Shown: one piece after another, positions 1-64,000 of the stretch
Layout: each line of letters opens with the position of its first letter
How positions within the stretch are numbered: the first letter of the stretch is position 1
NCBI GenBank assembly: GCA_024275915.1
Contig: JAJRYG010000068.1
Location: 1 to 64,000, forward strand
Length of the DNA: 64,000 nt
Origin: Gammaproteobacteria bacterium
GTDB taxonomy: Bacteria; Pseudomonadota; Gammaproteobacteria; UBA6429; Thiohalophilaceae
Reading direction: 5' to 3'
Translations under genes and position numbers: made by a program
The notes under the pieces: generated by a model
Told to the model about the DNA's origin: nothing
What the model saw: only the letters and a program-made list of their open reading frames with translations
Databases searched by the model: none

Positions 1-615
1 AATGAAGACGGCACCATGGCACGGCGTCCCGAGCTGGAAAAATTTGCCGAAGAGCACGGCATCAAGATAGGCACCATCGCCGATCTCATTCATTATCGTT
101 TGCACAACGAAAAAACTGTCGAGCATGTGGCCGAGTCGAGAATGCCAACCGAGTTCGGCGAGTTCAAGTTGCATGCCTATCGCAATATCATCGACGACCA
201 GGTTCATCTTGCCATGGTCATGGGGGAGCTGGACGACCCCGACGATCCGGCACTGGTGCGGGTGCATGTGGAAAACAGCCTGTGTGACATCTTCGGCAGT
301 CTGCGTGAAGACTGTGGCTGGCCGCTGCGCGACGCCCTCAAGCGCATCGCGACCGAAGGGCGCGGCGTGGCCATTATCCTGCGCCTGGCCGACGAATCGG
401 ATGTCTTGATCAACCAGATCAAGCAGTATGCCGACATTGATGCCGGGCTGGATCTGCCGGCCCATGAAAGTGGTGAAGACCTGCGTACCTTTGGTGTCGG
501 CGCACAGATCCTCACCGACCTGGGCGTGCAGAAAATGCGTGTACTCAGTGCACCGAAAAAAATGCACGGGCTTTCCGGTTTTGGCCTGGAAGTGGTCGAA
601 TACGTGCATACCTGA
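1..615 (+). CDS. ribBA: RibBA C-terminal part (5' truncated), GTP cyclohydrolase II-like domain degenerate
   Basis: The frame is open from base 1 and gives the last 204 residues of a RibB/RibA two-domain riboflavin protein. The first 30 or so residues (GTMARRPELEKFA, KIGTIADLIHYR) are the end of the 3,4-dihydroxy-2-butanone 4-phosphate synthase domain; the rest aligns with GTP cyclohydrolase II. Active GCHII enzymes bind zinc through three cysteines in an RVHSEC...RCDCG pattern. Here the same stretch reads RVHVENSLCD...REDCG, so two of the three ligands are missing. By inference the RibA half is not catalytic and a separate ribA lies elsewhere. ribH follows after 62 bases. Confidence 0.9.
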   Translation, partial: NEDGTMARRPELEKFAEEHGIKIGTIADLIHYRLHNEKTVEHVAESRMPTEFGEFKLHAYRNIIDDQVHLAMVMGELDDPDDPALVRVHVENSLCDIFGSLREDCGWPLRDALKRIATEGRGVAIILRLADESDVLINQIKQYADIDAGLDLPAHESGEDLRTFGVGAQILTDLGVQKMRVLSAPKKMHGLSGFGLEVVEYVHT

Positions 616-677
616 TGGCTGCATACACAGTGAACACACGATACCGTTTATAAACAATATTCAACAGGTTAAAAAAT

Positions 678-1151
678 ATGAGCACGATAAAGACAATAGA
701 AGGTGATCTGGTTATCAAGGGCGCGAAGATCGGCATCGCCGTGGCGCGTTTCAACAGTTTCGTGGTAGAAAGCCTGCTCGACGGCGCCATCGACACCCTG
801 TTGCGCCATGGAGCCAGTGAAGGCGACATCGACGTGGTGCGTGCACCGGGTGCCTTCGAACTGCCCCTGGTGATCAAGAAAATGGCAGCAACGAAGAAAT
901 ACGATGGCATCATCGCCCTGGGTGCGGTGATCCGCGGTGGTACGCCCCACTTCGACTATGTGGCTGGCGAGTGTGTCAAGGGTATGGCCACGGTAATGAT
1001 GCAGGAAGGCATTCCTGTCGCCTTTGGCGTACTTACCGTCGATACCATCGAACAGGCCATCGAACGGGCCGGCACCAAGGCCGGCAACAAGGGCGGCGAG
1101 GCCACCTTGTCGGTGATCGAAATGATCAACCTGCTGCGCAACATCGGTTGA
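678..1151 (+). CDS. ribH: 6,7-dimethyl-8-ribityllumazine synthase
   Basis: A 157-residue protein of the usual RibH length. It condenses 5-amino-6-ribitylaminouracil with 3,4-dihydroxy-2-butanone 4-phosphate to the lumazine precursor of riboflavin. Family marks are ARFN (23-26), APGAFE (56-61) and the [10 protein letters not shown] loop with the proton-transfer histidine at about residue 91. It lies directly downstream of ribBA, the source of the butanone phosphate, and upstream of nusB, the common proteobacterial order. Confidence 0.98.
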
Positions 1152-1208
1152 GGCGGGATAATCATTGTCAATGAAAACTTTTCGCAATAAGCCTGGAAGG
1201 GTCGAAGT

Positions 1209-1649
1209 ATGAAGATCAGCACCCGAACACGTGCCCGCCGTCTGGCACTGCAAGGCTTGTATGAATGGCAGGTTTCGGGCAATGCGCCCTCGGCCATCGA
1301 AACCCAGTACCTCATCGAAAAGGAAACCGGCAATATCGACATTGCCTATTTCCGTGAACTGATGAGCAAGGTTCCCGAGCACATCGATGAACTCGATGAA
1401 AAGATCCGCCCGTTACTGAGCCGCTCTCTGGATGAAATCGATCCCGTTGAACGTGCCGTGGTTCGGCTCGGCACCTATGAGCTGATCCATCACCCGGAAA
1501 TTCCCTACCGGGTGATCATCAACGAATCGGTCGAACTGGTAAAGATGTTCGGCGCCGAGCAGGGCCATCGTTTCGTTAATGGCGTGATGGACAAGCTGGC
1601 CTCACAGCTACGCGAAGTCGAAGTTCAGCAGCGACGCAAGAAAAGCTAA
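1209..1649 (+). CDS. nusB: Transcription antitermination protein NusB
   Basis: 146 residues, normal for NusB. The basic N-terminus (TRTRARRLALQGLYEW) and the C-terminal RVIINESVELVKMFG and GHRFVNGVMDKLA segments are the conserved helical core that binds boxA RNA with NusE (S10) in rRNA antitermination complexes. The ATG is preceded by GAAGGG. It sits between ribH and thiL, as in many gammaproteobacteria. Confidence 0.98.
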   Translation: MKISTRTRARRLALQGLYEWQVSGNAPSAIETQYLIEKETGNIDIAYFRELMSKVPEHIDELDEKIRPLLSRSLDEIDPVERAVVRLGTYELIHHPEIPYRVIINESVELVKMFGAEQGHRFVNGVMDKLASQLREVEVQQRRKKS

Positions 1650-1694
1650 GCCTGCCGGCAATTTGCTGCAACATCGACCACGGACCGATCAACC

Positions 1695-2690
1695 ATGTCT
1701 GCATCCGAGTTTGAAATCATTCACGACCATTTCGAACGCCATGGCGGGGCCAACCGCCATGACGTCATTCTCGGCATTGGTGACGATGGCGCCATTGTTC
1801 AGCCCCCCGCCGATCAGCAACTGGTGGTGGCCATCGACACCCTGGTCGAAGGGGTTCACTTTCCCATACAGACCCGGGCCGAAGACATCGGCTGGAAATC
1901 CCTGGCGGTCAATCTGAGTGACCTTGCCGCCATGGGCGCCGAACCGGCCTGGTTTACCCTGGCCCTGACTCTGCCCGAATCCTCCAACAGCTGGCTCAAG
2001 GGTTTTTCCGCCGGCCTGTTCGAACTGGCGGATCAATATGGCATACAACTGGTTGGGGGCGACACGACCCGGGGGCCGCTGGCCATTTCGATCCAGGTGG
2101 CCGGTTATGTGCCGGCGGGCAAGGCCCTGCGGCGAACGGGTGCGCAGGCCGGTGATCTGATCGGTGTCTGTGGCAACATCGGTGATGCCATGCTGGGACT
2201 GTCTGTGCTCATGGACGAACCACCACTGAGTGAGATTTCGACAGACAGACTGGTCGCCAGCCTCAATCGCCCTCGGCCCAGGGTCAGGGAAGGGCTGCGA
2301 TTGCGCGATCTGGCCCACAGCGCCATCGATGTCTCCGATGGTCTGTTGTCCGATCTTGGCCATCTGCTGGCCACGGCCCGCCTTGGCGCCGAGCTGGATT
2401 ATGCGGCCTTGCCGTTTTCCGCCGCTGGCCGGCAACTGCTGCAGGAAGTACCGCAACACCTGCCACAGTTGCTCGATGGCGGTGATGACTATGCCCTGTG
2501 TTTCTGTCTGCCACCAGATCGGCTGGCAACACTGCAGGCCAGGTTTGCCGATGAGCCTGACGTGCTCGGGATCATCGGCCGGGTTACCGAGACACCGGGA
2601 GTTCACTGCCAGGACGCGCAGGGCAAACGATGGGTGCTGCAGGCATCTGGTTATGAACACTTCAGACAGGAAGACCGATGGGCCTACTAA
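1695..2690 (+). CDS. thiL: Thiamine-monophosphate kinase
   Basis: 331 residues. ThiL phosphorylates thiamine monophosphate to the active diphosphate. The N-terminal GIGDDGAIV (27-35) and DTLVEGVHF supply the metal- and ATP-binding acidic residues of the PurM/ThiL fold; VGGDTTRG and AIDVSDGLLSDLGH are further family motifs. Its last 13 bases overlap the start of pgpA, so the two are probably translated together. Confidence 0.97.
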   Translation: MSASEFEIIHDHFERHGGANRHDVILGIGDDGAIVQPPADQQLVVAIDTLVEGVHFPIQTRAEDIGWKSLAVNLSDLAAMGAEPAWFTLALTLPESSNSWLKGFSAGLFELADQYGIQLVGGDTTRGPLAISIQVAGYVPAGKALRRTGAQAGDLIGVCGNIGDAMLGLSVLMDEPPLSEISTDRLVASLNRPRPRVREGLRLRDLAHSAIDVSDGLLSDLGHLLATARLGAELDYAALPFSAAGRQLLQEVPQHLPQLLDGGDDYALCFCLPPDRLATLQARFADEPDVLGIIGRVTETPGVHCQDAQGKRWVLQASGYEHFRQEDRWAY

Positions 2691-3178
2691 AACGCAACCG
2701 GGTGGATCCCAGGATCATCCTCAATCCCGTTCACTTTCTCAGCCTGGGTTTCGGCTCGGGTCTGTCACCCATTGCACCGGGCACGGCCGGTACCCTGGTG
2801 ACCATTCCCATCTACTGGCTGATGGCACCCCTGCCGATGCTCAGTTATTCACTGATCGTGCTGGCCATGTTTCTGCTGGGGATCTATCTGTGTGGCAAGA
2901 CCACCGCCTACCTCGGCAGCCATGATCATTCCGCCATCGTCTGGGATGAAGTGGTGGGCTACCTCATCACCATGTTCGCCATCCCTTTCAGCTGGCAATG
3001 GGCCATCGTTGGTTTCTTCGTTTTTCGCCTGTTCGATGTCTGGAAACCCTGGCCGGTGAACCTGATGGACAAGAACATCGACAAAGGACTGGGGATCATG
3101 CTTGATGATGTGGGGGCGGCCGTCTATTCTGCGATTACCATGCACATTTTAATCTATCTGTGGGGAATCCTGACATGA
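2678..3178 (+). CDS. pgpA: Phosphatidylglycerophosphatase A
   Basis: 166 residues with several hydrophobic helices. PgpA removes the phosphate from phosphatidylglycerophosphate at the inner membrane. The conserved GFGSGLSPIAPGTAGTL stretch (24-40) and the acidic WDEVVGY motif mark the family. It overlaps thiL at its 5' end, and its TGA overlaps the ATG of the next gene (ATGA), giving a compact nusB-thiL-pgpA group. Confidence 0.96.
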   Translation: MGLLKRNRVDPRIILNPVHFLSLGFGSGLSPIAPGTAGTLVTIPIYWLMAPLPMLSYSLIVLAMFLLGIYLCGKTTAYLGSHDHSAIVWDEVVGYLITMFAIPFSWQWAIVGFFVFRLFDVWKPWPVNLMDKNIDKGLGIMLDDVGAAVYSAITMHILIYLWGILT

Positions 3179-3567
3179 AATCGAAGCGGATCGTTTTGAT
3201 GTCCCTGTTGCTGCTCTCATGCTCGGTACAGGCCGGCAATGTCAGCATCGAATATGCCGAGCTCGTGCGCGACGCAAACAAGTGGCGGGTCAACGTCACC
3301 CTCCGACATGCCGATACAGGCTGGGAACATTATGCCGATGGCTGGCGCATCGTCGACAAGGATGGCAAGGTACTGGGTGGGCGCACCCTTTATCATCCCC
3401 ACGTCAAGGAACAGCCCTTTACCCGCAGCCTGTCTGCGGTGCGCATTCCCTCCGATACCACGGTCATCTATATCGAGGCCCATGACAAGGTCCACAAGTG
3501 GAGTCCCGAGCGGCTGAAGATCGACATGAACCGGCCACAGGGAAAACGCTACCGGATCAGGATGTAG
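3175..3567 (+). CDS. Small exported protein of unknown function
   Basis: About 130 residues starting with a signal peptide (MKSKRIVLMSLLLLSCSVQA followed by G) and then a small beta-rich domain with AELVRDANKWRVNVTLRHAD and WEHYADGWRIVD. I do not know its function. The chosen ATG overlaps the pgpA stop; a longer in-frame start 15 bases upstream would put residues ahead of the signal peptide and is less likely. The next gene begins 3 bases after its stop, so it is probably cotranscribed with the retropepsin-like protease. Confidence 0.8.
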   Translation: MKSKRIVLMSLLLLSCSVQAGNVSIEYAELVRDANKWRVNVTLRHADTGWEHYADGWRIVDKDGKVLGGRTLYHPHVKEQPFTRSLSAVRIPSDTTVIYIEAHDKVHKWSPERLKIDMNRPQGKRYRIRM

Positions 3568-3569
3568 CC

Positions 3570-4205
3570 ATGCTGGCCAGGATCCTTGTCCCGGCCTTGC
3601 TGCTGGCTGTTTCACTGTCGGCAACGGCGGCAGAGCTGCAGATCCTGGGGCTGTTTCGTGACATGGTGATCCTGCGAGTCGATGGCACGCAGTACACGCT
3701 TCGGCGCGGTGAATCGGCACCCGAAGGCATCAAGCTGATTGCCGCCAACAGCGAACAGGCTGTGCTCGAAATCGACGGCAGGCAAGCACGTTATGAACTG
3801 GGCACACACATCAGCGCCAGTTTTGCCCCGCGACTATCCTCGCGTGCCATGATCCGTTCCCGCAACGGCATGTATGCCGTACAGGGTTACATCAATGGTC
3901 AGACCGTGCAGTTTGTCGTAGACACGGGAGCGTCCTATGTGGTGCTGGACGCCGGACTGGCGCAGAGTCTGGGCATTGATTATCGCCAGGGACAACCGTC
4001 CTGGGCCACCACGGCAAATGGCCGAGCCAGGATCTATCGCCTCAGGCTCGACAGTGTGCAGGTGGGCGAGATTGTCCTGCATGACGTGGAAGCGGCCATA
4101 CTCGATCAGAATGTCATTGGCGGCGCCCTGCTGGGCATGTCTTTTCTCAACCGTGTACAGATGAAGAACGAAGGACAGATTCTGTTGCTGCATCAGAAGT
4201 GGTAG
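3570..4205 (+). CDS. Retropepsin-like aspartic protease, exported
   Basis: 211 residues from the ATG three bases after the previous stop. A signal peptide (about 1-21, ending ATA-AE) leads to a small beta domain and then a single retropepsin-type half: FVVDTGASYVVLD with the catalytic Asp at 118, and an IGGALLGMSFLNR flap/second-core region near the C-terminus. This matches the bacterial clan AA proteases that act as homodimers in the envelope. The substrate is unknown. The stop codon is followed by one of the AGATACAAG-type gene-end repeats. Confidence 0.85.
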   Translation: MLARILVPALLLAVSLSATAAELQILGLFRDMVILRVDGTQYTLRRGESAPEGIKLIAANSEQAVLEIDGRQARYELGTHISASFAPRLSSRAMIRSRNGMYAVQGYINGQTVQFVVDTGASYVVLDAGLAQSLGIDYRQGQPSWATTANGRARIYRLRLDSVQVGEIVLHDVEAAILDQNVIGGALLGMSFLNRVQMKNEGQILLLHQKW

Positions 4206-5048
4206 CTAAGGCAGAGAAAAGATGCAAGGGAAAAGACTCTGCCTCGTTAGAAAAATTTGTGGGAGGAGACAGTGGTGTTTTCAGTTTCAAGTTATTGATA
4301 TTGTGTTAATTATAATAGCGAAATGTGGCCTGTTTTCTGAGGAGAACCTGGTTTGAGCGTTTAGCATGCAGTGGGCTGTGTTTCATGGACGAAACCATGA
4401 CGAAGGGTTCCCTCTCCCCCGGGAGAGGGGGTGAGGGAATCGAAACGATCGGGAACCTTGGAGGGCGTACCGCGTCGGCAAGCGGGCAATGCCGAACGTC
4501 TACTGCTGGAAACCCCTGCCTGGCCGTCAGCCAATGGGCTTCAGGTTTCGACGCCAGGGGCGTCATTGAGCCCTGAATGGTTGATTTTGTTTGCCTGGAT
4601 GCCAAATTGATTATCGAAGCCGATGGCGGACTATAGGCTGAACAAATCGCCCAAGGTGCCAGACGAACAACCCGGCTGGAAGCAATGGGGTATCCGCTTA
4701 TGCGTTTGTGGGATCACGAAATACCAGGCAAACTTCACGGTGTGCTTGAACAAATACCGTCTGCCCTGATTGAACGCCCCTCACCCCAGCCCTCTCCCGG
4801 AGGGAGATGGCGTTGGCACGGTGGTTACCCACAAATTCTTCTGAAGAGCCAAGATTCTTTATGCTGTCTCTTGCCTTGTCTTTCTCGAACAACACATGGA
4901 TCAGGGATTGGGAATCGATTCGAAGGATAGTGCGCCGTGGGTGGTGACAGAGCAATGTGCTTTGCTGATTGCCCCCGAGCGTTCGGGCAAGGCATGCAAA
5001 CAATAAAAAGGGAGCGCCAGCATCCTGCCGGCTCACTCCCTTGTATCT
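4206..5048. other. Intergenic region with repeat copy A and no credible gene
   Basis: 843 bases between two convergent genes. It holds an AGATACAAG-like word at 4207-4240, repeat copy A (described separately) and a GGGAGAGGG hairpin near 4405-4432. The short open frames here lack a ribosome binding site and a recognisable product. Confidence 0.7.
4240..4855 (+). repeat. Dispersed DUF559-derived repeat, copy A (interrupted)
   Basis: The left block (4240-4345, CTCGTTAGAAAAATTTG to GGCCTGTTTTCT) and the right block (4575-4855) match copy B on the minus strand at 15218-15628. About 230 unrelated bases, with their own CCCTCTCCC/GGGAGAGGG hairpin, separate the blocks. The right block translates as a decayed DUF559-like nuclease tail: MVDFVCLDAKLIIEADGG, then a TAG stop, then RLEAMGYPLMRLWDHEI and RPSPQPSPGG. 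The TAG is shared by all three copies in the window. Confidence 0.75.
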
Positions 5049-5849
5049 TTAATCTTCTGCCTGCTTCCTTTTGTCTTTTTCGATTAACGCATAGGCCGAA
5101 TGATTGTGAATGGATTCGAAGTTTTCCGATTCGACAATATAGGCACAGATGCGATCGTCGGCATTGAGTCTGGCGGCGACGTCACGAACCATGTCTTCGA
5201 CAAACTTGGGATTGTCGTAGGCCCGTTCGGTGACCTGTTTTTCATCGGGTCGCTTTAGCAGGCCATAGAGTTCGCAGGAGGCTTCCTGTTCGACCATTTC
5301 GATGATCTCTTCCACCCAGATGAAGTCGCAGATGAGGGCGGTGATGGTGACATGGGAACGCTGGTTGTGGGCGCCGTAGTCGGAAATCTTTTTCGAGCAG
5401 GGGCACAGGCTGGTGACGGGCACGACCACCTTGATGGTCATTTCGTCCTTGCCGTCGTGGATCTCGCCAATGAAGGTCACATCGTAGTCCAGCAGGCTCT
5501 GCACCTTGGAGATCGGCGCCGTCTTGTTGATGAAGTAGGGGAAGCTCATCTCGATATGCCCGGACTTGGCTTCCAGCTTTTCGGTCATCTCACTGAGCAT
5601 CTGCTTGAATGTGGGGACAGAGATCTCCCGCTCGTGCTTGTTGAGGATCTCTACGAAGCGCGACATGTGCGTGCCCTTGAAATTGTGCGGCAGGTTCACG
5701 TACATGTTGAAGTTGGCGATGGTGTGCTGGTCGCCACCGAGGCGATCACGGATTTTCACCGGGTGGCGAATGTCCTTGATCCCGACTTTGTCGATGGGGA
5801 TTTCCCGAGTGTCTTTGCGGTTTTGCACGTCTTCGATAACGGCGCTCAT
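5049..5849 (-). CDS. folE2: GTP cyclohydrolase I type B (FolE2)
   Basis: 266 residues. FolE2 turns GTP into 7,8-dihydroneopterin triphosphate, the entry point to folate and to queuosine. Family marks include TFIGEIHDG and the metal/active-site stretch [20 protein letters not shown]. The start chosen overlaps the queD stop (ATGA); extending further upstream adds residues without family likeness. The last codons (KDKRKQAED) lie in a GATACAAG-type repeat that continues past the stop. FolE2 enzymes use varied divalent metals, unlike zinc-dependent FolE. Confidence 0.95.
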
Positions 5850-6232
5850 TCTGATTCCTCTGTATAGGTGACGCAGGCCCGATCGGTTTCCCACAGCGAG
5901 ACGGCATCGACTTTGACAGTATTCGTATTCAGTTCCTTGGACAGTTCCCGGTACAGGTAGGCCGAGATGTTTTCTGCCGTCGGGTTGATGGTGTCGAAAG
6001 GGGCAACCTCGTTGAGGTTGTAATGATCCAGCTGACCGATCAGGCGTTTGGTGGCGTCCTTGATGACCTTGAAATCCAGGCCCATTCCAACTTCATCCAG
6101 TTCGGTCGCGACAACATTGACTTCCACTTTCCAGTTATGGCCATGCAGGCGGTTGCAGACCCCTTCGTAGTTACGGAGGTAATGTGCGGCGGCAAAATCC
6201 GTGAGGATTTTCATGGTATAACGTGCGGTCAT
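5846..6232 (-). CDS. queD: 6-carboxy-5,6,7,8-tetrahydropterin synthase
   Basis: 128 residues, a short PTPS/QueD. Zinc ligands H17 (AAAHYL), H30 and H32 (RLHGH) and the catalytic Cys26 in CNRLHGH are all present. QueD makes carboxytetrahydropterin, the second step towards the 7-deazaguanine of queuosine, from the product of FolE2, which follows with a 4-base overlap. queA and tgt, the end of the same pathway, lie at 39-41 kb. Confidence 0.95.
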
Positions 6233-6260
6233 CTGGATACTTGACTAAATAGGTGAGACT

Positions 6261-8153
6261 TTAAGCGAGTGTGGCCTGTTTGGCAAGTTTATTGTCCTGC
6301 ACAAACCTGTCGATGGCGGCCAGTATACCATCTTTGTTCAGTCCGGCCTCCTCGAGAAGCTCTTCGCGGCTGCCCTGTTCCTGGTAGTAGTCAGGCAGGC
6401 CGAGATTGAGCACCGGCACCAGGGTCTTGTGCTGCATCAGCAGTTCATTGACCGCCGAGCCGGCGCCGCCCATGACCACATTGTCTTCCAGGGTAACCAG
6501 CAGATCATGGTTTGCCGCCATGTCCAGCACCATGGCTTCGTCCAGGGGCTTGACAAAACGCATGTTCACCACGCTGGCACTGCGTTCTTCGCCCACTTCC
6601 AGAGCCTCCGCCAGCACGCAACCGAAGGCCAGCAGGGCAATGCCCTTGCCCTCACGGCGCAGCTCGGCCTTGCCGACCGGCAGGGTAGACAGATCCGCGG
6701 CCGGCTTGACGCCCGGCCCCTGGCCACGGGGATAGCGTACGGCGGCCGGTCCCTCATGGGCAAAACCGGTGCTGAGCATCTGCCGGCATTCATTTTCATC
6801 ACTGGGTGCCATGATCAGCATGTTGGGGATGGCGCGCATGTAACTCAGATCGAAGCTGCCCGCATGGGTGGCACCATCGGGACCGACGACACCGGCCCGG
6901 TCGATGGCAAACAGCACGGGCAGGTTCTGGATGGTGACGTCGTGGATCAGCTGATCATAGGCCCGCTGCAGGAAGGTCGAATAGATGGCCACCACCGGTT
7001 TCAGGCCGTCACAGGCCATGCCGGCGGCAACGGTGACGGCGTGCTGCTCGGCGATGCCCACATCAAAATAGCGTTCGGGAAACTGCTCGGAAAATGCAAC
7101 CAGGCCGGAGCCTTCGCGCATTGCCGGCGTAATGCCCACCAGTTTTTCATCCTGCCTGGCCATGTCGCACAACCACTGGCCAAATACCTGGGTGTAGGTG
7201 GGGCCGGTGGCCGGTTTGGTCTCCATCTTGCCGGAGCCGGGGTCGAACTTGCCGACACCGTGGTAGGTGCAGGGGTTGGCCTCGGCGTGGGCATAACCCT
7301 TGCCCTTGGTGGTGACGACATGCAGGAACTGCGGGCCCTTGAGGGTTCGCAGGTTGCGCAGGGTCTTGACCAGGGTGTCCATGTCATGGCCGTCGATGGG
7401 GCCGATGTAGTTGAAGCCCAGCTCCTCGAACAGGGTACCGGGTATGACCATGCCCTTGACGTGTTCCTCGGCACGGCGTGCCAGTTCCCAGACCGATGGC
7501 ATGGTGCCCAGCACCTTCTTGCTGCCTTCACGGACCGTGGAATACAGCTTGCCCGACAGCAGCTTGGCAAAATAATTGGACATGCCGCCCACATTGGGGG
7601 AGATGGACATGTCGTTGTCATTGAGTATCACCAGCAGGTTGGCATCCAGATCGCCGGCGTGATTCAGGGCCTCGAAGGCCATGCCCGCGGTCAGCGCGCC
7701 ATCACCGATGATGGCGACCGAGTGGCGGTCTTCATGGTTTAGCTTGGCAGCAATGGCCATGCCCAGCGCGGCGCTGATGGAGGTGCTGGAATGGCCCACA
7801 CCAAAGGTGTCGTAGGCACTTTCGCTGCGCTTGGGAAAGCCGTTGAGGCCACCACGCTGGCGCAGGGAGGGCATGCGATCCCGCCGGCCGGTGATGATCT
7901 TGTGGGGATAGCTCTGGTGGCCCACATCCCAGACCAGCCGGTCGTCCGGCGTATTGAAGACATGGTGCAGGGCCAGGGTCAGCTCGACCGTGCCCAAGCC
8001 GGCCGAGAGGTGGCCGCCGGTCTTGCTGACCGACAGGAGAATGAAACGGCGCAGCTCCTCTGCCAGCTCCTCGAGTTCCTCGATGGAAAAGTCGCGGATA
8101 TCGGCCGGGTCATTGACCCGGTTCAGCAAGGGGGTGTCAGCGGTAAACGGCAT
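6261..8153 (-). CDS. dxs: 1-deoxy-D-xylulose-5-phosphate synthase
   Basis: About 630 residues. Dxs condenses pyruvate and glyceraldehyde 3-phosphate in the first step of the MEP isoprenoid pathway, using thiamine diphosphate. Visible motifs are the [18 protein letters not shown] cofactor-binding stretch and [19 protein letters not shown] in the second half. I take the ATG giving [13 protein letters not shown]; an ATG 27 bases upstream (8180) is possible, and neither has a strong ribosome binding site. It lies upstream of queD on the same strand. Confidence 0.95.
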
Positions 8154-8507
8154 GCTCGAAACGTCTCGGAATCTAAACATGCGATCATGCTGTTATATAG
8201 GGTGACATGCAAGTGAAATATTACTTTAAGACTGGTGTAATACGCTGATTACAAGAATTAAATTGTTAACACTATCACAGAAATTATTACCACAATAAAA
8301 ATAATAGTACTAAGGCATGTATTTCGAACAGCAAAATACTGCCACAATGACAAGACTTGATGGCATTGCTGTCCCTGACCGTGCAGCACAGGGGACAGAA
8401 TGTCGAAACGGTCCCGGAGGCGGGCTTCCAGCTTGACAGTTCGGTTCGTCACGGGTAGCCTCAGCAGGATCTTTGCGAGTAAAAAAATAACTGAAATTCA
8501 AGCACCT
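8154..8507. promoter_or_regulatory. AT-rich divergent intergenic region between dxs and squalene synthase
   Basis: 354 bases separating divergent starts. The middle (about 8210-8330) is strikingly AT-rich compared with the coding sequence around it and must carry promoters for dxs (minus) and the hopanoid operon (plus). I see several TATAAT-like hexamers but no single convincing -35/-10 pair. The squalene synthase frame is open back to 8400, but the stretch before 8508 does not look like its family. Confidence 0.5.
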
Positions 8508-9623
8508 ATGACGGCAGAAACGGCAGTTTATGAACAAAACCTGGTCGCTGACGGTGTACCAGCAAAATCCTTTGCCTCGGATGATGCCCTGCAGGACTAT
8601 CTGCTGCAGGGGGTGTCGCGTACCTTCGCCCTGACTATCCCCCAGTTGCCGAGCGGACTTTTCGAAGCCGTCTCCAATGGCTACCTCCTTTGTCGTATCG
8701 TCGATACCATCGAAGACGATACGGCCCTCAGTGCCGAGCAGAAGAAAAAGTATGCCGGTCAGTTCGTGGAGGTGGTCGCCGGTGAGGCCGATGTCGTTCC
8801 TTTTGCCGCCAGTCTGGCTCCCCTGTTGTCCGAGGCAACGATTCCGGCCGAACATGAACTAATCCAGCTGATGCCGGATGTCATCCGCATCACCCATAGC
8901 TTCAGCAACGTGCAACGTGAGGCCCTGACCACCTGTGTGCGGGACATGGCCGAAGGCATGGTCTACTACCAGCAGCTCGATACGAGCAAGGGGCTGGAAA
9001 CCCTGGCCGACATGGAGCGCTACTGCTACTACGTTGCGGGTGTGGTTGGTGAAATGCTCTGCAAGCTGTTCTGCGCCTACTCGCCAGACATCGACCGTCA
9101 CCGTGACGAACTGATGAAGCTGTCGGTGGCCTTTGGTCAGGGCCTGCAGATGACCAACATCCTCAAGGACATCTGGGACGACCATGAGCGCGGCGCCTGC
9201 TGGTTGCCGCAGGACATTTTCAGCAAGTACGGTTTTGATCTGGCCGACCTGAAACCGGGCCAGAGCGACCCCCGTTTTGAACAGGGACTGGAAGAACTGA
9301 TCAGTATCGGTTACGCCTGTCTGCAACAGGCGCTGGAATACACCCTGCTGATCCCCGCTAGAGAAGCCGGGATCCGGAACTTCTGTTTCTGGTCCATCGG
9401 CATGGCCGAGCTGACGCTGGCGAAGATCAACGCCAACAAGGGCTTCCAGCATGGTGACGAGGTGAAGATCACCCGCCGCAGCGTCAAGACGATCGTTGCC
9501 GCGAGCAAGGTAGCCGTGCATGCCGACTTTCTGCTTCGTGCCCTGTTTGCCTATGCCGGTCGCGGCGTACCACGTAAAGAAAACTACAATATTGTCAAAA
9601 GAACATTGGGGACAGACAAATGA
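8508..9623 (+). CDS. Squalene synthase (phytoene/squalene synthase family)
   Basis: 371 residues. Joins two farnesyl diphosphates to squalene. The two aspartate-rich Mg-diphosphate motifs are clear: DTIEDD at 66-71 and KDIWDD ending at D225; TFALTIPQLP and YCYYVAGVVGEML are other family stretches. A single enzyme replaces the HpnC/HpnD/HpnE trio of many hopanoid clusters. The ATG at 8508 is chosen because 36 upstream in-frame residues are basic and unlike the family. Its stop overlaps the shc start (ATGA). Confidence 0.88.
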   Translation: MTAETAVYEQNLVADGVPAKSFASDDALQDYLLQGVSRTFALTIPQLPSGLFEAVSNGYLLCRIVDTIEDDTALSAEQKKKYAGQFVEVVAGEADVVPFAASLAPLLSEATIPAEHELIQLMPDVIRITHSFSNVQREALTTCVRDMAEGMVYYQQLDTSKGLETLADMERYCYYVAGVVGEMLCKLFCAYSPDIDRHRDELMKLSVAFGQGLQMTNILKDIWDDHERGACWLPQDIFSKYGFDLADLKPGQSDPRFEQGLEELISIGYACLQQALEYTLLIPAREAGIRNFCFWSIGMAELTLAKINANKGFQHGDEVKITRRSVKTIVAASKVAVHADFLLRALFAYAGRGVPRKENYNIVKRTLGTDK

Positions 9624-11587
9624 GGGATGCAGCAAAAGCAAAAAGTGCAGCAAATGTCAGTAATCTCAATGAAGGTGTCCATGCTCTTTCACGGGAGCAG
9701 CAATCGGGACTCGATGCTTCCATAGACTGTGCCAGGCAAGCCCTGCTTGCCCAGCAGAATGCCGAGGGCTACTGGTGTTACGAGCTGGAAGCGGATTGTA
9801 CCATCCCGGCCGAGTACATCATGATGATGCATTTCATGGATGAAATCGAAACCGGCCTGCAGGCCAAGATTGCCGTCTATCTGCGCAACCACCAGCAGGA
9901 AGACGGTGGCTGGCCACTGTACCATGATGGTCCATTCGATCTCAGTTGCAGTGTCAAGGCCTATTATGCCCTGAAACTGGCCGGTGACAGTGCCGATGCC
10001 GATCACATGATCCGGGCCCGCAAGCGCATTCTCGCTGCCGGTGGTGCCGCCCGCAGCAATGTCTTTACCCTGCTGGCGCTGGCCATGTTCGAACAGGTGC
10101 CCTGGCGCGCCGCACCCATCGTACCGGTCGAGATCATGTTGCTGCCACGCTGGTTTCCGTTCCACATCAGCAAGGTGTCCTACTGGTCCCGTACCGTTAC
10201 CGTGCCGCTGGCAATCCTCTGCACACACAAGGCCAGGGCACGCAATCCACTCGACATCGGCATCAGCGAACTGTTCACCGGCGATCCCTGGAAGACTCGT
10301 TTCAAAACGCCCAGCCGTTCCTCACTCAACAAGATTTTCATTGCGCTGGAGAAGGTAGCCAAGTTCATCGAGCCACTGACTCCCCAGTGGATCCGCAACA
10401 AGGCCACCGCCCGTGCCGAGACCTGGTTTGTCGAACGGCTCAATGGTGAGGGCGGCCTGGGTGCCATTTTTCCGGCCATGGTCAATGCCTACGAAGCGCT
10501 GGATCTGCTTGGTTACCCGGCCGATCACCCCATGCGCGTCACAGCCAAGAAGGCCATCAATGAGCTGCTGGTGATCGGCGAAGACTCGGCCTATTGTCAG
10601 CCCTGCAATTCGCCCATCTGGGACACGGGCCTGGCCTGCCTGGCCCTGCAGGAAGCCGGCAAGGCGGACACGCAGACGAAGAAGGCGCTGGACTGGCTGA
10701 AAACAAAACAGTTGCTGGAAGAAAAGGGTGACTGGCAGGAATTTCGTCCCGAGCTACCTGGCGGCGGCTGGGCCTTCCAGTTCAAGAACGACTTTTATCC
10801 CGATCTGGACGACACGGCGGTAGTGGCCTGGGCCATGCACAATGCGAAATCCGAGGACTTCGACTTCGCCGTGCAACGTGCCGCAAACTGGCTGCGCGGC
10901 ATGCAGTCGTCCAATGGTGGCTTTGCCTCGTTCGAAATCGACAATGAATACTATTTCCTCAACGAAATCCCGTTTGCCGATCACGGTGCATTGCTGGATC
11001 CGCCTTCGGCCGATGTCAGTGCCCGCTGTGTGACCCTGTTTGGCCTGCTCGCCGATGAGACCAGCTCCTATCAGGAATCGATGCAAAAATGCCTGCAGTA
11101 TCTTGCCCGTGAGCAGGAAGACAATGGCAGCTGGTTCGGTCGTTGGGGAACCAACTACATCTATGGCACCTGGTCGGTGCTGGTGGCGCTGGAAAAAGCC
11201 GGTGTCGACCGGCAGGATCCCATGGTTCGGCGCGCTGTCGACTGGCTCAAGTCGACGCAGTGCTCCGATGGTGGCTGGGGGGAGACCAACGACAGTTATT
11301 TCGATGACTCCCTGGCGGGCAAGGACAAGAAGAGCACGGCCTTCCAGACCGCCTGGGCGATGCTGGCCCTGATGGCCGGAGGTGAATCCGATACCCTCGA
11401 ACTGCACCGCGCTGCCGCCTATCTGATCCGCAACCAGAAAGAAGATGGCCTGTGGCACGATGACGCATTTACGGCGCCGGGTTTTCCCAAGGTATTCCAT
11501 CTCAAATACCATGGCTACGACAAGATCTTCCCGCTCTGGGCGCTGGCGCGGTTCCGCAACCTCAAATCCCAGGCGGACAACGGCTGA
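9620..11587 (+). CDS. shc: Squalene-hopene cyclase
   Basis: 655 residues, normal for the family. Cyclises squalene to hopene/hopanol at the cytoplasmic membrane. The catalytic DxDD motif is D395-L-D397-D398, and several QW repeats are seen (QEDGGWPLY, SNGGFASFE, EDNGSWFGRWG, SDGGWGETNDSY, KEDGLWHDDAF). The start overlaps the squalene synthase stop, so substrate supply and cyclisation are translationally coupled. hpnG and hpnN follow on the same strand. Confidence 0.98.
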   Translation: MRDAAKAKSAANVSNLNEGVHALSREQQSGLDASIDCARQALLAQQNAEGYWCYELEADCTIPAEYIMMMHFMDEIETGLQAKIAVYLRNHQQEDGGWPLYHDGPFDLSCSVKAYYALKLAGDSADADHMIRARKRILAAGGAARSNVFTLLALAMFEQVPWRAAPIVPVEIMLLPRWFPFHISKVSYWSRTVTVPLAILCTHKARARNPLDIGISELFTGDPWKTRFKTPSRSSLNKIFIALEKVAKFIEPLTPQWIRNKATARAETWFVERLNGEGGLGAIFPAMVNAYEALDLLGYPADHPMRVTAKKAINELLVIGEDSAYCQPCNSPIWDTGLACLALQEAGKADTQTKKALDWLKTKQLLEEKGDWQEFRPELPGGGWAFQFKNDFYPDLDDTAVVAWAMHNAKSEDFDFAVQRAANWLRGMQSSNGGFASFEIDNEYYFLNEIPFADHGALLDPPSADVSARCVTLFGLLADETSSYQESMQKCLQYLAREQEDNGSWFGRWGTNYIYGTWSVLVALEKAGVDRQDPMVRRAVDWLKSTQCSDGGWGETNDSYFDDSLAGKDKKSTAFQTAWAMLALMAGGESDTLELHRAAAYLIRNQKEDGLWHDDAFTAPGFPKVFHLKYHGYDKIFPLWALARFRNLKSQADNG

Positions 11588-11605
11588 GCGATGTTGCTTA
11601 GTTAG

Positions 11606-12319
11606 ATGTCACATCTTGGTATTGTGGTGGCGCTTCGAGACGAAGCGTCATCACTGACAGAATCAAAACCCACACTTCGTACGCCCATTTCCCTGACAGA
11701 CAACGTGACACTCATGGTATCCGGCATGGGAGCCGCTCATGCAGTCCATGCGGCCCGTGACCTGCTCGATCGGGGGGTTACCGCCCTGATGAGTTATGGT
11801 ACCGCCGCCGGGCTGGCACCGGCGCTGCGCTCCGGTGATGTGATTCTGGCCGACTACCTGCTCGATGCGCAGGGTACGCGTCATGAGATTGCCGGCGCCT
11901 GGTCGCAGATCCTGGAGGAGAAACTGACCGGTGTGCGGAACCTTCGGCGGGGCGGGATTTGCCAGAGTGACACGGTCATTGCCACGCCTGCCGACAAGGC
12001 TGGACTCTACCGGCGCACCGGTTGCCTGGCGCTGGATATGGAAAGTGCGGCCCTGGCGGCCTTGGCCGGGCAGACCGGTGTGCCTTTTATCAGTCTGCGG
12101 GCGGTTGTCGATACGGCAGACATGTCTCTGCCGGCCAGTTTGCTGACCGCACTGGACGAGGACGGCAATGTCAGTCTGACAAAACTCCTGCCGGCTCTGC
12201 TGCCAAGGCCTGCTGACTGGCTGGCACTGGTGAAACTGGCCAGGGCGTTTGCGGCGGCTTCGCACAACCTGAGTCGCTGTCGGCAGCTGGCGGGGGTGCA
12301 TTTTTTATTGCAGAATTGA
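11606..12319 (+). CDS. hpnG: Hopanoid-associated phosphorylase HpnG (adenosylhopane nucleosidase)
   Basis: 237 residues of the purine nucleoside phosphorylase fold: GIVVALRDEASSL at the start, VSGMGAAHAVHAARDLL, and CLALDMESAALAALA with the ribose-binding ME pair. HpnG removes adenine from adenosylhopane, the step after HpnH. It lies 18 bases after shc in the hopanoid operon. General nucleosidases share the fold; the assignment rests on sequence plus context. Confidence 0.88.
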   Translation: MSHLGIVVALRDEASSLTESKPTLRTPISLTDNVTLMVSGMGAAHAVHAARDLLDRGVTALMSYGTAAGLAPALRSGDVILADYLLDAQGTRHEIAGAWSQILEEKLTGVRNLRRGGICQSDTVIATPADKAGLYRRTGCLALDMESAALAALAGQTGVPFISLRAVVDTADMSLPASLLTALDEDGNVSLTKLLPALLPRPADWLALVKLARAFAAASHNLSRCRQLAGVHFLLQN

Positions 12320-12553
12320 ACAACAGCTCAGCCAGTCGTTGCATGAATTTCCGGATGCAGGGGTTGCCGTGCAGGATGAGATCATCCTGGCCTTTCGCAA
12401 CACTTGGTGTCCTGCAGATCGTCCCGGCGGCAGACACGGAATATCAATCACTGGCAGCAGGCGTGAGGTGAATAGGCGTTTTCCCCGGGGTGCCATGGAA
12501 GGTGCAATGATTGGGTTTATCCTGCCTGGTTTGGCCCTGATAAAGGTTTTGAT
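12320..12553. repeat. hpnG-hpnN gap with fragments of two dispersed repeats
   Basis: Bases 12343-12372 (CGTTGCATGAATTTCCGG and onward) resemble the right end, read on the other strand, of the terminal-inverted-repeat element at 30641-30838. Bases 12438-12495 (GGAATATCAATCACTGG... GTGAGGTGAATAGGCG) resemble copies at 20236-20295 and 21713-21754. No gene is credible here. Confidence 0.55.
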
Positions 12554-15193
12554 GTGAAGACAGAAGCACGAATTGGTCAGTTTCTCTCGGCCTGGACCGG
12601 CCTGGTGACCCGTCATGCCTGGGCGGTGGTCATTTTCTTTGTCCTGTTTGCGGCAATGGCGCTGTATTACACCGTGACCCATATTGGTATCAATACGGAC
12701 ACGGAGAACATGCTGGATGAAAAGCTGCCGTACCGGCAAACCCTCAAGACCTACAAGCAGGCCTTTCCCAATCATCTGGATGTCATGCTGCTGGTGGTGG
12801 ATGGCAAGCATCCTGTGGCGGTGGAAAAAGCGGCAAAACGCCTGGCCGAGAAACTGGCCGGGGAAAAACAGGCTTTCAAGTCGGTCTATCTGCCCGGAAC
12901 AGGGGAATTCTTCGATAAAAATGGCCTGCTCTATCTGCCCACCTCCGAGCTGAAGAAGCTGGCTCGGGATCTTGGTCGTTCCGGTTTGATGCTCTCGGAA
13001 CTCAAGCGCACACCCACCGCCGGCAAGTTGCTCAGTATCATTCCTGTTGCGGCGGTGGGCTCGGTCAGCGATGATCAGGGTGGCGATATCGGCCCCTTGC
13101 TCGACGATCTGAATCGGTCTCTGACGGCTTACCGGAATGATCAATCCCGCCCCCTGCAATGGGAGTCGATCTTCCCGACCGGTTCCCTGACAAGAACTAC
13201 ACGGGTGATCATCGTCCAGCCGATCCTGGATTTCAAGGATCTGCTGGCCGCGGGCAAGGCCATCAGTACCATACGGGAGCAGGCACGGGAACTGGGTATC
13301 GATGCACAACACGACCTGCGCCTGCGTGTCACCGGCGAAGCGGCCCTGGCCTACGACGAGATGAAAAGTGTCAGCCAGGGCATGGGGCTGGCCGGCATCA
13401 TGGCGCTGATTCTGGTCATTGCCGTGCTATGGCTGGGCACCGGTTCCCTGCGCATTCTGATCTTTTCTATTGTTGCCCTGTTGATTGGCCTGTGCCTGAC
13501 GGCGGGCTTTGCCACCCTTTCCGTGGGCAGTCTCAATCTCATTTCCATTGCCTTCGCCGTGCTTTACATCGGTCTGGGCATCGATTTTTCCATTCACCTC
13601 AGTCTGCGATATGAAGAGCTGCTCAAGCAGAAGATCCCCAACCTGGCGGCCCTGCGTGAATCATCCCGGGACGTAGGCGTCTCACTGGTCATTTGTGCCG
13701 TGTCCACGGCCGTGGGTTTCTATGCTTTCATTCCCACCCAATTCATCGGTGTCTCCGAGCTCGGGATCATTTCCGGCACTGGCATGTTCATCAGCCTGTT
13801 CGTCAGCCTGACACTGTTGCCGGCCCTGTTTGCCATTTCACCGATGCCGGTGAAAAAGATTCCGGCCATGGAATATCGCAGTGTACTGGGTTACTGGTCG
13901 GACTTTCCGCTGCGTCACGGCAAGCCCATACTGATAGCAACGGCACTGCTGGTAGCGGGCTCGCTCTACCTGATGCCTCGTGTGCATTTCGATTATGATC
14001 TGCTGAACCTGCGTGATCAGTCCAGCGAGTCGGTCGCCACCTTCCGTGATCTTGTGAAGGGCGGTGATTTTTCCCCTCTTCGCCTCACAGTGCTGGCTGA
14101 AAATGATCAACAGGCCAGGGCCCTGCGGCAGAAACTGTTGCAGTTGCCTTCGGTGGAGCGGGTCTTTTCACTCGAAGAACTGGTTCCGGCCGATCAGGAT
14201 GCCAAGCTGAAGATCATCCGCAAACTGAAAAAACGCCTGAAAATCGTTACCCGGACACAGGCCAAAGCCGATGCCAGGACCACATTGGATGATCTGCTTG
14301 CGGCTGACGAGGCCATTTTGCTGGCTCTGAAAGAAAATCCTTCGTCACTGGATGCAAAACTCGAACAGCTTCATCAGCAACTGACTGCGGTCATCGCCAG
14401 GCTCAAAAACCTGTCTGCCGATGCGCAACAGGCTGCGCTGCAAAAGCTGGACCGGGAATTGATGGGGACATTCCCTTCGGTGCTCGACAAACTGCAAACC
14501 ATCATTCAGGCACGACGTATTGAGCTGGCCTCCCTTCCCGAGCATGAACGTGCCCACTGGGTGAGTCCCGTCAATCAGGCTCGCATGCTGATGGTCTTCG
14601 CAAAGAAGGATTTGCGTGACGTGCATGCCCTGCGGGAATTTGTCCAGCAGGTCAGCAGCGTGGCAGACAAGGTTACCGATATTCCGGCCATCAGCCTGGC
14701 GGCGGGGGACGCTGCGGTACAGGCCTTTCAGCAGGCCTTTGTGACGGCCTTCTTGCTAATTTTCCTGTTGCTGATGTTACTGATGAAAAACATCCGTGAC
14801 ACGATTCTGGTGCTGACACCGCTGATCCTGGCAGGGTTGTTTACAGCCGCGGCGGCTGTGCTGTTTGATATTCCCTTCAACTTCGCCAACATCATCGCCT
14901 TGCCCCTGTTGCTGGGAATCGGTGTGGACAATGGTATCCACATGGTCAGCCGTGCCCGCCACAGTCACACCAGCAGCAGGAACCTGCTGCAGACCAGTAC
15001 TGCAAGAGCCGTGATCCTCAGTGCCCTGACCACGGTCGGCAGCTTTGGCAATCTGGCCTATTCTTCCCACCCTGGTACCGCCAGCATGGGCCAGTTGTTG
15101 ACACTTGGGGTATTCCTGACCATGGTCTGTACGCTGGTCATTCTGCCTGTGCTGCTTGCCTGGCGTTTCGATGACAAGGCAGCATCGGCCTGA
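12554..15193 (+). CDS. hpnN: Hopanoid transporter HpnN (RND superfamily)
   Basis: 879 residues with two RND/MMPL-type halves: a membrane helix near 20-45, a large periplasmic loop, five or so helices at about 275-440, then the same pattern repeated with helices in the final 150 residues (GIGVDNGIHMV in the second set). Known HpnN proteins carry hopanoids from the inner to the outer membrane. The start is GTG, just after a TGA in another frame; no ATG with a better signal is near. It ends the plus-strand hopanoid operon. Confidence 0.9.
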   Translation: MKTEARIGQFLSAWTGLVTRHAWAVVIFFVLFAAMALYYTVTHIGINTDTENMLDEKLPYRQTLKTYKQAFPNHLDVMLLVVDGKHPVAVEKAAKRLAEKLAGEKQAFKSVYLPGTGEFFDKNGLLYLPTSELKKLARDLGRSGLMLSELKRTPTAGKLLSIIPVAAVGSVSDDQGGDIGPLLDDLNRSLTAYRNDQSRPLQWESIFPTGSLTRTTRVIIVQPILDFKDLLAAGKAISTIREQARELGIDAQHDLRLRVTGEAALAYDEMKSVSQGMGLAGIMALILVIAVLWLGTGSLRILIFSIVALLIGLCLTAGFATLSVGSLNLISIAFAVLYIGLGIDFSIHLSLRYEELLKQKIPNLAALRESSRDVGVSLVICAVSTAVGFYAFIPTQFIGVSELGIISGTGMFISLFVSLTLLPALFAISPMPVKKIPAMEYRSVLGYWSDFPLRHGKPILIATALLVAGSLYLMPRVHFDYDLLNLRDQSSESVATFRDLVKGGDFSPLRLTVLAENDQQARALRQKLLQLPSVERVFSLEELVPADQDAKLKIIRKLKKRLKIVTRTQAKADARTTLDDLLAADEAILLALKENPSSLDAKLEQLHQQLTAVIARLKNLSADAQQAALQKLDRELMGTFPSVLDKLQTIIQARRIELASLPEHERAHWVSPVNQARMLMVFAKKDLRDVHALREFVQQVSSVADKVTDIPAISLAAGDAAVQAFQQAFVTAFLLIFLLLMLLMKNIRDTILVLTPLILAGLFTAAAAVLFDIPFNFANIIALPLLLGIGVDNGIHMVSRARHSHTSSRNLLQTSTARAVILSALTTVGSFGNLAYSSHPGTASMGQLLTLGVFLTMVCTLVILPVLLAWRFDDKAASA

Positions 15194-15217
15194 GCAGATT
15201 TTTCGAAAAGAAAAAAT

Positions 15218-15628
15218 GGCTCTCCAGAAGGATTTGAAGGTGGCCACCGTACCAACCCCCTCTCCCTCCGGGAGAGGGTTGGGTGAGGGGGGCAATCAGG
15301 ACAGACTGTATCTGTTCAAGCCACGGTGAAGTTCGCCTGGTATTTCGTGCTTCCAGAGACGCACAAGCGGATAGCCCATTGCTTCCAGACGGTTTGTTCG
15401 TCTGGCTCCCTGGGCGATTTGTTCAGCCTATTGTCCGCCATCGGCTTCGATGATCAATTTGGCATCCAGGCAAACAAAATCAACCATTTAGCAGGCTGTC
15501 GAATAACGGCGTTTTTCAACAGCCTGTTAAGAAAACAGGTCACATTGCGCCATTGTCATTGTCACGATATCAACAACTTGAAACAGAAACACAACCATCT
15601 CCACCCGCAAATTTTTCTAACGAGGTGA
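15218..15628 (-). repeat. Dispersed DUF559-derived repeat, copy B (most complete)
   Basis: Read on the minus strand it starts CTCGTTAGAAAAATTTGCGGG, passes through the palindrome around CAGGCTGTTGAAAAACGCC (15505-15541), and continues as MVDFVCLDAKLIIEADGGQ, TAG stop, AEQIAQGARRTNRLEAMGY. A one-base deletion after GELH then breaks the frame. It ends with the CCCTCACCCAACCCTCTCCC/GGAGGGAGAGG hairpin. It lacks the 230-base insertion of copy A. Confidence 0.75.
15505..15541. repeat. 35-nt imperfect palindrome, copy in repeat B
   Basis: Two 17-nt arms (CAGGCTGTTGAAAAACG and, reverse-complemented, CAGGCTGTCGAATAACG) match at 15 of 17 positions. Further copies are at 36543-36577 and 47790-47824. 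It could form a strong hairpin in RNA. Confidence 0.7.
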
Positions 15629-15727
15629 AAATTGCCAGGGAGTTGCACTCGTGCTTTTTTCTCTAGGGGGACAGCGCCATGAAGAAGGTTGTGGTTGCTC
15701 AGCAGAGCGCAAAGGCATGGTCTTTAC

Positions 15728-15780
15728 CGGGACAGGTGAGCCATTGTTGCAAGCACACGCCAAACCGGGCACCTGTCCCG
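15728..15780 (-). terminator. Inverted repeat at the 3' end of hpnA
   Basis: CGGGACAGGTG at 15728-15738 and CACCTGTCCCG at 15770-15780 form a perfect 11-bp stem with a 31-base loop, 24 bases past the hpnA stop. There is no clear U-run, so termination is only suggested. Confidence 0.4.
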
Positions 15781-15803
15781 TACTGGCAGGCCGGTTTGAA
15801 ATT

Positions 15804-16796
15804 TCAGCCCCTGGCCTGTTCTCTGAGTACCCATTCGACCGCATCACGCAGTGCTTCTTCCGGGGGTCGTGGCCGGTAACCCAGTTCGCGGTTGGCCTTT
15901 TCACAGGAAAAATACATCCACTTCTTCGCCATGCGTATGCCGTCAACGGTGACCTGGGGTTCCTTGCCTCTGGTCAGCCGGGCAAAGGCTTCGGAGAGAT
16001 AGGCAATGGGCAGGATCAGGTTGTGGGGGATGCAGATCTTCGGGGCCTTTTGATCCGTGAGTTCGGCGATGGTGGTGAGGATGTCCTTGAGCGACATGTC
16101 GGTGCCACCGAGGATATAACGCTCACCAATCTTGCCATGCTGGTAGGCAAGCAGGTGGCCTTCGGCCACATCGTCCACGTGCACGATATTCAGCCCCGTA
16201 TTGACGTAGGCGGGCATCTTGCCCAGCGTGGCATCGGCCACCATGCGGCCTGTTGGTGTGGGGCGCCGATCCCGTGGGCCGACCGGTGTCGAAGGGTTGA
16301 CGATCACGGCGGGCAGGTCCTTTTCCCTGATCAGGCTCTTCACTACTTCTTCGGCCAGAAACTTGGAGCGCTTGTAATGGCCGATCATGGTTTCCAGCGA
16401 AGAAGGCGTGTCTTCCGTCGACGGTTTGCCGTCGGGATGCAGACCAAGCACGGCGACACTGCTGGTATAGACGATTCGTTCCACGCCACTGTCCAGTGCC
16501 GCCTGCATGAGCTTGCGGGTACCTTCGACATTGGTCTGGTAAAGCTCATCGGGGTTCAGTGACCAGAGGCGATAGTCGGCAGCGACGTGGAACAGACTGT
16601 CACAGCCTTCTATGGCTTTTTTCAGCGACTCGGCATCGGTCAGGTCGGCGTTGACCTGTTCCACCGGCAGATCCTGGATGTTGCGCCGGTCACTGCTTGG
16701 GCGCAGGGTTACGCGAACCTCGTGACCCTGCTCGATGAGTTTTCGCGCCACCGCCGAGCCAACAAACCCTGATGCGCCGGTAACCAGTGCTTTCAT
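15804..16796 (-). CDS. hpnA: Hopanoid-associated sugar epimerase HpnA
   Basis: 330 residues, an extended SDR. The NAD-binding TGASGFVGSAVA (7-18), HVAADYRLW, TSSVAVLG and active-site HYKRSKFLAEEVV (Tyr/Lys) motifs are intact. The family occurs in hopanoid clusters, where it is thought to act on the sugar moiety of composite hopanoids. It is last in ispH-hpnH-hpnB-hpnA, three bases after hpnB. Confidence 0.92.
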   Translation of the reverse strand: MKALVTGASGFVGSAVARKLIEQGHEVRVTLRPSSDRRNIQDLPVEQVNADLTDAESLKKAIEGCDSLFHVAADYRLWSLNPDELYQTNVEGTRKLMQAALDSGVERIVYTSSVAVLGLHPDGKPSTEDTPSSLETMIGHYKRSKFLAEEVVKSLIREKDLPAVIVNPSTPVGPRDRRPTPTGRMVADATLGKMPAYVNTGLNIVHVDDVAEGHLLAYQHGKIGERYILGGTDMSLKDILTTIAELTDQKAPKICIPHNLILPIAYLSEAFARLTRGKEPQVTVDGIRMAKKWMYFSCEKANRELGYRPRPPEEALRDAVEWVLREQARG

Positions 16797-16799
16797 GTC

Positions 16800-17978
16800 T
16801 TATTCTCCTGCCTGCTGTTGTGGCGGTGTTGCCGCCTGATCTTTCGCTGCCAGTTGTCTGTCGTAAACCCGCTGTTTCCAGCTGCTGCGATGACCTGTCC
16901 AGTAGCGAATCGCCGACGACCAGGTCATGGCGAGGAACAGGCTGGCAATCACGGGCATCAAAAGGGCCCAGGCAACGGACAGCCGATAGTATCGCAGGGT
17001 AGGCAGGTAACAACCGGCCATGATGGCGAGGGTAAACAGACTGAGCAGCCGGAGCTGATCACTGAGCAAAGGGTTGAACAGGTTGAACAAGGGTAACAGG
17101 TAGGCGATGAACATGATCATCATCACACCGAGCAGCAGTGTCAACGAGTAATGCAACTGGGTAAAGGCGGTACGTGCCACCATGTTCCAGATGTCGGCCA
17201 GGCTGTGTCCACTGCGGGTGCTGCGTATCGAATGGCTCAGGCCCAGCCAGATCCGGTAGCCATGTTCCTTGATCTTGCGTGCCAGTGTACAGTCATCAAT
17301 CAGTGAGTCGCGCAGGGAAGCAAAGGCGTCTACGTCATCCAGGGCTTTTTTCTCCACCAGGATACAGCCACCGGCCGCTGCAGCAATTCTTTTCAGGCGC
17401 GGATCATTGGTGAGGCGAAACGGGTAGACCAGCTTGAAGAAATGGATGAAGGCCGGCAGCAACAGCTTTTCCCAGGGATTTTGCATGTGCAGTTGCGCCA
17501 TCAGCGAAACCAGTTGCAGGTTTTCCCTCTGCATCTTGTCCTTGAGGGTGGCGAGGATGCCGGTCTGCAGTTCGATGTCGGCATCGAGCAGCAGGATGCG
17601 CGGGGTCTGAACCTGCTGGCGTCCCTGTTGCAGTGCCCAGAGCTTGCCACTCCAGCCTTCGGGCAGGGGCTGGCCCTGGATAACGGTCAGCTTGTCCAGG
17701 CCGGTCTGGCGGGCAAGTTCAGCGGTATTGTCGGTGGATTGATCATCGATGACGATGATGTGCAGCCCCTGGCCCTGGCGGGCCAGGGCCTCTAGGGTGG
17801 ACTTGATGTGGGCCGCTTCGTTGCGGGCCGGAATGAGTACGGTGATGTCACCGAGATCGGCACTGGCGAGTTCCGTCTCGCTGTCCAGGGCTTCCCGCAC
17901 ACCCCAGGGCCGCCAGGGCAACAGCAGGATGATCAACCAGAGGCCGGCACTCAGCCAGGCCAGAACCTCGAATCCCAT
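16800..17978 (-). CDS. hpnB: Hopanoid-associated glycosyltransferase HpnB
   Basis: 392 residues, family 2 glycosyltransferase. An N-terminal membrane helix (1-23) is followed by VLIPARNEAAHIKSTLEAL, the DxD-like LLDADIELQ, and DDCTLARKIKEHGYRIWLG; two or three C-terminal helices anchor it to the membrane. It starts one base before the hpnH stop region and runs into hpnA, so the three are one transcript. The donor sugar cannot be read from the sequence. Confidence 0.92.
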   Translation of the reverse strand: MGFEVLAWLSAGLWLIILLLPWRPWGVREALDSETELASADLGDITVLIPARNEAAHIKSTLEALARQGQGLHIIVIDDQSTDNTAELARQTGLDKLTVIQGQPLPEGWSGKLWALQQGRQQVQTPRILLLDADIELQTGILATLKDKMQRENLQLVSLMAQLHMQNPWEKLLLPAFIHFFKLVYPFRLTNDPRLKRIAAAAGGCILVEKKALDDVDAFASLRDSLIDDCTLARKIKEHGYRIWLGLSHSIRSTRSGHSLADIWNMVARTAFTQLHYSLTLLLGVMMIMFIAYLLPLFNLFNPLLSDQLRLLSLFTLAIMAGCYLPTLRYYRLSVAWALLMPVIASLFLAMTWSSAIRYWTGHRSSWKQRVYDRQLAAKDQAATPPQQQAGE

Positions 17979-19097
17979 TCAGGAGGTACTTTCCTCACCA
18001 GGCGCTACGAATTTGACCGCCTGGCCGGTTTGTTCGTTTTCCTTGTAGCTGATGGGCAGTTCCGGTGCCATGGGACCGTCGGTACGGGGGCCGAACAGGG
18101 CCACTTTCATTGCTGTAAAGGGACGGGCGAAGGTGTCGTCGATGGCGGTGGGTTCATAACCGCAGTGAACCATGCAGTCGGCGCATTTGGGATTGCGGCC
18201 GTAGCCGTAGTTTTCCCACTCGGTTTCTTCCATCAATTCCTTGAAGGAACTGGCATACCCCTCACCGGCGAGCAGGTAACAGGGCTTTTGCCAGCCAAAG
18301 ATGCTGCGGGTCGGGTTGCCCCAGGGGGTGCACTGGTAGGACTGGTTACCGGCCAGGTAATCGAGAAACATGCTGGACTGGTTGAAGCGCCACTTGACCT
18401 TGCGCTTCTTGCCCAGTTTGAAGATTTCCCGGAACAGGCGCTTGCTGGCCGAGCGGCGCAGGAAAATGTCCTGGGAAGGGGCGGCTTCGTAGTTGTAACC
18501 GGGGGAGATGGTTACCCCTTCTACCCCCAATTCTGTGCACATGTCGAGAAACTCGGCAATTTCCTCGGCCGGCTCGCCCTGAAACAGGGTGTAGTTGGTG
18601 GTGACGCGAAAGCCCTTTTCCAGTGCCAGCTTGATGGCGGCGATGGCCTTGTCGAATACACCTTCCTGACATACGGAGGCATCGTGGCGTTCACGGTTGC
18701 CATCGAGATGGATGGAAAAGGTCAGGTAGGGAGAAGGCTCGAACTTGTGGATGTGCTTGGGTAACAGCAGGGCATTGGTACACAGGTAGACGAACTTCTT
18801 GCGTTCGATGATGCCTTCGACGATCTTGTGAATTTCCTTGTGGATCAGGGGTTCACCACCGGGAATCGAGACAATGGGGGCACCACATTCGTCGACGGCA
18901 GCCAGGCTCTCCTCGACACTGAGGCGCTGGTTGAGGATTTCATCGGGATGGTCGATCTTGCCGCAGCCGGCACAGGCCAGGTTGCAGCGGAACAGGGGTT
19001 CGAGCATCAATACCACCGGGTAACGTTTTACACCGCGGATTTTCTGGCCAAGAATGTATTTTCCGACCCGGTACTGCTGAACGAAAGGGATGCCCAT
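17979..19097 (-). CDS. hpnH: Adenosyl-hopene transferase HpnH (radical SAM)
   Basis: 372 residues. The radical SAM CxxxCxxC motif is in FRCNLACAGCGK, followed by SIPGGEPLIH and a C-terminal cysteine cluster (CADCMVHCGYEP). HpnH attaches the 5'-deoxyadenosyl group to hopene, giving adenosylhopane, the parent of all side-chain-extended hopanoids. It lies 30 bases after ispH; both gene products carry 4Fe-4S clusters. Confidence 0.97.
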   Translation of the reverse strand: MGIPFVQQYRVGKYILGQKIRGVKRYPVVLMLEPLFRCNLACAGCGKIDHPDEILNQRLSVEESLAAVDECGAPIVSIPGGEPLIHKEIHKIVEGIIERKKFVYLCTNALLLPKHIHKFEPSPYLTFSIHLDGNRERHDASVCQEGVFDKAIAAIKLALEKGFRVTTNYTLFQGEPAEEIAEFLDMCTELGVEGVTISPGYNYEAAPSQDIFLRRSASKRLFREIFKLGKKRKVKWRFNQSSMFLDYLAGNQSYQCTPWGNPTRSIFGWQKPCYLLAGEGYASSFKELMEETEWENYGYGRNPKCADCMVHCGYEPTAIDDTFARPFTAMKVALFGPRTDGPMAPELPISYKENEQTGQAVKFVAPGEESTS

Positions 19098-19127
19098 TTG
19101 GTAACCTCGAGATTCTGTCTTTGTCTG

Positions 19128-20075
19128 TTATGTGCCGGCGGCGACGGATTTTTTCTGCAGCAGGGATTTTGGCAGGCGGAAAGTGGTGGATTCCCTTTCG
19201 CCGTCCATTTCCCGAATGTGGTCTACGCCATATTCGCGCAATTTGTCGATAACGCGCTGGACAAGCACTTCGGGGGATGAAGCACCTGCGGTAATGCCAA
19301 TTCGGGACACCCCGTTCAACCACTCCTTTTTCAGGTCTTTTTCGTCCTGAATCAGGTAGGCGGGCAAGTTACACTGTTCACCGACTTCCCGCAAGCGGTT
19401 GGAGTTGGAGCTGTTGCGCGCGCCCACCACCAGCAGCAGCTGCACATCGCGGGCCAGCTCGTTGACGGCATTCTGCCGGTTCTGGGTGGCATAGCAGATG
19501 TCATCGAGCTGTGGGCCCTGAATATGAGGGAAGCGCTTGTGCAGGGTGTCGATGACATCCCGTGTGTCGTCGATGCTCAGGGTGGTCTGGGTGACGTAAG
19601 CGACACGGGCATCGTCGCCCAGCGGCAGTTTGTCGATGTCTTCGGTGGTGGAGACCACATGCACTGGCCCATCTACCGAGCCCATGGTGCCAACCACTTC
19701 CTCATGGCCGATATGACCGATGATGATGACCTCGTAGCCATCCTTGCTGTATTTCTTGGCCTGCAAGTGCACCTTGGTGACCAGCGGACAGGTGGCGTCG
19801 ATGACTTCCAGGTTGCGGGAGACGGCCTGATCGACCACCTTGTCGGCCACGCCATGTGCGCTGAAAATGGTTACTGAACCGGGCGGGACTTCATCAAGGG
19901 TTTCGACGAAAACCGCACCCTTGGTGCGCAGATCTTCGACGACAAAATGATTGTGGACGATTTCATGGAAAACATAGACGGGGGCACCATAGAGCTTGAT
20001 GGCCATTTCGACGATGTCGATTGCCCGGACAACGCCGGCGCAAAAGCCGCGGGGCTGGGAAAGAATAACTTCCAT
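19128..20075 (-). CDS. ispH: 4-hydroxy-3-methylbut-2-enyl diphosphate reductase
   Basis: 315 residues. Last step of the MEP pathway, giving IPP and DMAPP. The three cluster cysteines are seen in PRGFCAGVVRAI, DATCPLV and the DDICYATQNRQ region, and FSAHGV and SSNSNRL are substrate-binding motifs. It heads the hopanoid operon on the minus strand, so the final isoprenoid step is transcribed with the hopanoid modification genes. Confidence 0.97.
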   Translation of the reverse strand: MEVILSQPRGFCAGVVRAIDIVEMAIKLYGAPVYVFHEIVHNHFVVEDLRTKGAVFVETLDEVPPGSVTIFSAHGVADKVVDQAVSRNLEVIDATCPLVTKVHLQAKKYSKDGYEVIIIGHIGHEEVVGTMGSVDGPVHVVSTTEDIDKLPLGDDARVAYVTQTTLSIDDTRDVIDTLHKRFPHIQGPQLDDICYATQNRQNAVNELARDVQLLLVVGARNSSNSNRLREVGEQCNLPAYLIQDEKDLKKEWLNGVSRIGITAGASSPEVLVQRVIDKLREYGVDHIREMDGERESTTFRLPKSLLQKKSVAAGT

Positions 20076-20430
20076 GACGATAACGACTACCTGATTATTT
20101 TTATTTGCTGGACAACAAATTATAGCCGTTTTTATAGGCCAATAGCTATAGTACTGTGCGCAGGGCGGGGCAAACTCATTCTGCCTGTGATGTGACCATG
20201 CCCGCTGTAAGTGATTGATATTCAGACGTAGTTAAGGAATATCAATCGCTTGCACGGGGCGTGAGGCGAGTATGCGTTTGCCCCGCTGCGCAGGAAAGGG
20301 AACTGGCCTTGGCCGCTCCGGCCGGGAAGCCGGTCTGCCCATGACCATAAAGCCCTTGGTAACTCAGGGGTAAATTTGTCCACACCCCGCCGGTTTTGCA
20401 TCAGCCGGGCCATGGCAGGAAGCGGGGCTG
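20076..20430. other. ispH-ispA gap with a short dispersed repeat
   Basis: 355 bases. Bases 20076-20200 are AT-rich and probably contain the ispH promoter (minus). Bases 20236-20295 (GGAATATCAATCGCTTGC... GTGAGGCGAGTATGCG) belong to the short repeat also seen at 12438 and 21713. A 63-codon minus-strand frame is not convincing. Confidence 0.5.
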
Positions 20431-21333
20431 TCAGTGATTGCGGTGAATGATGTAGTCGGCAATCCAGCGCAGCGCATCGGCTTTGGCGCCAAATTCCCCT
20501 AGGCTTTGTAAGGCATCATCATACAGCTCTTTTGCCATGCTGCGCGCCGCATCCAGACCGACCAGGGCCGGGTAGGTGGGTTTGTTGCGGGCTTCGTCGG
20601 CGCCCTGGACCTTGCCCATGGTTTCCGTGTTGCCCTCGACATCGAGAATATCGTCCTGGATCTGGAAGGCCAGGCCGATGCACTTGGCGTAGTGATCGAG
20701 CTTTTTCAGCTGGCCCGATTCGATGCCCGGTTTGCACAGTGCGGCCATCTTGACGCTGGCGCGGATCAGGGCGCCGGTCTTGTGAATGTGCATGTTCTCC
20801 AGCTCAGCGACATTGAGCTGCTTGCCGACGCCATCCAGATCGATGGCCTGGCCGCCACACATGCCCCGCGAACCACTGGCCACGGCCAGCTCATCGATGA
20901 TCTGCAGACGCTGTTCAGCAGGAATGTGGCTGTTCAGGCCCCTGGCCAGCACGTGAAAGGCGAGTGACTGCAGGGCATCTCCGACCAGGATGGCGGTGGC
21001 TTCGTCGAAGGCCTTGTGGCAGGTGGGTTTGCCGCGGCGCAGATCGTCATCATCCATGGCGGGCAGATCGTCGTGGACCAGGGAATAGGCGTGGATCAGC
21101 TCGATGGCCGCGCCGGGGGCGTCACAGTGCTCGATATCGATACCCACCGCCTGACCGGCGGCATAACCGAGAACGGGGCGCACCCGCTTGCCGCCATTGA
21201 AGACCGAGTAACGCATGGCCTGGTGCAGACGTTCGGGTACCACATTGCCTTCAGGCAGCCATTTTTCCAGGATCTGATCGGCGCGTTCGCGCCAGTTTTT
21301 GACTTGTGATTCTACAGGGCTGGTGTCAGTCAT
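20431..21333 (-). CDS. ispA: Farnesyl diphosphate synthase
   Basis: 300 residues. Makes C15 farnesyl diphosphate from IPP and DMAPP. Both aspartate-rich motifs are present: [15 protein letters not shown] and [14 protein letters not shown]. The start overlaps the 3' end of xseB by 8 bases; upstream in-frame codons belong to the xseB overlap. The product feeds squalene synthase. Confidence 0.96.
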
Positions 21334-21625
21334 CTTCAAAGGGTTCCAGGTCGGCGGTTTCGTTTTGCTGTAACAGGATCTGCACTTTCTGCTCGGCCTG
21401 TTTGAGGGTTTGCTGGCAGGCACGGGTCAATTCAACGCCACGTTCGAAGTCCTTGAGGGATTCTTCCAGACTCTGTTCGCCGGCTTCCATGCGCTCCACC
21501 AGTGCTTCGAGTTCCTGCAGCTGGGCTTCGAAATCCGCATGTCTGGATTTGCTGCTGGTCTTTTTGCCGGTTTTTTTCACCACGTTGATGTTTTTCCGCT
21601 TGTTTATATCTGTTCGGGGGTGCAA
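21326..21625 (-). CDS. xseB: Exodeoxyribonuclease VII small subunit
   Basis: 99 residues, mostly coiled coil: [20 protein letters not shown] and [19 protein letters not shown] are the XseB signature. A basic N-terminal tail of about 28 residues precedes it. Partner of XseA in single-strand DNA degradation. It heads the xseB-ispA pair. Confidence 0.92.
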
Positions 21626-21771
21626 CGTTAGCTCAGTGATTTGCCCAAGGTCAAATCAGGTTGTTGCCAGCGGCGCTCCAGGGCAAGATCATACTGCCTC
21701 ATAGATGGTTACTGGCCGGTGCAAGGTGAGTGTGAGTATGCGCTTGCCCTGCGGAGCTGTCCGAAGAGTTG

Positions 21772-21800
21772 TTGACAAAGCATTCATTGCTGTCTATGTT
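21772..21800 (+). promoter_or_regulatory. Sigma-70 promoter of the rubrerythrin operon
   Basis: TTGACA at 21772-21777 is followed by a 17-base spacer and TATGTT at 21795-21800; a second hexamer TATATT follows at once. This is one of the best matches to the consensus in the window. Transcription would begin near 21807. Confidence 0.7.
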
Positions 21801-21812
21801 TATATTCTGTTG

Positions 21813-21829
21813 TTTAGAATAAGTCTAAA
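21813..21829 (+). promoter_or_regulatory. Fur/PerR-like operator upstream of rubrerythrin
   Basis: TTTAGAATAAGTCTAAA is a 17-base interrupted palindrome (7 of 8 pairs match) with the 7-1-7 layout of PerR/Fur boxes. It lies just after the expected transcription start, where a bound repressor would block the operon. The regulator is not in this window. Confidence 0.55.
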
Positions 21830-21889
21830 TATGGGCGGGTAAAAGTTCTTGCCTGTTCGTCAACTAATTAAACACACGAGGAAAGCATC

Positions 21890-22309
21890 ATGTCACTGAA
21901 AGACTCCAAGACCGAACAGAACCTGAAAGATGCCTTTGCCGGGGAATCCCAGGCAAATCGCCGTTATCTGTACTTTGCCGCCAAGGCAGACGTGGAAGGC
22001 TATAATGATGTTGCTGCTGTTTTTCGTTCGACTGCCGAAGGTGAAACCGGCCATGCCCATGGTCATCTGGAATACCTGGAAGAAACCGGGGATCCGGCCA
22101 CCGGCCTGCCCATCGGAGGAACCTCCGACAACCTCAAGGCCGCGATAGCCGGTGAAACCCACGAATATACCGACATGTATCCGGGAATGGCCAAAACTGC
22201 CCGTGAGGAAGGTTTTGATGAAATTGCCGACTGGTTCGAAACCCTGGCCAAGGCCGAACGTTCCCACGCCAACCGTTTCCAGAAAGCGCTGGACAACCTC
22301 GACGACTGA
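21890..22309 (+). CDS. rbr: Rubrerythrin, short form without rubredoxin domain
   Basis: 139 residues forming the four-helix ferritin-like diiron domain: [45 protein letters not shown] and [13 protein letters not shown] supply the Glu/His ligands. The C-terminal rubredoxin domain of classic rubrerythrins is absent, so electrons must come from another protein, perhaps the Fe-S protein downstream. Peroxide reduction is the known role of the family. A good AGGAAAG precedes the ATG. Confidence 0.93.
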
Positions 22310-22361
22310 ATGCCGTTTCTGGGAAAAGGCTGAATAATTCATCTCTGAATTTTCAGGGCAC

Positions 22362-22463
22362 GAAAAACGAAAAGTGTGATTTTCGTTTTTCTCATAAAAT
22401 GTCTGAATAAATCAGACATACCCTGATCTGTTCACAGGTGTCCGTTTACGGGCTCCTGTGAAC
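22362..22463 (+). promoter_or_regulatory. Three consecutive hairpins between rubrerythrin and the Fe-S protein
   Basis: First, GAAAAACGAAAA at 22362-22373 pairs perfectly with 22380-22391 across a 6-base loop. Second, GTCTGA/TCAGAC at 22401-22417. Third, GTTCACAGG at 22430-22438 pairs with CCTGTGAAC at 22455-22463 and encloses a CCG-TTTA-CGG mini-stem. They may process the transcript or attenuate it so that rubrerythrin is made in excess. Confidence 0.6.
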
Positions 22464-22506
22464 GCAAACCTGAATCTATCGTTCATTGCCACAAGGAGAT
22501 TCCGGC

Positions 22507-23838
22507 ATGGCAGTAAATCGTGAAGGTAGTCTCGAAGCCCCCACACGCCATCCCCTGGACTGGAAATCAGAGGATTTCTACGATCAGGCCTCTCTGTACG
22601 CCGAACTCGAACGTGTGTTCGATATCTGTCACGGTTGCCGCCGTTGTGTCAGCCTGTGTCACGCCTTTCCCAACCTGTTCGACCTGGTCGACGAGTCGGA
22701 AACCATGGAGGTGGACGGTGTCGCTAAAGACGATTACTGGAAAGTCGTCGAGCACTGTTACCTGTGCGACCTGTGTTACCTGACCAAGTGCCCCTATGTG
22801 CCACCCCATGAATGGAACGTGGATTTCCCCCACCTGATGCTGCGTGCCAAGGCAGTGGCGTTCAGACAAAAAGGGACCAGCCTGCGTAACAAGCTGTTGT
22901 CCTCCACCGATCTGGTCGGTTCCCTGGCCGGGATCCCGGTGGTGGCCCCGCTGGTCAATACGGCCAACCGCAGCCGGCCCTTGCGCAAGCTGCTGGAAAG
23001 TACCCTGGGCGTCAGTGCCGATGCCGTGCTGCCCGAATACCAGAGCAAGCCCCTGAGCAAATGCCTTGCCGGCCACCGATCGTCGGTACAAGCCGAGGCC
23101 GGGGAGAGCACCACCGGCAAGGTTGCCCTGTTTGCCACCTGTTATGGCAATCACAACGAACCACAGCTGGGTGAAGATCTTCTTGCCGTGTTCGAACACA
23201 ACGGCATTGCCGTGAGCCTGGTGGAAAAAGAACAATGTTGTGGCATGCCCAAGCTCGAGCTGGGTGATCTGGAAGCAGTGGATCGGGCCAGACAGGCCAA
23301 TATTCCCCAACTGCTGAAAATGGTGGAGGACGGTTGGGACATCGTTGCCCCCATTCCCTCCTGCGTATTGATGTTCAAGCAGGAATTGCCCCTCATGTAC
23401 CCCGACGACGAAGACGTGCAACGGGTCATGGGCGCCATCTTCGATCCTTTCGAATACCTGATGTTGCGTCACCGCGAAGGCAGACTGAATACCGACTTCA
23501 AACAGCCCTTGGGCAAGGTGGCCTACCATGTGGCCTGCCACCAACGGGTGCAGAAAATCGGCATGAAAACCCGCGACGTGCTCAGGCTGATCCCGGACAC
23601 GGAGATCCTGCCCATCGAACGTTGCTCGGGGCATGATGGCACCTATGCGGTGAAGAACGAATTCCACACCATTTCCATGAAAATTGCCCGACCGGTGGTC
23701 AACAAGGTCAAGCAGGCCGGTGCCGATTATTACTGCAGTGACTGTCCCATGGCCGGCCACCAGATCGAAAATGGTCTGGCCGATGGCAGCCAGCCGCTGC
23801 ATCCTCTCAGCCTGCTGCGCAAGGCCTATGGTATTTGA
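22507..23838 (+). CDS. Fe-S oxidoreductase, GlpC/HdrD-like, of the rubrerythrin operon
   Basis: 443 residues. Two N-terminal 4Fe-4S sites, CHGCRRCVSLCH and CYLCDLCYLTKCPYVPP, are followed by two CCG-type domains: EKEQCCGMPKLELGD and a second, altered one (ACHQRV..., ERCSGHDGTYA, CSDCPMAGHQ). The layout is that of GlpC and HdrD electron-transfer subunits. Its place between rubrerythrin and DUF3501 suggests it passes electrons to the diiron protein. AAGGAG lies at the right distance from this ATG; a TTG 21 bases upstream is less likely. Confidence 0.85.
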   Translation: MAVNREGSLEAPTRHPLDWKSEDFYDQASLYAELERVFDICHGCRRCVSLCHAFPNLFDLVDESETMEVDGVAKDDYWKVVEHCYLCDLCYLTKCPYVPPHEWNVDFPHLMLRAKAVAFRQKGTSLRNKLLSSTDLVGSLAGIPVVAPLVNTANRSRPLRKLLESTLGVSADAVLPEYQSKPLSKCLAGHRSSVQAEAGESTTGKVALFATCYGNHNEPQLGEDLLAVFEHNGIAVSLVEKEQCCGMPKLELGDLEAVDRARQANIPQLLKMVEDGWDIVAPIPSCVLMFKQELPLMYPDDEDVQRVMGAIFDPFEYLMLRHREGRLNTDFKQPLGKVAYHVACHQRVQKIGMKTRDVLRLIPDTEILPIERCSGHDGTYAVKNEFHTISMKIARPVVNKVKQAGADYYCSDCPMAGHQIENGLADGSQPLHPLSLLRKAYGI

Positions 23839-23859
23839 AGAGTCAGGGGTGGAAAAAGC

Positions 23860-24444
23860 ATGAACAAACTTGAGCGCAAGGATCTGATGTCACTGGAAGA
23901 CTATGCAGAACAACGCCCCGAGTTTCGCCGTCAGGTGCTGGAACACAAGAAGCATCGCAAGGTGGCACTCAACGATCACGCCAGTCTGTATTTTGAGGAC
24001 CGGCTGACCATGCAGTACCAGATCCAGGAAATGTTGCGGATCGAAAAAATCTTCGAAGCCCAGGCCATTGAAGAAGAACTGGACGCCTACAATCCGTTGA
24101 TCCCCGATGGCAGCAATCTCAAGGCTACCTTCATGATCGAATACGGGGATGCCGAGGAACGCCAGAAGGTGCTGGCTACCCTGGCAGGTATCGAGGACAC
24201 GGTGTGGATCCGTATCGGTGAGCATGAAAAGGTTTATGCCATTGCCGACGAAGATCTGGAACGGGACATGGCAGACAAAACCTCGGCGGTGCATTTCATG
24301 CGTTTTGAATTCAGTCCGCAGATGATTGCCACGGCACGGGCGGGGGGAACCATCAGCATGGGTATCGATCATGCCGGCATGCAAGGTGAAGTCAATGCCA
24401 TACCCGAGCCGGTACGCCAGGCCCTGGTGGCCGATTTTTCCTGA
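23860..24444 (+). CDS. DUF3501 family protein
   Basis: 194 residues. LSLEDYAEQRPEFRRQVLEHKKHRKV at the start and the QYQIQEMLRIEKIF and NPLIPDGSNLKATFMIEY segments match DUF3501, a family that travels with rubrerythrin and a GlpC-like Fe-S protein in many Proteobacteria. No cysteine motif or membrane helix is seen; the function is unknown. It starts 21 bases after the Fe-S gene. Confidence 0.85.
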   Translation: MNKLERKDLMSLEDYAEQRPEFRRQVLEHKKHRKVALNDHASLYFEDRLTMQYQIQEMLRIEKIFEAQAIEEELDAYNPLIPDGSNLKATFMIEYGDAEERQKVLATLAGIEDTVWIRIGEHEKVYAIADEDLERDMADKTSAVHFMRFEFSPQMIATARAGGTISMGIDHAGMQGEVNAIPEPVRQALVADFS

Positions 24445-24664
24445 GTGACTGTCCCCCCATGATGGCGTCAGGCCGAGAGGAGACGGATCCTGGCTTCAAG
24501 AGCCGCCATCAGCAGCCTTTTGTGCCGATCATGGCCTAAAGCCGTATAGCCAGGGCCGGCAGTTTTGCTATGATGCCATTGTCATTGAGATCCAGAGCCC
24601 GGTTGATCCCTTGTTTTCGGCTACTGACTCAATCCAATCAACGTGATGGCAGGTATCCGTAATT

Positions 24665-25144
24665 ATGTTAGTTCGAACTTTTCTGGTCAGTCTGGTTTTT
24701 CTTCTGAATGGGGCGGTGCAGGCAGATGCTCCCATCGACGGGGCCTTTGGTATCAAATTCGGCACGACCCTGGATCAACTGAAGGTGGACCGGACACTCG
24801 CCAACGGCGTGGTGCATGTGGTTACGCCACCGATTCCCCTCAACATGCTGACCCTGTACAGTGTCGAGACCGACAACAAGACGGGCAAGGTCTACCGAAT
24901 CGCGGGGCAGACCATGGCCAATGACAAGTCTGGTTGCATGGAAACCCTGGCTTCCCTGATCGGTGTGCTGGAAGAAAAATACGGGGAATTCTCCAGTCAT
25001 GGCACCATGTTTCGTTTGAAGTCCGGTGACAAGTCAATCACCGCGACCTGTACTTCCGAACGGGGTTTCACCCAGCGGCAGGTCTACATGGTCAAGGTGT
25101 TGTATGAAGATCTGGCGCTCACCCAGACCCGGGATGCACTTTGA
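24665..25144 (+). CDS. Exported protein of unknown function
   Basis: 159 residues with a clear signal peptide (MLVRTFLVSLVFLLNGAVQA, then DAPIDGAFGIKFG). The mature part is small, with two cysteines (KSGCMETL, TATCTSERG) that could form one disulfide. I do not recognise the family. The 220 bases before it carry a TATGAT hexamer near 24570 but no other signal. Confidence 0.75.
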   Translation: MLVRTFLVSLVFLLNGAVQADAPIDGAFGIKFGTTLDQLKVDRTLANGVVHVVTPPIPLNMLTLYSVETDNKTGKVYRIAGQTMANDKSGCMETLASLIGVLEEKYGEFSSHGTMFRLKSGDKSITATCTSERGFTQRQVYMVKVLYEDLALTQTRDAL

Positions 25145-25183
25145 TGGCAAGCTGACAGGCGAGCCTGGCGGCTTGCTCGCCAC

Positions 25184-25453
25184 TCAACGTGGTTTGCGGT
25201 ACTTTTGTCGGAGTGTGCAGTAACAGAGGCTGCGCTTGCCTTCACCATTGCAGGCAATGGCATAATTGAAGTTGCACAGTTCGGCAATGCGCCTGATGGG
25301 CAACTTGATGATGTCTCCCGCCTTGCACTGTTGCGGGTTGGAGTGGGGCCCCACACCCATGATCACCGATTCGGTGCAGTTGCGGGATTCGGCTGCCAGT
25401 GGCGCGGAAAAAAGCAAAACACTGAAAATAATCATGGGCCATATTGCTTTCAT
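25184..25453 (-). CDS. Small exported cysteine-containing protein
   Basis: 89 residues from the ATG that directly precedes a signal peptide (MKAIWPMIIFSVLLFSAPLAA). The mature part has six cysteines (NCTES, QQCKAG, LCNFNYAIACNGEG, SLCYC), suggesting disulfides in the periplasm. Longer upstream frames lack family likeness. Function unknown. Confidence 0.7.
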   Translation of the reverse strand: MKAIWPMIIFSVLLFSAPLAAESRNCTESVIMGVGPHSNPQQCKAGDIIKLPIRRIAELCNFNYAIACNGEGKRSLCYCTLRQKYRKPR

Positions 25454-25621
25454 GGACTGACAATCCTGCATGAGTAGCGAAACGAAGGGCAAAGGGTGAA
25501 GAAGATGCCCATGCCTGTCAAGCCAGGCGGGGGAGGTGCGGGGAGCTTGCCTGTCCGCCGGCGGCCAGACAATCGACGCTGAATATCGCCCGGACATTCA
25601 GCATAGTGGACAAAAAATGGT

Positions 25622-26977
25622 ATGATATTCAACCTATTAAAGAATTTTCGCAGGAAACCACAGCAGGAAGGCATCATCAATACCTCGCCCACCATCATTC
25701 CCCGTGCCGAACATGCGGTGTCGCGTGACGATATCAGTGATCGCGCGCTGAAGGTGCTGTATCGCCTGCACAAGGCCGGCTACCAGGCCTACCTGGTGGG
25801 CGGCGGCGTACGGGATATCCTGCTCGGTCTGCATCCCAAGGATTTCGATGTGGCCACCGATGCCAGACCCGAAGAGGTCAAGAGCCTGTTTGGCAACTGC
25901 CGTCTCATCGGCCGGCGTTTCCGCCTTGCCCATGTCTACTTTGGCCGTGAAATCATCGAAGTGGCCACCTTCCGGGCCTCCCATGATCAGGGTGAAGGGG
26001 CCAGTGAGGGCGGGGTCAGCGAAGGCGGGCAGATCCTGCGGGACAATGTGTTCGGTACCCTGGAAGACGATGCCTGGCGGCGTGACTTCACCATCAACGC
26101 CCTGTATTACAACATCGCCGATTTTTCCCTGGTGGATTACACCGGTGGCATGGACGATCTGAACAACCGGATCATCCGTATCATCGGTGATGCCAGCACC
26201 CGTTTTCAGGAAGATCCGGTGCGCATGCTGCGTGCCGCCCGTTTTGCCGCCAAGCTCGGCTTCCAGCTCGAAGAAGGCCTGGGCGAGTGCATCATCGAGC
26301 TGGCCGACCGCATGGCCAATGTACCGGCCGCCCGCCTGTTCGACGAGGTACTGAAAATCTTTCACACGGGCCATGCGCTGGCGTCTTTCGACATCATGCG
26401 CGAGCTGGGGCTGTTCGGCTACCTGTTTGGCCAGACTCAGGCGCTGCTGGAGTCGGACGACCCCTATACCGAAGATTTTCTGCGCATTGCCCTGGGCAAT
26501 ACGGACAGACGCATCGCCGAGAAAAAACCGGTCAATCCGGCCTTCCTGTTTGCCGCCTTCCTCTGGGGGCCGGTGAAGAAGCGGGCCGACCAGTTGCTGG
26601 AGCAGGATGGCATGACCGAGCTGCAGGCCCTGCAGATCGCCGGCAACGAGGTGCTCTCCGCCCAGCTCAGGCAGGTCTCCATCCCCAAGCGTTTCAGTTT
26701 TCCCATGCGCGAGATCTGGACCATGCAGGCCCGTCTGCCGCGGCGCAATGGCAAGCGGGCCTGGCGGCTGCTGGAGCAGGCGCGTTTTCGTGCCGCCTAT
26801 GATTTCATGCTGGTGCGCAACCAGGCCGGTGAACCCCTGCAGGAGCTGGCCGACTGGTGGACCGAATTCCAGGAGGCCAGCGCCGCCGAGCGCAGCGAGC
26901 TGATCAAGAAAGTCGGTGGCCGTTCCCCACGTCGTCGTCGCAAACCGCGCAAGGCCAAAACCGCCTCGACGCACTGA
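25622..26977 (+). CDS. pcnB: Poly(A) polymerase I
   Basis: 451 residues. YLVGGGVRDILLG (58-70) and the catalytic aspartates D74 and D76 in KDFDVATDA mark the nucleotidyltransferase head, and RRDFTINALYYN and RFQEDPVRMLRAARFAAKLGF the neck. The arginine/lysine-rich C-terminus (GRSPRRRRKPRKAK) is typical of PcnB and separates it from CCA-adding enzymes. It adds poly(A) tails that speed RNA decay. folK follows, the standard gammaproteobacterial order. Confidence 0.95.
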   Translation: MIFNLLKNFRRKPQQEGIINTSPTIIPRAEHAVSRDDISDRALKVLYRLHKAGYQAYLVGGGVRDILLGLHPKDFDVATDARPEEVKSLFGNCRLIGRRFRLAHVYFGREIIEVATFRASHDQGEGASEGGVSEGGQILRDNVFGTLEDDAWRRDFTINALYYNIADFSLVDYTGGMDDLNNRIIRIIGDASTRFQEDPVRMLRAARFAAKLGFQLEEGLGECIIELADRMANVPAARLFDEVLKIFHTGHALASFDIMRELGLFGYLFGQTQALLESDDPYTEDFLRIALGNTDRRIAEKKPVNPAFLFAAFLWGPVKKRADQLLEQDGMTELQALQIAGNEVLSAQLRQVSIPKRFSFPMREIWTMQARLPRRNGKRAWRLLEQARFRAAYDFMLVRNQAGEPLQELADWWTEFQEASAAERSELIKKVGGRSPRRRRKPRKAKTASTH

Positions 26978-26995
26978 AATATCCGTGCCCTGCCC

Positions 26996-27487
26996 ATGAT
27001 TCCTGCCTATATTGCCCTTGGCAGCAACCTTGCTGATCCCCGCCGGCAGATTGCCCAGGCCTTCGGGGCACTGGCAGGACTGCCACAGACCCGGCTCGAT
27101 GCCCGTTCCTCCCTGTATCGCAGCACACCCATGGGACCGGCCGACCAGCCCGACTACATCAATGCCGTGGCACGGCTGGATACGGCCCTGGCGCCGCTGG
27201 ATCTGCTCGACGCCCTGCAGGCCATCGAGCAAAAGCAGGGCAGGGTACGCAACGGTGAACGCTGGGGACCACGCACACTGGATCTGGATTTGTTATTATT
27301 CGCCGACACCATCATCGAGGACCCCCGCCTGACCGTTCCCCACCCGGGACTGGCGCAGCGAAACTTTGTCTTGTACCCGCTAATGGAAATTGCCGAACAA
27401 AATCTCATCATTCCCGGCCTGGGCACCCTGGCCGGCCTGCTGGACGCCTGTCCTGCCGACGGTCTCGAGCGCCTGTCCCCATGCTGA
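26996..27487 (+). CDS. folK: 6-hydroxymethyl-7,8-dihydropterin pyrophosphokinase
   Basis: 163 residues. AYIALGSNLADPRRQI, SSLYRSTPMG and NGERWGPRTLDLDLLLF are the HPPK signature, the last carrying the Mg-binding aspartates. Transfers pyrophosphate from ATP to the pterin in folate synthesis. Its 3' end overlaps the next gene by 7 bases. Confidence 0.97.
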   Translation: MIPAYIALGSNLADPRRQIAQAFGALAGLPQTRLDARSSLYRSTPMGPADQPDYINAVARLDTALAPLDLLDALQAIEQKQGRVRNGERWGPRTLDLDLLLFADTIIEDPRLTVPHPGLAQRNFVLYPLMEIAEQNLIIPGLGTLAGLLDACPADGLERLSPC

Positions 27488-28146
27488 GTCCGCTCCAGGC
27501 GCAGAACCCGCACGATTTCATTGTCGTCGAGGGACCCATCGGTGTCGGCAAGACCACCCTGGCGCGCCGCCTGGCGGCGACCTTCGGCTCGGATCTGCTG
27601 CTCGAAGGGGCCGACGAGAACCCCTTCCTGCATCGCTTCTACAAGGATCCGCGCAGTGTCGCCTTCCAGACCCAGCTGTTCTTCCTGTTCCAGCGCGCCG
27701 AACAGCTCAAGGCCCTGCGCCAGGGGGACATGTTCCAGCCCGTGCGGGTGGCCGACTACATCATCGAGAAGGATCGCATGTTTGCCGAGCTGACCCTGGA
27801 TGCCGAGGAATTCAAGCTCTACGAACAGGTCTATCGTCATGTCACCCTCGACGCCCCGGTGCCGGATCTGGTGATCTACCTGCAGGCACCGGTGGACGTG
27901 CTGCAAAAACGCATCGCCGGACGCGGCCGGGACTACGAACGGCAACTGGGTGACGAATACCTGCAACGCCTGAGCGAAAGCTACATGAACTTTTTCTACC
28001 ACTACGAACAGTCGCCCCTGCTCATCATCAATGCTAGCGAAATCAATTTTGCCCACAGTGATGAGGACTACCACCTGTTGCTGGACGAGATCAGAAAGGC
28101 CCGAACCGGTCGCCACTACTTCAACCCCAGCCAGTTGAGCCTATGA
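27481..28146 (+). CDS. Deoxynucleoside kinase (dNK/dGK-dCK family)
   Basis: 221 residues. P-loop EGPIGVGKTTLARRLA near residue 18, ADYIIEKDRMFAEL with the catalytic DR(x) segment, and the LID-like RIAGRGRDYERQL identify the family that phosphorylates deoxynucleosides for salvage. It sits between folK and panB with overlaps on both sides (7 and 4 bases), so it belongs to the pterin/pantothenate transcript, though the chemistry is unrelated. The preferred base cannot be told. Confidence 0.88.
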   Translation: MLSPLQAQNPHDFIVVEGPIGVGKTTLARRLAATFGSDLLLEGADENPFLHRFYKDPRSVAFQTQLFFLFQRAEQLKALRQGDMFQPVRVADYIIEKDRMFAELTLDAEEFKLYEQVYRHVTLDAPVPDLVIYLQAPVDVLQKRIAGRGRDYERQLGDEYLQRLSESYMNFFYHYEQSPLLIINASEINFAHSDEDYHLLLDEIRKARTGRHYFNPSQLSL

Positions 28147-28961
28147 AGCCACAACGCCCACAGATCATTGCCTGCACACAGCTGCGTGACATGAAGCAGG
28201 CCGGAGAGAAAATAGCCGTGCTCACCGCCTATGACGCCAGCCTGACCGCCAAGCTGGAAGAAGCCGGGGTGGACGTGATCCTGGTGGGCGACTCCTTGGG
28301 CATGGTGGTGCAGGGCCATGACTCCACCCTGCCGGTGAGCATGGATGACATGGTCTATCACACCCGCAATGTCGCCCGTGCCAGGCGCCGGGCTCTGCTG
28401 GTCAGTGACATGCCCTACCGTTCCTACCAAACCGAAGCCCAGGCCCTCGAAAACGCCCGGCGGCTCATCGACGCCGGTGCCGACATGGTCAAGCTCGAAG
28501 GTGCCGGTGACGTCATTGCGCATGTCCAGGCCCTGACCGGACAGGGCATCGATGTCTGTGGCCATCTGGGGCTGTTGCCCCAGTCCATCGAGGAGCTCGG
28601 CGGCTACCGGGTGCAGGGACGGGAACAAGCCGCTGCACAGAAGATGATCAACGATGCCCAGGCCCTGCAACAGGCCGGTGCGGCGATGATCGTGCTCGAA
28701 TGCATCCCTGCGGCCCTGGCCGCACGCCTGAGTGAGGCCATCGACATCCCCACCATCGGCATTGGTGCCGGCGTGGACTGTGATGGCCAGGTACTGGTGA
28801 CCTACGATCTGCTCGGTCTCACTGCCGGCAAGCGGCCCCGTTTCAGCAAGGACTTCCTCATCGAGCAGCCGGCCGGCAAGGGCCTGGTGGATGCCCTGCG
28901 TGCCTATGTGAATGACGTGAAGGCGCTGCGTTTTCCGGCTGCCGAGCACAGCTTTGACTAG
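28143..28961 (+). CDS. panB: Ketopantoate hydroxymethyltransferase
   Basis: 272 residues. Transfers a hydroxymethyl group from methylene-tetrahydrofolate to ketoisovalerate, first step of pantoate synthesis. VLTAYDASLTAKLEEAGVD, VGDSLGMVVQGHDSTLPV, VKLEGAG and IGIGAGVDCDGQVLV are family motifs. Overlaps the kinase stop; panC follows after 13 bases. Confidence 0.97.
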   Translation: MKPQRPQIIACTQLRDMKQAGEKIAVLTAYDASLTAKLEEAGVDVILVGDSLGMVVQGHDSTLPVSMDDMVYHTRNVARARRRALLVSDMPYRSYQTEAQALENARRLIDAGADMVKLEGAGDVIAHVQALTGQGIDVCGHLGLLPQSIEELGGYRVQGREQAAAQKMINDAQALQQAGAAMIVLECIPAALAARLSEAIDIPTIGIGAGVDCDGQVLVTYDLLGLTAGKRPRFSKDFLIEQPAGKGLVDALRAYVNDVKALRFPAAEHSFD

Positions 28962-28974
28962 GGCCTGACCAATC

Positions 28975-29817
28975 ATGGAGATTTATTCGCAGATCCACGC
29001 CATGCAACTGCAGTCACGGCGCTGGCAGCAGGCCGGCCAGCGCATCAGCTTCGTGCCCACCATGGGCAACCTGCATGCCGGCCACCTGGCTCTGGTGGAA
29101 AAGGCGGTCGAGCTTGGGGAACGGGTGGTGGTCAGCATTTTCGTCAACCCCTTGCAGTTCAACGACCCGGCCGACTTTGCCGCCTACCGGCGCAGCCTGG
29201 ATGCGGACCTCGACAAACTGGCGCCCCTTGAGGTCGATGCGGTGTTCGCGCCCCCGGAAGACGAAATGTACCCCCACGGACGCGATGCGACGACCCAGGT
29301 CGACGTGCCGGCCCTGTCCGGCATCCTCGAAGGTGAACACCGCCCCGGTCATTTTCGTGGCGTGACCACGGTGGTGGCCAAGCTGTTCAATATCGTCCAG
29401 CCCGATGTGGCGGTGTTTGGCGAGAAAGACTTCCAGCAACTGCGGATCATCGAGTGCATGGTCGCGGATCTGGACATGCCAGTGGAGATCATCGCCATGC
29501 CCACCGTGCGCGAGGCCGACGGCCTGGCCATGAGTTCGCGCAACAGCCGCCTGTCTGCCTCGCAGCGCCAGCTGGCGCCGCTTCTCTACCAGACCATGCA
29601 GGAATTCCGCCAGCATTACCTGGCCGCAGAAGGGAATATTGCGCAACTGCAGGCACAGGCAACAGCCGGACTGGCACAAGCCGGTTTTGTCGTCGAGTAC
29701 TTCAGCCTGCGCCGCCACGAGGATCTGGCACCGGCAAAACCGGGAGACCGTTGTCTGCTGCTGGTGGCGGCCAGACTCGGCGAAACCCGCCTCATCGACA
29801 ACCTGTGCATGGAATAG
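28975..29817 (+). CDS. panC: Pantothenate synthetase
   Basis: 280 residues. FVPTMGNLHAGHLALVEKA holds the HxGH motif, FVNPLQFN and GEKDFQQLRII are substrate sites, and DGLAMSSRNSRLS is the KMSKS-like loop. Joins pantoate and beta-alanine with ATP. Part of panB-panC-panD. Confidence 0.97.
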   Translation: MEIYSQIHAMQLQSRRWQQAGQRISFVPTMGNLHAGHLALVEKAVELGERVVVSIFVNPLQFNDPADFAAYRRSLDADLDKLAPLEVDAVFAPPEDEMYPHGRDATTQVDVPALSGILEGEHRPGHFRGVTTVVAKLFNIVQPDVAVFGEKDFQQLRIIECMVADLDMPVEIIAMPTVREADGLAMSSRNSRLSASQRQLAPLLYQTMQEFRQHYLAAEGNIAQLQAQATAGLAQAGFVVEYFSLRRHEDLAPAKPGDRCLLLVAARLGETRLIDNLCME

Positions 29818-29916
29818 TCATATTTATCAGGGAGTTGACCATATAGGCCAACGGGCCGGAGCATGCTAGAATACGCGCCTTGAAACCACAGTCAGAGACA
29901 GGTTACCGATTCCTCC

Positions 29917-30297
29917 ATGTTCACCACCATGCTCAAAGCCAAGCTGCACCGTGCCCGGGTCACCCACGCGGAACTCGAATACGAAGGCTCCTGCGCCATC
30001 GATGGCAAACTGCTGAAAATCTCGGGCATTCGTGAATACGAGCAGATCGAAATCTACAATGTCACCAATGGCGAACGCTTCACTACCTATGCCATTCGTG
30101 CCGAAGACGGCTCGGGAGTCATCTCCGTCAACGGTGCCGCCGCCCACAAGGCCAGCCCCGACGACATTCTCATCATCTGCGCCTACGTCGGCCTCAGCGA
30201 GCAGGAACTGGCCAGCTTCCAGCCCAAGCTGGTCTACCTCGACGAAACCAACACCATCACCCACACCCGCAACACCATTCCTGTGCAGGCCGCTTAG
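29917..30297 (+). CDS. panD: Aspartate 1-decarboxylase
   Basis: 126 residues. Makes beta-alanine for PanC. The self-cleavage site is G24-S25 in YEGSCAID, which becomes the pyruvoyl group. [20 protein letters not shown]... is present in slightly varied form. It follows panC after 99 bases, and its stop is followed by a GAAAGATAAAAGAGACAAGG gene-end repeat. Confidence 0.97.
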
Positions 30298-30640
30298 GGG
30301 CAGGGGAAAGATAAAAGAGACAAGGAATCCCTGATTTATTCAGGGATGAATTGTTCAGAGCTTTCACAAGTTACGCCACGGCTGTTCCACAGAGTCAGCC
30401 CCTGTACTGGCAACCGCAGCGTCGTGGTTTGATTCCTGTTTTCGACAAGATGCCTTCGATGTACAAAAGACGGCTGAGACAACAGCAGTGAAGTGGTGCA
30501 TGAAGGAGGCAATCCGTGCAGGCCCCGGATCCGACGCCCAGGGATCAGGAACACAAATCGTGATACATTTCACAAAAATGGCTCAGTTTGTTGTGGGCCA
30601 TTCCCCGTACCGGTATCATCCCTGACAGTCAGCATGACTG
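30298..30640. other. Gap after panD with no credible gene
   Basis: 343 bases. After the gene-end repeat there are a few open stretches of 50-75 codons in several frames, none with a start signal or a family likeness. One frame reads PLYWQPQRRGLIPVFDKMPS, which may be decayed coding sequence but is not recognised. Confidence 0.4.
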
Positions 30641-30838
30641 TTAACCCAATCGTTGCATAAATTTTCGGCGTAGGAGAGCGTAGCGCCTTCCATGCCAGCA
30701 TTTTTCAGCGCCGTGCTCGATTTTTCCAATCCTCACATTAGGGTAGGCTATGCTACGGTTAGAAAAACCTGCGCTCGACACTGAAAATACTGTCCCCAAA
30801 GCCCCTGCATCCAAAAATTTATGCAACTATCGGGTTAA
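30641..30838. mobile_element. 198-bp MITE-like element with 28-bp terminal inverted repeats
   Basis: The left end TTAACCCAATCGTTGCATAA and the reverse complement of the right end, TTAACCCGATAGTTGCATAA, agree at 25 of 28 positions over their full length. The interior is also partly palindromic (TTTTTCAGCGCCGTGCTCG against TTTTCAGTGTCGAGCGCAG). It has no coding capacity for a transposase. A partial relative of one end lies at 12343-12372. The open frame of the toxin-like pseudogene begins directly at its right edge. Confidence 0.65.
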
Positions 30839-31613
30839 AACACCAAGCTGATCGGCTTATCCGCCTGTCGAAAGTCGCCTCCAAAGGTGGGGTTGTGTTG
30901 TCTGCTGTGGGATTAGGTGTGGCCTGCCATGATATTGCCCATGCCCAGGATCGGCAGGAGAAGAATGAGATATTGTTGAAAGTGTTGCTGGATCACTAAC
31001 TGGTCTTGGTTATGGCTTTGGGGTGAGTGAAATGTTGGTATTATCTGCAACGTCAGCTGGATGGGTCGCAGCATTGATTATTTGCGCAGGTGGTATTGCA
31101 TACTCTTATTTGGCTGGAAAATATACCAGACAGTATTATGCCTTAAACGGAAACACGACTGATTTTGTAAGCCATTTGTCGATTGATAAAGTTTGTAAAG
31201 TGCTTGAGATATTAAATAGCACCACGGCTTTTTATGCTGTATTTGTCGGCATGACAGTGCCTGCTATTTTGGCGTTTGTCTTATGGAATATTCTGCATGT
31301 AGTGTTAAGCTGGAAGTATGATGATCTGTTGTTCAAAGGTCCGAATTTTAGAAGGAATGAACTGTTGCTATATACATCATGGCCCATTAGTCTTTTGAAA
31401 TCCATGGTGTATATGTTGTTGCTGTCCGCGCCTGAGATTTTGAAGAAAAAAAGATTCAAAGGTCTTGAATTGGATTTTGGCGAGGAAAAGATTCTTGTTT
31501 TGTTTTACCGGCTGTTTTTTGTTCTTGCGGGGGTAGGTCTGTTCTTTATCTTTATTCTTCTTTTGTGGGGAACGCTAACGTTTTTTGAAGATCCGCTGGC
31601 GATAAAATTTTGA
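30839..31613 (+). pseudogene. Toxin-tail/immunity fusion, module 1 (frameshifted)
   Basis: The first frame reads ADRLIRLSKVASKGGVV, then GVACHDIAHAQDRQEKNEI and breaks at about 30973. One base shift later the sense resumes as VESVAGSLTGLGYGFG, then TSAGWVAALIICAGGIAYSYL with glycine-zipper spacing, ending YALNGNTTDFVSHLSIDKVC. With no stop it runs on from GTG 31200 into a three-to-four helix membrane protein containing FRRNELLLYTSWPISLLKSM. Module 2 keeps the two parts as separate genes. From 31023 a GTG could still express 196 residues. The region is AT-rich compared with its neighbours. The toxin/immunity roles are inferred. Confidence 0.6.
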
Positions 31614-31614
31614 C

Positions 31615-31806
31615 GTGGAGTATATTTGGGGTGTTGTTGAACGTTGGTGTGCCATCCCTGTTGGCTGGGTGGTAGGGCTTGTAATAGCAGCGGATGGTGT
31701 AGCCTGGTCTTATATGCTGGGAAAGGGAGTTGGAAGATTTTATTCGGTTCATGGAGCCGAAGTTGACCTTGTGTCTGCATTGTCAGTCGATGGTGCATGC
31801 AAATAA
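31615..31806 (+). pseudogene. Toxin-tail fragment, module 2
   Basis: 63 codons reading PVGWVVGLVIAADGVAWSYM, GKGVGRFYSVHGAEVDLVSA and LSVDGACK before a TAA. This matches the C-terminal part of module 1 (AGWVAALIICAGGIAYSYLA ... LSIDKVCK) position for position. Everything upstream of the glycine-rich segment is missing. The TAA overlaps the ATG of the next frame as TAATG, a coupling layout. Confidence 0.6.
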
Positions 31807-32203
31807 TGTCTGAGCTTGAATTCGGGACATTGCGTTTTACACACTTTTTTTGGGATTAACGGTTGGGGCAGTAATTACCGTGGTGGTGGCTCATGTAATG
31901 CATTATTTTCTGTGCCGAAAATATGATTCATTGCAATTCAAAACGCCCTGTTGCCGCAGAAATGAGCTGCTTCTCTATACATCTTGGCCATTCAGCCTTT
32001 TTCGTTCGGCGGGCTATGTGTCGTTACTCGCTTTCCCGGTTTATATGAAAAAGGTGTGATTCAGCGGGATTGATATAGATTTTGAAGATGAAAAGATTCC
32101 TGTTTTTCTTTTCCGGGTTTTTTTCTGGTTTTGTGTTTTGTTTCTTGTTGTTTTCTTGGTTTGGGGGATTGTTGAAATCATCAAAAATCTGTTTCCATGA
32201 CAA
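31806..32203 (+). pseudogene. Membrane immunity-like protein, module 2 (frameshift and stop)
   Basis: Begins MSELEF at the TAATG junction; a one-base loss near 31824 breaks the frame, which resumes RDIAFYTLFLGLTVGAV and CRRNELLLYTSWPFSLFRSA. A TGA at 32057 replaces what is Arg in module 1 (KKRFKG against KKV-stop-FSG), after which DIDFEDEKIPVFLFRVFFW continues to a TGA near 32203. It aligns along its length with 31200-31613. About four membrane helices would be present if intact. Confidence 0.6.
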
Positions 32204-32464
32204 GACTGTCACCGGCTTGCAGGATGTGCTGAGTATCGCCAAGAGCATCAATTGTGAAACGGGTGGATTCCAGCAGGTGATTCAAGGTACGCGTTTTCCG
32301 GTGTTCATCATCCTCAATGCATGGCATGGAGCCGCTTCGAGGTCTGAGGAGGCTATTGGTGTCAGGCGGACTGGGTATCGTGCGCTATCTGTATCTGTGG
32401 ATTCCTTTATGCGACAATCGACAGCACTCCCATTTGGGGTGTCGATAGCGAAGAAGTGAGAGTC
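32204..32464. other. Gap before gdx, no recognised feature
   Basis: 261 bases. One frame stays open through it (TGLQDVLSIAKSINCETGGF) but is a chance continuation of the pseudogene in the wrong frame. I looked for a guanidine riboswitch because the next gene is an SMR exporter of the Gdx type, and saw none. Confidence 0.4.
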
Positions 32465-32791
32465 ATGGCCTGGGTTTATCTGATCATTGCCGGTATTTTC
32501 GAGTGGGGCTGGCCCGTCGGTCTCAAGCTCGGCTGGACGGACAAGGGCGTAAATTTTTCATGGCTTCTGTTCGCCATTGCCTGCATGACCATCAGTGGCA
32601 CCCTGTTGCTGATCGCGCAGCGAACCATCCCGATTGGTACCGCTTATGCCGTCTGGACCGGTCTTGGTGCGGTCGGGACCTTTCTCATCGGTGTGATGTT
32701 TTTCGGCGACTCGGCCACGCTGGCACGGTTTTTCTTCATTGGCCTCATTGTCGTCGGTATTGTCGGACTGAAGCTATCGTCGACACACTAG
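32465..32791 (+). CDS. gdx: SMR-family guanidinium exporter (Gdx/SugE type)
   Basis: 108 residues with four membrane helices. The functional Glu13 (AGIFEWGWPVGLKLG), the IPIGTAYAVWTGLGAVGTF stretch and the C-terminal GIVGLKLSSTH are marks of the Gdx/SugE subtype rather than EmrE. These export guanidinium with proton exchange. The ATG at 32465 fits the family N-terminus; a GTG nine bases earlier is possible. Confidence 0.88.
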   Translation: MAWVYLIIAGIFEWGWPVGLKLGWTDKGVNFSWLLFAIACMTISGTLLLIAQRTIPIGTAYAVWTGLGAVGTFLIGVMFFGDSATLARFFFIGLIVVGIVGLKLSSTH

Positions 32792-32912
32792 GGGAGGAAA
32801 AGCCAGACTTTTTCACGCCTGTTAGACACGACGTTGACCTTCCGTGTAACTGTCCCTCGAGTCAGCGTCGCTCACTTGCTTGTATCTTTGTTCTTTCCCC
32901 TTGTCTCTGCCT

Positions 32913-35762
32913 CTACCCCGTATTGCGCATCCCCGCAGCGATAGCGTTGATGCTGCGCAGCAGCGGGTTGAGCCACTGGTTGCGGGTTTCTTCATCCTGG
33001 CTTTCGTCGCGGAAGCGGCGCAGCAGGATCACCTGGATCTGGTTGAGGGGATCGAGGTAGGGGCTACGACGCTTGAGGGACAGGCGCAGTTGCGGGGTTT
33101 CGGCCATCAGTTCGTCCAACTGGGCGATGCTCAGTACGTTGCTGACGGTACGCTGATATTCGTCCTTGATGGTTTCATATACAGGGCGGGCCGCATCCTG
33201 ATCCAGGCACAAGGACTTGTAGGATTCGGCAATGCGCATGTCGGCCTTGAACAGGGCCATCTGCGAGTTGCTCAACAGGGCGCGGAAGAAGGGCCAGTTG
33301 TGGTACATCTCCTGCAACTTGCCGATCTGTTCCGGGTGCTGATCCAGCCAGTCCTGCAGGGCGCTGCCAATCCCGTACCAGGCGGGCAGGGTGTGGCGGG
33401 ACTGGGCCCAGCCGAATACCCAGCCAATGGCACGGACCGAGCCCTTGGAACGGTCGGTCTTCTTGCGGTGGGAGGGGCGCGAGCCGATGTTCATCAGGGC
33501 GATCTCGGACACCGGGGTGGCTTCGTAGAAATAATCCAGGAAGCCGTCCATTTCATCGGTCAGGCCGCGGTATTTCTTTTCACCGGTCTGTGCCAGTGAC
33601 TGCATGATGGAGAGGTATTCGCTGTTGTCGGGCTGCGGTTCTTCGATGAGATTGCGACTGGCCTTCATCAGGCCGGTGATGCCCATGCTCAGTTCATACA
33701 CGGCAGTTTCGGCATTGCTGTACTTGTAGGACAGTACTTCGCCCTGCTCGGTGAACTTGATTTCACCGTGCACCGTGCCGGTGGGCTGAGAGAGAATGGC
33801 TTCATGGGTGGGGCCACCGCCACGGCCGATGGTGCCGCCACGGCCATGGAACATGCGCAGGTGGACGCCGTACTTGCGGGTCAGGGCAGTGATCTGCTGC
33901 TGGGCCTGATACAGGTTCCAGGCCGAAGCGAGAATCCCGCCGTCCTTGCAGGAATCCGAGTAGCCAAGCATGACTTCCTGGGAATTGCCCGAGCTGGCCA
34001 GCAGGCCGGCATAGGTGGCATCGCCCAGCAGGCGGTTCATTACCGGTTCGATGTGGGCCAGATCCTCGATGGTCTCGAACAGTGGCGAGACTCGCACATG
34101 GCTGAACCACTGGCCGTCCTTGCGGCCGGCCAGACCTGCCAGCCAGGCGAGGAACATCACTTCCATTACATGGCTGGCCGCATGGGTCATGGAGATGACA
34201 TAGCTGCCGAACACCTGGGGACTGATTTCATCACGCATCTGCTGCATGACCTGGAAGGTCTCCAGGGTTTCGCGGCTGCGATCACTGAGTGCGGTCATGT
34301 CGATACTGGCAGGGGGCTTCTGTACCCAGTCGGCCAGCACCCTGAGGCGATCTTCCTCACTCAGACCGGCATAGTCACTGCCATCGAGCTGCTTGATGGC
34401 TTCGGCCACGGTCTGGCTGTGGATGGTGGATTCCTGACGCAGATCCAGGTGGGCGAGGAAGAAACCAAAGGTTTCCACCAGGCGGATGAGATCCTGCAGT
34501 TCGCCACGGGCGACGATGGCATCACCGTGGGCGGCCAGCGAGTCACGAATGAGGTAGAGATCCTGCAGCAGGGCCTGTTCATCGGCATAACCGAAGTCAT
34601 GTTCTGGCGGGGGTGCATCATTGAGAGTGTGTTCCAGCCGGGCGATGTTGCCGGTGATGCGGTTTTGCATCAGCACCAGCTTACGCCGGTAGGGTTCCTG
34701 CCGGTAGCGTTCCGGGAAGCGGGCAAAGGTGTCGGGCATGGCGGTTTCGTCGGCCTGCAGACTGTCGAGGAAGGCTGGCGAGGGCTGGATGAATTCGGTG
34801 GACATGGTCAGCACCTTGGTCAGTGCCTTGATGCGTCCGTAGTATTCACGCAGCACTTCCAGGGATTGCAGGCGCACCGCCATGACCGTGGTTTCCGGCT
34901 TGACGAAGGGGTTGCCGTCTCGGTCGCCTCCGATCCAGGAACCGAACTGGATGAAGCTGGGAACCTGGAGTTCGGGTTTTTCGCTGTCGGCACCATAGGT
35001 GCGTGCGATGGCATTTTCCAGATAGCGGTAGGTTTCCGGTACGGAATGGAACAGGCATTCGCGGAAGTAGTAGAGGCCGTTTTTCACCTCATCGATGACT
35101 TCCGGTTTCTTCACCCGCACTTCGTTGGTTTCGAACAGGATACGGATGTGCCGTTCCAGGCGGTTGGTGATTTCATCCTTCTGGATGCGTGACAGGCGCG
35201 TGACTTCCAGCTCTTCACTTATCACAAAGATGCGTCGCAGGGCTTCGAGCACGGTGCGGCGCTTGGCTTCGGTGGGGTGAGCGGTGAATACCGGGATGTA
35301 GGCAAGCTTGTCGAGCATGCACTGCAGCTGATCGGCGGCGATGTTCTGCTTGTGGAATTCGCGCAGGGTGGCATCGAATGAGCCCGTCCACAGCGGCCCG
35401 TTCCTGCTCACTTCACGGCGGCGATTCTTGTGCTGGTAGGCTTCCTCGGCAATGTTGACGAGGCTGAAATAGATGCTGAAGGCACGGATGACCTGGGCCA
35501 GGGAATCGGCATCCAGTGACTCGATCAGCGCGGTGAGCCGCTGGCGCTTGCGCACGTCTTCGGACTTGAGCAGGCTGATGTGGCCCTTGCGCAGGGTTTC
35601 TACCGCATCGAAGACCTTTTCACCGGCATGATCGTGAAGGATCTTGCCAAGAATGTTGCCGAACAGCTTGACGCGGGATCGGAGTTGCTTGTCATCCACG
35701 TCCTGTTTGCGGGTGGTCTTTTTTGCGGCCTGGGGTTGGATCATTTTGACTTCAGCTGTCAT
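32913..35762 (-). CDS. ppc: Phosphoenolpyruvate carboxylase
   Basis: 949 residues. Fixes bicarbonate onto PEP to give oxaloacetate. VFTAHPTEAKRRTVL with the catalytic His, FHGRGGTIGRGGGPTHEAIL, GYSDSCKDGGILAS and the C-terminal MRNTG are family motifs. It stands alone: the gene-end repeat follows its stop and decayed luxI lies upstream. Confidence 0.98.
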   Translation of the reverse strand: MTAEVKMIQPQAAKKTTRKQDVDDKQLRSRVKLFGNILGKILHDHAGEKVFDAVETLRKGHISLLKSEDVRKRQRLTALIESLDADSLAQVIRAFSIYFSLVNIAEEAYQHKNRRREVSRNGPLWTGSFDATLREFHKQNIAADQLQCMLDKLAYIPVFTAHPTEAKRRTVLEALRRIFVISEELEVTRLSRIQKDEITNRLERHIRILFETNEVRVKKPEVIDEVKNGLYYFRECLFHSVPETYRYLENAIARTYGADSEKPELQVPSFIQFGSWIGGDRDGNPFVKPETTVMAVRLQSLEVLREYYGRIKALTKVLTMSTEFIQPSPAFLDSLQADETAMPDTFARFPERYRQEPYRRKLVLMQNRITGNIARLEHTLNDAPPPEHDFGYADEQALLQDLYLIRDSLAAHGDAIVARGELQDLIRLVETFGFFLAHLDLRQESTIHSQTVAEAIKQLDGSDYAGLSEEDRLRVLADWVQKPPASIDMTALSDRSRETLETFQVMQQMRDEISPQVFGSYVISMTHAASHVMEVMFLAWLAGLAGRKDGQWFSHVRVSPLFETIEDLAHIEPVMNRLLGDATYAGLLASSGNSQEVMLGYSDSCKDGGILASAWNLYQAQQQITALTRKYGVHLRMFHGRGGTIGRGGGPTHEAILSQPTGTVHGEIKFTEQGEVLSYKYSNAETAVYELSMGITGLMKASRNLIEEPQPDNSEYLSIMQSLAQTGEKKYRGLTDEMDGFLDYFYEATPVSEIALMNIGSRPSHRKKTDRSKGSVRAIGWVFGWAQSRHTLPAWYGIGSALQDWLDQHPEQIGKLQEMYHNWPFFRALLSNSQMALFKADMRIAESYKSLCLDQDAARPVYETIKDEYQRTVSNVLSIAQLDELMAETPQLRLSLKRRSPYLDPLNQIQVILLRRFRDESQDEETRNQWLNPLLRSINAIAAGMRNTG

Positions 35763-35796
35763 TGCAATCAGTTTCTGTTGTTACCGGAACCCCGCA

Positions 35797-36414
35797 TTAT
35801 ACCGGGATAGGGAGAACTGTGCCTCTTGACCTTGGCAAGGCAGGTATGGTTGGAGTTTTGCTGCCCCGGTCCCTGACCGCCACCGAGAGGACTTTGCCAA
35901 CCCGGGTTGCCTTGCCATCACCAAAGCGCTGCATGGGAATGCCCAGTTTCAACAGCAGGCGTTCCATGGCGACACTGGTGACGGCGACAAACTGATGGAT
36001 ACCACTGGCCCTGGCCGCTTCGTAACCCTTTTGCAGGATCTGCAAGGTCACCGGATGAGCGGGTGCCTGTTCATCATGGGGCTCTGACACCGGATCGACA
36101 GCAAAGCAGCTGATTTCCCAGATCCGACTGTTTTCGGGTGCGGCCTCCCCCCGAAGCAATTGCGGGAAAATGTCCCTGAGCATATAGGGTCCGGTGGTGG
36201 GCAGAAAACGCCAGCATCCTTCGAGTTACTGATTATCCTGTCTGGCTATGATGTAGGTCGGATTCAATGCATCGAAATAATCGATTTCAAGCACATTGTA
36301 CTCCTGCACATCCCATTTGAGCTTGTCGAATAAAATCTTTTTTCGCAGGGCATACATTTGTCTGAGCGTCTCCGCATGACATTTGGCCGGGCTGGTCAGG
36401 AGAATTTCGTACAT
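35797..36414 (-). pseudogene. luxI: luxI-type acyl-homoserine-lactone synthase, interrupted by a stop codon
   Basis: Two in-frame pieces, 62 and about 142 codons, are separated only by a TAA at 36226-36228. Together they give 205 codons, the normal LuxI length: LRKKILFDKLKWDVQEY, EIDYFD, IIARQDNQ-stop-LEGCWRFL, PTTGPYMLRDIFPQLL, SRIWEISCFAV. The last motif is WE(L/I)SRFAV in working enzymes, so the conserved Arg is Cys here, a second sign of decay. No functional signal synthase is expected unless the stop is read through. Confidence 0.85.
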
Positions 36415-36494
36415 TGAGATTCCTTCATCAAGTTTGACCGCTACTCACAATCGTTTGTTACATGCACAGTAAACACCCCCTGTCAGGTGAGCGA

Positions 36495-36511
36495 CAAGTT
36501 GTAACAACTTG
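36495..36511 (-). promoter_or_regulatory. lux-box-like palindrome upstream of luxI
   Basis: CAAGTTGTAACAACTTG is a perfect 8-1-8 palindrome, flanked as CTG on the luxI-sense strand. It lies 81-97 bases before the luxI start, the usual place for a LuxR-type binding site. Only position and symmetry support the call. Confidence 0.45.
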
Positions 36512-36540
36512 CAGGTAGAAAATGGTCGTTGAGGGGTCTA

Positions 36541-36855
36541 CCAGGCAGTTGAAAAACGTCGTTATTCGACAGCCTGCTAAATGGTTGATTTTGTATGCCC
36601 GGATGCCAAATTGATCATCGAAGCCGATGGCGGACAATAGGCTGAACAAATCCCCCAGGGTGCCAGACGAAAAACCCGGCTGGAAGCAATGGGGTATCCG
36701 CATGTGCGTTTGTGGGATCACGAAATACCAGGCGAACTTCACGGTGTGCTTGAACAAATACCGTCGGCCCTGATTGCCCCCCCTCACCCCAGCCCTCTCC
36801 CTGAGGGAGAGAGCGTTGGCGTGGTGGCCACCCACAAAGTCTTCTGAATCGCCAA
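36541..36855 (+). repeat. Dispersed DUF559-derived repeat, copy C
   Basis: Starts with a worn copy of the 35-nt palindrome (36543-36577), then MVDFVCPDAKLIIEADGGQ, the same TAG stop as copies A and B, AEQIPQGARRKTRLEAMGY and RLWDHEIPGELHGVLEQI, and ends with the CCCTCTCCC/GAGGGAGAG hairpin and CTTCTGAATCGCCAAA. It lies between the luxI and luxR pseudogenes. Confidence 0.75.
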
Positions 36856-36891
36856 ATTTTTCAACAATCTGTCAGGAGGTCATGATTGGCT

Positions 36892-37561
36892 TCAGAACTG
36901 CGGGCGGATCAGGCCGAGGGACACGGCACGTACAATGGCCTGCTGGCGGTTGCTACATTGAGTTTCTGAATGCTGTTTTGCACGTGGAAGGTGACGGTCC
37001 GCTCGGCAATGTTGAGGATCAGGGAAATTTCCCAGCTGGTCTTTCCTTCTGCCGTCCACAGCAGGATCTCCTTTTCCCGCAGAGTCAGCCGGATGGGTCG
37101 AAGTGGCAGGGGATCGTGGCTGAAAATGCGTCGCACCGCTTCGTGCAGGTGAAAGGCAAAGCCCGGTCCAAGAGCCGAAATCTGTTCGAGTTTCGCTTTC
37201 ATTCGCTGTGGATTTCGGGATGAGGAGAGAATGAACATGTCAAAGTCACCTTGCGGCGTGTGGGCCGGGTGACTGTTTCCCCGTTCAGGGGAGTAAAATT
37301 TTCGGCACACTAGGCCACGGTCGGATCGGCCTGGATACACTGGTTTTCATTGTAATGGCGCCACCATTGTGCCGGATAGCCACTGATATGAATGAAATGG
37401 GGTTGGGTAAATGACGTGGGGATCCGGGTGCCGTAATGGAAATGCTCAAAGTTGCCCTGTTCGCAGAGCTGGCTGCAGCTTTCATGCAGATCATCAACGG
37501 TTTTTGCCGTCTGCAGACTGGCAATGATGTCCTGGTAGCGTTGTAATTCCATGCGATTCAC
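36892..37561 (-). pseudogene. luxR: LuxR-family quorum-sensing regulator, multiply broken
   Basis: The N-terminal signal-binding part is recognisable: YPAQWWRHYNENQ and ADPTVA with the conserved Trp, Tyr, Asp and Pro. It stops at TAG 37310-37312. The frame then shifts and about 30 residues expected between DPTV and the GxSHPxH stretch are missing (only NSHPAHTPQGDF remains). The HTH is good (LTLREKEILLWTAEGKTSWE, LNIAERTVTFHV), but a further frameshift after QKLNV displaces NRQQAIVRAVSLGLI into another frame. Confidence 0.85.
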
Positions 37562-37683
37562 GATACGGGTTGCAAGGATTCATGGAGGGACTTTTTCAAC
37601 ATCTTGCTCAAAATATAGGTGAGCGTCTCTCATGTTACCATGCAGGCTTCCGCGCGTTTGTTGCTGAAAAATAGTCTGAGACA

Positions 37684-37708
37684 GGAGGTGATCCCATTTA
37701 CAGCAGAA
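37684..37708 (+). promoter_or_regulatory. Near-perfect Shine-Dalgarno with unusual spacing
   Basis: AGGAGGTGATCC at 37683-37694 matches the 16S rRNA 3' end over 12 bases. The first ATG is too far away (19 bases after AGGAGG). An in-frame ATT at 37696, seven bases after AGGAGG, is at the ideal distance and would add Met-Tyr-Ser-Arg before the annotated ATG. Confidence 0.5.
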
Positions 37709-38973
37709 TGACAGTCACTTTTTCACGCCCCTTTCTCATTGTCCTGCTGACCTTGTTCCTGTCTGTCGGGTGGGCAGAGGACATGGAAGTGTCCGTTCTG
37801 CAACAGGAATTCACGGTTCAGCACTACCCTGCAGAAGGCCACAGGCTGGTGATCTGGATTGCCTCGGGCTATGGCTCCAACAAGCGGGTGTCCGCCTTCA
37901 GCCAGGCGCTTGCCGAGCAGGGCATCGAAGTCTGGCATGTGGATCTGGCCGAGAGTCTGTTTTTGCCCAGGGGCACGGCCACCATGCGCAGCCTGAGTGG
38001 CAAATATGTGGCCGGGCTGATTGAGCTTGCCCATGGGCAAACGGGCAAGAACATTACCCTGATCAGCAGTTCCTATGGCGCATTGCCCGTGTTGCGTGGT
38101 GCACGCCACTGGCAATCACAACAGTCAGGCAAGCCGGCCGCGTATTTCGGTGGCGCCATTTTGTTCTCCCCGGATTTTTACAGCGGCATCCCGGCCCTGG
38201 GTCAGGCACCGGTCTTCGATCCGGTCGTTCAGGCGACCAACATCCCCGTCATGCTCTACCAGGATGCCCTGCGTGGAAACCGCTGGCAACTGGAAAAGGT
38301 GGTGAACAAATTACGCCGTGGAGGAAGTCGGCTGTATGTAAAAATCCTGGCGGGAGTGACTTCGCTGTTCTATCCGCAGGATCGGGCAGCAGCAACCCTT
38401 TCGGCCTTGAAGGCCCTGCCGGCAGAAATCAGCGGGGTGATCGGCTTGCTGCATGCTTCCCCCACGCCGGTGACAGTCATACCTCTGGCGCAGAAAAAAG
38501 CCCAGGTCGAGACCGGGATGGATACCGCACTCAAACCCTACAAGGGACAGACCCGGGCGTGGCCACTGGATCTGCCCAGCGTCAAAAAAGGCCGGATAAA
38601 ACGGCACGACTACCGGGGGCGGGTGACCCTCGTCAACTTCTGGGCCAGCTGGTGTCCGCCCTGTGTGCAGGAAATCCCCTCACTGAACCACCTGCGAAAG
38701 CTCATGCAGGGCAGGAATTTTGAACTCATCTCGGTGAATTACGCACAAAGCCGGCAGCAGGTCACGGCATTTTTGCAAAAGGTCGATGTGGATTTTCCCG
38801 TCCTGCTCGACGCAGACGGCCGAACCTCGGCAAAATGGAACGTGCTGGTCTATCCCTCCACCTTTGTCATCGGCCCCGATGGCCGGATCCGCTACGGCGT
38901 CAATGCCGCCATCCACTGGGACAGTCCGGAGGTGGTGAAAAAACTCGAAGCCCTGATGAGCGAGAAACCCTGA
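37708..38973 (+). CDS. Exported alpha/beta-hydrolase-like domain fused to TlpA-type thioredoxin
   Basis: 421 residues. A signal peptide (to about 23, VGWA-ED) leads to an alpha/beta-hydrolase-like domain: LVIWIASGYGSNKRVSAF, and ITLISSSYGALPVL, where S122 is the likely nucleophile though the first Gly of GxSxG is replaced. From about 285 a TlpA/ResA domain follows: VTLVNFWASWCPPCVQEIP with C316-PP-C319, then STFVIGPDGRI with the cis-Pro. The start may be the ATT 12 bases upstream. Such a fusion suggests a periplasmic disulfide step tied to hydrolysis; the substrate is unknown. Confidence 0.8.
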   Translation: MTVTFSRPFLIVLLTLFLSVGWAEDMEVSVLQQEFTVQHYPAEGHRLVIWIASGYGSNKRVSAFSQALAEQGIEVWHVDLAESLFLPRGTATMRSLSGKYVAGLIELAHGQTGKNITLISSSYGALPVLRGARHWQSQQSGKPAAYFGGAILFSPDFYSGIPALGQAPVFDPVVQATNIPVMLYQDALRGNRWQLEKVVNKLRRGGSRLYVKILAGVTSLFYPQDRAAATLSALKALPAEISGVIGLLHASPTPVTVIPLAQKKAQVETGMDTALKPYKGQTRAWPLDLPSVKKGRIKRHDYRGRVTLVNFWASWCPPCVQEIPSLNHLRKLMQGRNFELISVNYAQSRQQVTAFLQKVDVDFPVLLDADGRTSAKWNVLVYPSTFVIGPDGRIRYGVNAAIHWDSPEVVKKLEALMSEKP

Positions 38974-39014
38974 ATCTCCCGTATTCCGTCACTTGGCAGG
39001 GGTGACCGGGAGGA

Positions 39015-39101
39015 TGGTAGCGGTGGCCGGACTCGAACCGGCACTGAGTTGCCCCAACTGGATTTTGAATCCAGCGCGTCTACCAATTTCGCCACACCGC
39101 C
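39015..39101 (-). tRNA. tRNA-Leu (anticodon CAA)
   Basis: 87 bases read on the minus strand: acceptor GGCGGTG pairs with CACCGCT (first pair G-U), the D-arm is GCGAAATTGGTAGACGC, the anticodon stem CTGGA/TCCAG holds loop TTCAAAA with CAA, then a variable arm, the T-arm GCCGGTTCGAGTCCGGC, and an encoded CCA. It reads UUG. It is convergent with the hydrolase-TlpA gene and divergent from queA. Confidence 0.97.
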
Positions 39102-39246
39102 ATCATGTTACGCCCCGGGCCTGATGCCCGGACCGGTGGCGTATTATAGGGAGACGGACTGCCAATGTAAAAAGAAAACCATCCCCGTCCCGGTTTTCCA
39201 TTCCCGGTTTCCCAGGCGTAGGCCAGAACTGGTATGCTGCGGCGCC

Positions 39247-40296
39247 ATGCGACGCCGTGACTTTCATTTCGAGCTGCCCGACGAGTTGATCGCCCAGTTT
39301 CCCGCCGAGGAACGGGTGGCCAGTCGCCTGTTGCACCTGGCAGCCAGCGGCGAGCTGGCCGATCGCCAGTTTGTCGATTTGCCGGATCTGCTGCAGCCGG
39401 GCGATCTGCTGGTGATGAATAACACCCGGGTGATCCCGGCCCGTCTGTGGGGCCGCAAGGAAACCGGTGGCCGGATCGAAGTGCTGGTGGAACGGGTCCT
39501 GAACGACACCGATGTGCTGGCCCATGTCCGTGCCAGCAAATCCCCGGGGGCCGGACGGCGCCTGTTGTTCGGCGAAGGGGTCGAGGCCGAGGTACTGGGC
39601 CGGCAGGGCGAACTGTTCGAACTGCACTTTGCGGACGCGGACGCGCCGGCATCCCGCGTTACCGATATCCTGCAACGCATCGGTCACATGCCCCTGCCAC
39701 CTTATATAGAACGGGCCGACACCACGGTGGATCAGGCCCGTTACCAGACTGTCTATGCCCGCCGCGAGGGAGCGGTGGCAGCGCCCACCGCCGGTCTGCA
39801 TTTCGACACCGCCATGCTCGACACCCTGAAAGCAAAAGGTGTGAACCAGGTACAGGTCACCCTGCACGTGGGTGCCGGCACCTTCCAGCCGGTGCGGGTC
39901 GATGAGATTGCCGAACACCGGATGCATGCCGAATGGATGGAACTGGACGAAAGCGTGGTCGAGGCCGTGGAGGAAACCCGCACACAGGGTGGCCGGGTGA
40001 TCGCCGTGGGGACCACCAGTGTGCGCTGTCTGGAGACAGCCGCCAGCAGTGGCGCTTTGCGCCCCTATCGGGGAGATACGGACATCTTCATCACTCCCGG
40101 TTACCGCTTCAACGTCATCGATGCCCTGCTGACCAACCTCCACCTGCCCGAATCCACCCTGCTGATGCTGGTCAGCGCCCTGGCGGGGCATGCCAACATC
40201 ATGCAGGCCTACCGCCATGCCGTCGAACAGCGCTACCGTTTCTTCAGCTATGGGGATGCCATGTATATAGAAAGGCAGATACAAGATGAAAGATAA
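39247..40296 (+). CDS. queA: S-adenosylmethionine:tRNA ribosyltransferase-isomerase
   Basis: 349 residues from [19 protein letters not shown], the normal N-terminus; frames extending upstream run through the tRNA gene and are rejected. [33 protein letters not shown] and [15 protein letters not shown] are family motifs. QueA transfers ribose from SAM to preQ1 in tRNA to give epoxyqueuosine. Its last residues (ERQIQDER) are encoded by a gene-end AGATACAAG repeat. Confidence 0.96.
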
Positions 40297-40357
40297 AAGA
40301 TACAAGAAACCTGAGACGGTGCTATCCCTTGTATCTTTTCACTTGTATCGTGTATCT
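40265..40357. repeat. AGATACAAG repeat pair forming a hairpin between queA and tgt
   Basis: AAAAGATACAAG near 40297-40308 is followed by a perfect reverse complement CTTGTATCTTTT near 40328-40339. A 12-bp stem could form in the queA-tgt message. Similar words lie at many gene ends in the window. Confidence 0.65.
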
Positions 40358-40374
40358 CAACCCAGCTTCGATAA

Positions 40375-41499
<1,125 letters not shown>

Positions 41500-41579
41500 T
41501 ATGCCGCAAATTTATCGGGGTCGGATCCGGCAGGAGACTGACCCGTGGACTCACTGCAAGAAAACAACAAGGTAATTCC

Positions 41580-41927
41580 ATGAGCTTTTTCATTTCCGAC
41601 GCTTTCGCGGAAGCCGCACCGGCGGCCTCGCAGGGTGGAGACCCCATTTCTTCGCTGATTTTCTTCGGCGGTTTTATCCTGATATTTTATTTCCTGCTCA
41701 TTCGCCCCCAGCAGAAACGGGCCAAGGAGCACCGTAACCTGGTCGCCAACATCGCCAAGGGTGACGAAGTGATCACCAACGGCGGGCTGCTCGGCAAGGT
41801 TACCAAGGTCAATGACGACTACCTGAGTGTCGAAGTGGCCGATAACGTCACGGTGCGTTTGCAACGTGCCGCTATCACCAGTGTCCTGCCCAAGGGAACC
41901 CTAAAGGCCGTCAGCAAGGAAAAATAA
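41580..41927 (+). CDS. yajC: Preprotein translocase subunit YajC
   Basis: 115 residues with one membrane helix (SSLIFFGGFILIFYFLLIRP) followed by the QQKRAKEHRNLV and GDEVITNGGLLGKV cytoplasmic part. Accessory of SecDF. A terminator-like hairpin follows before secD. Confidence 0.96.
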   Translation: MSFFISDAFAEAAPAASQGGDPISSLIFFGGFILIFYFLLIRPQQKRAKEHRNLVANIAKGDEVITNGGLLGKVTKVNDDYLSVEVADNVTVRLQRAAITSVLPKGTLKAVSKEK

Positions 41928-41943
41928 GCCGGAAGCAATCAAT

Positions 41944-41973
41944 GGCGGACCTCAAAGGCCCGCCTTGTTTTTG
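41944..41973 (+). terminator. Terminator-like hairpin between yajC and secD
   Basis: GGCGGACCT and AGGCCCGCC pair (one A-C mismatch) across a CAA loop, followed by TTGTTTTTG. Good form for a partial rho-independent terminator, which would lower secDF relative to yajC. Confidence 0.65.
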
Positions 41974-42048
41974 CTGGCCTGTTTTGTCAAGCCAGGACCC
42001 ATTAATCCGGAATGATTAATCCCAAATCTTGAATGAGTTAATTCGCCC

Positions 42049-43905
42049 ATGTTGAACCGTTACCCCCTGTGGAAAAACCTGCTGGTCCTGTTCGTTCTTG
42101 TCATCGGCATCATCTATGCCCTGCCGAACGTCTACGGTACCGATCCGGCCCTGCAGATCTCCGCTACTCGCACCACGGCGGTGGACAGCAATACCCTGAC
42201 CCAGGTGCGAGGACTGCTGGAAAGCCGCAAGTTGCCATTCAAAAAAATCGTCCTGGATAAAAACGGCCTGCTGGTGCGTTTTTCCGATGTGGAAGAACAG
42301 CTTACAGCGGCCGCGCTGGTTCGGGAACTGCTGGGAGATGACTACACCGTGGCCATGAACCTGGCCAGTGCCGCGCCCGCCTGGCTGGAAAGCATCAACG
42401 CCCTGCCCATGTATCTGGGGCTGGATTTGCGCGGTGGCCTGCACTTTCTCATGGAAGTGGACACCGAAACCGTGCTGAGTCAGGCCTACGAGCGCAACCT
42501 GAATGAAATCCGCAGCCTGTTACGCAAAAACAAGATCCGCTATCGCACCCTGCGTCAGCAGGGAGAGTCACTGGTAATGAAATTCAGCAGTGCCGAACTG
42601 CGTGACAAGGCCCACGACAAGATCCGTGGCGAGATTCGTGAACTGAAGCTTCGGGACAAGGACGAAAACGGCGATTACCTCATTGTTGCCACTTTCAGCG
42701 AGCCGGCCCTGTACGAAATCAAGAAAGCCGCCTTGCATCAGAACATCACCACCTTGCGCAACCGTGTCAACGAACTGGGCGTGGCCGAACCGGTCATCCA
42801 GCAGCAGGGCGACAACCGTATCGTCGTCCAGCTGCCGGGTATCCAGGACAGTGCCCAGGCCAAACGCATCCTCAGCGCTACGGCGACGCTGGAATTTCGC
42901 CTGGTGGACGTGGAAGGCAGCCTCAGTGACGCGCTGGCCGGAAACGTGCCGGCCGGTTCGCGGCTCTACAAGGAACGCAACGGCAACCCGGTGCTGCTGA
43001 AAAAACGCGTGATCATCACCGGTGACCGCATTACCAATGCCAGCTCCGGCTTCGATCAGGACAGCGGCAGCCCGGCGGTGTACATCAACCTCGATGGACC
43101 GGGGGCACAAGCCATGGGCCGCACCACCAAGGCCAACCTGAAGAAACCCATGGCGGTGGTATTCATCGAATACAAGCCCGAAACCCGCATCGTCGATGGC
43201 AAGGAAATCAATGCCACCCGCAAGGTGGAAGAAGTCATCAACATCGCCACCATCCAGGGTGTGTTCAGCAAGCGTTTCCAGATCACCGGTCTGGATGGAG
43301 TCAACGAAGCCCGCGACCTGGCCCTGCTGCTGCGCGCCGGTGCACTGGCGGCACCGATTCGTATCGTCGAAGAGCGTACCATTGGACCGAGCCTGGGCAA
43401 GGACAACATCGCCCAGGGTACCCGTTCGGTAGTGGTCGGCATGATGTTCGTCGTCATCTTCATGTTCCTCTGGTACCGGGGTTTTGGTCTGGTGGCGGAT
43501 GTCGCCCTGGTCGTCAACCTGATCCTCATCGTGGCGCTGCTTTCCATGTTGCAGGCCACCCTGACGCTACCGGGTATCGCCGGTATCGTGCTCACAGTCG
43601 GTATGGCGGTGGATGCCAACGTGCTGATCTTCGAGCGAATACGCGAGGAATTGCGCCTCGGCAATACGCCCCAGTCGAGCATCAATGCCGGTTATGAAAA
43701 GGCCCTGTCGACCATTGCCGATGCCAATATTACCACCCTGATTGCGGCAGTGGTGCTGTATATCTTCGGCACCGGGCCCATCAAGGGCTTCGCCATTACC
43801 CTGTCGATCGGTATTCTGACCTCCATGTTTACAGCCATCATGGGGACACGTGCCATCATCAACCTTTTTGTCTCTGGTCGAAAGATCAAGACCCTGTCGA
43901 TTTAA
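42049..43905 (+). CDS. secD: Protein translocase subunit SecD
   Basis: 618 residues. An N-terminal helix, the large periplasmic P1 region starting LGLDLRGGLHFLMEVD, and five C-terminal helices with GMAVDANVLIFERIREEL. Uses the proton gradient to pull exported proteins out of the Sec channel. secF follows 18 bases after. Confidence 0.97.
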   Translation: MLNRYPLWKNLLVLFVLVIGIIYALPNVYGTDPALQISATRTTAVDSNTLTQVRGLLESRKLPFKKIVLDKNGLLVRFSDVEEQLTAAALVRELLGDDYTVAMNLASAAPAWLESINALPMYLGLDLRGGLHFLMEVDTETVLSQAYERNLNEIRSLLRKNKIRYRTLRQQGESLVMKFSSAELRDKAHDKIRGEIRELKLRDKDENGDYLIVATFSEPALYEIKKAALHQNITTLRNRVNELGVAEPVIQQQGDNRIVVQLPGIQDSAQAKRILSATATLEFRLVDVEGSLSDALAGNVPAGSRLYKERNGNPVLLKKRVIITGDRITNASSGFDQDSGSPAVYINLDGPGAQAMGRTTKANLKKPMAVVFIEYKPETRIVDGKEINATRKVEEVINIATIQGVFSKRFQITGLDGVNEARDLALLLRAGALAAPIRIVEERTIGPSLGKDNIAQGTRSVVVGMMFVVIFMFLWYRGFGLVADVALVVNLILIVALLSMLQATLTLPGIAGIVLTVGMAVDANVLIFERIREELRLGNTPQSSINAGYEKALSTIADANITTLIAAVVLYIFGTGPIKGFAITLSIGILTSMFTAIMGTRAIINLFVSGRKIKTLSI

Positions 43906-43923
43906 TCGGGACGCAGCAGACCA

Positions 43924-44865
43924 ATGCAGATATTCAAGAAAACCCCAAGCTTCGATTTCATGGCCAGAAGAAAACTGGCCATGTTCATTTCCCTGGCCAT
44001 GATTCTTGCTTCACTGGTTTCCCTTTCCATTCGTGGCCTCAACTTCGGTCTCGATTTTACCGGTGGCACCCTGCTGGAAGTCGGTTATCAGCAGCCGGTG
44101 GACCTGCATGAGGTTCGCGGCGCACTGAAAAAGGCCGGCTTCGAAGATGCCGTGGTCCAGCATTTTGGTTCTGCCCGGGATGTGCTGGTGCGTCTGGCCC
44201 CAAGGGAAATCAAGCAGGGTGATGATTCCCTCAGCGACCAGGTACTGGCGGTGTTGCGCGCCAATACTGACGACAAGATTGAAATGCGCCGTCAGGAATT
44301 CGTGGGTCCGCAGGTGGGTGACGAGCTGCGTGACGATGGTGGCCTGGCCATGATCATCGCCCTGGGTTTCATCCTCGTCTACGTCATGATCCGTTTCGAA
44401 TACAAACTGGCGCTGGGTTCCATTTTCGCCTTGATCCATGACGTGACCATCACCCTGGGACTGTTCTCGTTCTTCCAGTGGGAGTTCGATCTGACCGTGC
44501 TGGCTGCGGTGCTGGCCGTGATCGGTTATTCACTCAACGACACCATCGTGGTGTTCGACCGCATTCGTGAAAATTTTCGCAAGATGCGCAAGGACACACC
44601 CATTGTCGTCATTAACACCTCGCTCAACCAGACCCTGTCCCGCACCATGATGACCTCCATCACCACCTTGCTGGTGGTTCTGGCCATGTTCTTCATGGGA
44701 GGGCAACTGATCCACTCCTTCTCCCTGGCGCTGATCATCGGTATCGTTGTGGGGACCTATTCCTCCATCTACGTTGCCAGCAGCGCCGCCCTGGCCCTCA
44801 AGATCACCCGTGAAAGTCTCATGCCGGTGCAGAAGGAAGGGGTGGAACAGGAGTCGCAGATCTAG
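43924..44865 (+). CDS. secF: Protein translocase subunit SecF
   Basis: 313 residues. LNFGLDFTGGTLLEVGY after the first helix, and VIGYSLNDTIVVFDRIREN among the C-terminal helices, are the SecF signature. Acts with SecD and YajC. An AGATACAAG gene-end repeat begins right after the stop. Confidence 0.97.
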   Translation: MQIFKKTPSFDFMARRKLAMFISLAMILASLVSLSIRGLNFGLDFTGGTLLEVGYQQPVDLHEVRGALKKAGFEDAVVQHFGSARDVLVRLAPREIKQGDDSLSDQVLAVLRANTDDKIEMRRQEFVGPQVGDELRDDGGLAMIIALGFILVYVMIRFEYKLALGSIFALIHDVTITLGLFSFFQWEFDLTVLAAVLAVIGYSLNDTIVVFDRIRENFRKMRKDTPIVVINTSLNQTLSRTMMTSITTLLVVLAMFFMGGQLIHSFSLALIIGIVVGTYSSIYVASSAALALKITRESLMPVQKEGVEQESQI

Positions 44866-45465
44866 GCAGATACAAGGGATAAAATACAAGATACAAGGGA
44901 AGGGAAAAAAACCTGCTTCTCGGCTTTTTCGTCGTCCTCCCAACCATGCTTGCCTTGCATCTTCAATACGCCCATTGCGCCGCTGCGACCTCTGTGAAAT
45001 CAGGGAATAGCGTTCCGAATATAACCCCGGTCACCCTGTGCCACGCCCTCTGATTTTTTCATCCAGCCGCAGGATGCCGCTGAGCAACGCGAAGCACATC
45101 GAGAACGCCCGAAACCGGCAGGGATCCACGCGACCGATGCGCCTCCTTGCGTCGGCGCATCCTGCCCGAATATAACCCGGCACTCCCGGGTGCCATGCCC
45201 TTTGGTTATTGTGCCCCGCCCAGGGCTTGTTTCCGACCATGACGCAGTGGAGACACCGGCGTCCCCGGTAAGGTCCGTCTTGTATCTCGTTCCTCGTCCC
45301 TGTCTTTTTTGTGACTCCCGTCTCATCCCTTTATCCCCCAGCCATTAAACTGTCGGGCAGGGATAACAATGTTTCGTTTTCCTGCCTGTAAACTGTGAAG
45401 ATTGCCGTTGTTTGGCGGTAGAATTTTCAGTAGGTACGGAAAGATAAAGTGGGGGACACAGGTTC
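44866..45465. other. 600-bp intergenic region with repeats, no credible gene
   Basis: Contents: AGATACAAG words at 44868-44905 (plus sense) and 45279-45310 (minus sense), and two diverged direct copies of CGAATATAACCC(C)GG followed by a GCCA(C/T)GCCC block at 45018-45059 and 45169-45213. A 108-codon minus-strand frame over these repeats has no ribosome binding site and is rejected. The promoter of the next gene is likely in the last 120 bases. Confidence 0.55.
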
Positions 45466-47700
45466 ATGACAGCTGACAAGACATATCCATTCATTGGTTT
45501 ACTGTTGCTCGGTGTGCTTGGTTTGAGCGCGTGTGGGGGTAGCAATGATGCTAAACCACCAGCCACGGTAACTCCTCCGGTGACCCCTCCTTCGGTCACG
45601 CCGGTCAGTGGTCTGGACAGTCGGCCGGCCAATCCGGACTGTGTGGCACCGGATGTGATGGCAGCGGTGGGTACCAGCATCACTCTCGAACGCTACTTTC
45701 CCAACCTGACGTTCAACCGGCCACTGGTCTTCATCCAGGCACCCGGGAATACCTCGCGCTGGTATGTGGTCGAACAGGCAGGGGTGGTCAAGGTCTTCGC
45801 CAATGATCAGGCCACCGGCACAGCCACTGACTTCATCGATATCCGCAGCTGGGTCAATTCCGGTGGCGAGAAGGGCCTGCTGGGCATGGCCTTCCATCCC
45901 GACTTTCAGAACAACGGTTACGTCTATCTGTCCTACACGGCAGGTAATCTCGAATCCCGCATCTCCCGCTTTACCAGCCCGGATGGCGGACAGAGTCTGG
46001 ATCCGGCCAGTGAAGTGATTATTCTGAGCGTCACTCAACCCTATGGTAACCACAATGGCGGTCACATTGCCTTCGGGCCTGACGGTTATCTCTATATCGG
46101 TCTGGGGGATGGTGGCAGCGGGGGAGATCCCGCTGGCAATGGCCAGAATACCAAAACCCTGCTGGGTGCCATGCTGCGCATCGATGTGAATGTTTCCGCA
46201 ACCGACTGGAGCGCGGGAATCCGCTACTCTATTCCTTCCAGCAATCCATTTGCTTCCAGTGCAAGCTGTGCTGCCGAAGGCTGCCCGGAAATCTATGCCT
46301 GGGGGTTGCGCAATCCCTGGCGCTGGAGTTTCGATTCGGGCACGGGCGATCTGTGGCTGGCCGATGTAGGGCAGAACCAGTGGGAAGAAGTGGACCTCAT
46401 CGAGCTGGGGGGCAACTACGGCTGGAATATCCGCGAAGGAGCCCATTGTTACGGCGGGGGGGCGTGCATCACCATTGCACTGAACGAACCGGTGGCGGAA
46501 TATGATCATTCCAATGGCGACTTTTCAATCACCGGCGGTTATGTCTACCGGGGCAGCGCCAGTCCGGGCCTGCTGGGCAAGTACCTGTTCGGTGACTTTG
46601 GCAGTGGCCGGATCTGGAGTCTGGACTACTACAATGATCCTGCCGCCGCGGCTGTCGAGTTGATCGATACTACCTATAACATCAGCTCGTTTGCCCAGGG
46701 GCACGATGGTGAACTGTATGTCCTCAGTTACTATTCGGGTGAAATCTTCCACATCGTCGAGTCAAGCACCTCAGGTGGCAGCACCATGCCGTCCAGCATC
46801 AAGGACACGGGTTGCGTGGACAAGGCCGATCCCAAAAAGCCCGCTGCCGGCCTTGTTCCCTATGACATCAATGCACCATTCTGGACCGATGGCGCCACCA
46901 AGGCGCGTTATCTGGCCCTCCCCGACAATACCACCATCAGCATTGATGCCAATGGGGACTGGGAGTTTCCGGCCGGCACCGTGTTGATGAAGAATTTTCG
47001 TCTCGCGGGCAAGCTGATTGAGACCCGTTTTCTCATGCGCCATCCCGATGGCAGCTGGAACGGCTACAGTTATGAATGGAACGATGCACAAACCGACGCC
47101 AGCCTGGTGACGGCGGGCAAGAGCAAGGACATCGCCGGGCAGAGCTGGCTGTATCCCGGCAGTACTCAGTGCATGCGCTGCCACACGGCCGTGGCCAAAT
47201 TTGCCGTGGGTCCGGAAACGGCACAGCTAAACCGGGATTTCCTCTACCCTTCGACCGGCCGCACCGCCAACCAGCTGTACACCTTCGAGCAGATTGGCCT
47301 GTTCAGTGCAGGCCTGTCCGGCGCCCCGGACAGCCTGCCGGCCCTGGCCAATCCCTACGACAGCACGGCCGATCTCGATGACCGGGCCCGCAGCTGGTTG
47401 CACAGCAATTGTGCTTATTGCCATGTCAGTGGTGGGCCGACTCCGGCAGCCATGGATCTGCATTATGCCACCCCCATGAGCGGCATGAACATCTGCAACA
47501 CCAGTCCATTGCATGGAGGCCTGGGCCTGACCGATCCCCGTCTGCTTGCACCTGCAGAGCCTGCCCGCTCGGTGATAAGTGCGCGGATCAGGCTGCGTGA
47601 TGTCAACGGCATGCCGCCGCTGGGCAGCAGCCTCATCGACAGCAGTGGTACGGCGATGGTGGACAGCTGGATCAATGGCCTGGATGGCAGCTGTCTTTGA
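45466..47700 (+). CDS. Lipoprotein fusing PQQ-type sugar dehydrogenase to a diheme cytochrome c
   Basis: 744 residues. Lipobox GLSAC with lipid Cys23, then a Pro/Thr-rich linker. Residues about 75-435 are the soluble glucose/sorbosone dehydrogenase beta-propeller: GEKGLLGMAFHPDFQNNGY, NHNGGHIAFGPDGYLYIGL, YAWGLRNPWRWSFD, ITGGYVYRG. From about 445 a second domain starts (APFWTDGATKARYLALPD), resembling SO2930-type diheme proteins, with heme sites C569-MRC-H573 and C649-AYC-H653. Electrons from PQQ could pass directly to the built-in hemes. Substrate unknown. Confidence 0.85.
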   Translation: MTADKTYPFIGLLLLGVLGLSACGGSNDAKPPATVTPPVTPPSVTPVSGLDSRPANPDCVAPDVMAAVGTSITLERYFPNLTFNRPLVFIQAPGNTSRWYVVEQAGVVKVFANDQATGTATDFIDIRSWVNSGGEKGLLGMAFHPDFQNNGYVYLSYTAGNLESRISRFTSPDGGQSLDPASEVIILSVTQPYGNHNGGHIAFGPDGYLYIGLGDGGSGGDPAGNGQNTKTLLGAMLRIDVNVSATDWSAGIRYSIPSSNPFASSASCAAEGCPEIYAWGLRNPWRWSFDSGTGDLWLADVGQNQWEEVDLIELGGNYGWNIREGAHCYGGGACITIALNEPVAEYDHSNGDFSITGGYVYRGSASPGLLGKYLFGDFGSGRIWSLDYYNDPAAAAVELIDTTYNISSFAQGHDGELYVLSYYSGEIFHIVESSTSGGSTMPSSIKDTGCVDKADPKKPAAGLVPYDINAPFWTDGATKARYLALPDNTTISIDANGDWEFPAGTVLMKNFRLAGKLIETRFLMRHPDGSWNGYSYEWNDAQTDASLVTAGKSKDIAGQSWLYPGSTQCMRCHTAVAKFAVGPETAQLNRDFLYPSTGRTANQLYTFEQIGLFSAGLSGAPDSLPALANPYDSTADLDDRARSWLHSNCAYCHVSGGPTPAAMDLHYATPMSGMNICNTSPLHGGLGLTDPRLLAPAEPARSVISARIRLRDVNGMPPLGSSLIDSSGTAMVDSWINGLDGSCL

Positions 47701-47789
47701 CAAGGTGACGAGGGAACGGGAGAAAAGGGCGGTTAGTTTAACCGTGGCTTAAAGGCCTCGGTTCGTGTCTTTCATCCAGGTGTAGTTAG

Positions 47790-47824
47790 CAGGCTGTTGA
47801 AAAACGCCATTGTTCGACAGCCTG
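47790..47824. repeat. 35-nt imperfect palindrome, free-standing copy
   Basis: CAGGCTGTTGAAAAACGCC followed by ATTGTTCGACAGCCTG. Same palindrome as in repeats B and C but here without the DUF559-derived part, so it can exist by itself. Confidence 0.7.
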
Positions 47825-47860
47825 TGTGAGGGAACGGTAAACCGCGTTTGTCGTTCCCGG

Positions 47861-47892
47861 GTTGAAAAAGGCCAGGGAAGGGCTTTTTCAAC
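47861..47892. terminator. Bidirectional terminator-like hairpin
   Basis: GTTGAAAAAGGCC and GGGCTTTTTCAAC form a 13-bp stem with one mismatch and a 6-base loop. It lies six bases past the stop of the minus-strand gene ending at 47899 and faces the PQQ-fusion gene from the other side. Confidence 0.6.
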
Positions 47893-47898
47893 ATCCTG

Positions 47899-48249
47899 TT
47901 AGCGCTGGAATTTTTTCACTTCATCCATAGGATCGGAGTCATCGAACTTGTCTGACGGCCGGAACACCTTGCAGGCACCTTCCGGTCTGGCTTTACAGTC
48001 GTTATCGCCATCGACATTCCTGATGGTGTTGCTGGCCCACAATGAGGCAATGGCCCAGAGTATGATGCCGAGCATGAGAGTGCCACTGCTGATGCCCTCC
48101 TGCCCCGTTGGTCCACCGAAGAACGCATAGATCAGACTGACGACGCCTGCTATCCAGAAAACACCAATGGGCGCCGCGCAGCAGCCGGCGCATCCATAAC
48201 GGCAGACTGCCAGTGGCGGGACTGTCAGAGCCTGAATCATTCGTTTCAC
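47899..48249 (-). CDS. Small cysteine-rich inner membrane protein, unknown function
   Basis: About 116 residues. Starts VKRMIQALTVPPLAVCRYGC, with a tight cysteine group (CRYGCAGCC), then two membrane helices (APIGVFWIAGVVSLIYAFFG and LMLGIILWAIASLWASN) and a short acidic tail. The GTG is chosen because AGGAG lies six bases ahead of it; the ATG nine bases in is too far from the site. The cysteines could bind metal or a cluster. I do not recognise a named family. Confidence 0.7.
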   Translation of the reverse strand: MKRMIQALTVPPLAVCRYGCAGCCAAPIGVFWIAGVVSLIYAFFGGPTGQEGISSGTLMLGIILWAIASLWASNTIRNVDGDNDCKARPEGACKVFRPSDKFDDSDPMDEVKKFQR

Positions 48250-48429
48250 ATTCCTCTCCTTAGCTTTCGTTTTGATCCGTATTGTTGTTTTTTTGTCTTC
48301 AACTCCAGTGAGTTTTGACCTTATGTTGACCCAGGTCAACGAAAGTTAAATTGATATGTCAATCAAAAAAATGATGTCGGTATAATAAGCTTAAATATAT
48401 CGTGGGCACTGGAGAGGATATGGAGGGTG

Positions 48430-48705
48430 TCAGCGTCCCGCTTCTCGCTGAAGCAGAAAATCCAGCACATTGCTGCTGCGTGCAGGGCCACTATGCGGGG
48501 CAAGGTGCAGAACACTCACGCTGGCGGGAGGAGGATCCTGAAGGACTTCACTGGCAGCTTCAATGGAAAGGATCTGCAGACAGTCAGAAAAAGGCTGCAG
48601 ACCCGACTGGCAGGCGACTTCCTGCAGACCGTCGAGAGCGTCTCGCATGGTCATTTCCAGCGATTTGGGGCTGTGCAGCGGGTGCAGGGGTTGTGGGCGA
48701 TTCAT
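48430..48705 (-). CDS. Hypothetical protein, 91 residues
   Basis: Codon use (CTG, CAG, GAA, GCC rich) is like that of its neighbours and an AAGGA lies just before the ATG, so it may be real. It has no signal peptide, helix or motif that I know (MTMRDALDGLQEVACQ, CLQILSIEAASEVLQD). Overlapping plus-strand frames look worse. Confidence 0.4.
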   Translation of the reverse strand: MNRPQPLHPLHSPKSLEMTMRDALDGLQEVACQSGLQPFSDCLQILSIEAASEVLQDPPPASVSVLHLAPHSGPARSSNVLDFLLQREAGR

Positions 48706-48855
48706 GGGTCCTTGGTGGCTCGATTCAGATGGTGGTTACCTTTGAGCCATAGCGGACGTAAATTGCCAAATTGTAGGGCAGGGTGGCAAATTCCCGCCTC
48801 CCTGCCATTCGAACCTCTGTCAGCGGTCACTTCGTGAGAAACGCAACCCCCTGCA

Positions 48856-49659
48856 TCAGCGCTTCAGGCTGGCGGGCACATGGGGCTGGATGGTCTGCAG
48901 CATGGCCTTGAAGACACGGGGATTGGCCGTGACCACGTGGCCGGTTTCCAGATGGTCCGGCTTGCCGGTGATACCGCTGACCAGGCCACCGGCTTCTTCG
49001 ATGATCAGCACACCGGCGGCGATGTCCCAGAGGTTCAGATCCAGCTCCCAGAAGCCGTCCAGCCGTCCGGCAGCCACATAGGCCAGATCCAGGGCAGCCG
49101 AGCCGGCGCGGCGGATGCCGGCGGTGCCGGGGATCAGAGCCTTCATCATCTCGAAGTAGTCATCCATCCACTTCTGCTGGGATTCGCGGAAGGGGATGCC
49201 GGTGCCCAGCAGGGCACCTTCCAGACTCTTGCGGTTGGTGACGCGCAGGCGCCGACCATTGAGCTGGGCACCACCGCCACGGCTGGCGGTGAACAGCTCG
49301 TCACGCATGGGATCATAGATGACGGCCTGATCCAGGCGGCCCTTGTGCATCAGGGCAATGGAAACGGCAAACTGGGGAAAACCGTAAAGGAAATTGGTGG
49401 TGCCATCCAGCGGATCGATGATCCACTGGTAATCACTGTCCCCCGAGGCACCGCTTTCTTCGGCCAGAATGGCATGATCGGGATAGGCCTTTTTCAGCGT
49501 GTAGATGATTTCCTGTTCGGCTTTCTGGTCGACTTCACTGACATAGTCATTGGGGGCCTTGTTGGTGATGGCCAGAGTGTCCACACGGGTGGCGTTACGA
49601 GCAATGATGTTGCCAGCCTGACGGGCAGCACGAATGGCGATATTCAGCATCGGGTGCAC
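48856..49659 (-). CDS. suhB: Inositol-1-monophosphatase SuhB
   Basis: 267 residues. ILAEESGASGD, WIIDPLDGTTNFLYGFPQFA and LWDIAAGVLIIEEAGG provide the metal-binding acidic residues. SuhB also takes part in rRNA antitermination with the Nus factors. The GTG start gives (M)HPMLNIAIRAARQAGN, as in E. coli SuhB, and follows GAAGGAA. Confidence 0.96.
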   Translation of the reverse strand: MHPMLNIAIRAARQAGNIIARNATRVDTLAITNKAPNDYVSEVDQKAEQEIIYTLKKAYPDHAILAEESGASGDSDYQWIIDPLDGTTNFLYGFPQFAVSIALMHKGRLDQAVIYDPMRDELFTASRGGGAQLNGRRLRVTNRKSLEGALLGTGIPFRESQQKWMDDYFEMMKALIPGTAGIRRAGSAALDLAYVAAGRLDGFWELDLNLWDIAAGVLIIEEAGGLVSGITGKPDHLETGHVVTANPRVFKAMLQTIQPHVPASLKR

Positions 49660-49719
49660 GGGGGGTTCCTTCTTCGGTTGTAAAAAGAGCAATGGCGAAA
49701 GCCATGAATGGAGGCTAGT

Positions 49720-49983
49720 TTAACAGCCCCTCGGCCAGTCGTCATTCCTCTTTCGTATCATCGGCCTGGAAAGGGGCCATTTTTTCGCGCCGGCTTCGGC
49801 CTTGTTGGCGACTTCTTCGGCCTGCAGCACCCAGCCACCGCCCATGGTCTTGTACATGTTGACCAGTGACAGGTAGACAGTAACAGGGCAAGAAAAAGAC
49901 CCGGCAAGGGAGAAAGCAAGGTCATCGAGAAGCGTCGAGGCGATGATGGTGTATTGACAAGTGGCATGGCAGGTTACCTTCAT
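49720..49983 (-). pseudogene. Remnant of an RND-efflux outer membrane factor (NodT/TolC type)
   Basis: The 3' part reads YLSLVNMYKTMGGGWVLQAE, the usual C-terminal LVALYKALGGGW stretch of NodT-type channels, then shifts frame (MAPFQADDTKEE ends in another frame). The 5' part in another frame reads MTLLSPLPGLFLALLLS, a signal-peptide-like start. It looks like the two ends of a gene of about 1.4 kb joined after a large internal deletion near 49875. Confidence 0.55.
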
Positions 49984-50185
49984 ACTACAAGGATGTTATT
50001 TTTATCAATGACTGCGCGCGCACCAGACATACGGGGGCAATGATGATCAGGAAATGCCGGAGCTGAGTCAACCTGTTCTGTCCCGGCCTGCGGCAGGTAT
50101 GAGAGGGTTCGTGCCGGTGCCCTGGGCAACATTAATTTTCCTGCCACCTTATGCCTCAGCGTGTTTATGACATAGAATCGGTGCC

Positions 50186-50953
50186 ATGATGACAATCGGA
50201 CTCGAAAATCTGCGCGTGGTGCTGGTCAATACTTCCCATCCCGGCAACATCGGTGCCGTGGCGCGTGCCATGAAGAACATGGGCCTGAGCCAGCTCTACC
50301 TGGTGCAACCCCTGAAATTCCCCCATGCCGAGGCCAGTTCGCGGGCCGCCGGTGCCGATGATCTGCTGGCCAGCGCCGTGGTGGTCGACAGCCTCGACGA
50401 GGCCATCGCCGACTGTCAGCTGGTGGCCGGCGCCAGTGCCCGCTCGCGCACCATCAGCTGGCCCACCCTGGCGCCCCGCGAGTGCGCCGAGCAGATGATC
50501 GACGCGGCAAGGACGGGCAAGGTGGCGCTGGTCATGGGCCGCGAGCGCACCGGACTGAGCAATGCCGAACTGGAAAAATGCCATTACCTGGTGCACATTC
50601 CCGCCAATTCCGACTACAGCTCCCTGAACGTGGCCGCCGCCACCCAGGTGCTCACCTACGAACTGCGTGTCGCGGCCCTGGCACGGGCGGGAGAAGCCAC
50701 GAAGACCTGGAAGAGCGATCACCCCTTCGCCACCGCCGGGGAGCTGGAACAACTCTATGCCCATTTCGAAACGGCACTGACCGAACTGGGTTTTCTCGAC
50801 CCCGACAATCCCAAGCAGCTCATGCGCCGCCTGCGCCGCCTGTTCGGCCGCGCCCATCTGGATCGCATCGAAGTCAATATACTGAGGGGTATCCTCACCA
50901 CCGCGCAGAAAGGGGGCAAGGGGCCCCGTAATAAAGTGACGAGGGACGAGTGA
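50186..50953 (+). CDS. trmJ: tRNA (cytidine/uridine-2'-O-)-methyltransferase TrmJ
   Basis: 255 residues of the SPOUT superfamily. VVLVNTSHPGNIGAVARAMK at the start, LVMGRERTGLSNAEL and HIPANSDYSSLNVAAATQVL form the trefoil-knot SAM site. TrmJ methylates position 32 in tRNA anticodon loops. The suhB/trmJ/cysE/iscR neighbourhood is standard. The Asn in SLN and the following NVA are as expected. Confidence 0.95.
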   Translation: MMTIGLENLRVVLVNTSHPGNIGAVARAMKNMGLSQLYLVQPLKFPHAEASSRAAGADDLLASAVVVDSLDEAIADCQLVAGASARSRTISWPTLAPRECAEQMIDAARTGKVALVMGRERTGLSNAELEKCHYLVHIPANSDYSSLNVAAATQVLTYELRVAALARAGEATKTWKSDHPFATAGELEQLYAHFETALTELGFLDPDNPKQLMRRLRRLFGRAHLDRIEVNILRGILTTAQKGGKGPRNKVTRDE

Positions 50954-51302
50954 CGAGGAGCACCGGCGTCTCGCCGGCAACAGCCCCGGAGCCTGGATGG
51001 AGCGCCGTGCAACCCGGAGATGCCGGTGCCGGAGAACCCGGAGATGCCGGTGCCGGAGAACCCGGATTTTGTTGTGTTCAAAGGGGCTACCGGCTCACCA
51101 CGACCCGGCGGGGAGCAGGGGAGGCGCAATAAAATGACGAGGAAAGAGGAACGCCGGCTTCGCCGGGGCAGCCCATGACCTCGTCGCCGGCAGGATGCCG
51201 GCGCTCCGCCAGCTGGAATCTTGTATCTTTTCCCTTGTATCTGTCTTTGGTTGACACAATTACTCAGGCAGCATCTAATGTGCGCCCCTGAGAGACAGAA
51301 TC
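50954..51302. repeat. trmJ-cysE gap with tandem and dispersed repeats
   Basis: 349 bases. A 24-bp unit starting AACCCGGAGATGCCGG occurs twice in tandem at about 51008-51055 with a partial third. On either side are ACGAGGGACGAG and CGCCGGC-type words, and at 51221-51249 two CTTGTATCT words (the gene-end repeat in minus sense). No gene is credible. Confidence 0.65.
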
Positions 51303-52136
51303 ATGTTTGAACGAATCAGAGAAGACATCGACTGCGTATTCGATCGCGACCCGGCGGCCAGAAACCGTTTTGAGGTGCTGACCGCCTATCCGGGTGTGCA
51401 TGCCATGCTGTTTCATCGCATGAACCACTGGCTGTGGCTGCACGGCCTCAAGTGGCTGGCACGGCTGCAGGCCCATGTGGCCCGCTGGTTCACGGGCATC
51501 GAGATCCATCCCGGCGCCACTATTGGCCGCCGCTTCTTCATCGATCACGGCATGGGTGTGGTCATTGGTGAAACCGCCGAAATCGGGGATGACTGTACCC
51601 TTTATCATGGTGTCACCCTGGGTGGCACCTCCTGGAAGCAGGGCAAGCGCCATCCCACCCTGGGTAACAATGTGGTGGTCGGGGCGGGCGCCAAGGTGCT
51701 CGGCCCCCTGCAACTGGGTAACAATGTTCGGGTTGGCTCCAATGCGGTGGTGGTCAAGGATGTACCAGAAGGGGCCACCGTGGTGGGCATTCCCGGACGC
51801 ATCGTTGCCGGGCACAAGGAACCGGTCAGCGAGGACGACAAGCGCCGCAAGGAATTTGCCAAAAAGATTGGCTTCGATGCCTACGGCACCAGCCAGGACA
51901 TGCCCGATCCGGTAGCGAACGCCGTCAACTGCATGCTGGACCACATTCACGCCATGGATCAGCAGATGCAGAATATGTGCAAGTCATTGAAAACACTGGG
52001 AATGGAGCTGGATGTAGTGGAAATGCCGGATCTGGGTGTCTGCGATATCAGCGGCAATCAGGAGCAGGAAAAGCTGGATTCACCGCAGGAAACCACCCAG
52101 TGCGAAACTGCCGAGAAGGAAAATTCGGAGAAGTAA
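51303..52136 (+). CDS. cysE: Serine O-acetyltransferase
   Basis: 277 residues. Helical N-terminal domain, then the hexapeptide beta-helix: [57 protein letters not shown]. Makes O-acetylserine for cysteine, the sulfur source used by IscS downstream. The C-terminus carries an extra acidic, glutamine-rich tail of 50 or so residues ([14 protein letters not shown]), longer than many. Confidence 0.95.
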
Positions 52137-52177
52137 CTGATCCGTGTCAGAAATTTGTGCGGATAGTGAGATAATAC

Positions 52178-52206
52178 TTGACCAAAAAGCTAGGTTTTGC
52201 TATTTT
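52178..52206 (+). promoter_or_regulatory. isc operon promoter with IscR-type half site
   Basis: TTGACC at 52178-52183, a 17-base spacer, and TATTTT at 52201-52206. ATACTTGACC overlapping the -35 matches the left half of the type 1 IscR motif (ATASYYGACT); the right half is weaker. Consistent with IscR repressing its own operon when it holds a 2Fe-2S cluster. Confidence 0.6.
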
Positions 52207-52254
52207 GTTTGCTATTCGAATTTCACAGATTACTAATGTTGGGCGGATTTTGCA

Positions 52255-52764
52255 ATGAGACTGACAACTAAAGGTCGTTACGCGGTAACTGCCATGCTTG
52301 ACCTGGCACTTCACTATGAAGAAGGTCCCATCACACTGGCCGATATTTCACAACGCCAGGGTATTTCCCTTTCCTACCTGGAGCAGCTTTTTTCCAAGTT
52401 GCGCAAGCAGGGTCTGGTCGATAGCACCCGGGGTCCCGGTGGTGGATACCGACTGAGCCGTGCTGCGGCCGATATCGCCGTGGCCGACGTGATCACCGCG
52501 GTAGACGAAAAGGTCGAGACCACCCGTTGTGGCGGCCTGTCCAACTGTCAGGACGATCAGGAATGTCTGACCCATGAACTGTGGACCGAGCTGAGTCACC
52601 AGATTCATCAATTTCTCATGGGCATCAGCCTGGGGCAACTGGTTGACCGCGAAGGTGTACAGGAAGTGGCGGCCAGACAGGAGCGGGTACAGGTCGAACT
52701 GAACGAGCCGCAGCCGGCCACCGCAATCGAAACCAAAACAGAAACCGCCAACGTCCAGGGTTGA
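52255..52764 (+). CDS. iscR: Fe-S cluster regulator IscR
   Basis: 169 residues, Rrf2 family. Winged-helix N-terminus ([20 protein letters not shown]), [13 protein letters not shown] wing, and the cluster ligands C92, C98, C104 and H107 at the same positions as in E. coli. Represses the isc operon when it carries the cluster. Its C-terminal tail after 140 is Glu/Thr-rich and variable. Confidence 0.97.
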
Positions 52765-52874
52765 ACAACCTGCGGACGTATCAGTGCGACCGGGACGGTC
52801 GTGATAATTTCAGAACATGATGAAGATACCGGTGGCACAGGACGTTCCCGGTACGCAGAAATGATGGTGAAAGA

Positions 52875-54089
52875 ATGAAGACTCCTGTTTATTTTGATTA
52901 TTCCGCAACGACACCGGTCGATCCCCGGGTCGCCAGGAAGCTGTGCGACTGTCTGACCATGGAGGGTAACTTTGGCAATCCGGCATCCAAGTCCCATCCA
53001 TTCGGCTGGAAGGCCGAAGAAGCGGTGGAACAGGCACGCAAGGATGTTGCCGATCTGATCAATGCCAACCCCAAGGAAATCGTCTTTACATCCGGTGCAA
53101 CAGAATCGGACAATCTCGCCATCAAGGGTGTGGCCCATTTCTATCACAAGAAGGGCAAGCACATCATCACCTGCAAGACCGAACACAAGGCAGTACTCGA
53201 TACCTGCCGCCAGCTGGAACGGGAAGGCTACGAAGTCACCTACCTCGACGTACAGAGCAACGGTCTGCTCGATCTGGAGGTACTGAAGAATGCCATGCGT
53301 GATGACACCATTCTGGTTTCCATCATGCACGTCAACAACGAAATCGGCGTCATCCAGGACATCAAGGCCATTGGCGAGCTGACCCGTGAACGCAAGATCC
53401 TGTTCCATGTGGATGCCGCACAGAGTGCCGGCAAGGTGCCCATTGACATCGAGGATCTGAAAGTGGATCTGATGTCATTCTCGGCCCACAAGATCTATGG
53501 CCCCAAGGGCATTGGTGCCCTGTACGTGCGCCGCAAGCCCCGTGTCCGTCTGGAAGCACAGATGCACGGTGGTGGCCATGAACGCGGCATGCGTTCCGGC
53601 ACCCTGGCTACTCACCAGATCGTCGGCATGGGTGAAGCCTTCCGCCTGGCAAAAGAAGAAATGGCCAGTGACAACGAACGTATCCGCATGCTGCGGGATC
53701 GCCTGCTCGAAGGCTTGAAAGACATTGAGGAAACCTATATCAACGGTGATCTGGAACAGCGTATTCCGCACAATCTGAATATCAGTTTCAACTTCGTCGA
53801 AGGCGAGTCACTGATGATGGCCCTGAAGGGACTGGCAGTTTCTTCCGGTTCGGCCTGTACTTCATCGAGCCTGGAGCCATCCTATGTACTGCGTGCACTG
53901 GGGCGCAACGATGAACTGGCGCACAGTTCCATCCGTTTCTCCATAGGTCGTTTTACCACCGAAGAAGAAATCGACTACGCCATCGAAGAGATTCACAAGA
54001 ACATCGGCAAGCTGCGCGAGCTTTCACCCTTGTGGGAAATGTACAACGATGGCATCGATCTGGAATCCATCGAATGGGCCGCACACTGA
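52875..54089 (+). CDS. iscS: Cysteine desulfurase IscS
   Basis: 404 residues. PLP lysine in [16 protein letters not shown], and the mobile-loop catalytic Cys in [19 protein letters not shown]. Supplies sulfur from cysteine to Isc[15 protein letters not shown] is the usual N-terminus. Follows iscR after 110 bases. Confidence 0.98.
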
Positions 54090-54170
54090 GTTTGAAAAGG
54101 GCAATGCCAACCCGCATTGCCGACAGGCTGTTGTAATTTAATATCAGGAACATCAACGAGGTAAACGATC

Positions 54171-54554
54171 ATGGCATACAGTGACAAAGTGATTGATCAT
54201 TATGAAAATCCACGTAACGTCGGCGCCTTCAGCAAGGAAGACGAAAACGTTGGTACCGGCATGGTCGGCGCCCCGGCCTGTGGTGACGTCATGCGTCTGC
54301 AGATCAAGGTCAACGACGAAGGTGTGATTGAAGATGCCAAGTTCAAGACCTATGGTTGTGGTTCTGCCATAGCATCCAGCTCACTGCTGACCGAATGGGT
54401 CAAGGGCAAATCACTGGACGAAGCGGCATCCATCAAGAACACCGAGATCGCCGAAGAGCTGGAACTGCCACCGGTGAAGATTCACTGTTCGGTTCTGGCA
54501 GAAGACGCCATCAAGGCCGCCATTTCCGACTACAAGGATAAAAAAGGCAAGTAA
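54171..54554 (+). CDS. iscU: Fe-S scaffold protein IscU
   Basis: 127 residues. Three cluster cysteines in [22 protein letters not shown] and [10 protein letters not shown], and the HscA recognition motif LPPVK just before the last. Assembles 2Fe-2S clusters from IscS sulfur. Confidence 0.98.
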
Positions 54555-54580
54555 TTGCCTTTGGTCGCGGAGTTAACAGT

Positions 54581-54904
54581 ATGGCGATAACACTTACAGA
54601 TGCAGCGGCCCAACGGGTCAAGGCCTTTCTGGACAACCGAGGCAAGGGCGAAGGTCTGCGCCTTGGCGTCAAGACCACTGGCTGTTCGGGCATGGCCTAT
54701 GTGCTTGAATTTGTCGACAAGGTCGAGGACGAAGACAAGGTCTTCGAATCCAATGGTGTGAAGATCATCATCGACCCGAAAAGCTTTCTCTATCTGGATG
54801 GCACCGAGCTGGACTATGGCAAGGAAGGCCTGAACGAAGGATTCAAGTTCAACAATCCAAATGTCAAGGACACCTGTGGCTGCGGCGAAAGTTTTACCGT
54901 CTAG
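54581..54904 (+). CDS. iscA: Fe-S assembly protein IscA
   Basis: 107 residues, A-type carrier. Conserved cysteines in [13 protein letters not shown] and the C-terminal CGCGESFTV. Takes clusters on to 4Fe-4S targets. 26 bases after iscU. Confidence 0.97.
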
Positions 54905-54922
54905 TCCCGGTTGTCGTCAGCC

Positions 54923-55465
54923 ATGAGCCTTGAACATAATCATTTCGAGTTGTTCGGCCTGCCGGTCGATTTCGATATCGAGCAGCAGCAACTGGCACAA
55001 CGCTATCGGGACTTGCAACGCAACCTGCACCCGGATCGCTTTGCCAATGCCTCGGATCAGGAACGACGCCTGTCGGTACAGAGGGCTGCCCAGGTCAACG
55101 AAGCCTTTCAGGTGCTCAAGTCCCCGTTACAACGAGCCCGCTATCAGCTGCAGCTGGCCGGTGTCGATTTCGATGACGAGAAGGAAACCCATCTCGATCC
55201 GGTCTTTCTCATGGAACAGATCGAACTGCGCGAAGCGCTGGCACAAGTGTGCGACAGTGATGACCCGCTGGCAGCCCTCAATGGCATCATGCAGGACATC
55301 AGTGAGCGCCAGGCACAGATGATCGATGAAATACGCGGGTATCTGGCTGTCGATGATGAATCATCGGAGCAACAGGCCAAACAGCTGGTGCAGAAAATGC
55401 AGTTCTTCAATCGCTTGCAACAGGAAGCCGAAGAGCTGGAAGAAAGCCTGGTCGATATCCTGTAA
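54923..55465 (+). CDS. hscB: Co-chaperone HscB
   Basis: 180 residues. J domain with LHPDRFANASDQERR near the N-terminus and a C-terminal three-helix IscU-binding part. Delivers IscU to HscA. The ATG at 54923 gives MSLEHNHFELFGLP; a TTG 12 bases earlier is less likely. A gap of 296 bases to hscA shows no gene. Confidence 0.95.
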   Translation: MSLEHNHFELFGLPVDFDIEQQQLAQRYRDLQRNLHPDRFANASDQERRLSVQRAAQVNEAFQVLKSPLQRARYQLQLAGVDFDDEKETHLDPVFLMEQIELREALAQVCDSDDPLAALNGIMQDISERQAQMIDEIRGYLAVDDESSEQQAKQLVQKMQFFNRLQQEAEELEESLVDIL

Positions 55466-55761
55466 TATCGTGATTTCACGGTTGTCCCGCAAAGTGATAC
55501 GAAAGGCATTCAGCCCGGGGTTTTATTCGAAGCCATCCCTTCTCGACTCGGGAAACAGGGCAGAGCCTGCCCCGAGCCTGATTCGGGAATGAGGCGATAA
55601 CGACCAGGGTATTTCCCTGTTGGCAATTCCCTTTGTCGTGTCGGGCACGGGCAGGTTCAAACCGCTGTCCATGATACGACGGGTGTTGTCGAAATAACTG
55701 TAGTGTTGTTTGCGGTGTGATCCTCATGCCGCAGATTCTCTGAAACTGGTAGAAAAAAAGC

Positions 55762-57639
55762 ATGGCATTGTTACAAATCAGCGAACCCGGTCAATCGAGC
55801 AATCCCCACGAGCACAAACTGGCAGCGGGTATCGATCTGGGTACCACAAATTCACTGGTTGCCAGTGTGCGCAGTGGTGTGGCCGAAACCCTGCCCGATG
55901 AACAGGGCAGGCACCTGCTGCCCTCGGTGGTGCACTATGTCAAGGATCAGGCCCCTGTTGTTGGCGAAGAAGCCCGTGACATGGCCATGGAAGATCCCCT
56001 CAATACCATCGTCTCCGTCAAGCGTTACATGGGCCGTGGCCTTGCCGACATAAAGAACCTCGGCAGTCGCCTGCCTTACGAATTCGTCAAGACCGACTCG
56101 GCCGTGCCCCGTTTTCATACGGTGGCAGGGGATGTCAGTGCCGTGGAAGTCTCCAGCGAAATCCTCAAGGTGCTGAAAAAACGTGCCGAGGACACCCTCG
56201 GTGGTGAACTGCATGGTGTGGTGATCACCGTACCGGCCTATTTCGATGATGCCCAGCGTCAGGCCACCAAGGATGCCGCCAGACTGGCCGATCTCAATGT
56301 CCTGCGCCTGCTCAACGAACCCACGGCGGCAGCGGTGGCCTACGGCCTCGACAAGGGTACCGAAGGCGTCATTGCTGTCTACGATCTGGGTGGAGGCACT
56401 TTCGACATTTCCCTGCTGCGGCTCAACAAGGGTGTGTTCGAGGTCATGGCCACCGGTGGGGACAGTGCTCTGGGCGGAGATGATTTCGATCAGGCCATTG
56501 CCGAATGGATCATGGCCCAGGCCGGCATCGCCGATGACACGGGGCATCACCAGCTGCGCCGTCTCATGCACCATGCTCGCCAGGCCAAGGAAGCCCTCAC
56601 CGACAGCGCCACGACCGCGATCAAAATCGAACTGGAAGACGGCAGCTACTGGGAAGGGGAACTTGACCGGGAAACCTTCAACAAACTTGTCGATCCGTTG
56701 ATCCAGAAAACCCTGTTGCCCTGCCGACGTGCCATGCGCGATGCCGGGGTCAGCAAGGAAGAAATCCAGGCGGTAGTCATGGTCGGCGGTTCCACCCGGG
56801 TGCCCCGGGTGCGGGAAAAGGTCGGTGACGCCTTTGGCCAGGAGCCGCTGGTGGACATCGACCCCGACACGGTGGTAGCCAATGGTGCCGCCATCCAGGC
56901 CGACCTGCTGGCTGGCAACAAGCCCGATGACGAACTGTTGCTGCTGGACGTGATCCCCCTGTCACTGGGACTGGAAACCATGGGTGGCCTGGTGGAAAAG
57001 ATCATTCATCGCAACACCACCATCCCCGTGGCTCGCGCCCAGGACTTTACCACCTACAAGGATGGCCAGACCGCCATGTCGGTTCATGTTCTGCAGGGTG
57101 AACGTGAACTGGTGGACGACTGCCGTTCGCTGGGCCGTTTTACCCTGCGTGGCATTCCGCCCATGGTGGCCGGTGCGGCACGTATTCGGGTCACCTTCCA
57201 GGTGGATGCCGACGGCCTGCTGTCAGTGACCGCCCGGGAAGAAACCACCGGAGTACAGGCCGGCATCGAAATCAAGCCCTCCTATGGTCTCACCGATGCT
57301 GAAATCGAAACCATGTTGCGTGAATCCATCGACCATGCCGAAGAAGACGTGGCGGCCCGCAAGCTGCTGGAACAGCAGGTCGAGGCTGACCGGGTGCTCG
57401 AAGCCCTGGCCGTGGCCCTGGTCAAGGATCGTGAGCTGCTCAGCGAGGAAGAACGCAACCGCATCGACGTGGCGGCCGCCAACCTGCAGGCTGCCCGTGA
57501 TGGCACCGACCACCTGGCCATCAAGAAGGCCATGGAAGATCTGGACAAGACAGCCAAAGACTTCGTTGCCCGGCGCATGGACAGCAGTATCCGCAAGGCC
57601 CTTGCCGGTCACACCGTCGACGAGATTGCCGGCGACTGA
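55762..57639 (+). CDS. hscA: Hsp70-type chaperone HscA
   Basis: 625 residues. ATPase domain with [36 protein letters not shown] and [17 protein letters not shown]; the substrate domain follows [18 protein letters not shown]. Releases clusters from IscU through its LPPVK motif. Confidence 0.97.
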
Positions 57640-57675
57640 ACCCATACCGAATTCATATTACATAGCGTAGCCACC

Positions 57676-58014
57676 ATGACAAAACTGATATTCCTGCCCC
57701 ACGAAGAACTTTGCCCCGATGGCGCGGTGATCGAAGCCGAGCCGGGCACCACCGTGTGTGACGCGGCGTTGGCCAACGGCATCGAAATCGAACATGCCTG
57801 CGAGAAATCCTGTGCCTGTACCACCTGCCATGTGTATATCCGTGAAGGTTTCGATACACTGGAAGAATCCACCGAGGATGAAGATGACCTGCTCGACAAG
57901 GCCTGGGGTCTGGAGCCCGATTCGCGCCTGAGTTGTCAGGCCGTTGTGGGAGACACGGATCTGGTGATCGAAATCCCCAAATACACCATCAACATGGTCT
58001 CGGAAAACCACTGA
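57676..58014 (+). CDS. fdx: 2Fe-2S ferredoxin (ISC type)
   Basis: 112 residues. Cluster cysteines in HACEKSCACTTCHVYIREG and RLSCQAVVG. Gives electrons during cluster assembly. Lies in its normal place between hscA and iscX. Confidence 0.97.
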   Translation: MTKLIFLPHEELCPDGAVIEAEPGTTVCDAALANGIEIEHACEKSCACTTCHVYIREGFDTLEESTEDEDDLLDKAWGLEPDSRLSCQAVVGDTDLVIEIPKYTINMVSENH

Positions 58015-58040
58015 ACCGACGCTATCTGAGGAGAACTGCC

Positions 58041-58241
58041 ATGTCACTGAAATGGACCGATACACTGGACATCGCCATCGCTCTGGATGAAGCCCATCCG
58101 GACGTGGATCCAAAGTACATCCGCTTTACCGATCTGTTCAACTGGGTGGTTGAGCTGGAAGAATTCGATGATGATCACGACCGTTCCGGCGAGAAGATCC
58201 TCGAGGCCATCCAGATGGCCTGGATCGAAGAGAAAGACTGA
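58041..58241 (+). CDS. iscX: IscX (YfhJ)
   Basis: 66 residues, acidic: MSLKWTDTLDIAIALDEAHP, FTDLFNWVVELEEFDDD. Binds IscS and iron and slows cluster assembly. The ATG at 58041 follows GAGGAGAA; longer frames overlap fdx. Confidence 0.96.
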   Translation: MSLKWTDTLDIAIALDEAHPDVDPKYIRFTDLFNWVVELEEFDDDHDRSGEKILEAIQMAWIEEKD

Positions 58242-58354
58242 ATCGCATATTCTGTTTTTAATGGGGATATTCAGCCCGCCCACTGTCACGGCCGCATTAC
58301 CTGAACGGATATTTGGAACAGCTATTTAGAATCCCGCTCCCGCAATATTTGAAC

Positions 58355-58380
58355 AAAGCCTGCGCTAACCCGCGGGTTTT
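58355..58380 (+). terminator. Probable terminator of the isc operon
   Basis: AAAGCCTGCG and CGCGGGTTTT pair over 10 positions (two G-U) across a CTAACC loop, followed by GTGTTATTTTC. Lies between iscX and ndk. Confidence 0.6.
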
Positions 58381-58412
58381 GTGTTATTTTCTATCTCAAA
58401 CTGGAGTAAAAA

Positions 58413-58844
58413 ATGGCTACAGAGCGCACACTTTCAATTATCAAACCCGATGCCGTGAGCAAGAACATCATTGGCAAGATCTACAGCCGCTTCGAAGACG
58501 CAGGCCTGCAGATCATTGCTGCCAAAATGGTGCATCTGAGCCGGGAAAAGGCCGAAGGTTTCTATGCGGTCCACAAGGCGCGCCCGTTTTTCAATGATCT
58601 GGTGGCCTTCATGATTTCAGGCCCGGTCATGATTCAGGTTCTGGAAGGCGAAAATGCCGTCGCCAGACACCGTAAGCTGATGGGCGCCACCAACCCGGCC
58701 GAGGCCGCGCCGGGTACCATCCGTGCCGACTTTGCCGAAACCGTGGATGAAAATGCCGTGCACGGTTCCGATGCCGCAGAAACTGCTGCGGTGGAAATTG
58801 CCTATTTCTTCAATGACGATGAAATCTGCCCGCGTACCCGTTGA
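58413..58844 (+). CDS. ndk: Nucleoside diphosphate kinase
   Basis: 143 residues. [18 protein letters not shown] at the start and [20 protein letters not shown] with the phosphorylated His. Balances nucleoside triphosphates. TGGAGTAAA precedes the ATG. Confidence 0.98.
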
Positions 58845-58856
58845 ACAGGTGAGTAC

Positions 58857-59963
58857 TTGAATACGCACGAAAAAATCAACCTGCTGGATCTGGATCGGCA
58901 GGGACTCGAGGACTTTTTCACCGATATTGGTGAGAAGTCCTTTCGGGCCACCCAGGTGCTCAAGTGGATCTACCAGTTCGGTGTCAGTGACTTCGAACAA
59001 ATGACCAACCTCGGCAAGGCGTTGCGGGAAAAACTCGCTGAACGTGCCGAAATCCGGGTACCGGAGATCGTTGCCGAGCAGGTTTCCGACGACGGCACCA
59101 TCAAGTGGTTGCTGAAACTGGACAGTGGCAACAGCATCGAAACCGTGTTCATTCCCGAAGCCGAGCGCGGCACCCTGTGCATTTCATCCCAGGTGGGCTG
59201 TGCCCTGGAGTGCAGTTTCTGCTCTACTGCGCAGCAGGGTTTCAACCGCAACCTCTCCTGTGGTGAAATCATTGGCCAGCTGTGGGCCGCCAACAAGGCC
59301 CTCAAGTGCATGCCACGCAGCCAGCGGGTAGTGAGCAATGTGGTGATGATGGGAATGGGCGAACCCCTGCTCAATTTCGACAACGTGGTGCGGGCCATGA
59401 GCCTGATGACCGAAGACAATGCCTATGGCCTGTCCAAACGTCGGGTTACCTTGAGCACTTCCGGCGTCATTCCCGCCATGGACCGACTCAAGCAGGTGAG
59501 TAATGTCAGCTTGGCCGTTTCCCTGCATGCGCCGGATGATGCCCTGCGCGACACCCTGGTGCCGCTCAACAGGAAATACCCCATTGCCGAACTGCTGGCT
59601 GCCTGCAAACGTTATGTAGAAGGGGAGCACAAGCGCAAGATCACCTTCGAATATGTCATGCTGGCCGGTATCAACGACAGCCCGGCCCAGGCCCGGCAGC
59701 TGGCAAAACTGCTGAAGAATATTCCCTCCAAGGTCAATCTGATCCCGTTCAATCCTTTTCCACAAACCGATTACCAGACCTCGGACCGCGTACACATCGA
59801 TCGCTTCCGCGACATCCTCATGAAAGCCGGCCTCATCACGGTGACCCGCAAGACCCGGGGTGAAGACATCGATGCGGCCTGCGGTCAGCTTGCCGGCAAG
59901 GTCAAGGATCGGACCAAACGGCAGTTGCGCAAACAGACACGACACGTCCCTTTTACATCCTAA
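58857..59963 (+). CDS. rlmN: 23S rRNA/tRNA adenine C2-methyltransferase RlmN
   Basis: 368 residues, radical SAM. CxxxCxxC in [35 protein letters not shown], and [15 protein letters not shown] with the C-terminal methyl-carrier Cys. Methylates A2503 of 23S rRNA and A37 of some tRNAs. The start is TTG (AGGTGAG ahead); no in-frame ATG lies nearby. Confidence 0.96.
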
Positions 59964-59974
59964 CGGTGAATCCC

Positions 59975-60745
59975 ATGAAACAGGTTTTAACCCTTTTGTT
60001 GCTCAGCACGGCCTTGTTCCTTTCCGGCTGCGCCACCGATCCGGAAGTGGAGGCGGCAAAGGAAAGGCAGATCGAGGCCTCCGGCTACAATGCCGATCTG
60101 GGGCTGGCCTACATGCGCCAAGGACGAAATTCACTGGCCATCGAAAAACTCAAGAAGGCGCTGGAGCAGGATCCGAAAAACCCCAGGGCTCATCACTACA
60201 TTGCCCAGCTCTACTCCATGCTGGACGAAAAGCACAAGGCCGAAACCCATTTCAGAAAAGCCCTGGCGCTGACGCCCGACGACTCCATGCTGAAAAACAA
60301 TTACGGCGTGTTTCTCTGTGGCGAGGGTAAATACGACGAAGCCAGTGGCTATTTCATCCAGGTGCTCGAAGACCCCCTGTATGTCAACAAGGGACCGGTG
60401 TATGAAAATCTTGGCCTCTGTGCCATGGACAAGGGGGACATCACCGTGGCCGAATTCAATCTGAAAAAAGCCCTCAAATGGATGCCGGACTCACCCAAGT
60501 CATTGCTGGCCATGGGGCAGCTCAGTTTCGACACCGGGAATTATTCCAATGCGCGCCTGTATCTGTACAAGTACCTGCAAAATGCCCGTCACAATGCCGC
60601 CAGTCTGTGGCTGGGGATTCTGCTGGAACGCCGCTCGGGCAACAAGAACCGGGTTGCCAGCTACGAAACCCTGCTCAAGGGCAAGTTCCCCGACTCGAAA
60701 GAAGCCATGTTGCTGAAAAAATTGCAGGCCACTGGCGCCATGTAG
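59975..60745 (+). CDS. pilW: Type IV pilus biogenesis lipoprotein PilW/PilF
   Basis: 256 residues. Signal with lipobox (FLSGC), then about six TPR repeats (NADLGLAYMRQGRNSLAIEK, HHYIAQLYSMLDEKHKAETH). In pilus systems it pilots the secretin PilQ into the outer membrane. An in-frame GTG nine bases upstream is an alternative start. It follows rlmN after 11 bases. Confidence 0.93.
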   Translation: MKQVLTLLLLSTALFLSGCATDPEVEAAKERQIEASGYNADLGLAYMRQGRNSLAIEKLKKALEQDPKNPRAHHYIAQLYSMLDEKHKAETHFRKALALTPDDSMLKNNYGVFLCGEGKYDEASGYFIQVLEDPLYVNKGPVYENLGLCAMDKGDITVAEFNLKKALKWMPDSPKSLLAMGQLSFDTGNYSNARLYLYKYLQNARHNAASLWLGILLERRSGNKNRVASYETLLKGKFPDSKEAMLLKKLQATGAM

Positions 60746-61032
60746 GCCCTGATGGGCCAGGAATTGGTGGTTGAAACAGGCCATGGGGGCTCTTTCAGCC
60801 AGGCCATGGAAAACAGCGTGCCCCGTACCCACATTATTTTAGTGACTTTGTGCCGTGAAAAAATGGCCGAGCCTCACCCGGTGCTTCCGAGGAAAAATTG
60901 TGTTTTTCTACAGCCTGCCAGGTGATGCCGTCCGGTGGCCGGTTGGAGTATAATGCCGGGCTTTATTTGAGCTCGTTTGGGAGAAAACCTCCCATTCGGG
61001 TAAATCTGACCAATTTTGCGGGAAAATTTGTA

Positions 61033-62307
61033 GTGTCCAAGTCGATCCAGGCCGTGCGGGGGATGAATGACATCCTGCCCGTCGATACAGCACGCTGGCA
61101 GGCCGTCGAATCCATCTTTGCCACCCTGATGGCCAGTTATGGTTATGGCGAGATCCGTTTGCCCATCATCGAGAAGACCGAGCTGTTCAAGCGCTCCATT
61201 GGCGAAGTGACGGACATTGTGGAAAAGGAGATGTACACCTTCGAGGATCGCAATGGTGACAGCCTGACCCTGCGCCCCGAAGGCACCGCTGGCTGTGTGC
61301 GGGCCTGCATCCAGCATGGTCTGCTACACAACCAGACCCAGCGCCTTTGGTACAAGGGGGCCATGTTCCGCCATGAGCGGCCACAAAAGGGCCGCTATCG
61401 CCAGTTCCACCAGATGGGTGTGGAAGTCTTTGGCCTGGCCGGGCCGGACATCGATGCCGAGCTGATCATGATGACCGCTCGGCTCTGGCACAAGCTCGAC
61501 ATGGCCGACGACGTGCACCTGGAGATCAACTCGCTGGGCAGCCCCGCCGCCCGTCATGCCTACCGACAGATCCTGGTGGACTACCTGCAGCAGCACCGTG
61601 ATGCCCTGGATGATGACAGCCTGCGTCGCCTCGAGTCCAACCCGCTGCGCATCCTCGACAGCAAGAACCCGCAAATGCAGAGCCTGATTGCCGAGGCACC
61701 AAAACTGAACGACTACCTCGATGAGGAGTCAGAACAGCATTTCCGGCAGGTGTGTGCGTTGCTGGATGCCGTGGGCATAAAATACCGCGTCAATCCCTGC
61801 CTGGTGCGGGGGCTGGATTACTATTCCAAAACCGTGTTCGAATGGGTCACCGACCGGTTGGGGGCCCAGGGTACGGTTTGTGCCGGTGGCCGTTTCGATG
61901 GTCTGGTGGAACAGCTCGGTGGCAAGGCTACCCCGGCCATGGGCTTCGCGCTGGGACTGGAACGGCTGCTGTCGCTGCTCGAAGACAGACTGTTGCCCGA
62001 CAACACCGTGCCCCATGCCTACCTGATCATGGCAGGGGAGAAGGCGGAACAGGCCGGTCGGATTCTGGCTGAACAGCTGCGTGATGCATTGCCGGCTCTG
62101 CGCCTGCTGGCCAACGCCGGTGGCGGCAGTTTCAAGAGCCAGATGAAGCGAGCCGACAAATCGGGCGCCGCCTTGGCACTGATCCTGGGTGAGGACGAAA
62201 TGAACGCGGCCCAGATCGGTATCAAGGATTTACGTGGCAAATCCGGACAGGAAAGCATCGCACAGACGCAGCTGGTGGCAGCACTCGCCGATAAACTGAA
62301 ACTCTGA
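61033..62307 (+). CDS. hisS: Histidyl-tRNA synthetase
   Basis: 424 residues from a GTG giving (M)[15 protein letters not shown], as in other HisRS; 45 codons of open frame before it lack likeness. [33 protein letters not shown] and [15 protein letters not shown] are class II motifs and histidine sites. In many relatives rodZ and ispG lie between pilW and hisS; here the 287-base gap has neither. Confidence 0.96.
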
Positions 62308-62329
62308 ATTCGTACTGGAGCAATTAAAC

Positions 62330-62980
62330 GTGGAAACATATCAAACAGAAGAAGAACAGGTACAGGCATTAAAAGACTGGTGGAAGGAGAACGCCCGTTC
62401 GGTCATCGCTGGCCTTGTTTTTGGGGTGCTGGCCATCGGTGGTTACCGCTACTGGGACAACTATCAGCACAGTCAGTCGGCACAGGCTTCGGTGGTCTTT
62501 GCCGAAATCATTGCCGCCGCTGACAGCAACAACAGTGACAAGGCCTATGAACTGGGCAAGCAGATGCTCGATGCCTATGGCGGCACACCCTATGCCAGCC
62601 TGTCAGCACTGATGCTGGCCAAGGTTGCGGCCGACAAGGACGATTACGACTCCGCCCGCGCCCAGTTGCAATGGGTGCTGGACAACAGTTCCAACGATGG
62701 ATTCAAGCTGCTGGCACGTTTGCGCATGGCACGGGTGCTGGCCACCCAGGACAAGACCAGCGAAGCGCTGAGCCTGCTCGATGCCAGGGACAATGCCGGT
62801 TTTGCCAGCCTGTATGATGAAGCCCGCGGCGACATCTATGTGCAACAGGGCAAAACCTCTGAGGCGGCCGACGCCTATCGCAAGGCCCTGCTGGCCGCCG
62901 ACCTGCAGCCACAACGCCGCCAGTTCCTGCAGATGAAACTGGATGATCTGGCCGTACAGGACAGTGAGGCTGTTTCGTGA
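62330..62980 (+). CDS. yfgM: YfgM family membrane-anchored TPR protein
   Basis: 216 residues. ALKDWWKENARSVIAGLVFG leads into a single helix, then TPR-like repeats in the periplasm. YfgM associates with the Sec translocon and chaperones. GTG start; its stop overlaps the bamB start (GTGA). Confidence 0.93.
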   Translation: METYQTEEEQVQALKDWWKENARSVIAGLVFGVLAIGGYRYWDNYQHSQSAQASVVFAEIIAAADSNNSDKAYELGKQMLDAYGGTPYASLSALMLAKVAADKDDYDSARAQLQWVLDNSSNDGFKLLARLRMARVLATQDKTSEALSLLDARDNAGFASLYDEARGDIYVQQGKTSEAADAYRKALLAADLQPQRRQFLQMKLDDLAVQDSEAVS

Positions 62981-64000
62981 GACTGATTGTTCCTGTATTA
63001 CTTGCAGTACTGGGTGCGGCCTGCAGCAGCAGCGGCAAGGATGTCCTGCCACCGGCGGCGCTGACGCCCATCGAAAATCCGCTCATTGTTCATTCACAGT
63101 GGCAGGATAGCCGGGGCAACGGTGTCAGTGAAAACTACCTGAAACTCGGCCCCATCGTGCATGAAGGCACCGGCTATATTGCCGACTACACCGGTTATGT
63201 GCGCAGTTTCGATGCTCTCAGCGGTGAGCTGAAATGGGAAGTCGAGATGGACAGGCAGCTGGCCAGTGGCCCGGCGATAGCCGAAGGCTTGCTGATCTTC
63301 GGTACCAGCCAGGGCGAAGTCATTGCCCTCAAGCCGGAAAACGGCCAGCCTGTGTGGCAGGCCCAGGTATCCAGTGAAGTACTGGCGCCCGCCCGAGGAG
63401 CCCAGGATGTCATCATCATCCGTACCGTCGATGGCCGTGTTCATGCACTGAATGCCGAATCAGGGCAGCATCTGTGGGTCTACGACCGCAATGTCCCCTT
63501 GTTGACCCTGCGTGGCCTGAGTACTCCGGCCATCAATAACGACATGGTGATAGTCGGTACCGACAATGGCAAGCTGGTGGCCCTGACCCTCAACGGAGGT
63601 ACCGTATTGTGGGAAACCCAGGTGGCTGTGCCCAGTGGGCGTACCGAACTGGAACGTATGGTGGACATCGATGCCGATCCGGTTATCGTCGAAGACGTGG
63701 CCTATGTGGTCACCTATCAGGGCCGTCTGGCTGCGGTACGGCTGGAAAATGGCCGTATCCTCTGGGTGCAGGACATTTCTTCCTATTCGGGAATGGCGCT
63801 GGATCCTTACCGGGTCTATCTGACCGACTCCGACAGTCAGGTCTGGGCGCTGAACCGTTTCAACGGTTCCACCTTGTGGCGTCAGGACAAACTGCTGCGT
63901 CGCTCCCTGACCGGCCCCGAGCTATCGGGCAAATATCTGGTGGTGGCCGACTATGACGGCTACCTCCACTGGATCCGTCGTGCCGATGGCGTCATCGTGG
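62977..64000 (+). CDS. bamB: Outer membrane assembly lipoprotein BamB (3' truncated)
   Basis: The frame runs off the window end after 341 codons. Lipobox VLGAAC near residue 17, then beta-propeller blades with FDALSGELKWEVEMD, LKPENGQPVWQAQV, LNAESGQHLWVYDR and LNGGTVLWETQV. BamB is part of the Bam complex that folds outer membrane proteins. GTG start overlaps yfgM. Probably lacks only the last 40 or so residues. Confidence 0.95.
   Translation, partial: MRLIVPVLLAVLGAACSSSGKDVLPPAALTPIENPLIVHSQWQDSRGNGVSENYLKLGPIVHEGTGYIADYTGYVRSFDALSGELKWEVEMDRQLASGPAIAEGLLIFGTSQGEVIALKPENGQPVWQAQVSSEVLAPARGAQDVIIIRTVDGRVHALNAESGQHLWVYDRNVPLLTLRGLSTPAINNDMVIVGTDNGKLVALTLNGGTVLWETQVAVPSGRTELERMVDIDADPVIVEDVAYVVTYQGRLAAVRLENGRILWVQDISSYSGMALDPYRVYLTDSDSQVWALNRFNGSTLWRQDKLLRRSLTGPELSGKYLVVADYDGYLHWIRRADGVIV

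Follow-up and report, generated by a model that had tools for sequence, protein, structure and literature searches.

The window, by which we mean the whole 64,000-nucleotide stretch of DNA that was analysed, contains an open reading frame on the + strand that runs from an ATG at 45466 to a TGA ending at 47700 and encodes 744 amino acids with no internal stop. The GC content at the first, second and third codon positions is 58, 51 and 68%, respectively, which is the pattern of a coding gene. On one flank lie queA, tgt, yajC, secD and secF and on the other a 146-aa ORF followed by suhB, trmJ, cysE, iscR and iscS, all named from their translations only. A conserved operon or pathway was considered and rejected, since every ORF cluster other than the protein itself was confined to at most 6 of the 24 neighbourhoods. 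The features of the reading frame are as follows.

45466..47700, + strand: whole ORF, propeller-diheme lipoprotein, 744 aa plus stop
45466..45534, + strand: lipoprotein signal peptide with lipobox LSAC, lipidated Cys C23 (codon 45532-45534) and Gly at +2, by motif prediction only
45667..46770, + strand: six-bladed GSDH-type beta-propeller, about aa 68-435 (PF07995 at aa 97-422; AlphaFold model)
46051..46053, + strand: H196 codon, aligned with His144, the catalytic His of sGDH; His in 67/67 propellers
46309..46314, + strand: R282 and N283 codons, aligned with Arg228 and Asn229 of sGDH; 67/67 and 66/67 propellers
46600..46602, + strand: G379 codon, aligned with Lys377 of sGDH, which is lost
46678..46686, + strand: N405 to S407 codons, at the positions of sGDH Arg406 (N405) and Arg408 (S407), both lost, by alignment
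46780..47259, + strand: heme-1 domain, about aa 439-598, beta-rich and then CxxCH at 569-573 (conservation, predicted fold)
46990..46992, + strand: K509 codon, in FPAGTVLMK, placed by motif and (weak) profile alignment at the cross-linking Lys78 of Methylococcus capsulatus cytochrome P460 (WPDGAILVK)
47170..47184, + strand: heme-1 attachment motif CMRCH (569-573), from the sequence
47374..47697, + strand: heme-2 domain of the class I cytochrome c type, about aa 637-744 (conservation, PDB profile search)
47410..47424, + strand: heme-2 attachment motif CAYCH (649-653), from the sequence
47611..47613, + strand: M716 codon (MPP), the only invariant Met (53/53 domains) and presumed sixth ligand of heme 2

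The original prediction held that a propeller and a domain with two CxxCH sites are joined, in this order, in one protein, and an architecture search bore this out. Pfam GSDH (PF07995) matched aa 97-422 with a score of 148.9 bits (cut-off 25), while NCBIfam TIGR03806 ('SO2930 family diheme c-type cytochrome') matched aa 442-738 over profile positions 2-313 of 314 with 249.7 bits, which is below its curated cut-off of 313.3. The CxxCH motifs were found exactly at aa 569-573 and 649-653. A frameshift artefact joining two genes was ruled out because, in addition to the uninterrupted frame, the fusion is found at 22 other loci, and it is therefore not an accident of assembly. These 22, out of 51 loci compared, have both parts and two CxxCH motifs within a single ORF, and at least 19 of 321 genomes of the same class, including that of the window, carry the fusion; the propeller-diheme protein occurs in many bacteria. 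The proposed lipid anchor was likewise supported by motif prediction, with the lipobox LSAC ending in C23 after a hydrophobic stretch. A mechanical motif search detected a lipobox in 13 of the 22 fused homologues, some of whose start codons are uncertain. The protein would be lipid-anchored, probably at the outer membrane. Attachment of heme c should be possible in the host, as its genome has five Cytochrom_C_asm (PF01578) matches over the cut-off. What is supported, then, is one lipid-anchored polypeptide, propeller followed by diheme module, from which electrons could plausibly leave through the second heme.

The diheme module has an interchangeable partner, which is either a propeller or a parallel beta-helix. 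Five survey genomes had a TIGR03806 match over the cut-off, all in stand-alone genes, and each of these five genes adjoins a TIGR03805 beta-helix gene; at locus L088 of genome G038 the beta-helix is fused to the diheme module. No beta-helix partner is present beside the ORF in the window, where the neighbours are secF and the 146-aa ORF, the latter without a Pfam match. The literature searches returned no paper on the TIGR03805/SO2930 pair. SO2930 and SO2931 are mentioned in passing in the literature examined. Excerpts of Shewanella papers place SO2930 in a location table, under outer membrane/extracellular, and describe SO2931 as an outer-membrane cytochrome or cytochrome lipoprotein. A role in extracellular electron transfer drawn from these papers was rejected, because listing by location provides no function that can be transferred.

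Conservation within the diheme module was analysed in 53 domains, a set restricted to domains scoring above 100 bits, in which each duplicate was counted once and the second copy from the window was dropped. The only His or Met columns present in all 53 domains were H573, H653 and M716. The second site, C649-H653 with M716 as distal Met, conforms to a class I cytochrome c in 53 of 53 domains, and heme 2 would accordingly be ligated by His653/Met716. Among the matches listed, the nearest solved sequence to the heme-2 domain was FoxE, with an E-value of 1.2e-4 for the chain. For heme 1, no conserved sixth His or Met was identified among the 53 domains; the partial candidates nearby were H526 (36/53) and M524 (28/53). 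The domain nevertheless contains near-invariant residues, namely K479 (51/53), K509 (52/53), E519 (53/53), T520 (53/53) and R521 (52/53). The lack of a conserved sixth ligand suggests that heme 1 is probably high-spin and accessible to ligands, and its role may be that of a reaction centre instead of an electron wire. The original prediction of a diheme domain was therefore correct as to the two CxxCH sites, but a role as an electron wire is doubtful.

A possible identity for the heme-1 domain came from structure comparison. All six rows with a Z of at least 5 for the C-terminal model, among the matches listed, were cytochromes P460 or c′-beta, with Z from 7.2 to 5.4, where even the value of about 7 lies below the structure tool's own comfort line of 8; the next row (Z 4.9) was unrelated. 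Residues 1..154 of the model align with 23..161 of 9hrk, ranges that are consistent with the CxxCH motifs being in register on a counted P460 numbering. The position of the cross-link, occupied by Lys in P460 and by Phe in two of the three c′-beta proteins, falls at K/F in A4, and a weak profile alignment puts it at K509. Kinship with P460 was not established by sequence. Cytochrome_P460 (PF16694) was matched by more of the 40 heme-1 domains than any other Pfam family, with 10 of 40 matching at a best E of 0.045, all below the cut-off; the window's own heme-1 domain had no PF16694 match, and a few other families reached lower E-values in single members. Without the CxxCH tail the P460 profile score was 19.6, which 2 of 300 shuffles reached, while the score with the tail (35.3) compares with an average of 33.3, and values up to 42.0, for shuffles that keep the tail. 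In single sequences, the P460 HMM gave real domains no advantage over decoys that retained the tail: only 2 of 40 domains beat all ten of their own shuffles and 16 of 40 beat the reversed decoy. No sequence bridging the heme-1 domain and P460 was present among the matches in the 321 genomes, and no P460 chain appeared among the matches listed in PDB profile searches at E 10. Foldseek with the C-terminal model returned nothing at E 0.001, with a P460 chain second at E 0.35 among the matches listed.

These weak or failed sequence controls agree with a plain electron-transfer diheme module, in which heme 1 would be an ordinary six-coordinate heme with a variable second ligand, H526 or M524, and the P460-like fold score would be due to chance. 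The partial conservation of these two residues fits such a module; what it does not explain is that no His or Met column beyond the motifs and M716 is invariant, and that P460 and c′-beta proteins occupy every row at the top of the structure comparison. We regard it as a serious possibility that is nonetheless doubtful, and this estimate concerns a question apart from the cofactor of the propeller, so that it is not to be added to those given for the other readings. The converse idea is that SO2930-type diheme cytochromes represent a hidden, widespread P460/c′-beta branch, in which a P460-like catalytic heme has a class I heme as its wire and the pair is joined with a beta-propeller or a beta-helix. 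We hold this tentatively and with less than even confidence. K509 would then be a possible cross-link, with the conserved E519 and R521 in the following strand. If true, the window protein would be a lipid-anchored propeller-P460-cytochrome c enzyme with its parts in the same order as in the alpha subunit of hydrazine synthase.

The propeller belongs to an HHIP-like branch of the GSDH family. Its AlphaFold model (m508caec7a49f) superimposed on PQQ sugar dehydrogenases with a VIA-align Z of 36.1-39.5 and an rmsd of 2.0-2.7 Å. Among the matches listed, however, the closest solved sequence was human HHIP (99.9 bits versus 66.7 for sGDH), the best Foldseek rows were HHIP as well, and VIA-align tied HHIP with the PQQ enzymes.

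The PQQ site was inspected by mapping the sGDH residues onto YliI by motif and counting over 67 propellers, three fragments (L038, L048 and L049) having been dropped beforehand. His144 is retained as H196, Arg228 as R282 and Asn229 as N283. In the calcium loop, the position of Gly247 is G302 (67/67 propellers) and that of Pro248 is Q303. Lys377, Arg406 and Arg408, in contrast, are replaced by G379, N405 and S407, and D377, two residues before G379 in the former Lys377 strand, is shared by 66 of the 67 propellers of the branch. None of the 44 homologues with a letter at the Lys377 position has Lys there, both arginines together occur in none of 49 homologues, and none of the 19 survey rows, which include the copy in the window, retains any of the three residues. 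By this alignment, the three basic residues of the PQQ site are lost in the window protein and almost throughout its branch. We take it that Arg406 of sGDH helps to hold the PQQ carboxylates. Excerpts of PMC6881789 assign this role to Lys377 and Arg408, and describe the catalytic calcium ligands of the bacterial enzymes as main-chain carbonyls and Arg621 of CcPDH as one of the arginines that the fungal AA12 PQQ enzyme has in common with bacterial sGDH/Asd. The arginine matching Arg621 would be among those lost, provided that Arg621 is the C-terminal one. The claim of a PQQ dehydrogenase, which a propeller devoid of PQQ-contact residues would contradict, is therefore not supported in its stated form: the His/Arg/Asn side of the site agrees with it and the basic side does not. 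To call the claim refuted would go too far, given that the set of residues by which AA12 enzymes bind PQQ is partly different: as excerpted from PMC6881789, they use it without Lys377, with a relocated Arg and with extra His/Arg, and hold it by His539, His560, Arg273, Arg621 and others.

A rival reading is a non-canonical PQQ quinohemoprotein, which amounts to the original prediction with an altered cofactor site. PQQ would sit on the His/Arg/Asn/Ca side, other residues would hold its carboxylates, and a sugar or polyol would be oxidised with electrons passing via heme 1 to heme 2. The near-invariance of the His144, Arg228, Asn229 and calcium-loop Gly positions speaks for it, as do candidate carboxylate holders such as R98 (48/67), H348 (44/67) and R362 (58/67) and the AA12 precedent, in which CcPDH is also fused to a cytochrome (excerpts of PMC6881789). 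Against it stand the three lost positions and the near-invariant Asp in the old Lys377 strand. As to the supply of PQQ, the PqqC model matched in 50 of the 321 class genomes. PqqC was counted in 6 of 19 genomes with the fusion versus 40 of 302 without it (Fisher p 0.04, not corrected for relatedness), and one carrier (G275) has pqqC and a PqqB-like gene at a distance of about 13-16 kb from the fusion. This enrichment favours a link with PQQ and counts against our preferred explanation. However, 13 of the 19 carriers are without PqqC, although PQQ can be acquired from outside the cell. Of the PQQ synthesis genes, for which the original prediction proposed a check, PqqB, PqqC and PqqE were not detected over the cut-off in the window's genome, a 77%-complete MAG, in which PqqC had no match and PqqB and PqqE matched only below it. 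Neither a clear co-occurrence with PQQ synthesis nor a clear absence of it was thus found, and we consider this quinohemoprotein rather doubtful. A non-enzymatic propeller, which would bind a ligand or surface (polysaccharide, protein or metal) in the manner of HHIP and position the diheme module that does the chemistry, as the beta-helix would in the sister proteins, is suggested by the closeness of HHIP among the matches listed and by the interchangeable partner, but we judge it improbable since the active-site His, Arg and Asn are kept almost without exception, whereas the Arg-Asn pair is gone in HHIP.

In our reading, the protein is a lipid-anchored oxidoreductase, one heme of which binds a ligand. 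Our leading explanation, to which as a whole we give slightly less than an even chance, is a three-module redox enzyme in which the basic cradle for the PQQ carboxylates is lost, so that the propeller is not a canonical PQQ dehydrogenase, heme 1 binds a ligand and heme 2 passes electrons. The central pocket of the propeller would bind a small polar molecule, using another ligand or substrate, or PQQ held differently. Heme 1, in its beta-rich P460/c′-beta-like domain, would be the reaction or ligand-binding heme, with K509 standing at the cross-link site of P460. Heme 2 would exchange electrons between heme 1 and a partner, in a direction that we can only infer.

The branch falls in a Pfam family named for glucose/sorbosone dehydrogenases and is easily called a PQQ dehydrogenase, as in the original prediction, even though residues gripping PQQ are gone. 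Likewise, what is annotated as a plain diheme cytochrome may contain an unrecognised reaction centre of the P460 type. Both points, cofactor and heme, alter what deserves testing, and one recombinant protein would be a cheap means to do so.

With regard to known systems, Acinetobacter calcoaceticus sGDH, Escherichia coli Asd/YliI and the Pyrobaculum aerophilum and Streptomyces coelicolor Asd proteins share the six-bladed propeller with the catalytic His, Arg, Asn and calcium-loop Gly, whereas the window protein has lost the three basic positions and has an extra C-terminal diheme module. HHIP, a binder of signalling proteins, is without a heme module and, by alignment, without the Arg-Asn pair that the window propeller keeps. 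The fungal AA12 enzymes CcPDH and TrAA12, compared by fold only, share the propeller at a VIA-align Z of 30.6-31.6 and 14-16% identity. CcPDH also has its cytochrome in the same chain, but this is an N-terminal b-type AA8 domain, unlike the C-terminal diheme here. Hydrazine synthase alpha, as described in excerpts of PMC12758564, consists of a six-bladed propeller, a middle domain with the active-site heme and a C-terminal second heme. The resemblance is one of order only; among the matches listed, the enzyme appeared neither in the PDB profile searches at E 10 nor in the structure comparisons. The second cytochrome domain of the iron oxidase FoxE is matched by the heme-2 domain, and we know of no propeller or P460-like domain in FoxE. 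P460-type heme is known for hydroxylamine and NO chemistry. Cytochromes P460 and c′-beta resemble the heme-1 domain in a predicted beta fold ending in CxxCH (Z 5.4-7.2 among the matches listed), in the absence of a conserved sixth His/Met ligand and, for P460, in the Lys at the weakly aligned cross-link position. They differ in having no significant sequence match to the heme-1 domain, which sits in a larger multi-domain protein and whose cross-link is putative. The TIGR03806 family shares the whole profile, the two CxxCH motifs and the same invariant residues with the window protein; in the TIGR03806/TIGR03805 pairs the partner is an adjacent or fused beta-helix, and here it is a fused propeller.

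The propeller and diheme parts lie in a single uninterrupted coding sequence, laid out as follows.

45466-47700, forward strand: ORF of 744 aa, uninterrupted coding
N-terminus: lipoprotein signal (LSAC) with lipid-bearing Cys C23
Between signal and propeller: linker rich in Pro, Thr and Val (pLDDT below 50 at residues 1-43)
aa 97-422: GSDH propeller (PF07995, 148.9 bits)
aa 442-738, C-terminal end: SO2930-type diheme region (TIGR03806, 249.7 bits, whole profile covered)

The TIGR03806 score falls below the NCBI cut-off of 313.3. The two CxxCH motifs that the original prediction had placed at residues 569 and 649 (hemes 1 and 2) were confirmed in the protein sequence. In the host genome, a 2.34-Mb MAG that is 77% complete, TIGR03806 and GSDH had one match each, both being this ORF, and the cytochrome c assembly family PF01578 had five. 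Just 3′ of the gene lies a cluster of a palindromic element with core CAGGCTGTTGAAAAA, which looks like a REP/MITE-type repeat and has 10 matches at up to two mismatches versus 0.13 expected (15492-15526, 36542-36576, 36857-36871, 37592-37606, 47787-47901 and 60903-60917). Elsewhere, positions 6261-20075 hold a hopanoid/isoprenoid gene group encoding DXS, squalene-hopene cyclase, an MMPL transporter, an epimerase, a glycosyltransferase, a DUF3463 radical SAM protein and LytB.

Both parts and two CxxCH motifs were found in a single ORF at 22 of 51 related loci fetched from genome contigs, with 37-61% identity to the window protein (alignment A1). The sources are MAGs labelled Gammaproteobacteria (several Woeseiaceae), Myxococcota, Deltaproteobacterium, planctomycete, verrucomicrobium and Candidatus Sulfopaludibacter, an acidobacterium; a few are labelled just Proteobacteria, and one Klebsiella. 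The last, a Klebsiella pneumoniae MAG whose protein has 49% identity to the window protein (L016), seems likely to be a misnamed bin. TIGR03806 matched at E 0.001 in 35 of 321 genomes of the same class, at least 19 of which, host genome counted, carry propeller and diheme region in one ORF. Comparison of gene neighbourhoods across loci found none conserved around the fused gene. At L069 and L071 (genomes G214 and G093) the fused gene has beside it a further propeller gene, which stands alone and belongs to the branch of the fused propeller, and in G275 the fused gene is directly preceded by a gene for a 1125-aa propeller-cytochrome protein with DUF7133, GSDH, HEAT repeats and cytochrome c (L083 12738-16115), with pqqC ∼13-15 kb off. 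The fused protein is real and widespread, and these searches turned up no characterisation of it.

The original prediction had named the propeller a PQQ-dehydrogenase. Positions of the A. calcoaceticus sugar dehydrogenase (sGDH), in that enzyme's numbering, were transferred to the window protein by motif via E. coli YliI; sGDH Arg406 has a PQQ-binding role. In the parts of the sources consulted, the site residues include His144 and Arg228/Asn229 (PMC6881810) as well as Lys377, Arg408 and His144 (PMC6881789), and Arg406 and Arg408 sit in a pocket adjoining the glucose site (PMC1781467). Across the propellers of the branch, H196 (67/67), R282 (67/67), N283 (66/67) and the Ca-loop G302 (67/67) are conserved. 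The label fails as stated: the positions of Lys377, Arg406 and Arg408 hold G, N and S. Among the 51 homologues aligned, Lys377 has no Lys counterpart in the 44 with a letter there, the Arg406 position is Arg in one (L050) and Lys in three (L018, L021, L027), and the Arg408 position is Arg in one (L047); both arginines together occur in 0 of 49. All three residues are missing from every one of the 19 survey rows (window copy included), with or without PqqC in the genome. D377, two residues upstream of the lost Lys, is Asp in 66 of 67 propellers, and NPQG is mostly replaced by NPWR (W 59/67, R 64/67). Human HHIP, which binds signalling proteins, is the closest solved sequence and tops the Foldseek list among the matches listed; in VIA-align it scores about as well as PQQ dehydrogenases (Z up to 38.6 versus 36.1-39.5). 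Judged by its residues, the window propeller has no canonical PQQ site.

PQQ can be held otherwise, since fungal AA12 enzymes keep the putative catalytic His while several PQQ contacts differ, according to passages of PMC4133262. As described in part of PMC6881789, an AA12 holo structure has two of three PQQ-binding arginines in common with bacterial enzymes; of these two, Arg621 is probably the C-terminal one, in which case the window protein lacks it. The 77% complete host MAG gave no match for PqqC and only below-cut-off matches for PqqB and PqqE. PqqC was above cut-off in 46 of 321 genomes: 6 of 19 carriers of the fusion versus 40 of 302 others (p 0.04 by Fisher's test, without correction for relatedness), and thus missing from 13 of 19 carriers. 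This distribution speaks somewhat for a PQQ link, contrary to the reading of the propeller as no canonical PQQ dehydrogenase; carriers lacking PqqC may scavenge PQQ.

Comparison of 53 propeller-fused, beta-helix-fused and stand-alone diheme domains (duplicates and rows of ≤100 bits dropped) left H573, H653 and M716 as the sole all-His/Met columns. Because H653 and M716 hold throughout, we infer that heme 2 is a class I site with His653/Met716 ligation; among solved sequences listed, its domain is nearest to FoxE (E 1.2e-4). For heme 1, a conserved sixth His/Met is absent across the 53 domains. Its domain conserves K479 (51/53), K509 (52/53), E519 (53/53), T520 (53/53) and R521 (52/53).

An AlphaFold model of aa 438-744 (mean pLDDT 88.9, pTM 0.86) was re-aligned against 995 chains. 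Among the matches listed, all six rows with Z ≥5 were cytochromes P460 or c′-beta (9hrk 7.2, 6hih 7.0, 7s5o 7.0, 6hiu 6.9, 6e17 6.0, 8gar 5.4), followed by unrelated chains from Z 4.9 downward; this modelled match is consistent but modest. Passages of a superfamily review give Lys78 as the cross-linking Lys of M. capsulatus cytochrome P460 (McP460) and Phe61 or Met79 at that position in c′-beta proteins (PMC11928373). Counted along the McP460 chain, Lys78 closes the motif WPDGAILVK; it lies opposite Phe of a c′-beta in alignment A4, and profile alignment, a weak sequence match, placed FPAGTVLMK509 of the window protein on the motif. The P460 profile score of 35.3 was higher than any of 200 shuffles of all columns, the best of which scored 22.9, but when the CxxCH tail was retained the shuffles averaged 33.3 (maximum 42.0); with the tail cut from both profiles the score was 19.6, matched by 2 of 300 shuffles. 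The single-profile test for P460 kinship of heme-1 domains was negative. The Pfam P460 model matched 10 of 40 heme-1 domains, the most of any family and none above cut-off, and gave no match to that of the window protein. Sequence matching alone would not convince. A P460-like heme-1 domain is a tentative reading, with chances somewhat short of even, and the domain is not filed as a member of the superfamily.

In the survey genomes, a TIGR03805 parallel beta-helix gene adjoins all five stand-alone genes above the TIGR03806 cut-off (G012, G165, G046, G283, G167); the gene on the opposite side is TonB-receptor-like in both neighbourhoods examined for this (G165, G012). In G038 beta-helix and diheme module form a single protein (L088). 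Three stand-alone copies fall below the cut-off (G307, G214, G204), and no beta-helix was found beside those of G307 (two neighbours checked) and G214 (one checked). At L090 4651-7308 (G307), the below-cut-off gene adjoins a molybdopterin formate dehydrogenase/nitrate reductase-like gene, and at L091 such a copy lies beside an ORF of the same length as that gene. Since a beta-helix adjoins or is fused to it elsewhere and a propeller is fused to it here, the module is one joined to or paired with either.

The lipid anchor, predicted from its motif, would hold the protein at a membrane, the propeller pocket would bind substrate or cofactor, heme 1 would be open to ligand and the likely site of heme chemistry, and heme 2 would trade electrons with a partner that is soluble or at the surface. 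The first proposal, that the order of propeller then diheme domain would let electrons leave to the respiratory chain or outside the cell, survives in outline, its PQQ label not as stated. The diheme part merits a closer look than its name implies. The same order of propeller, active heme and second heme is described for hydrazine synthase alpha in part of PMC12758564, a resemblance of order only.
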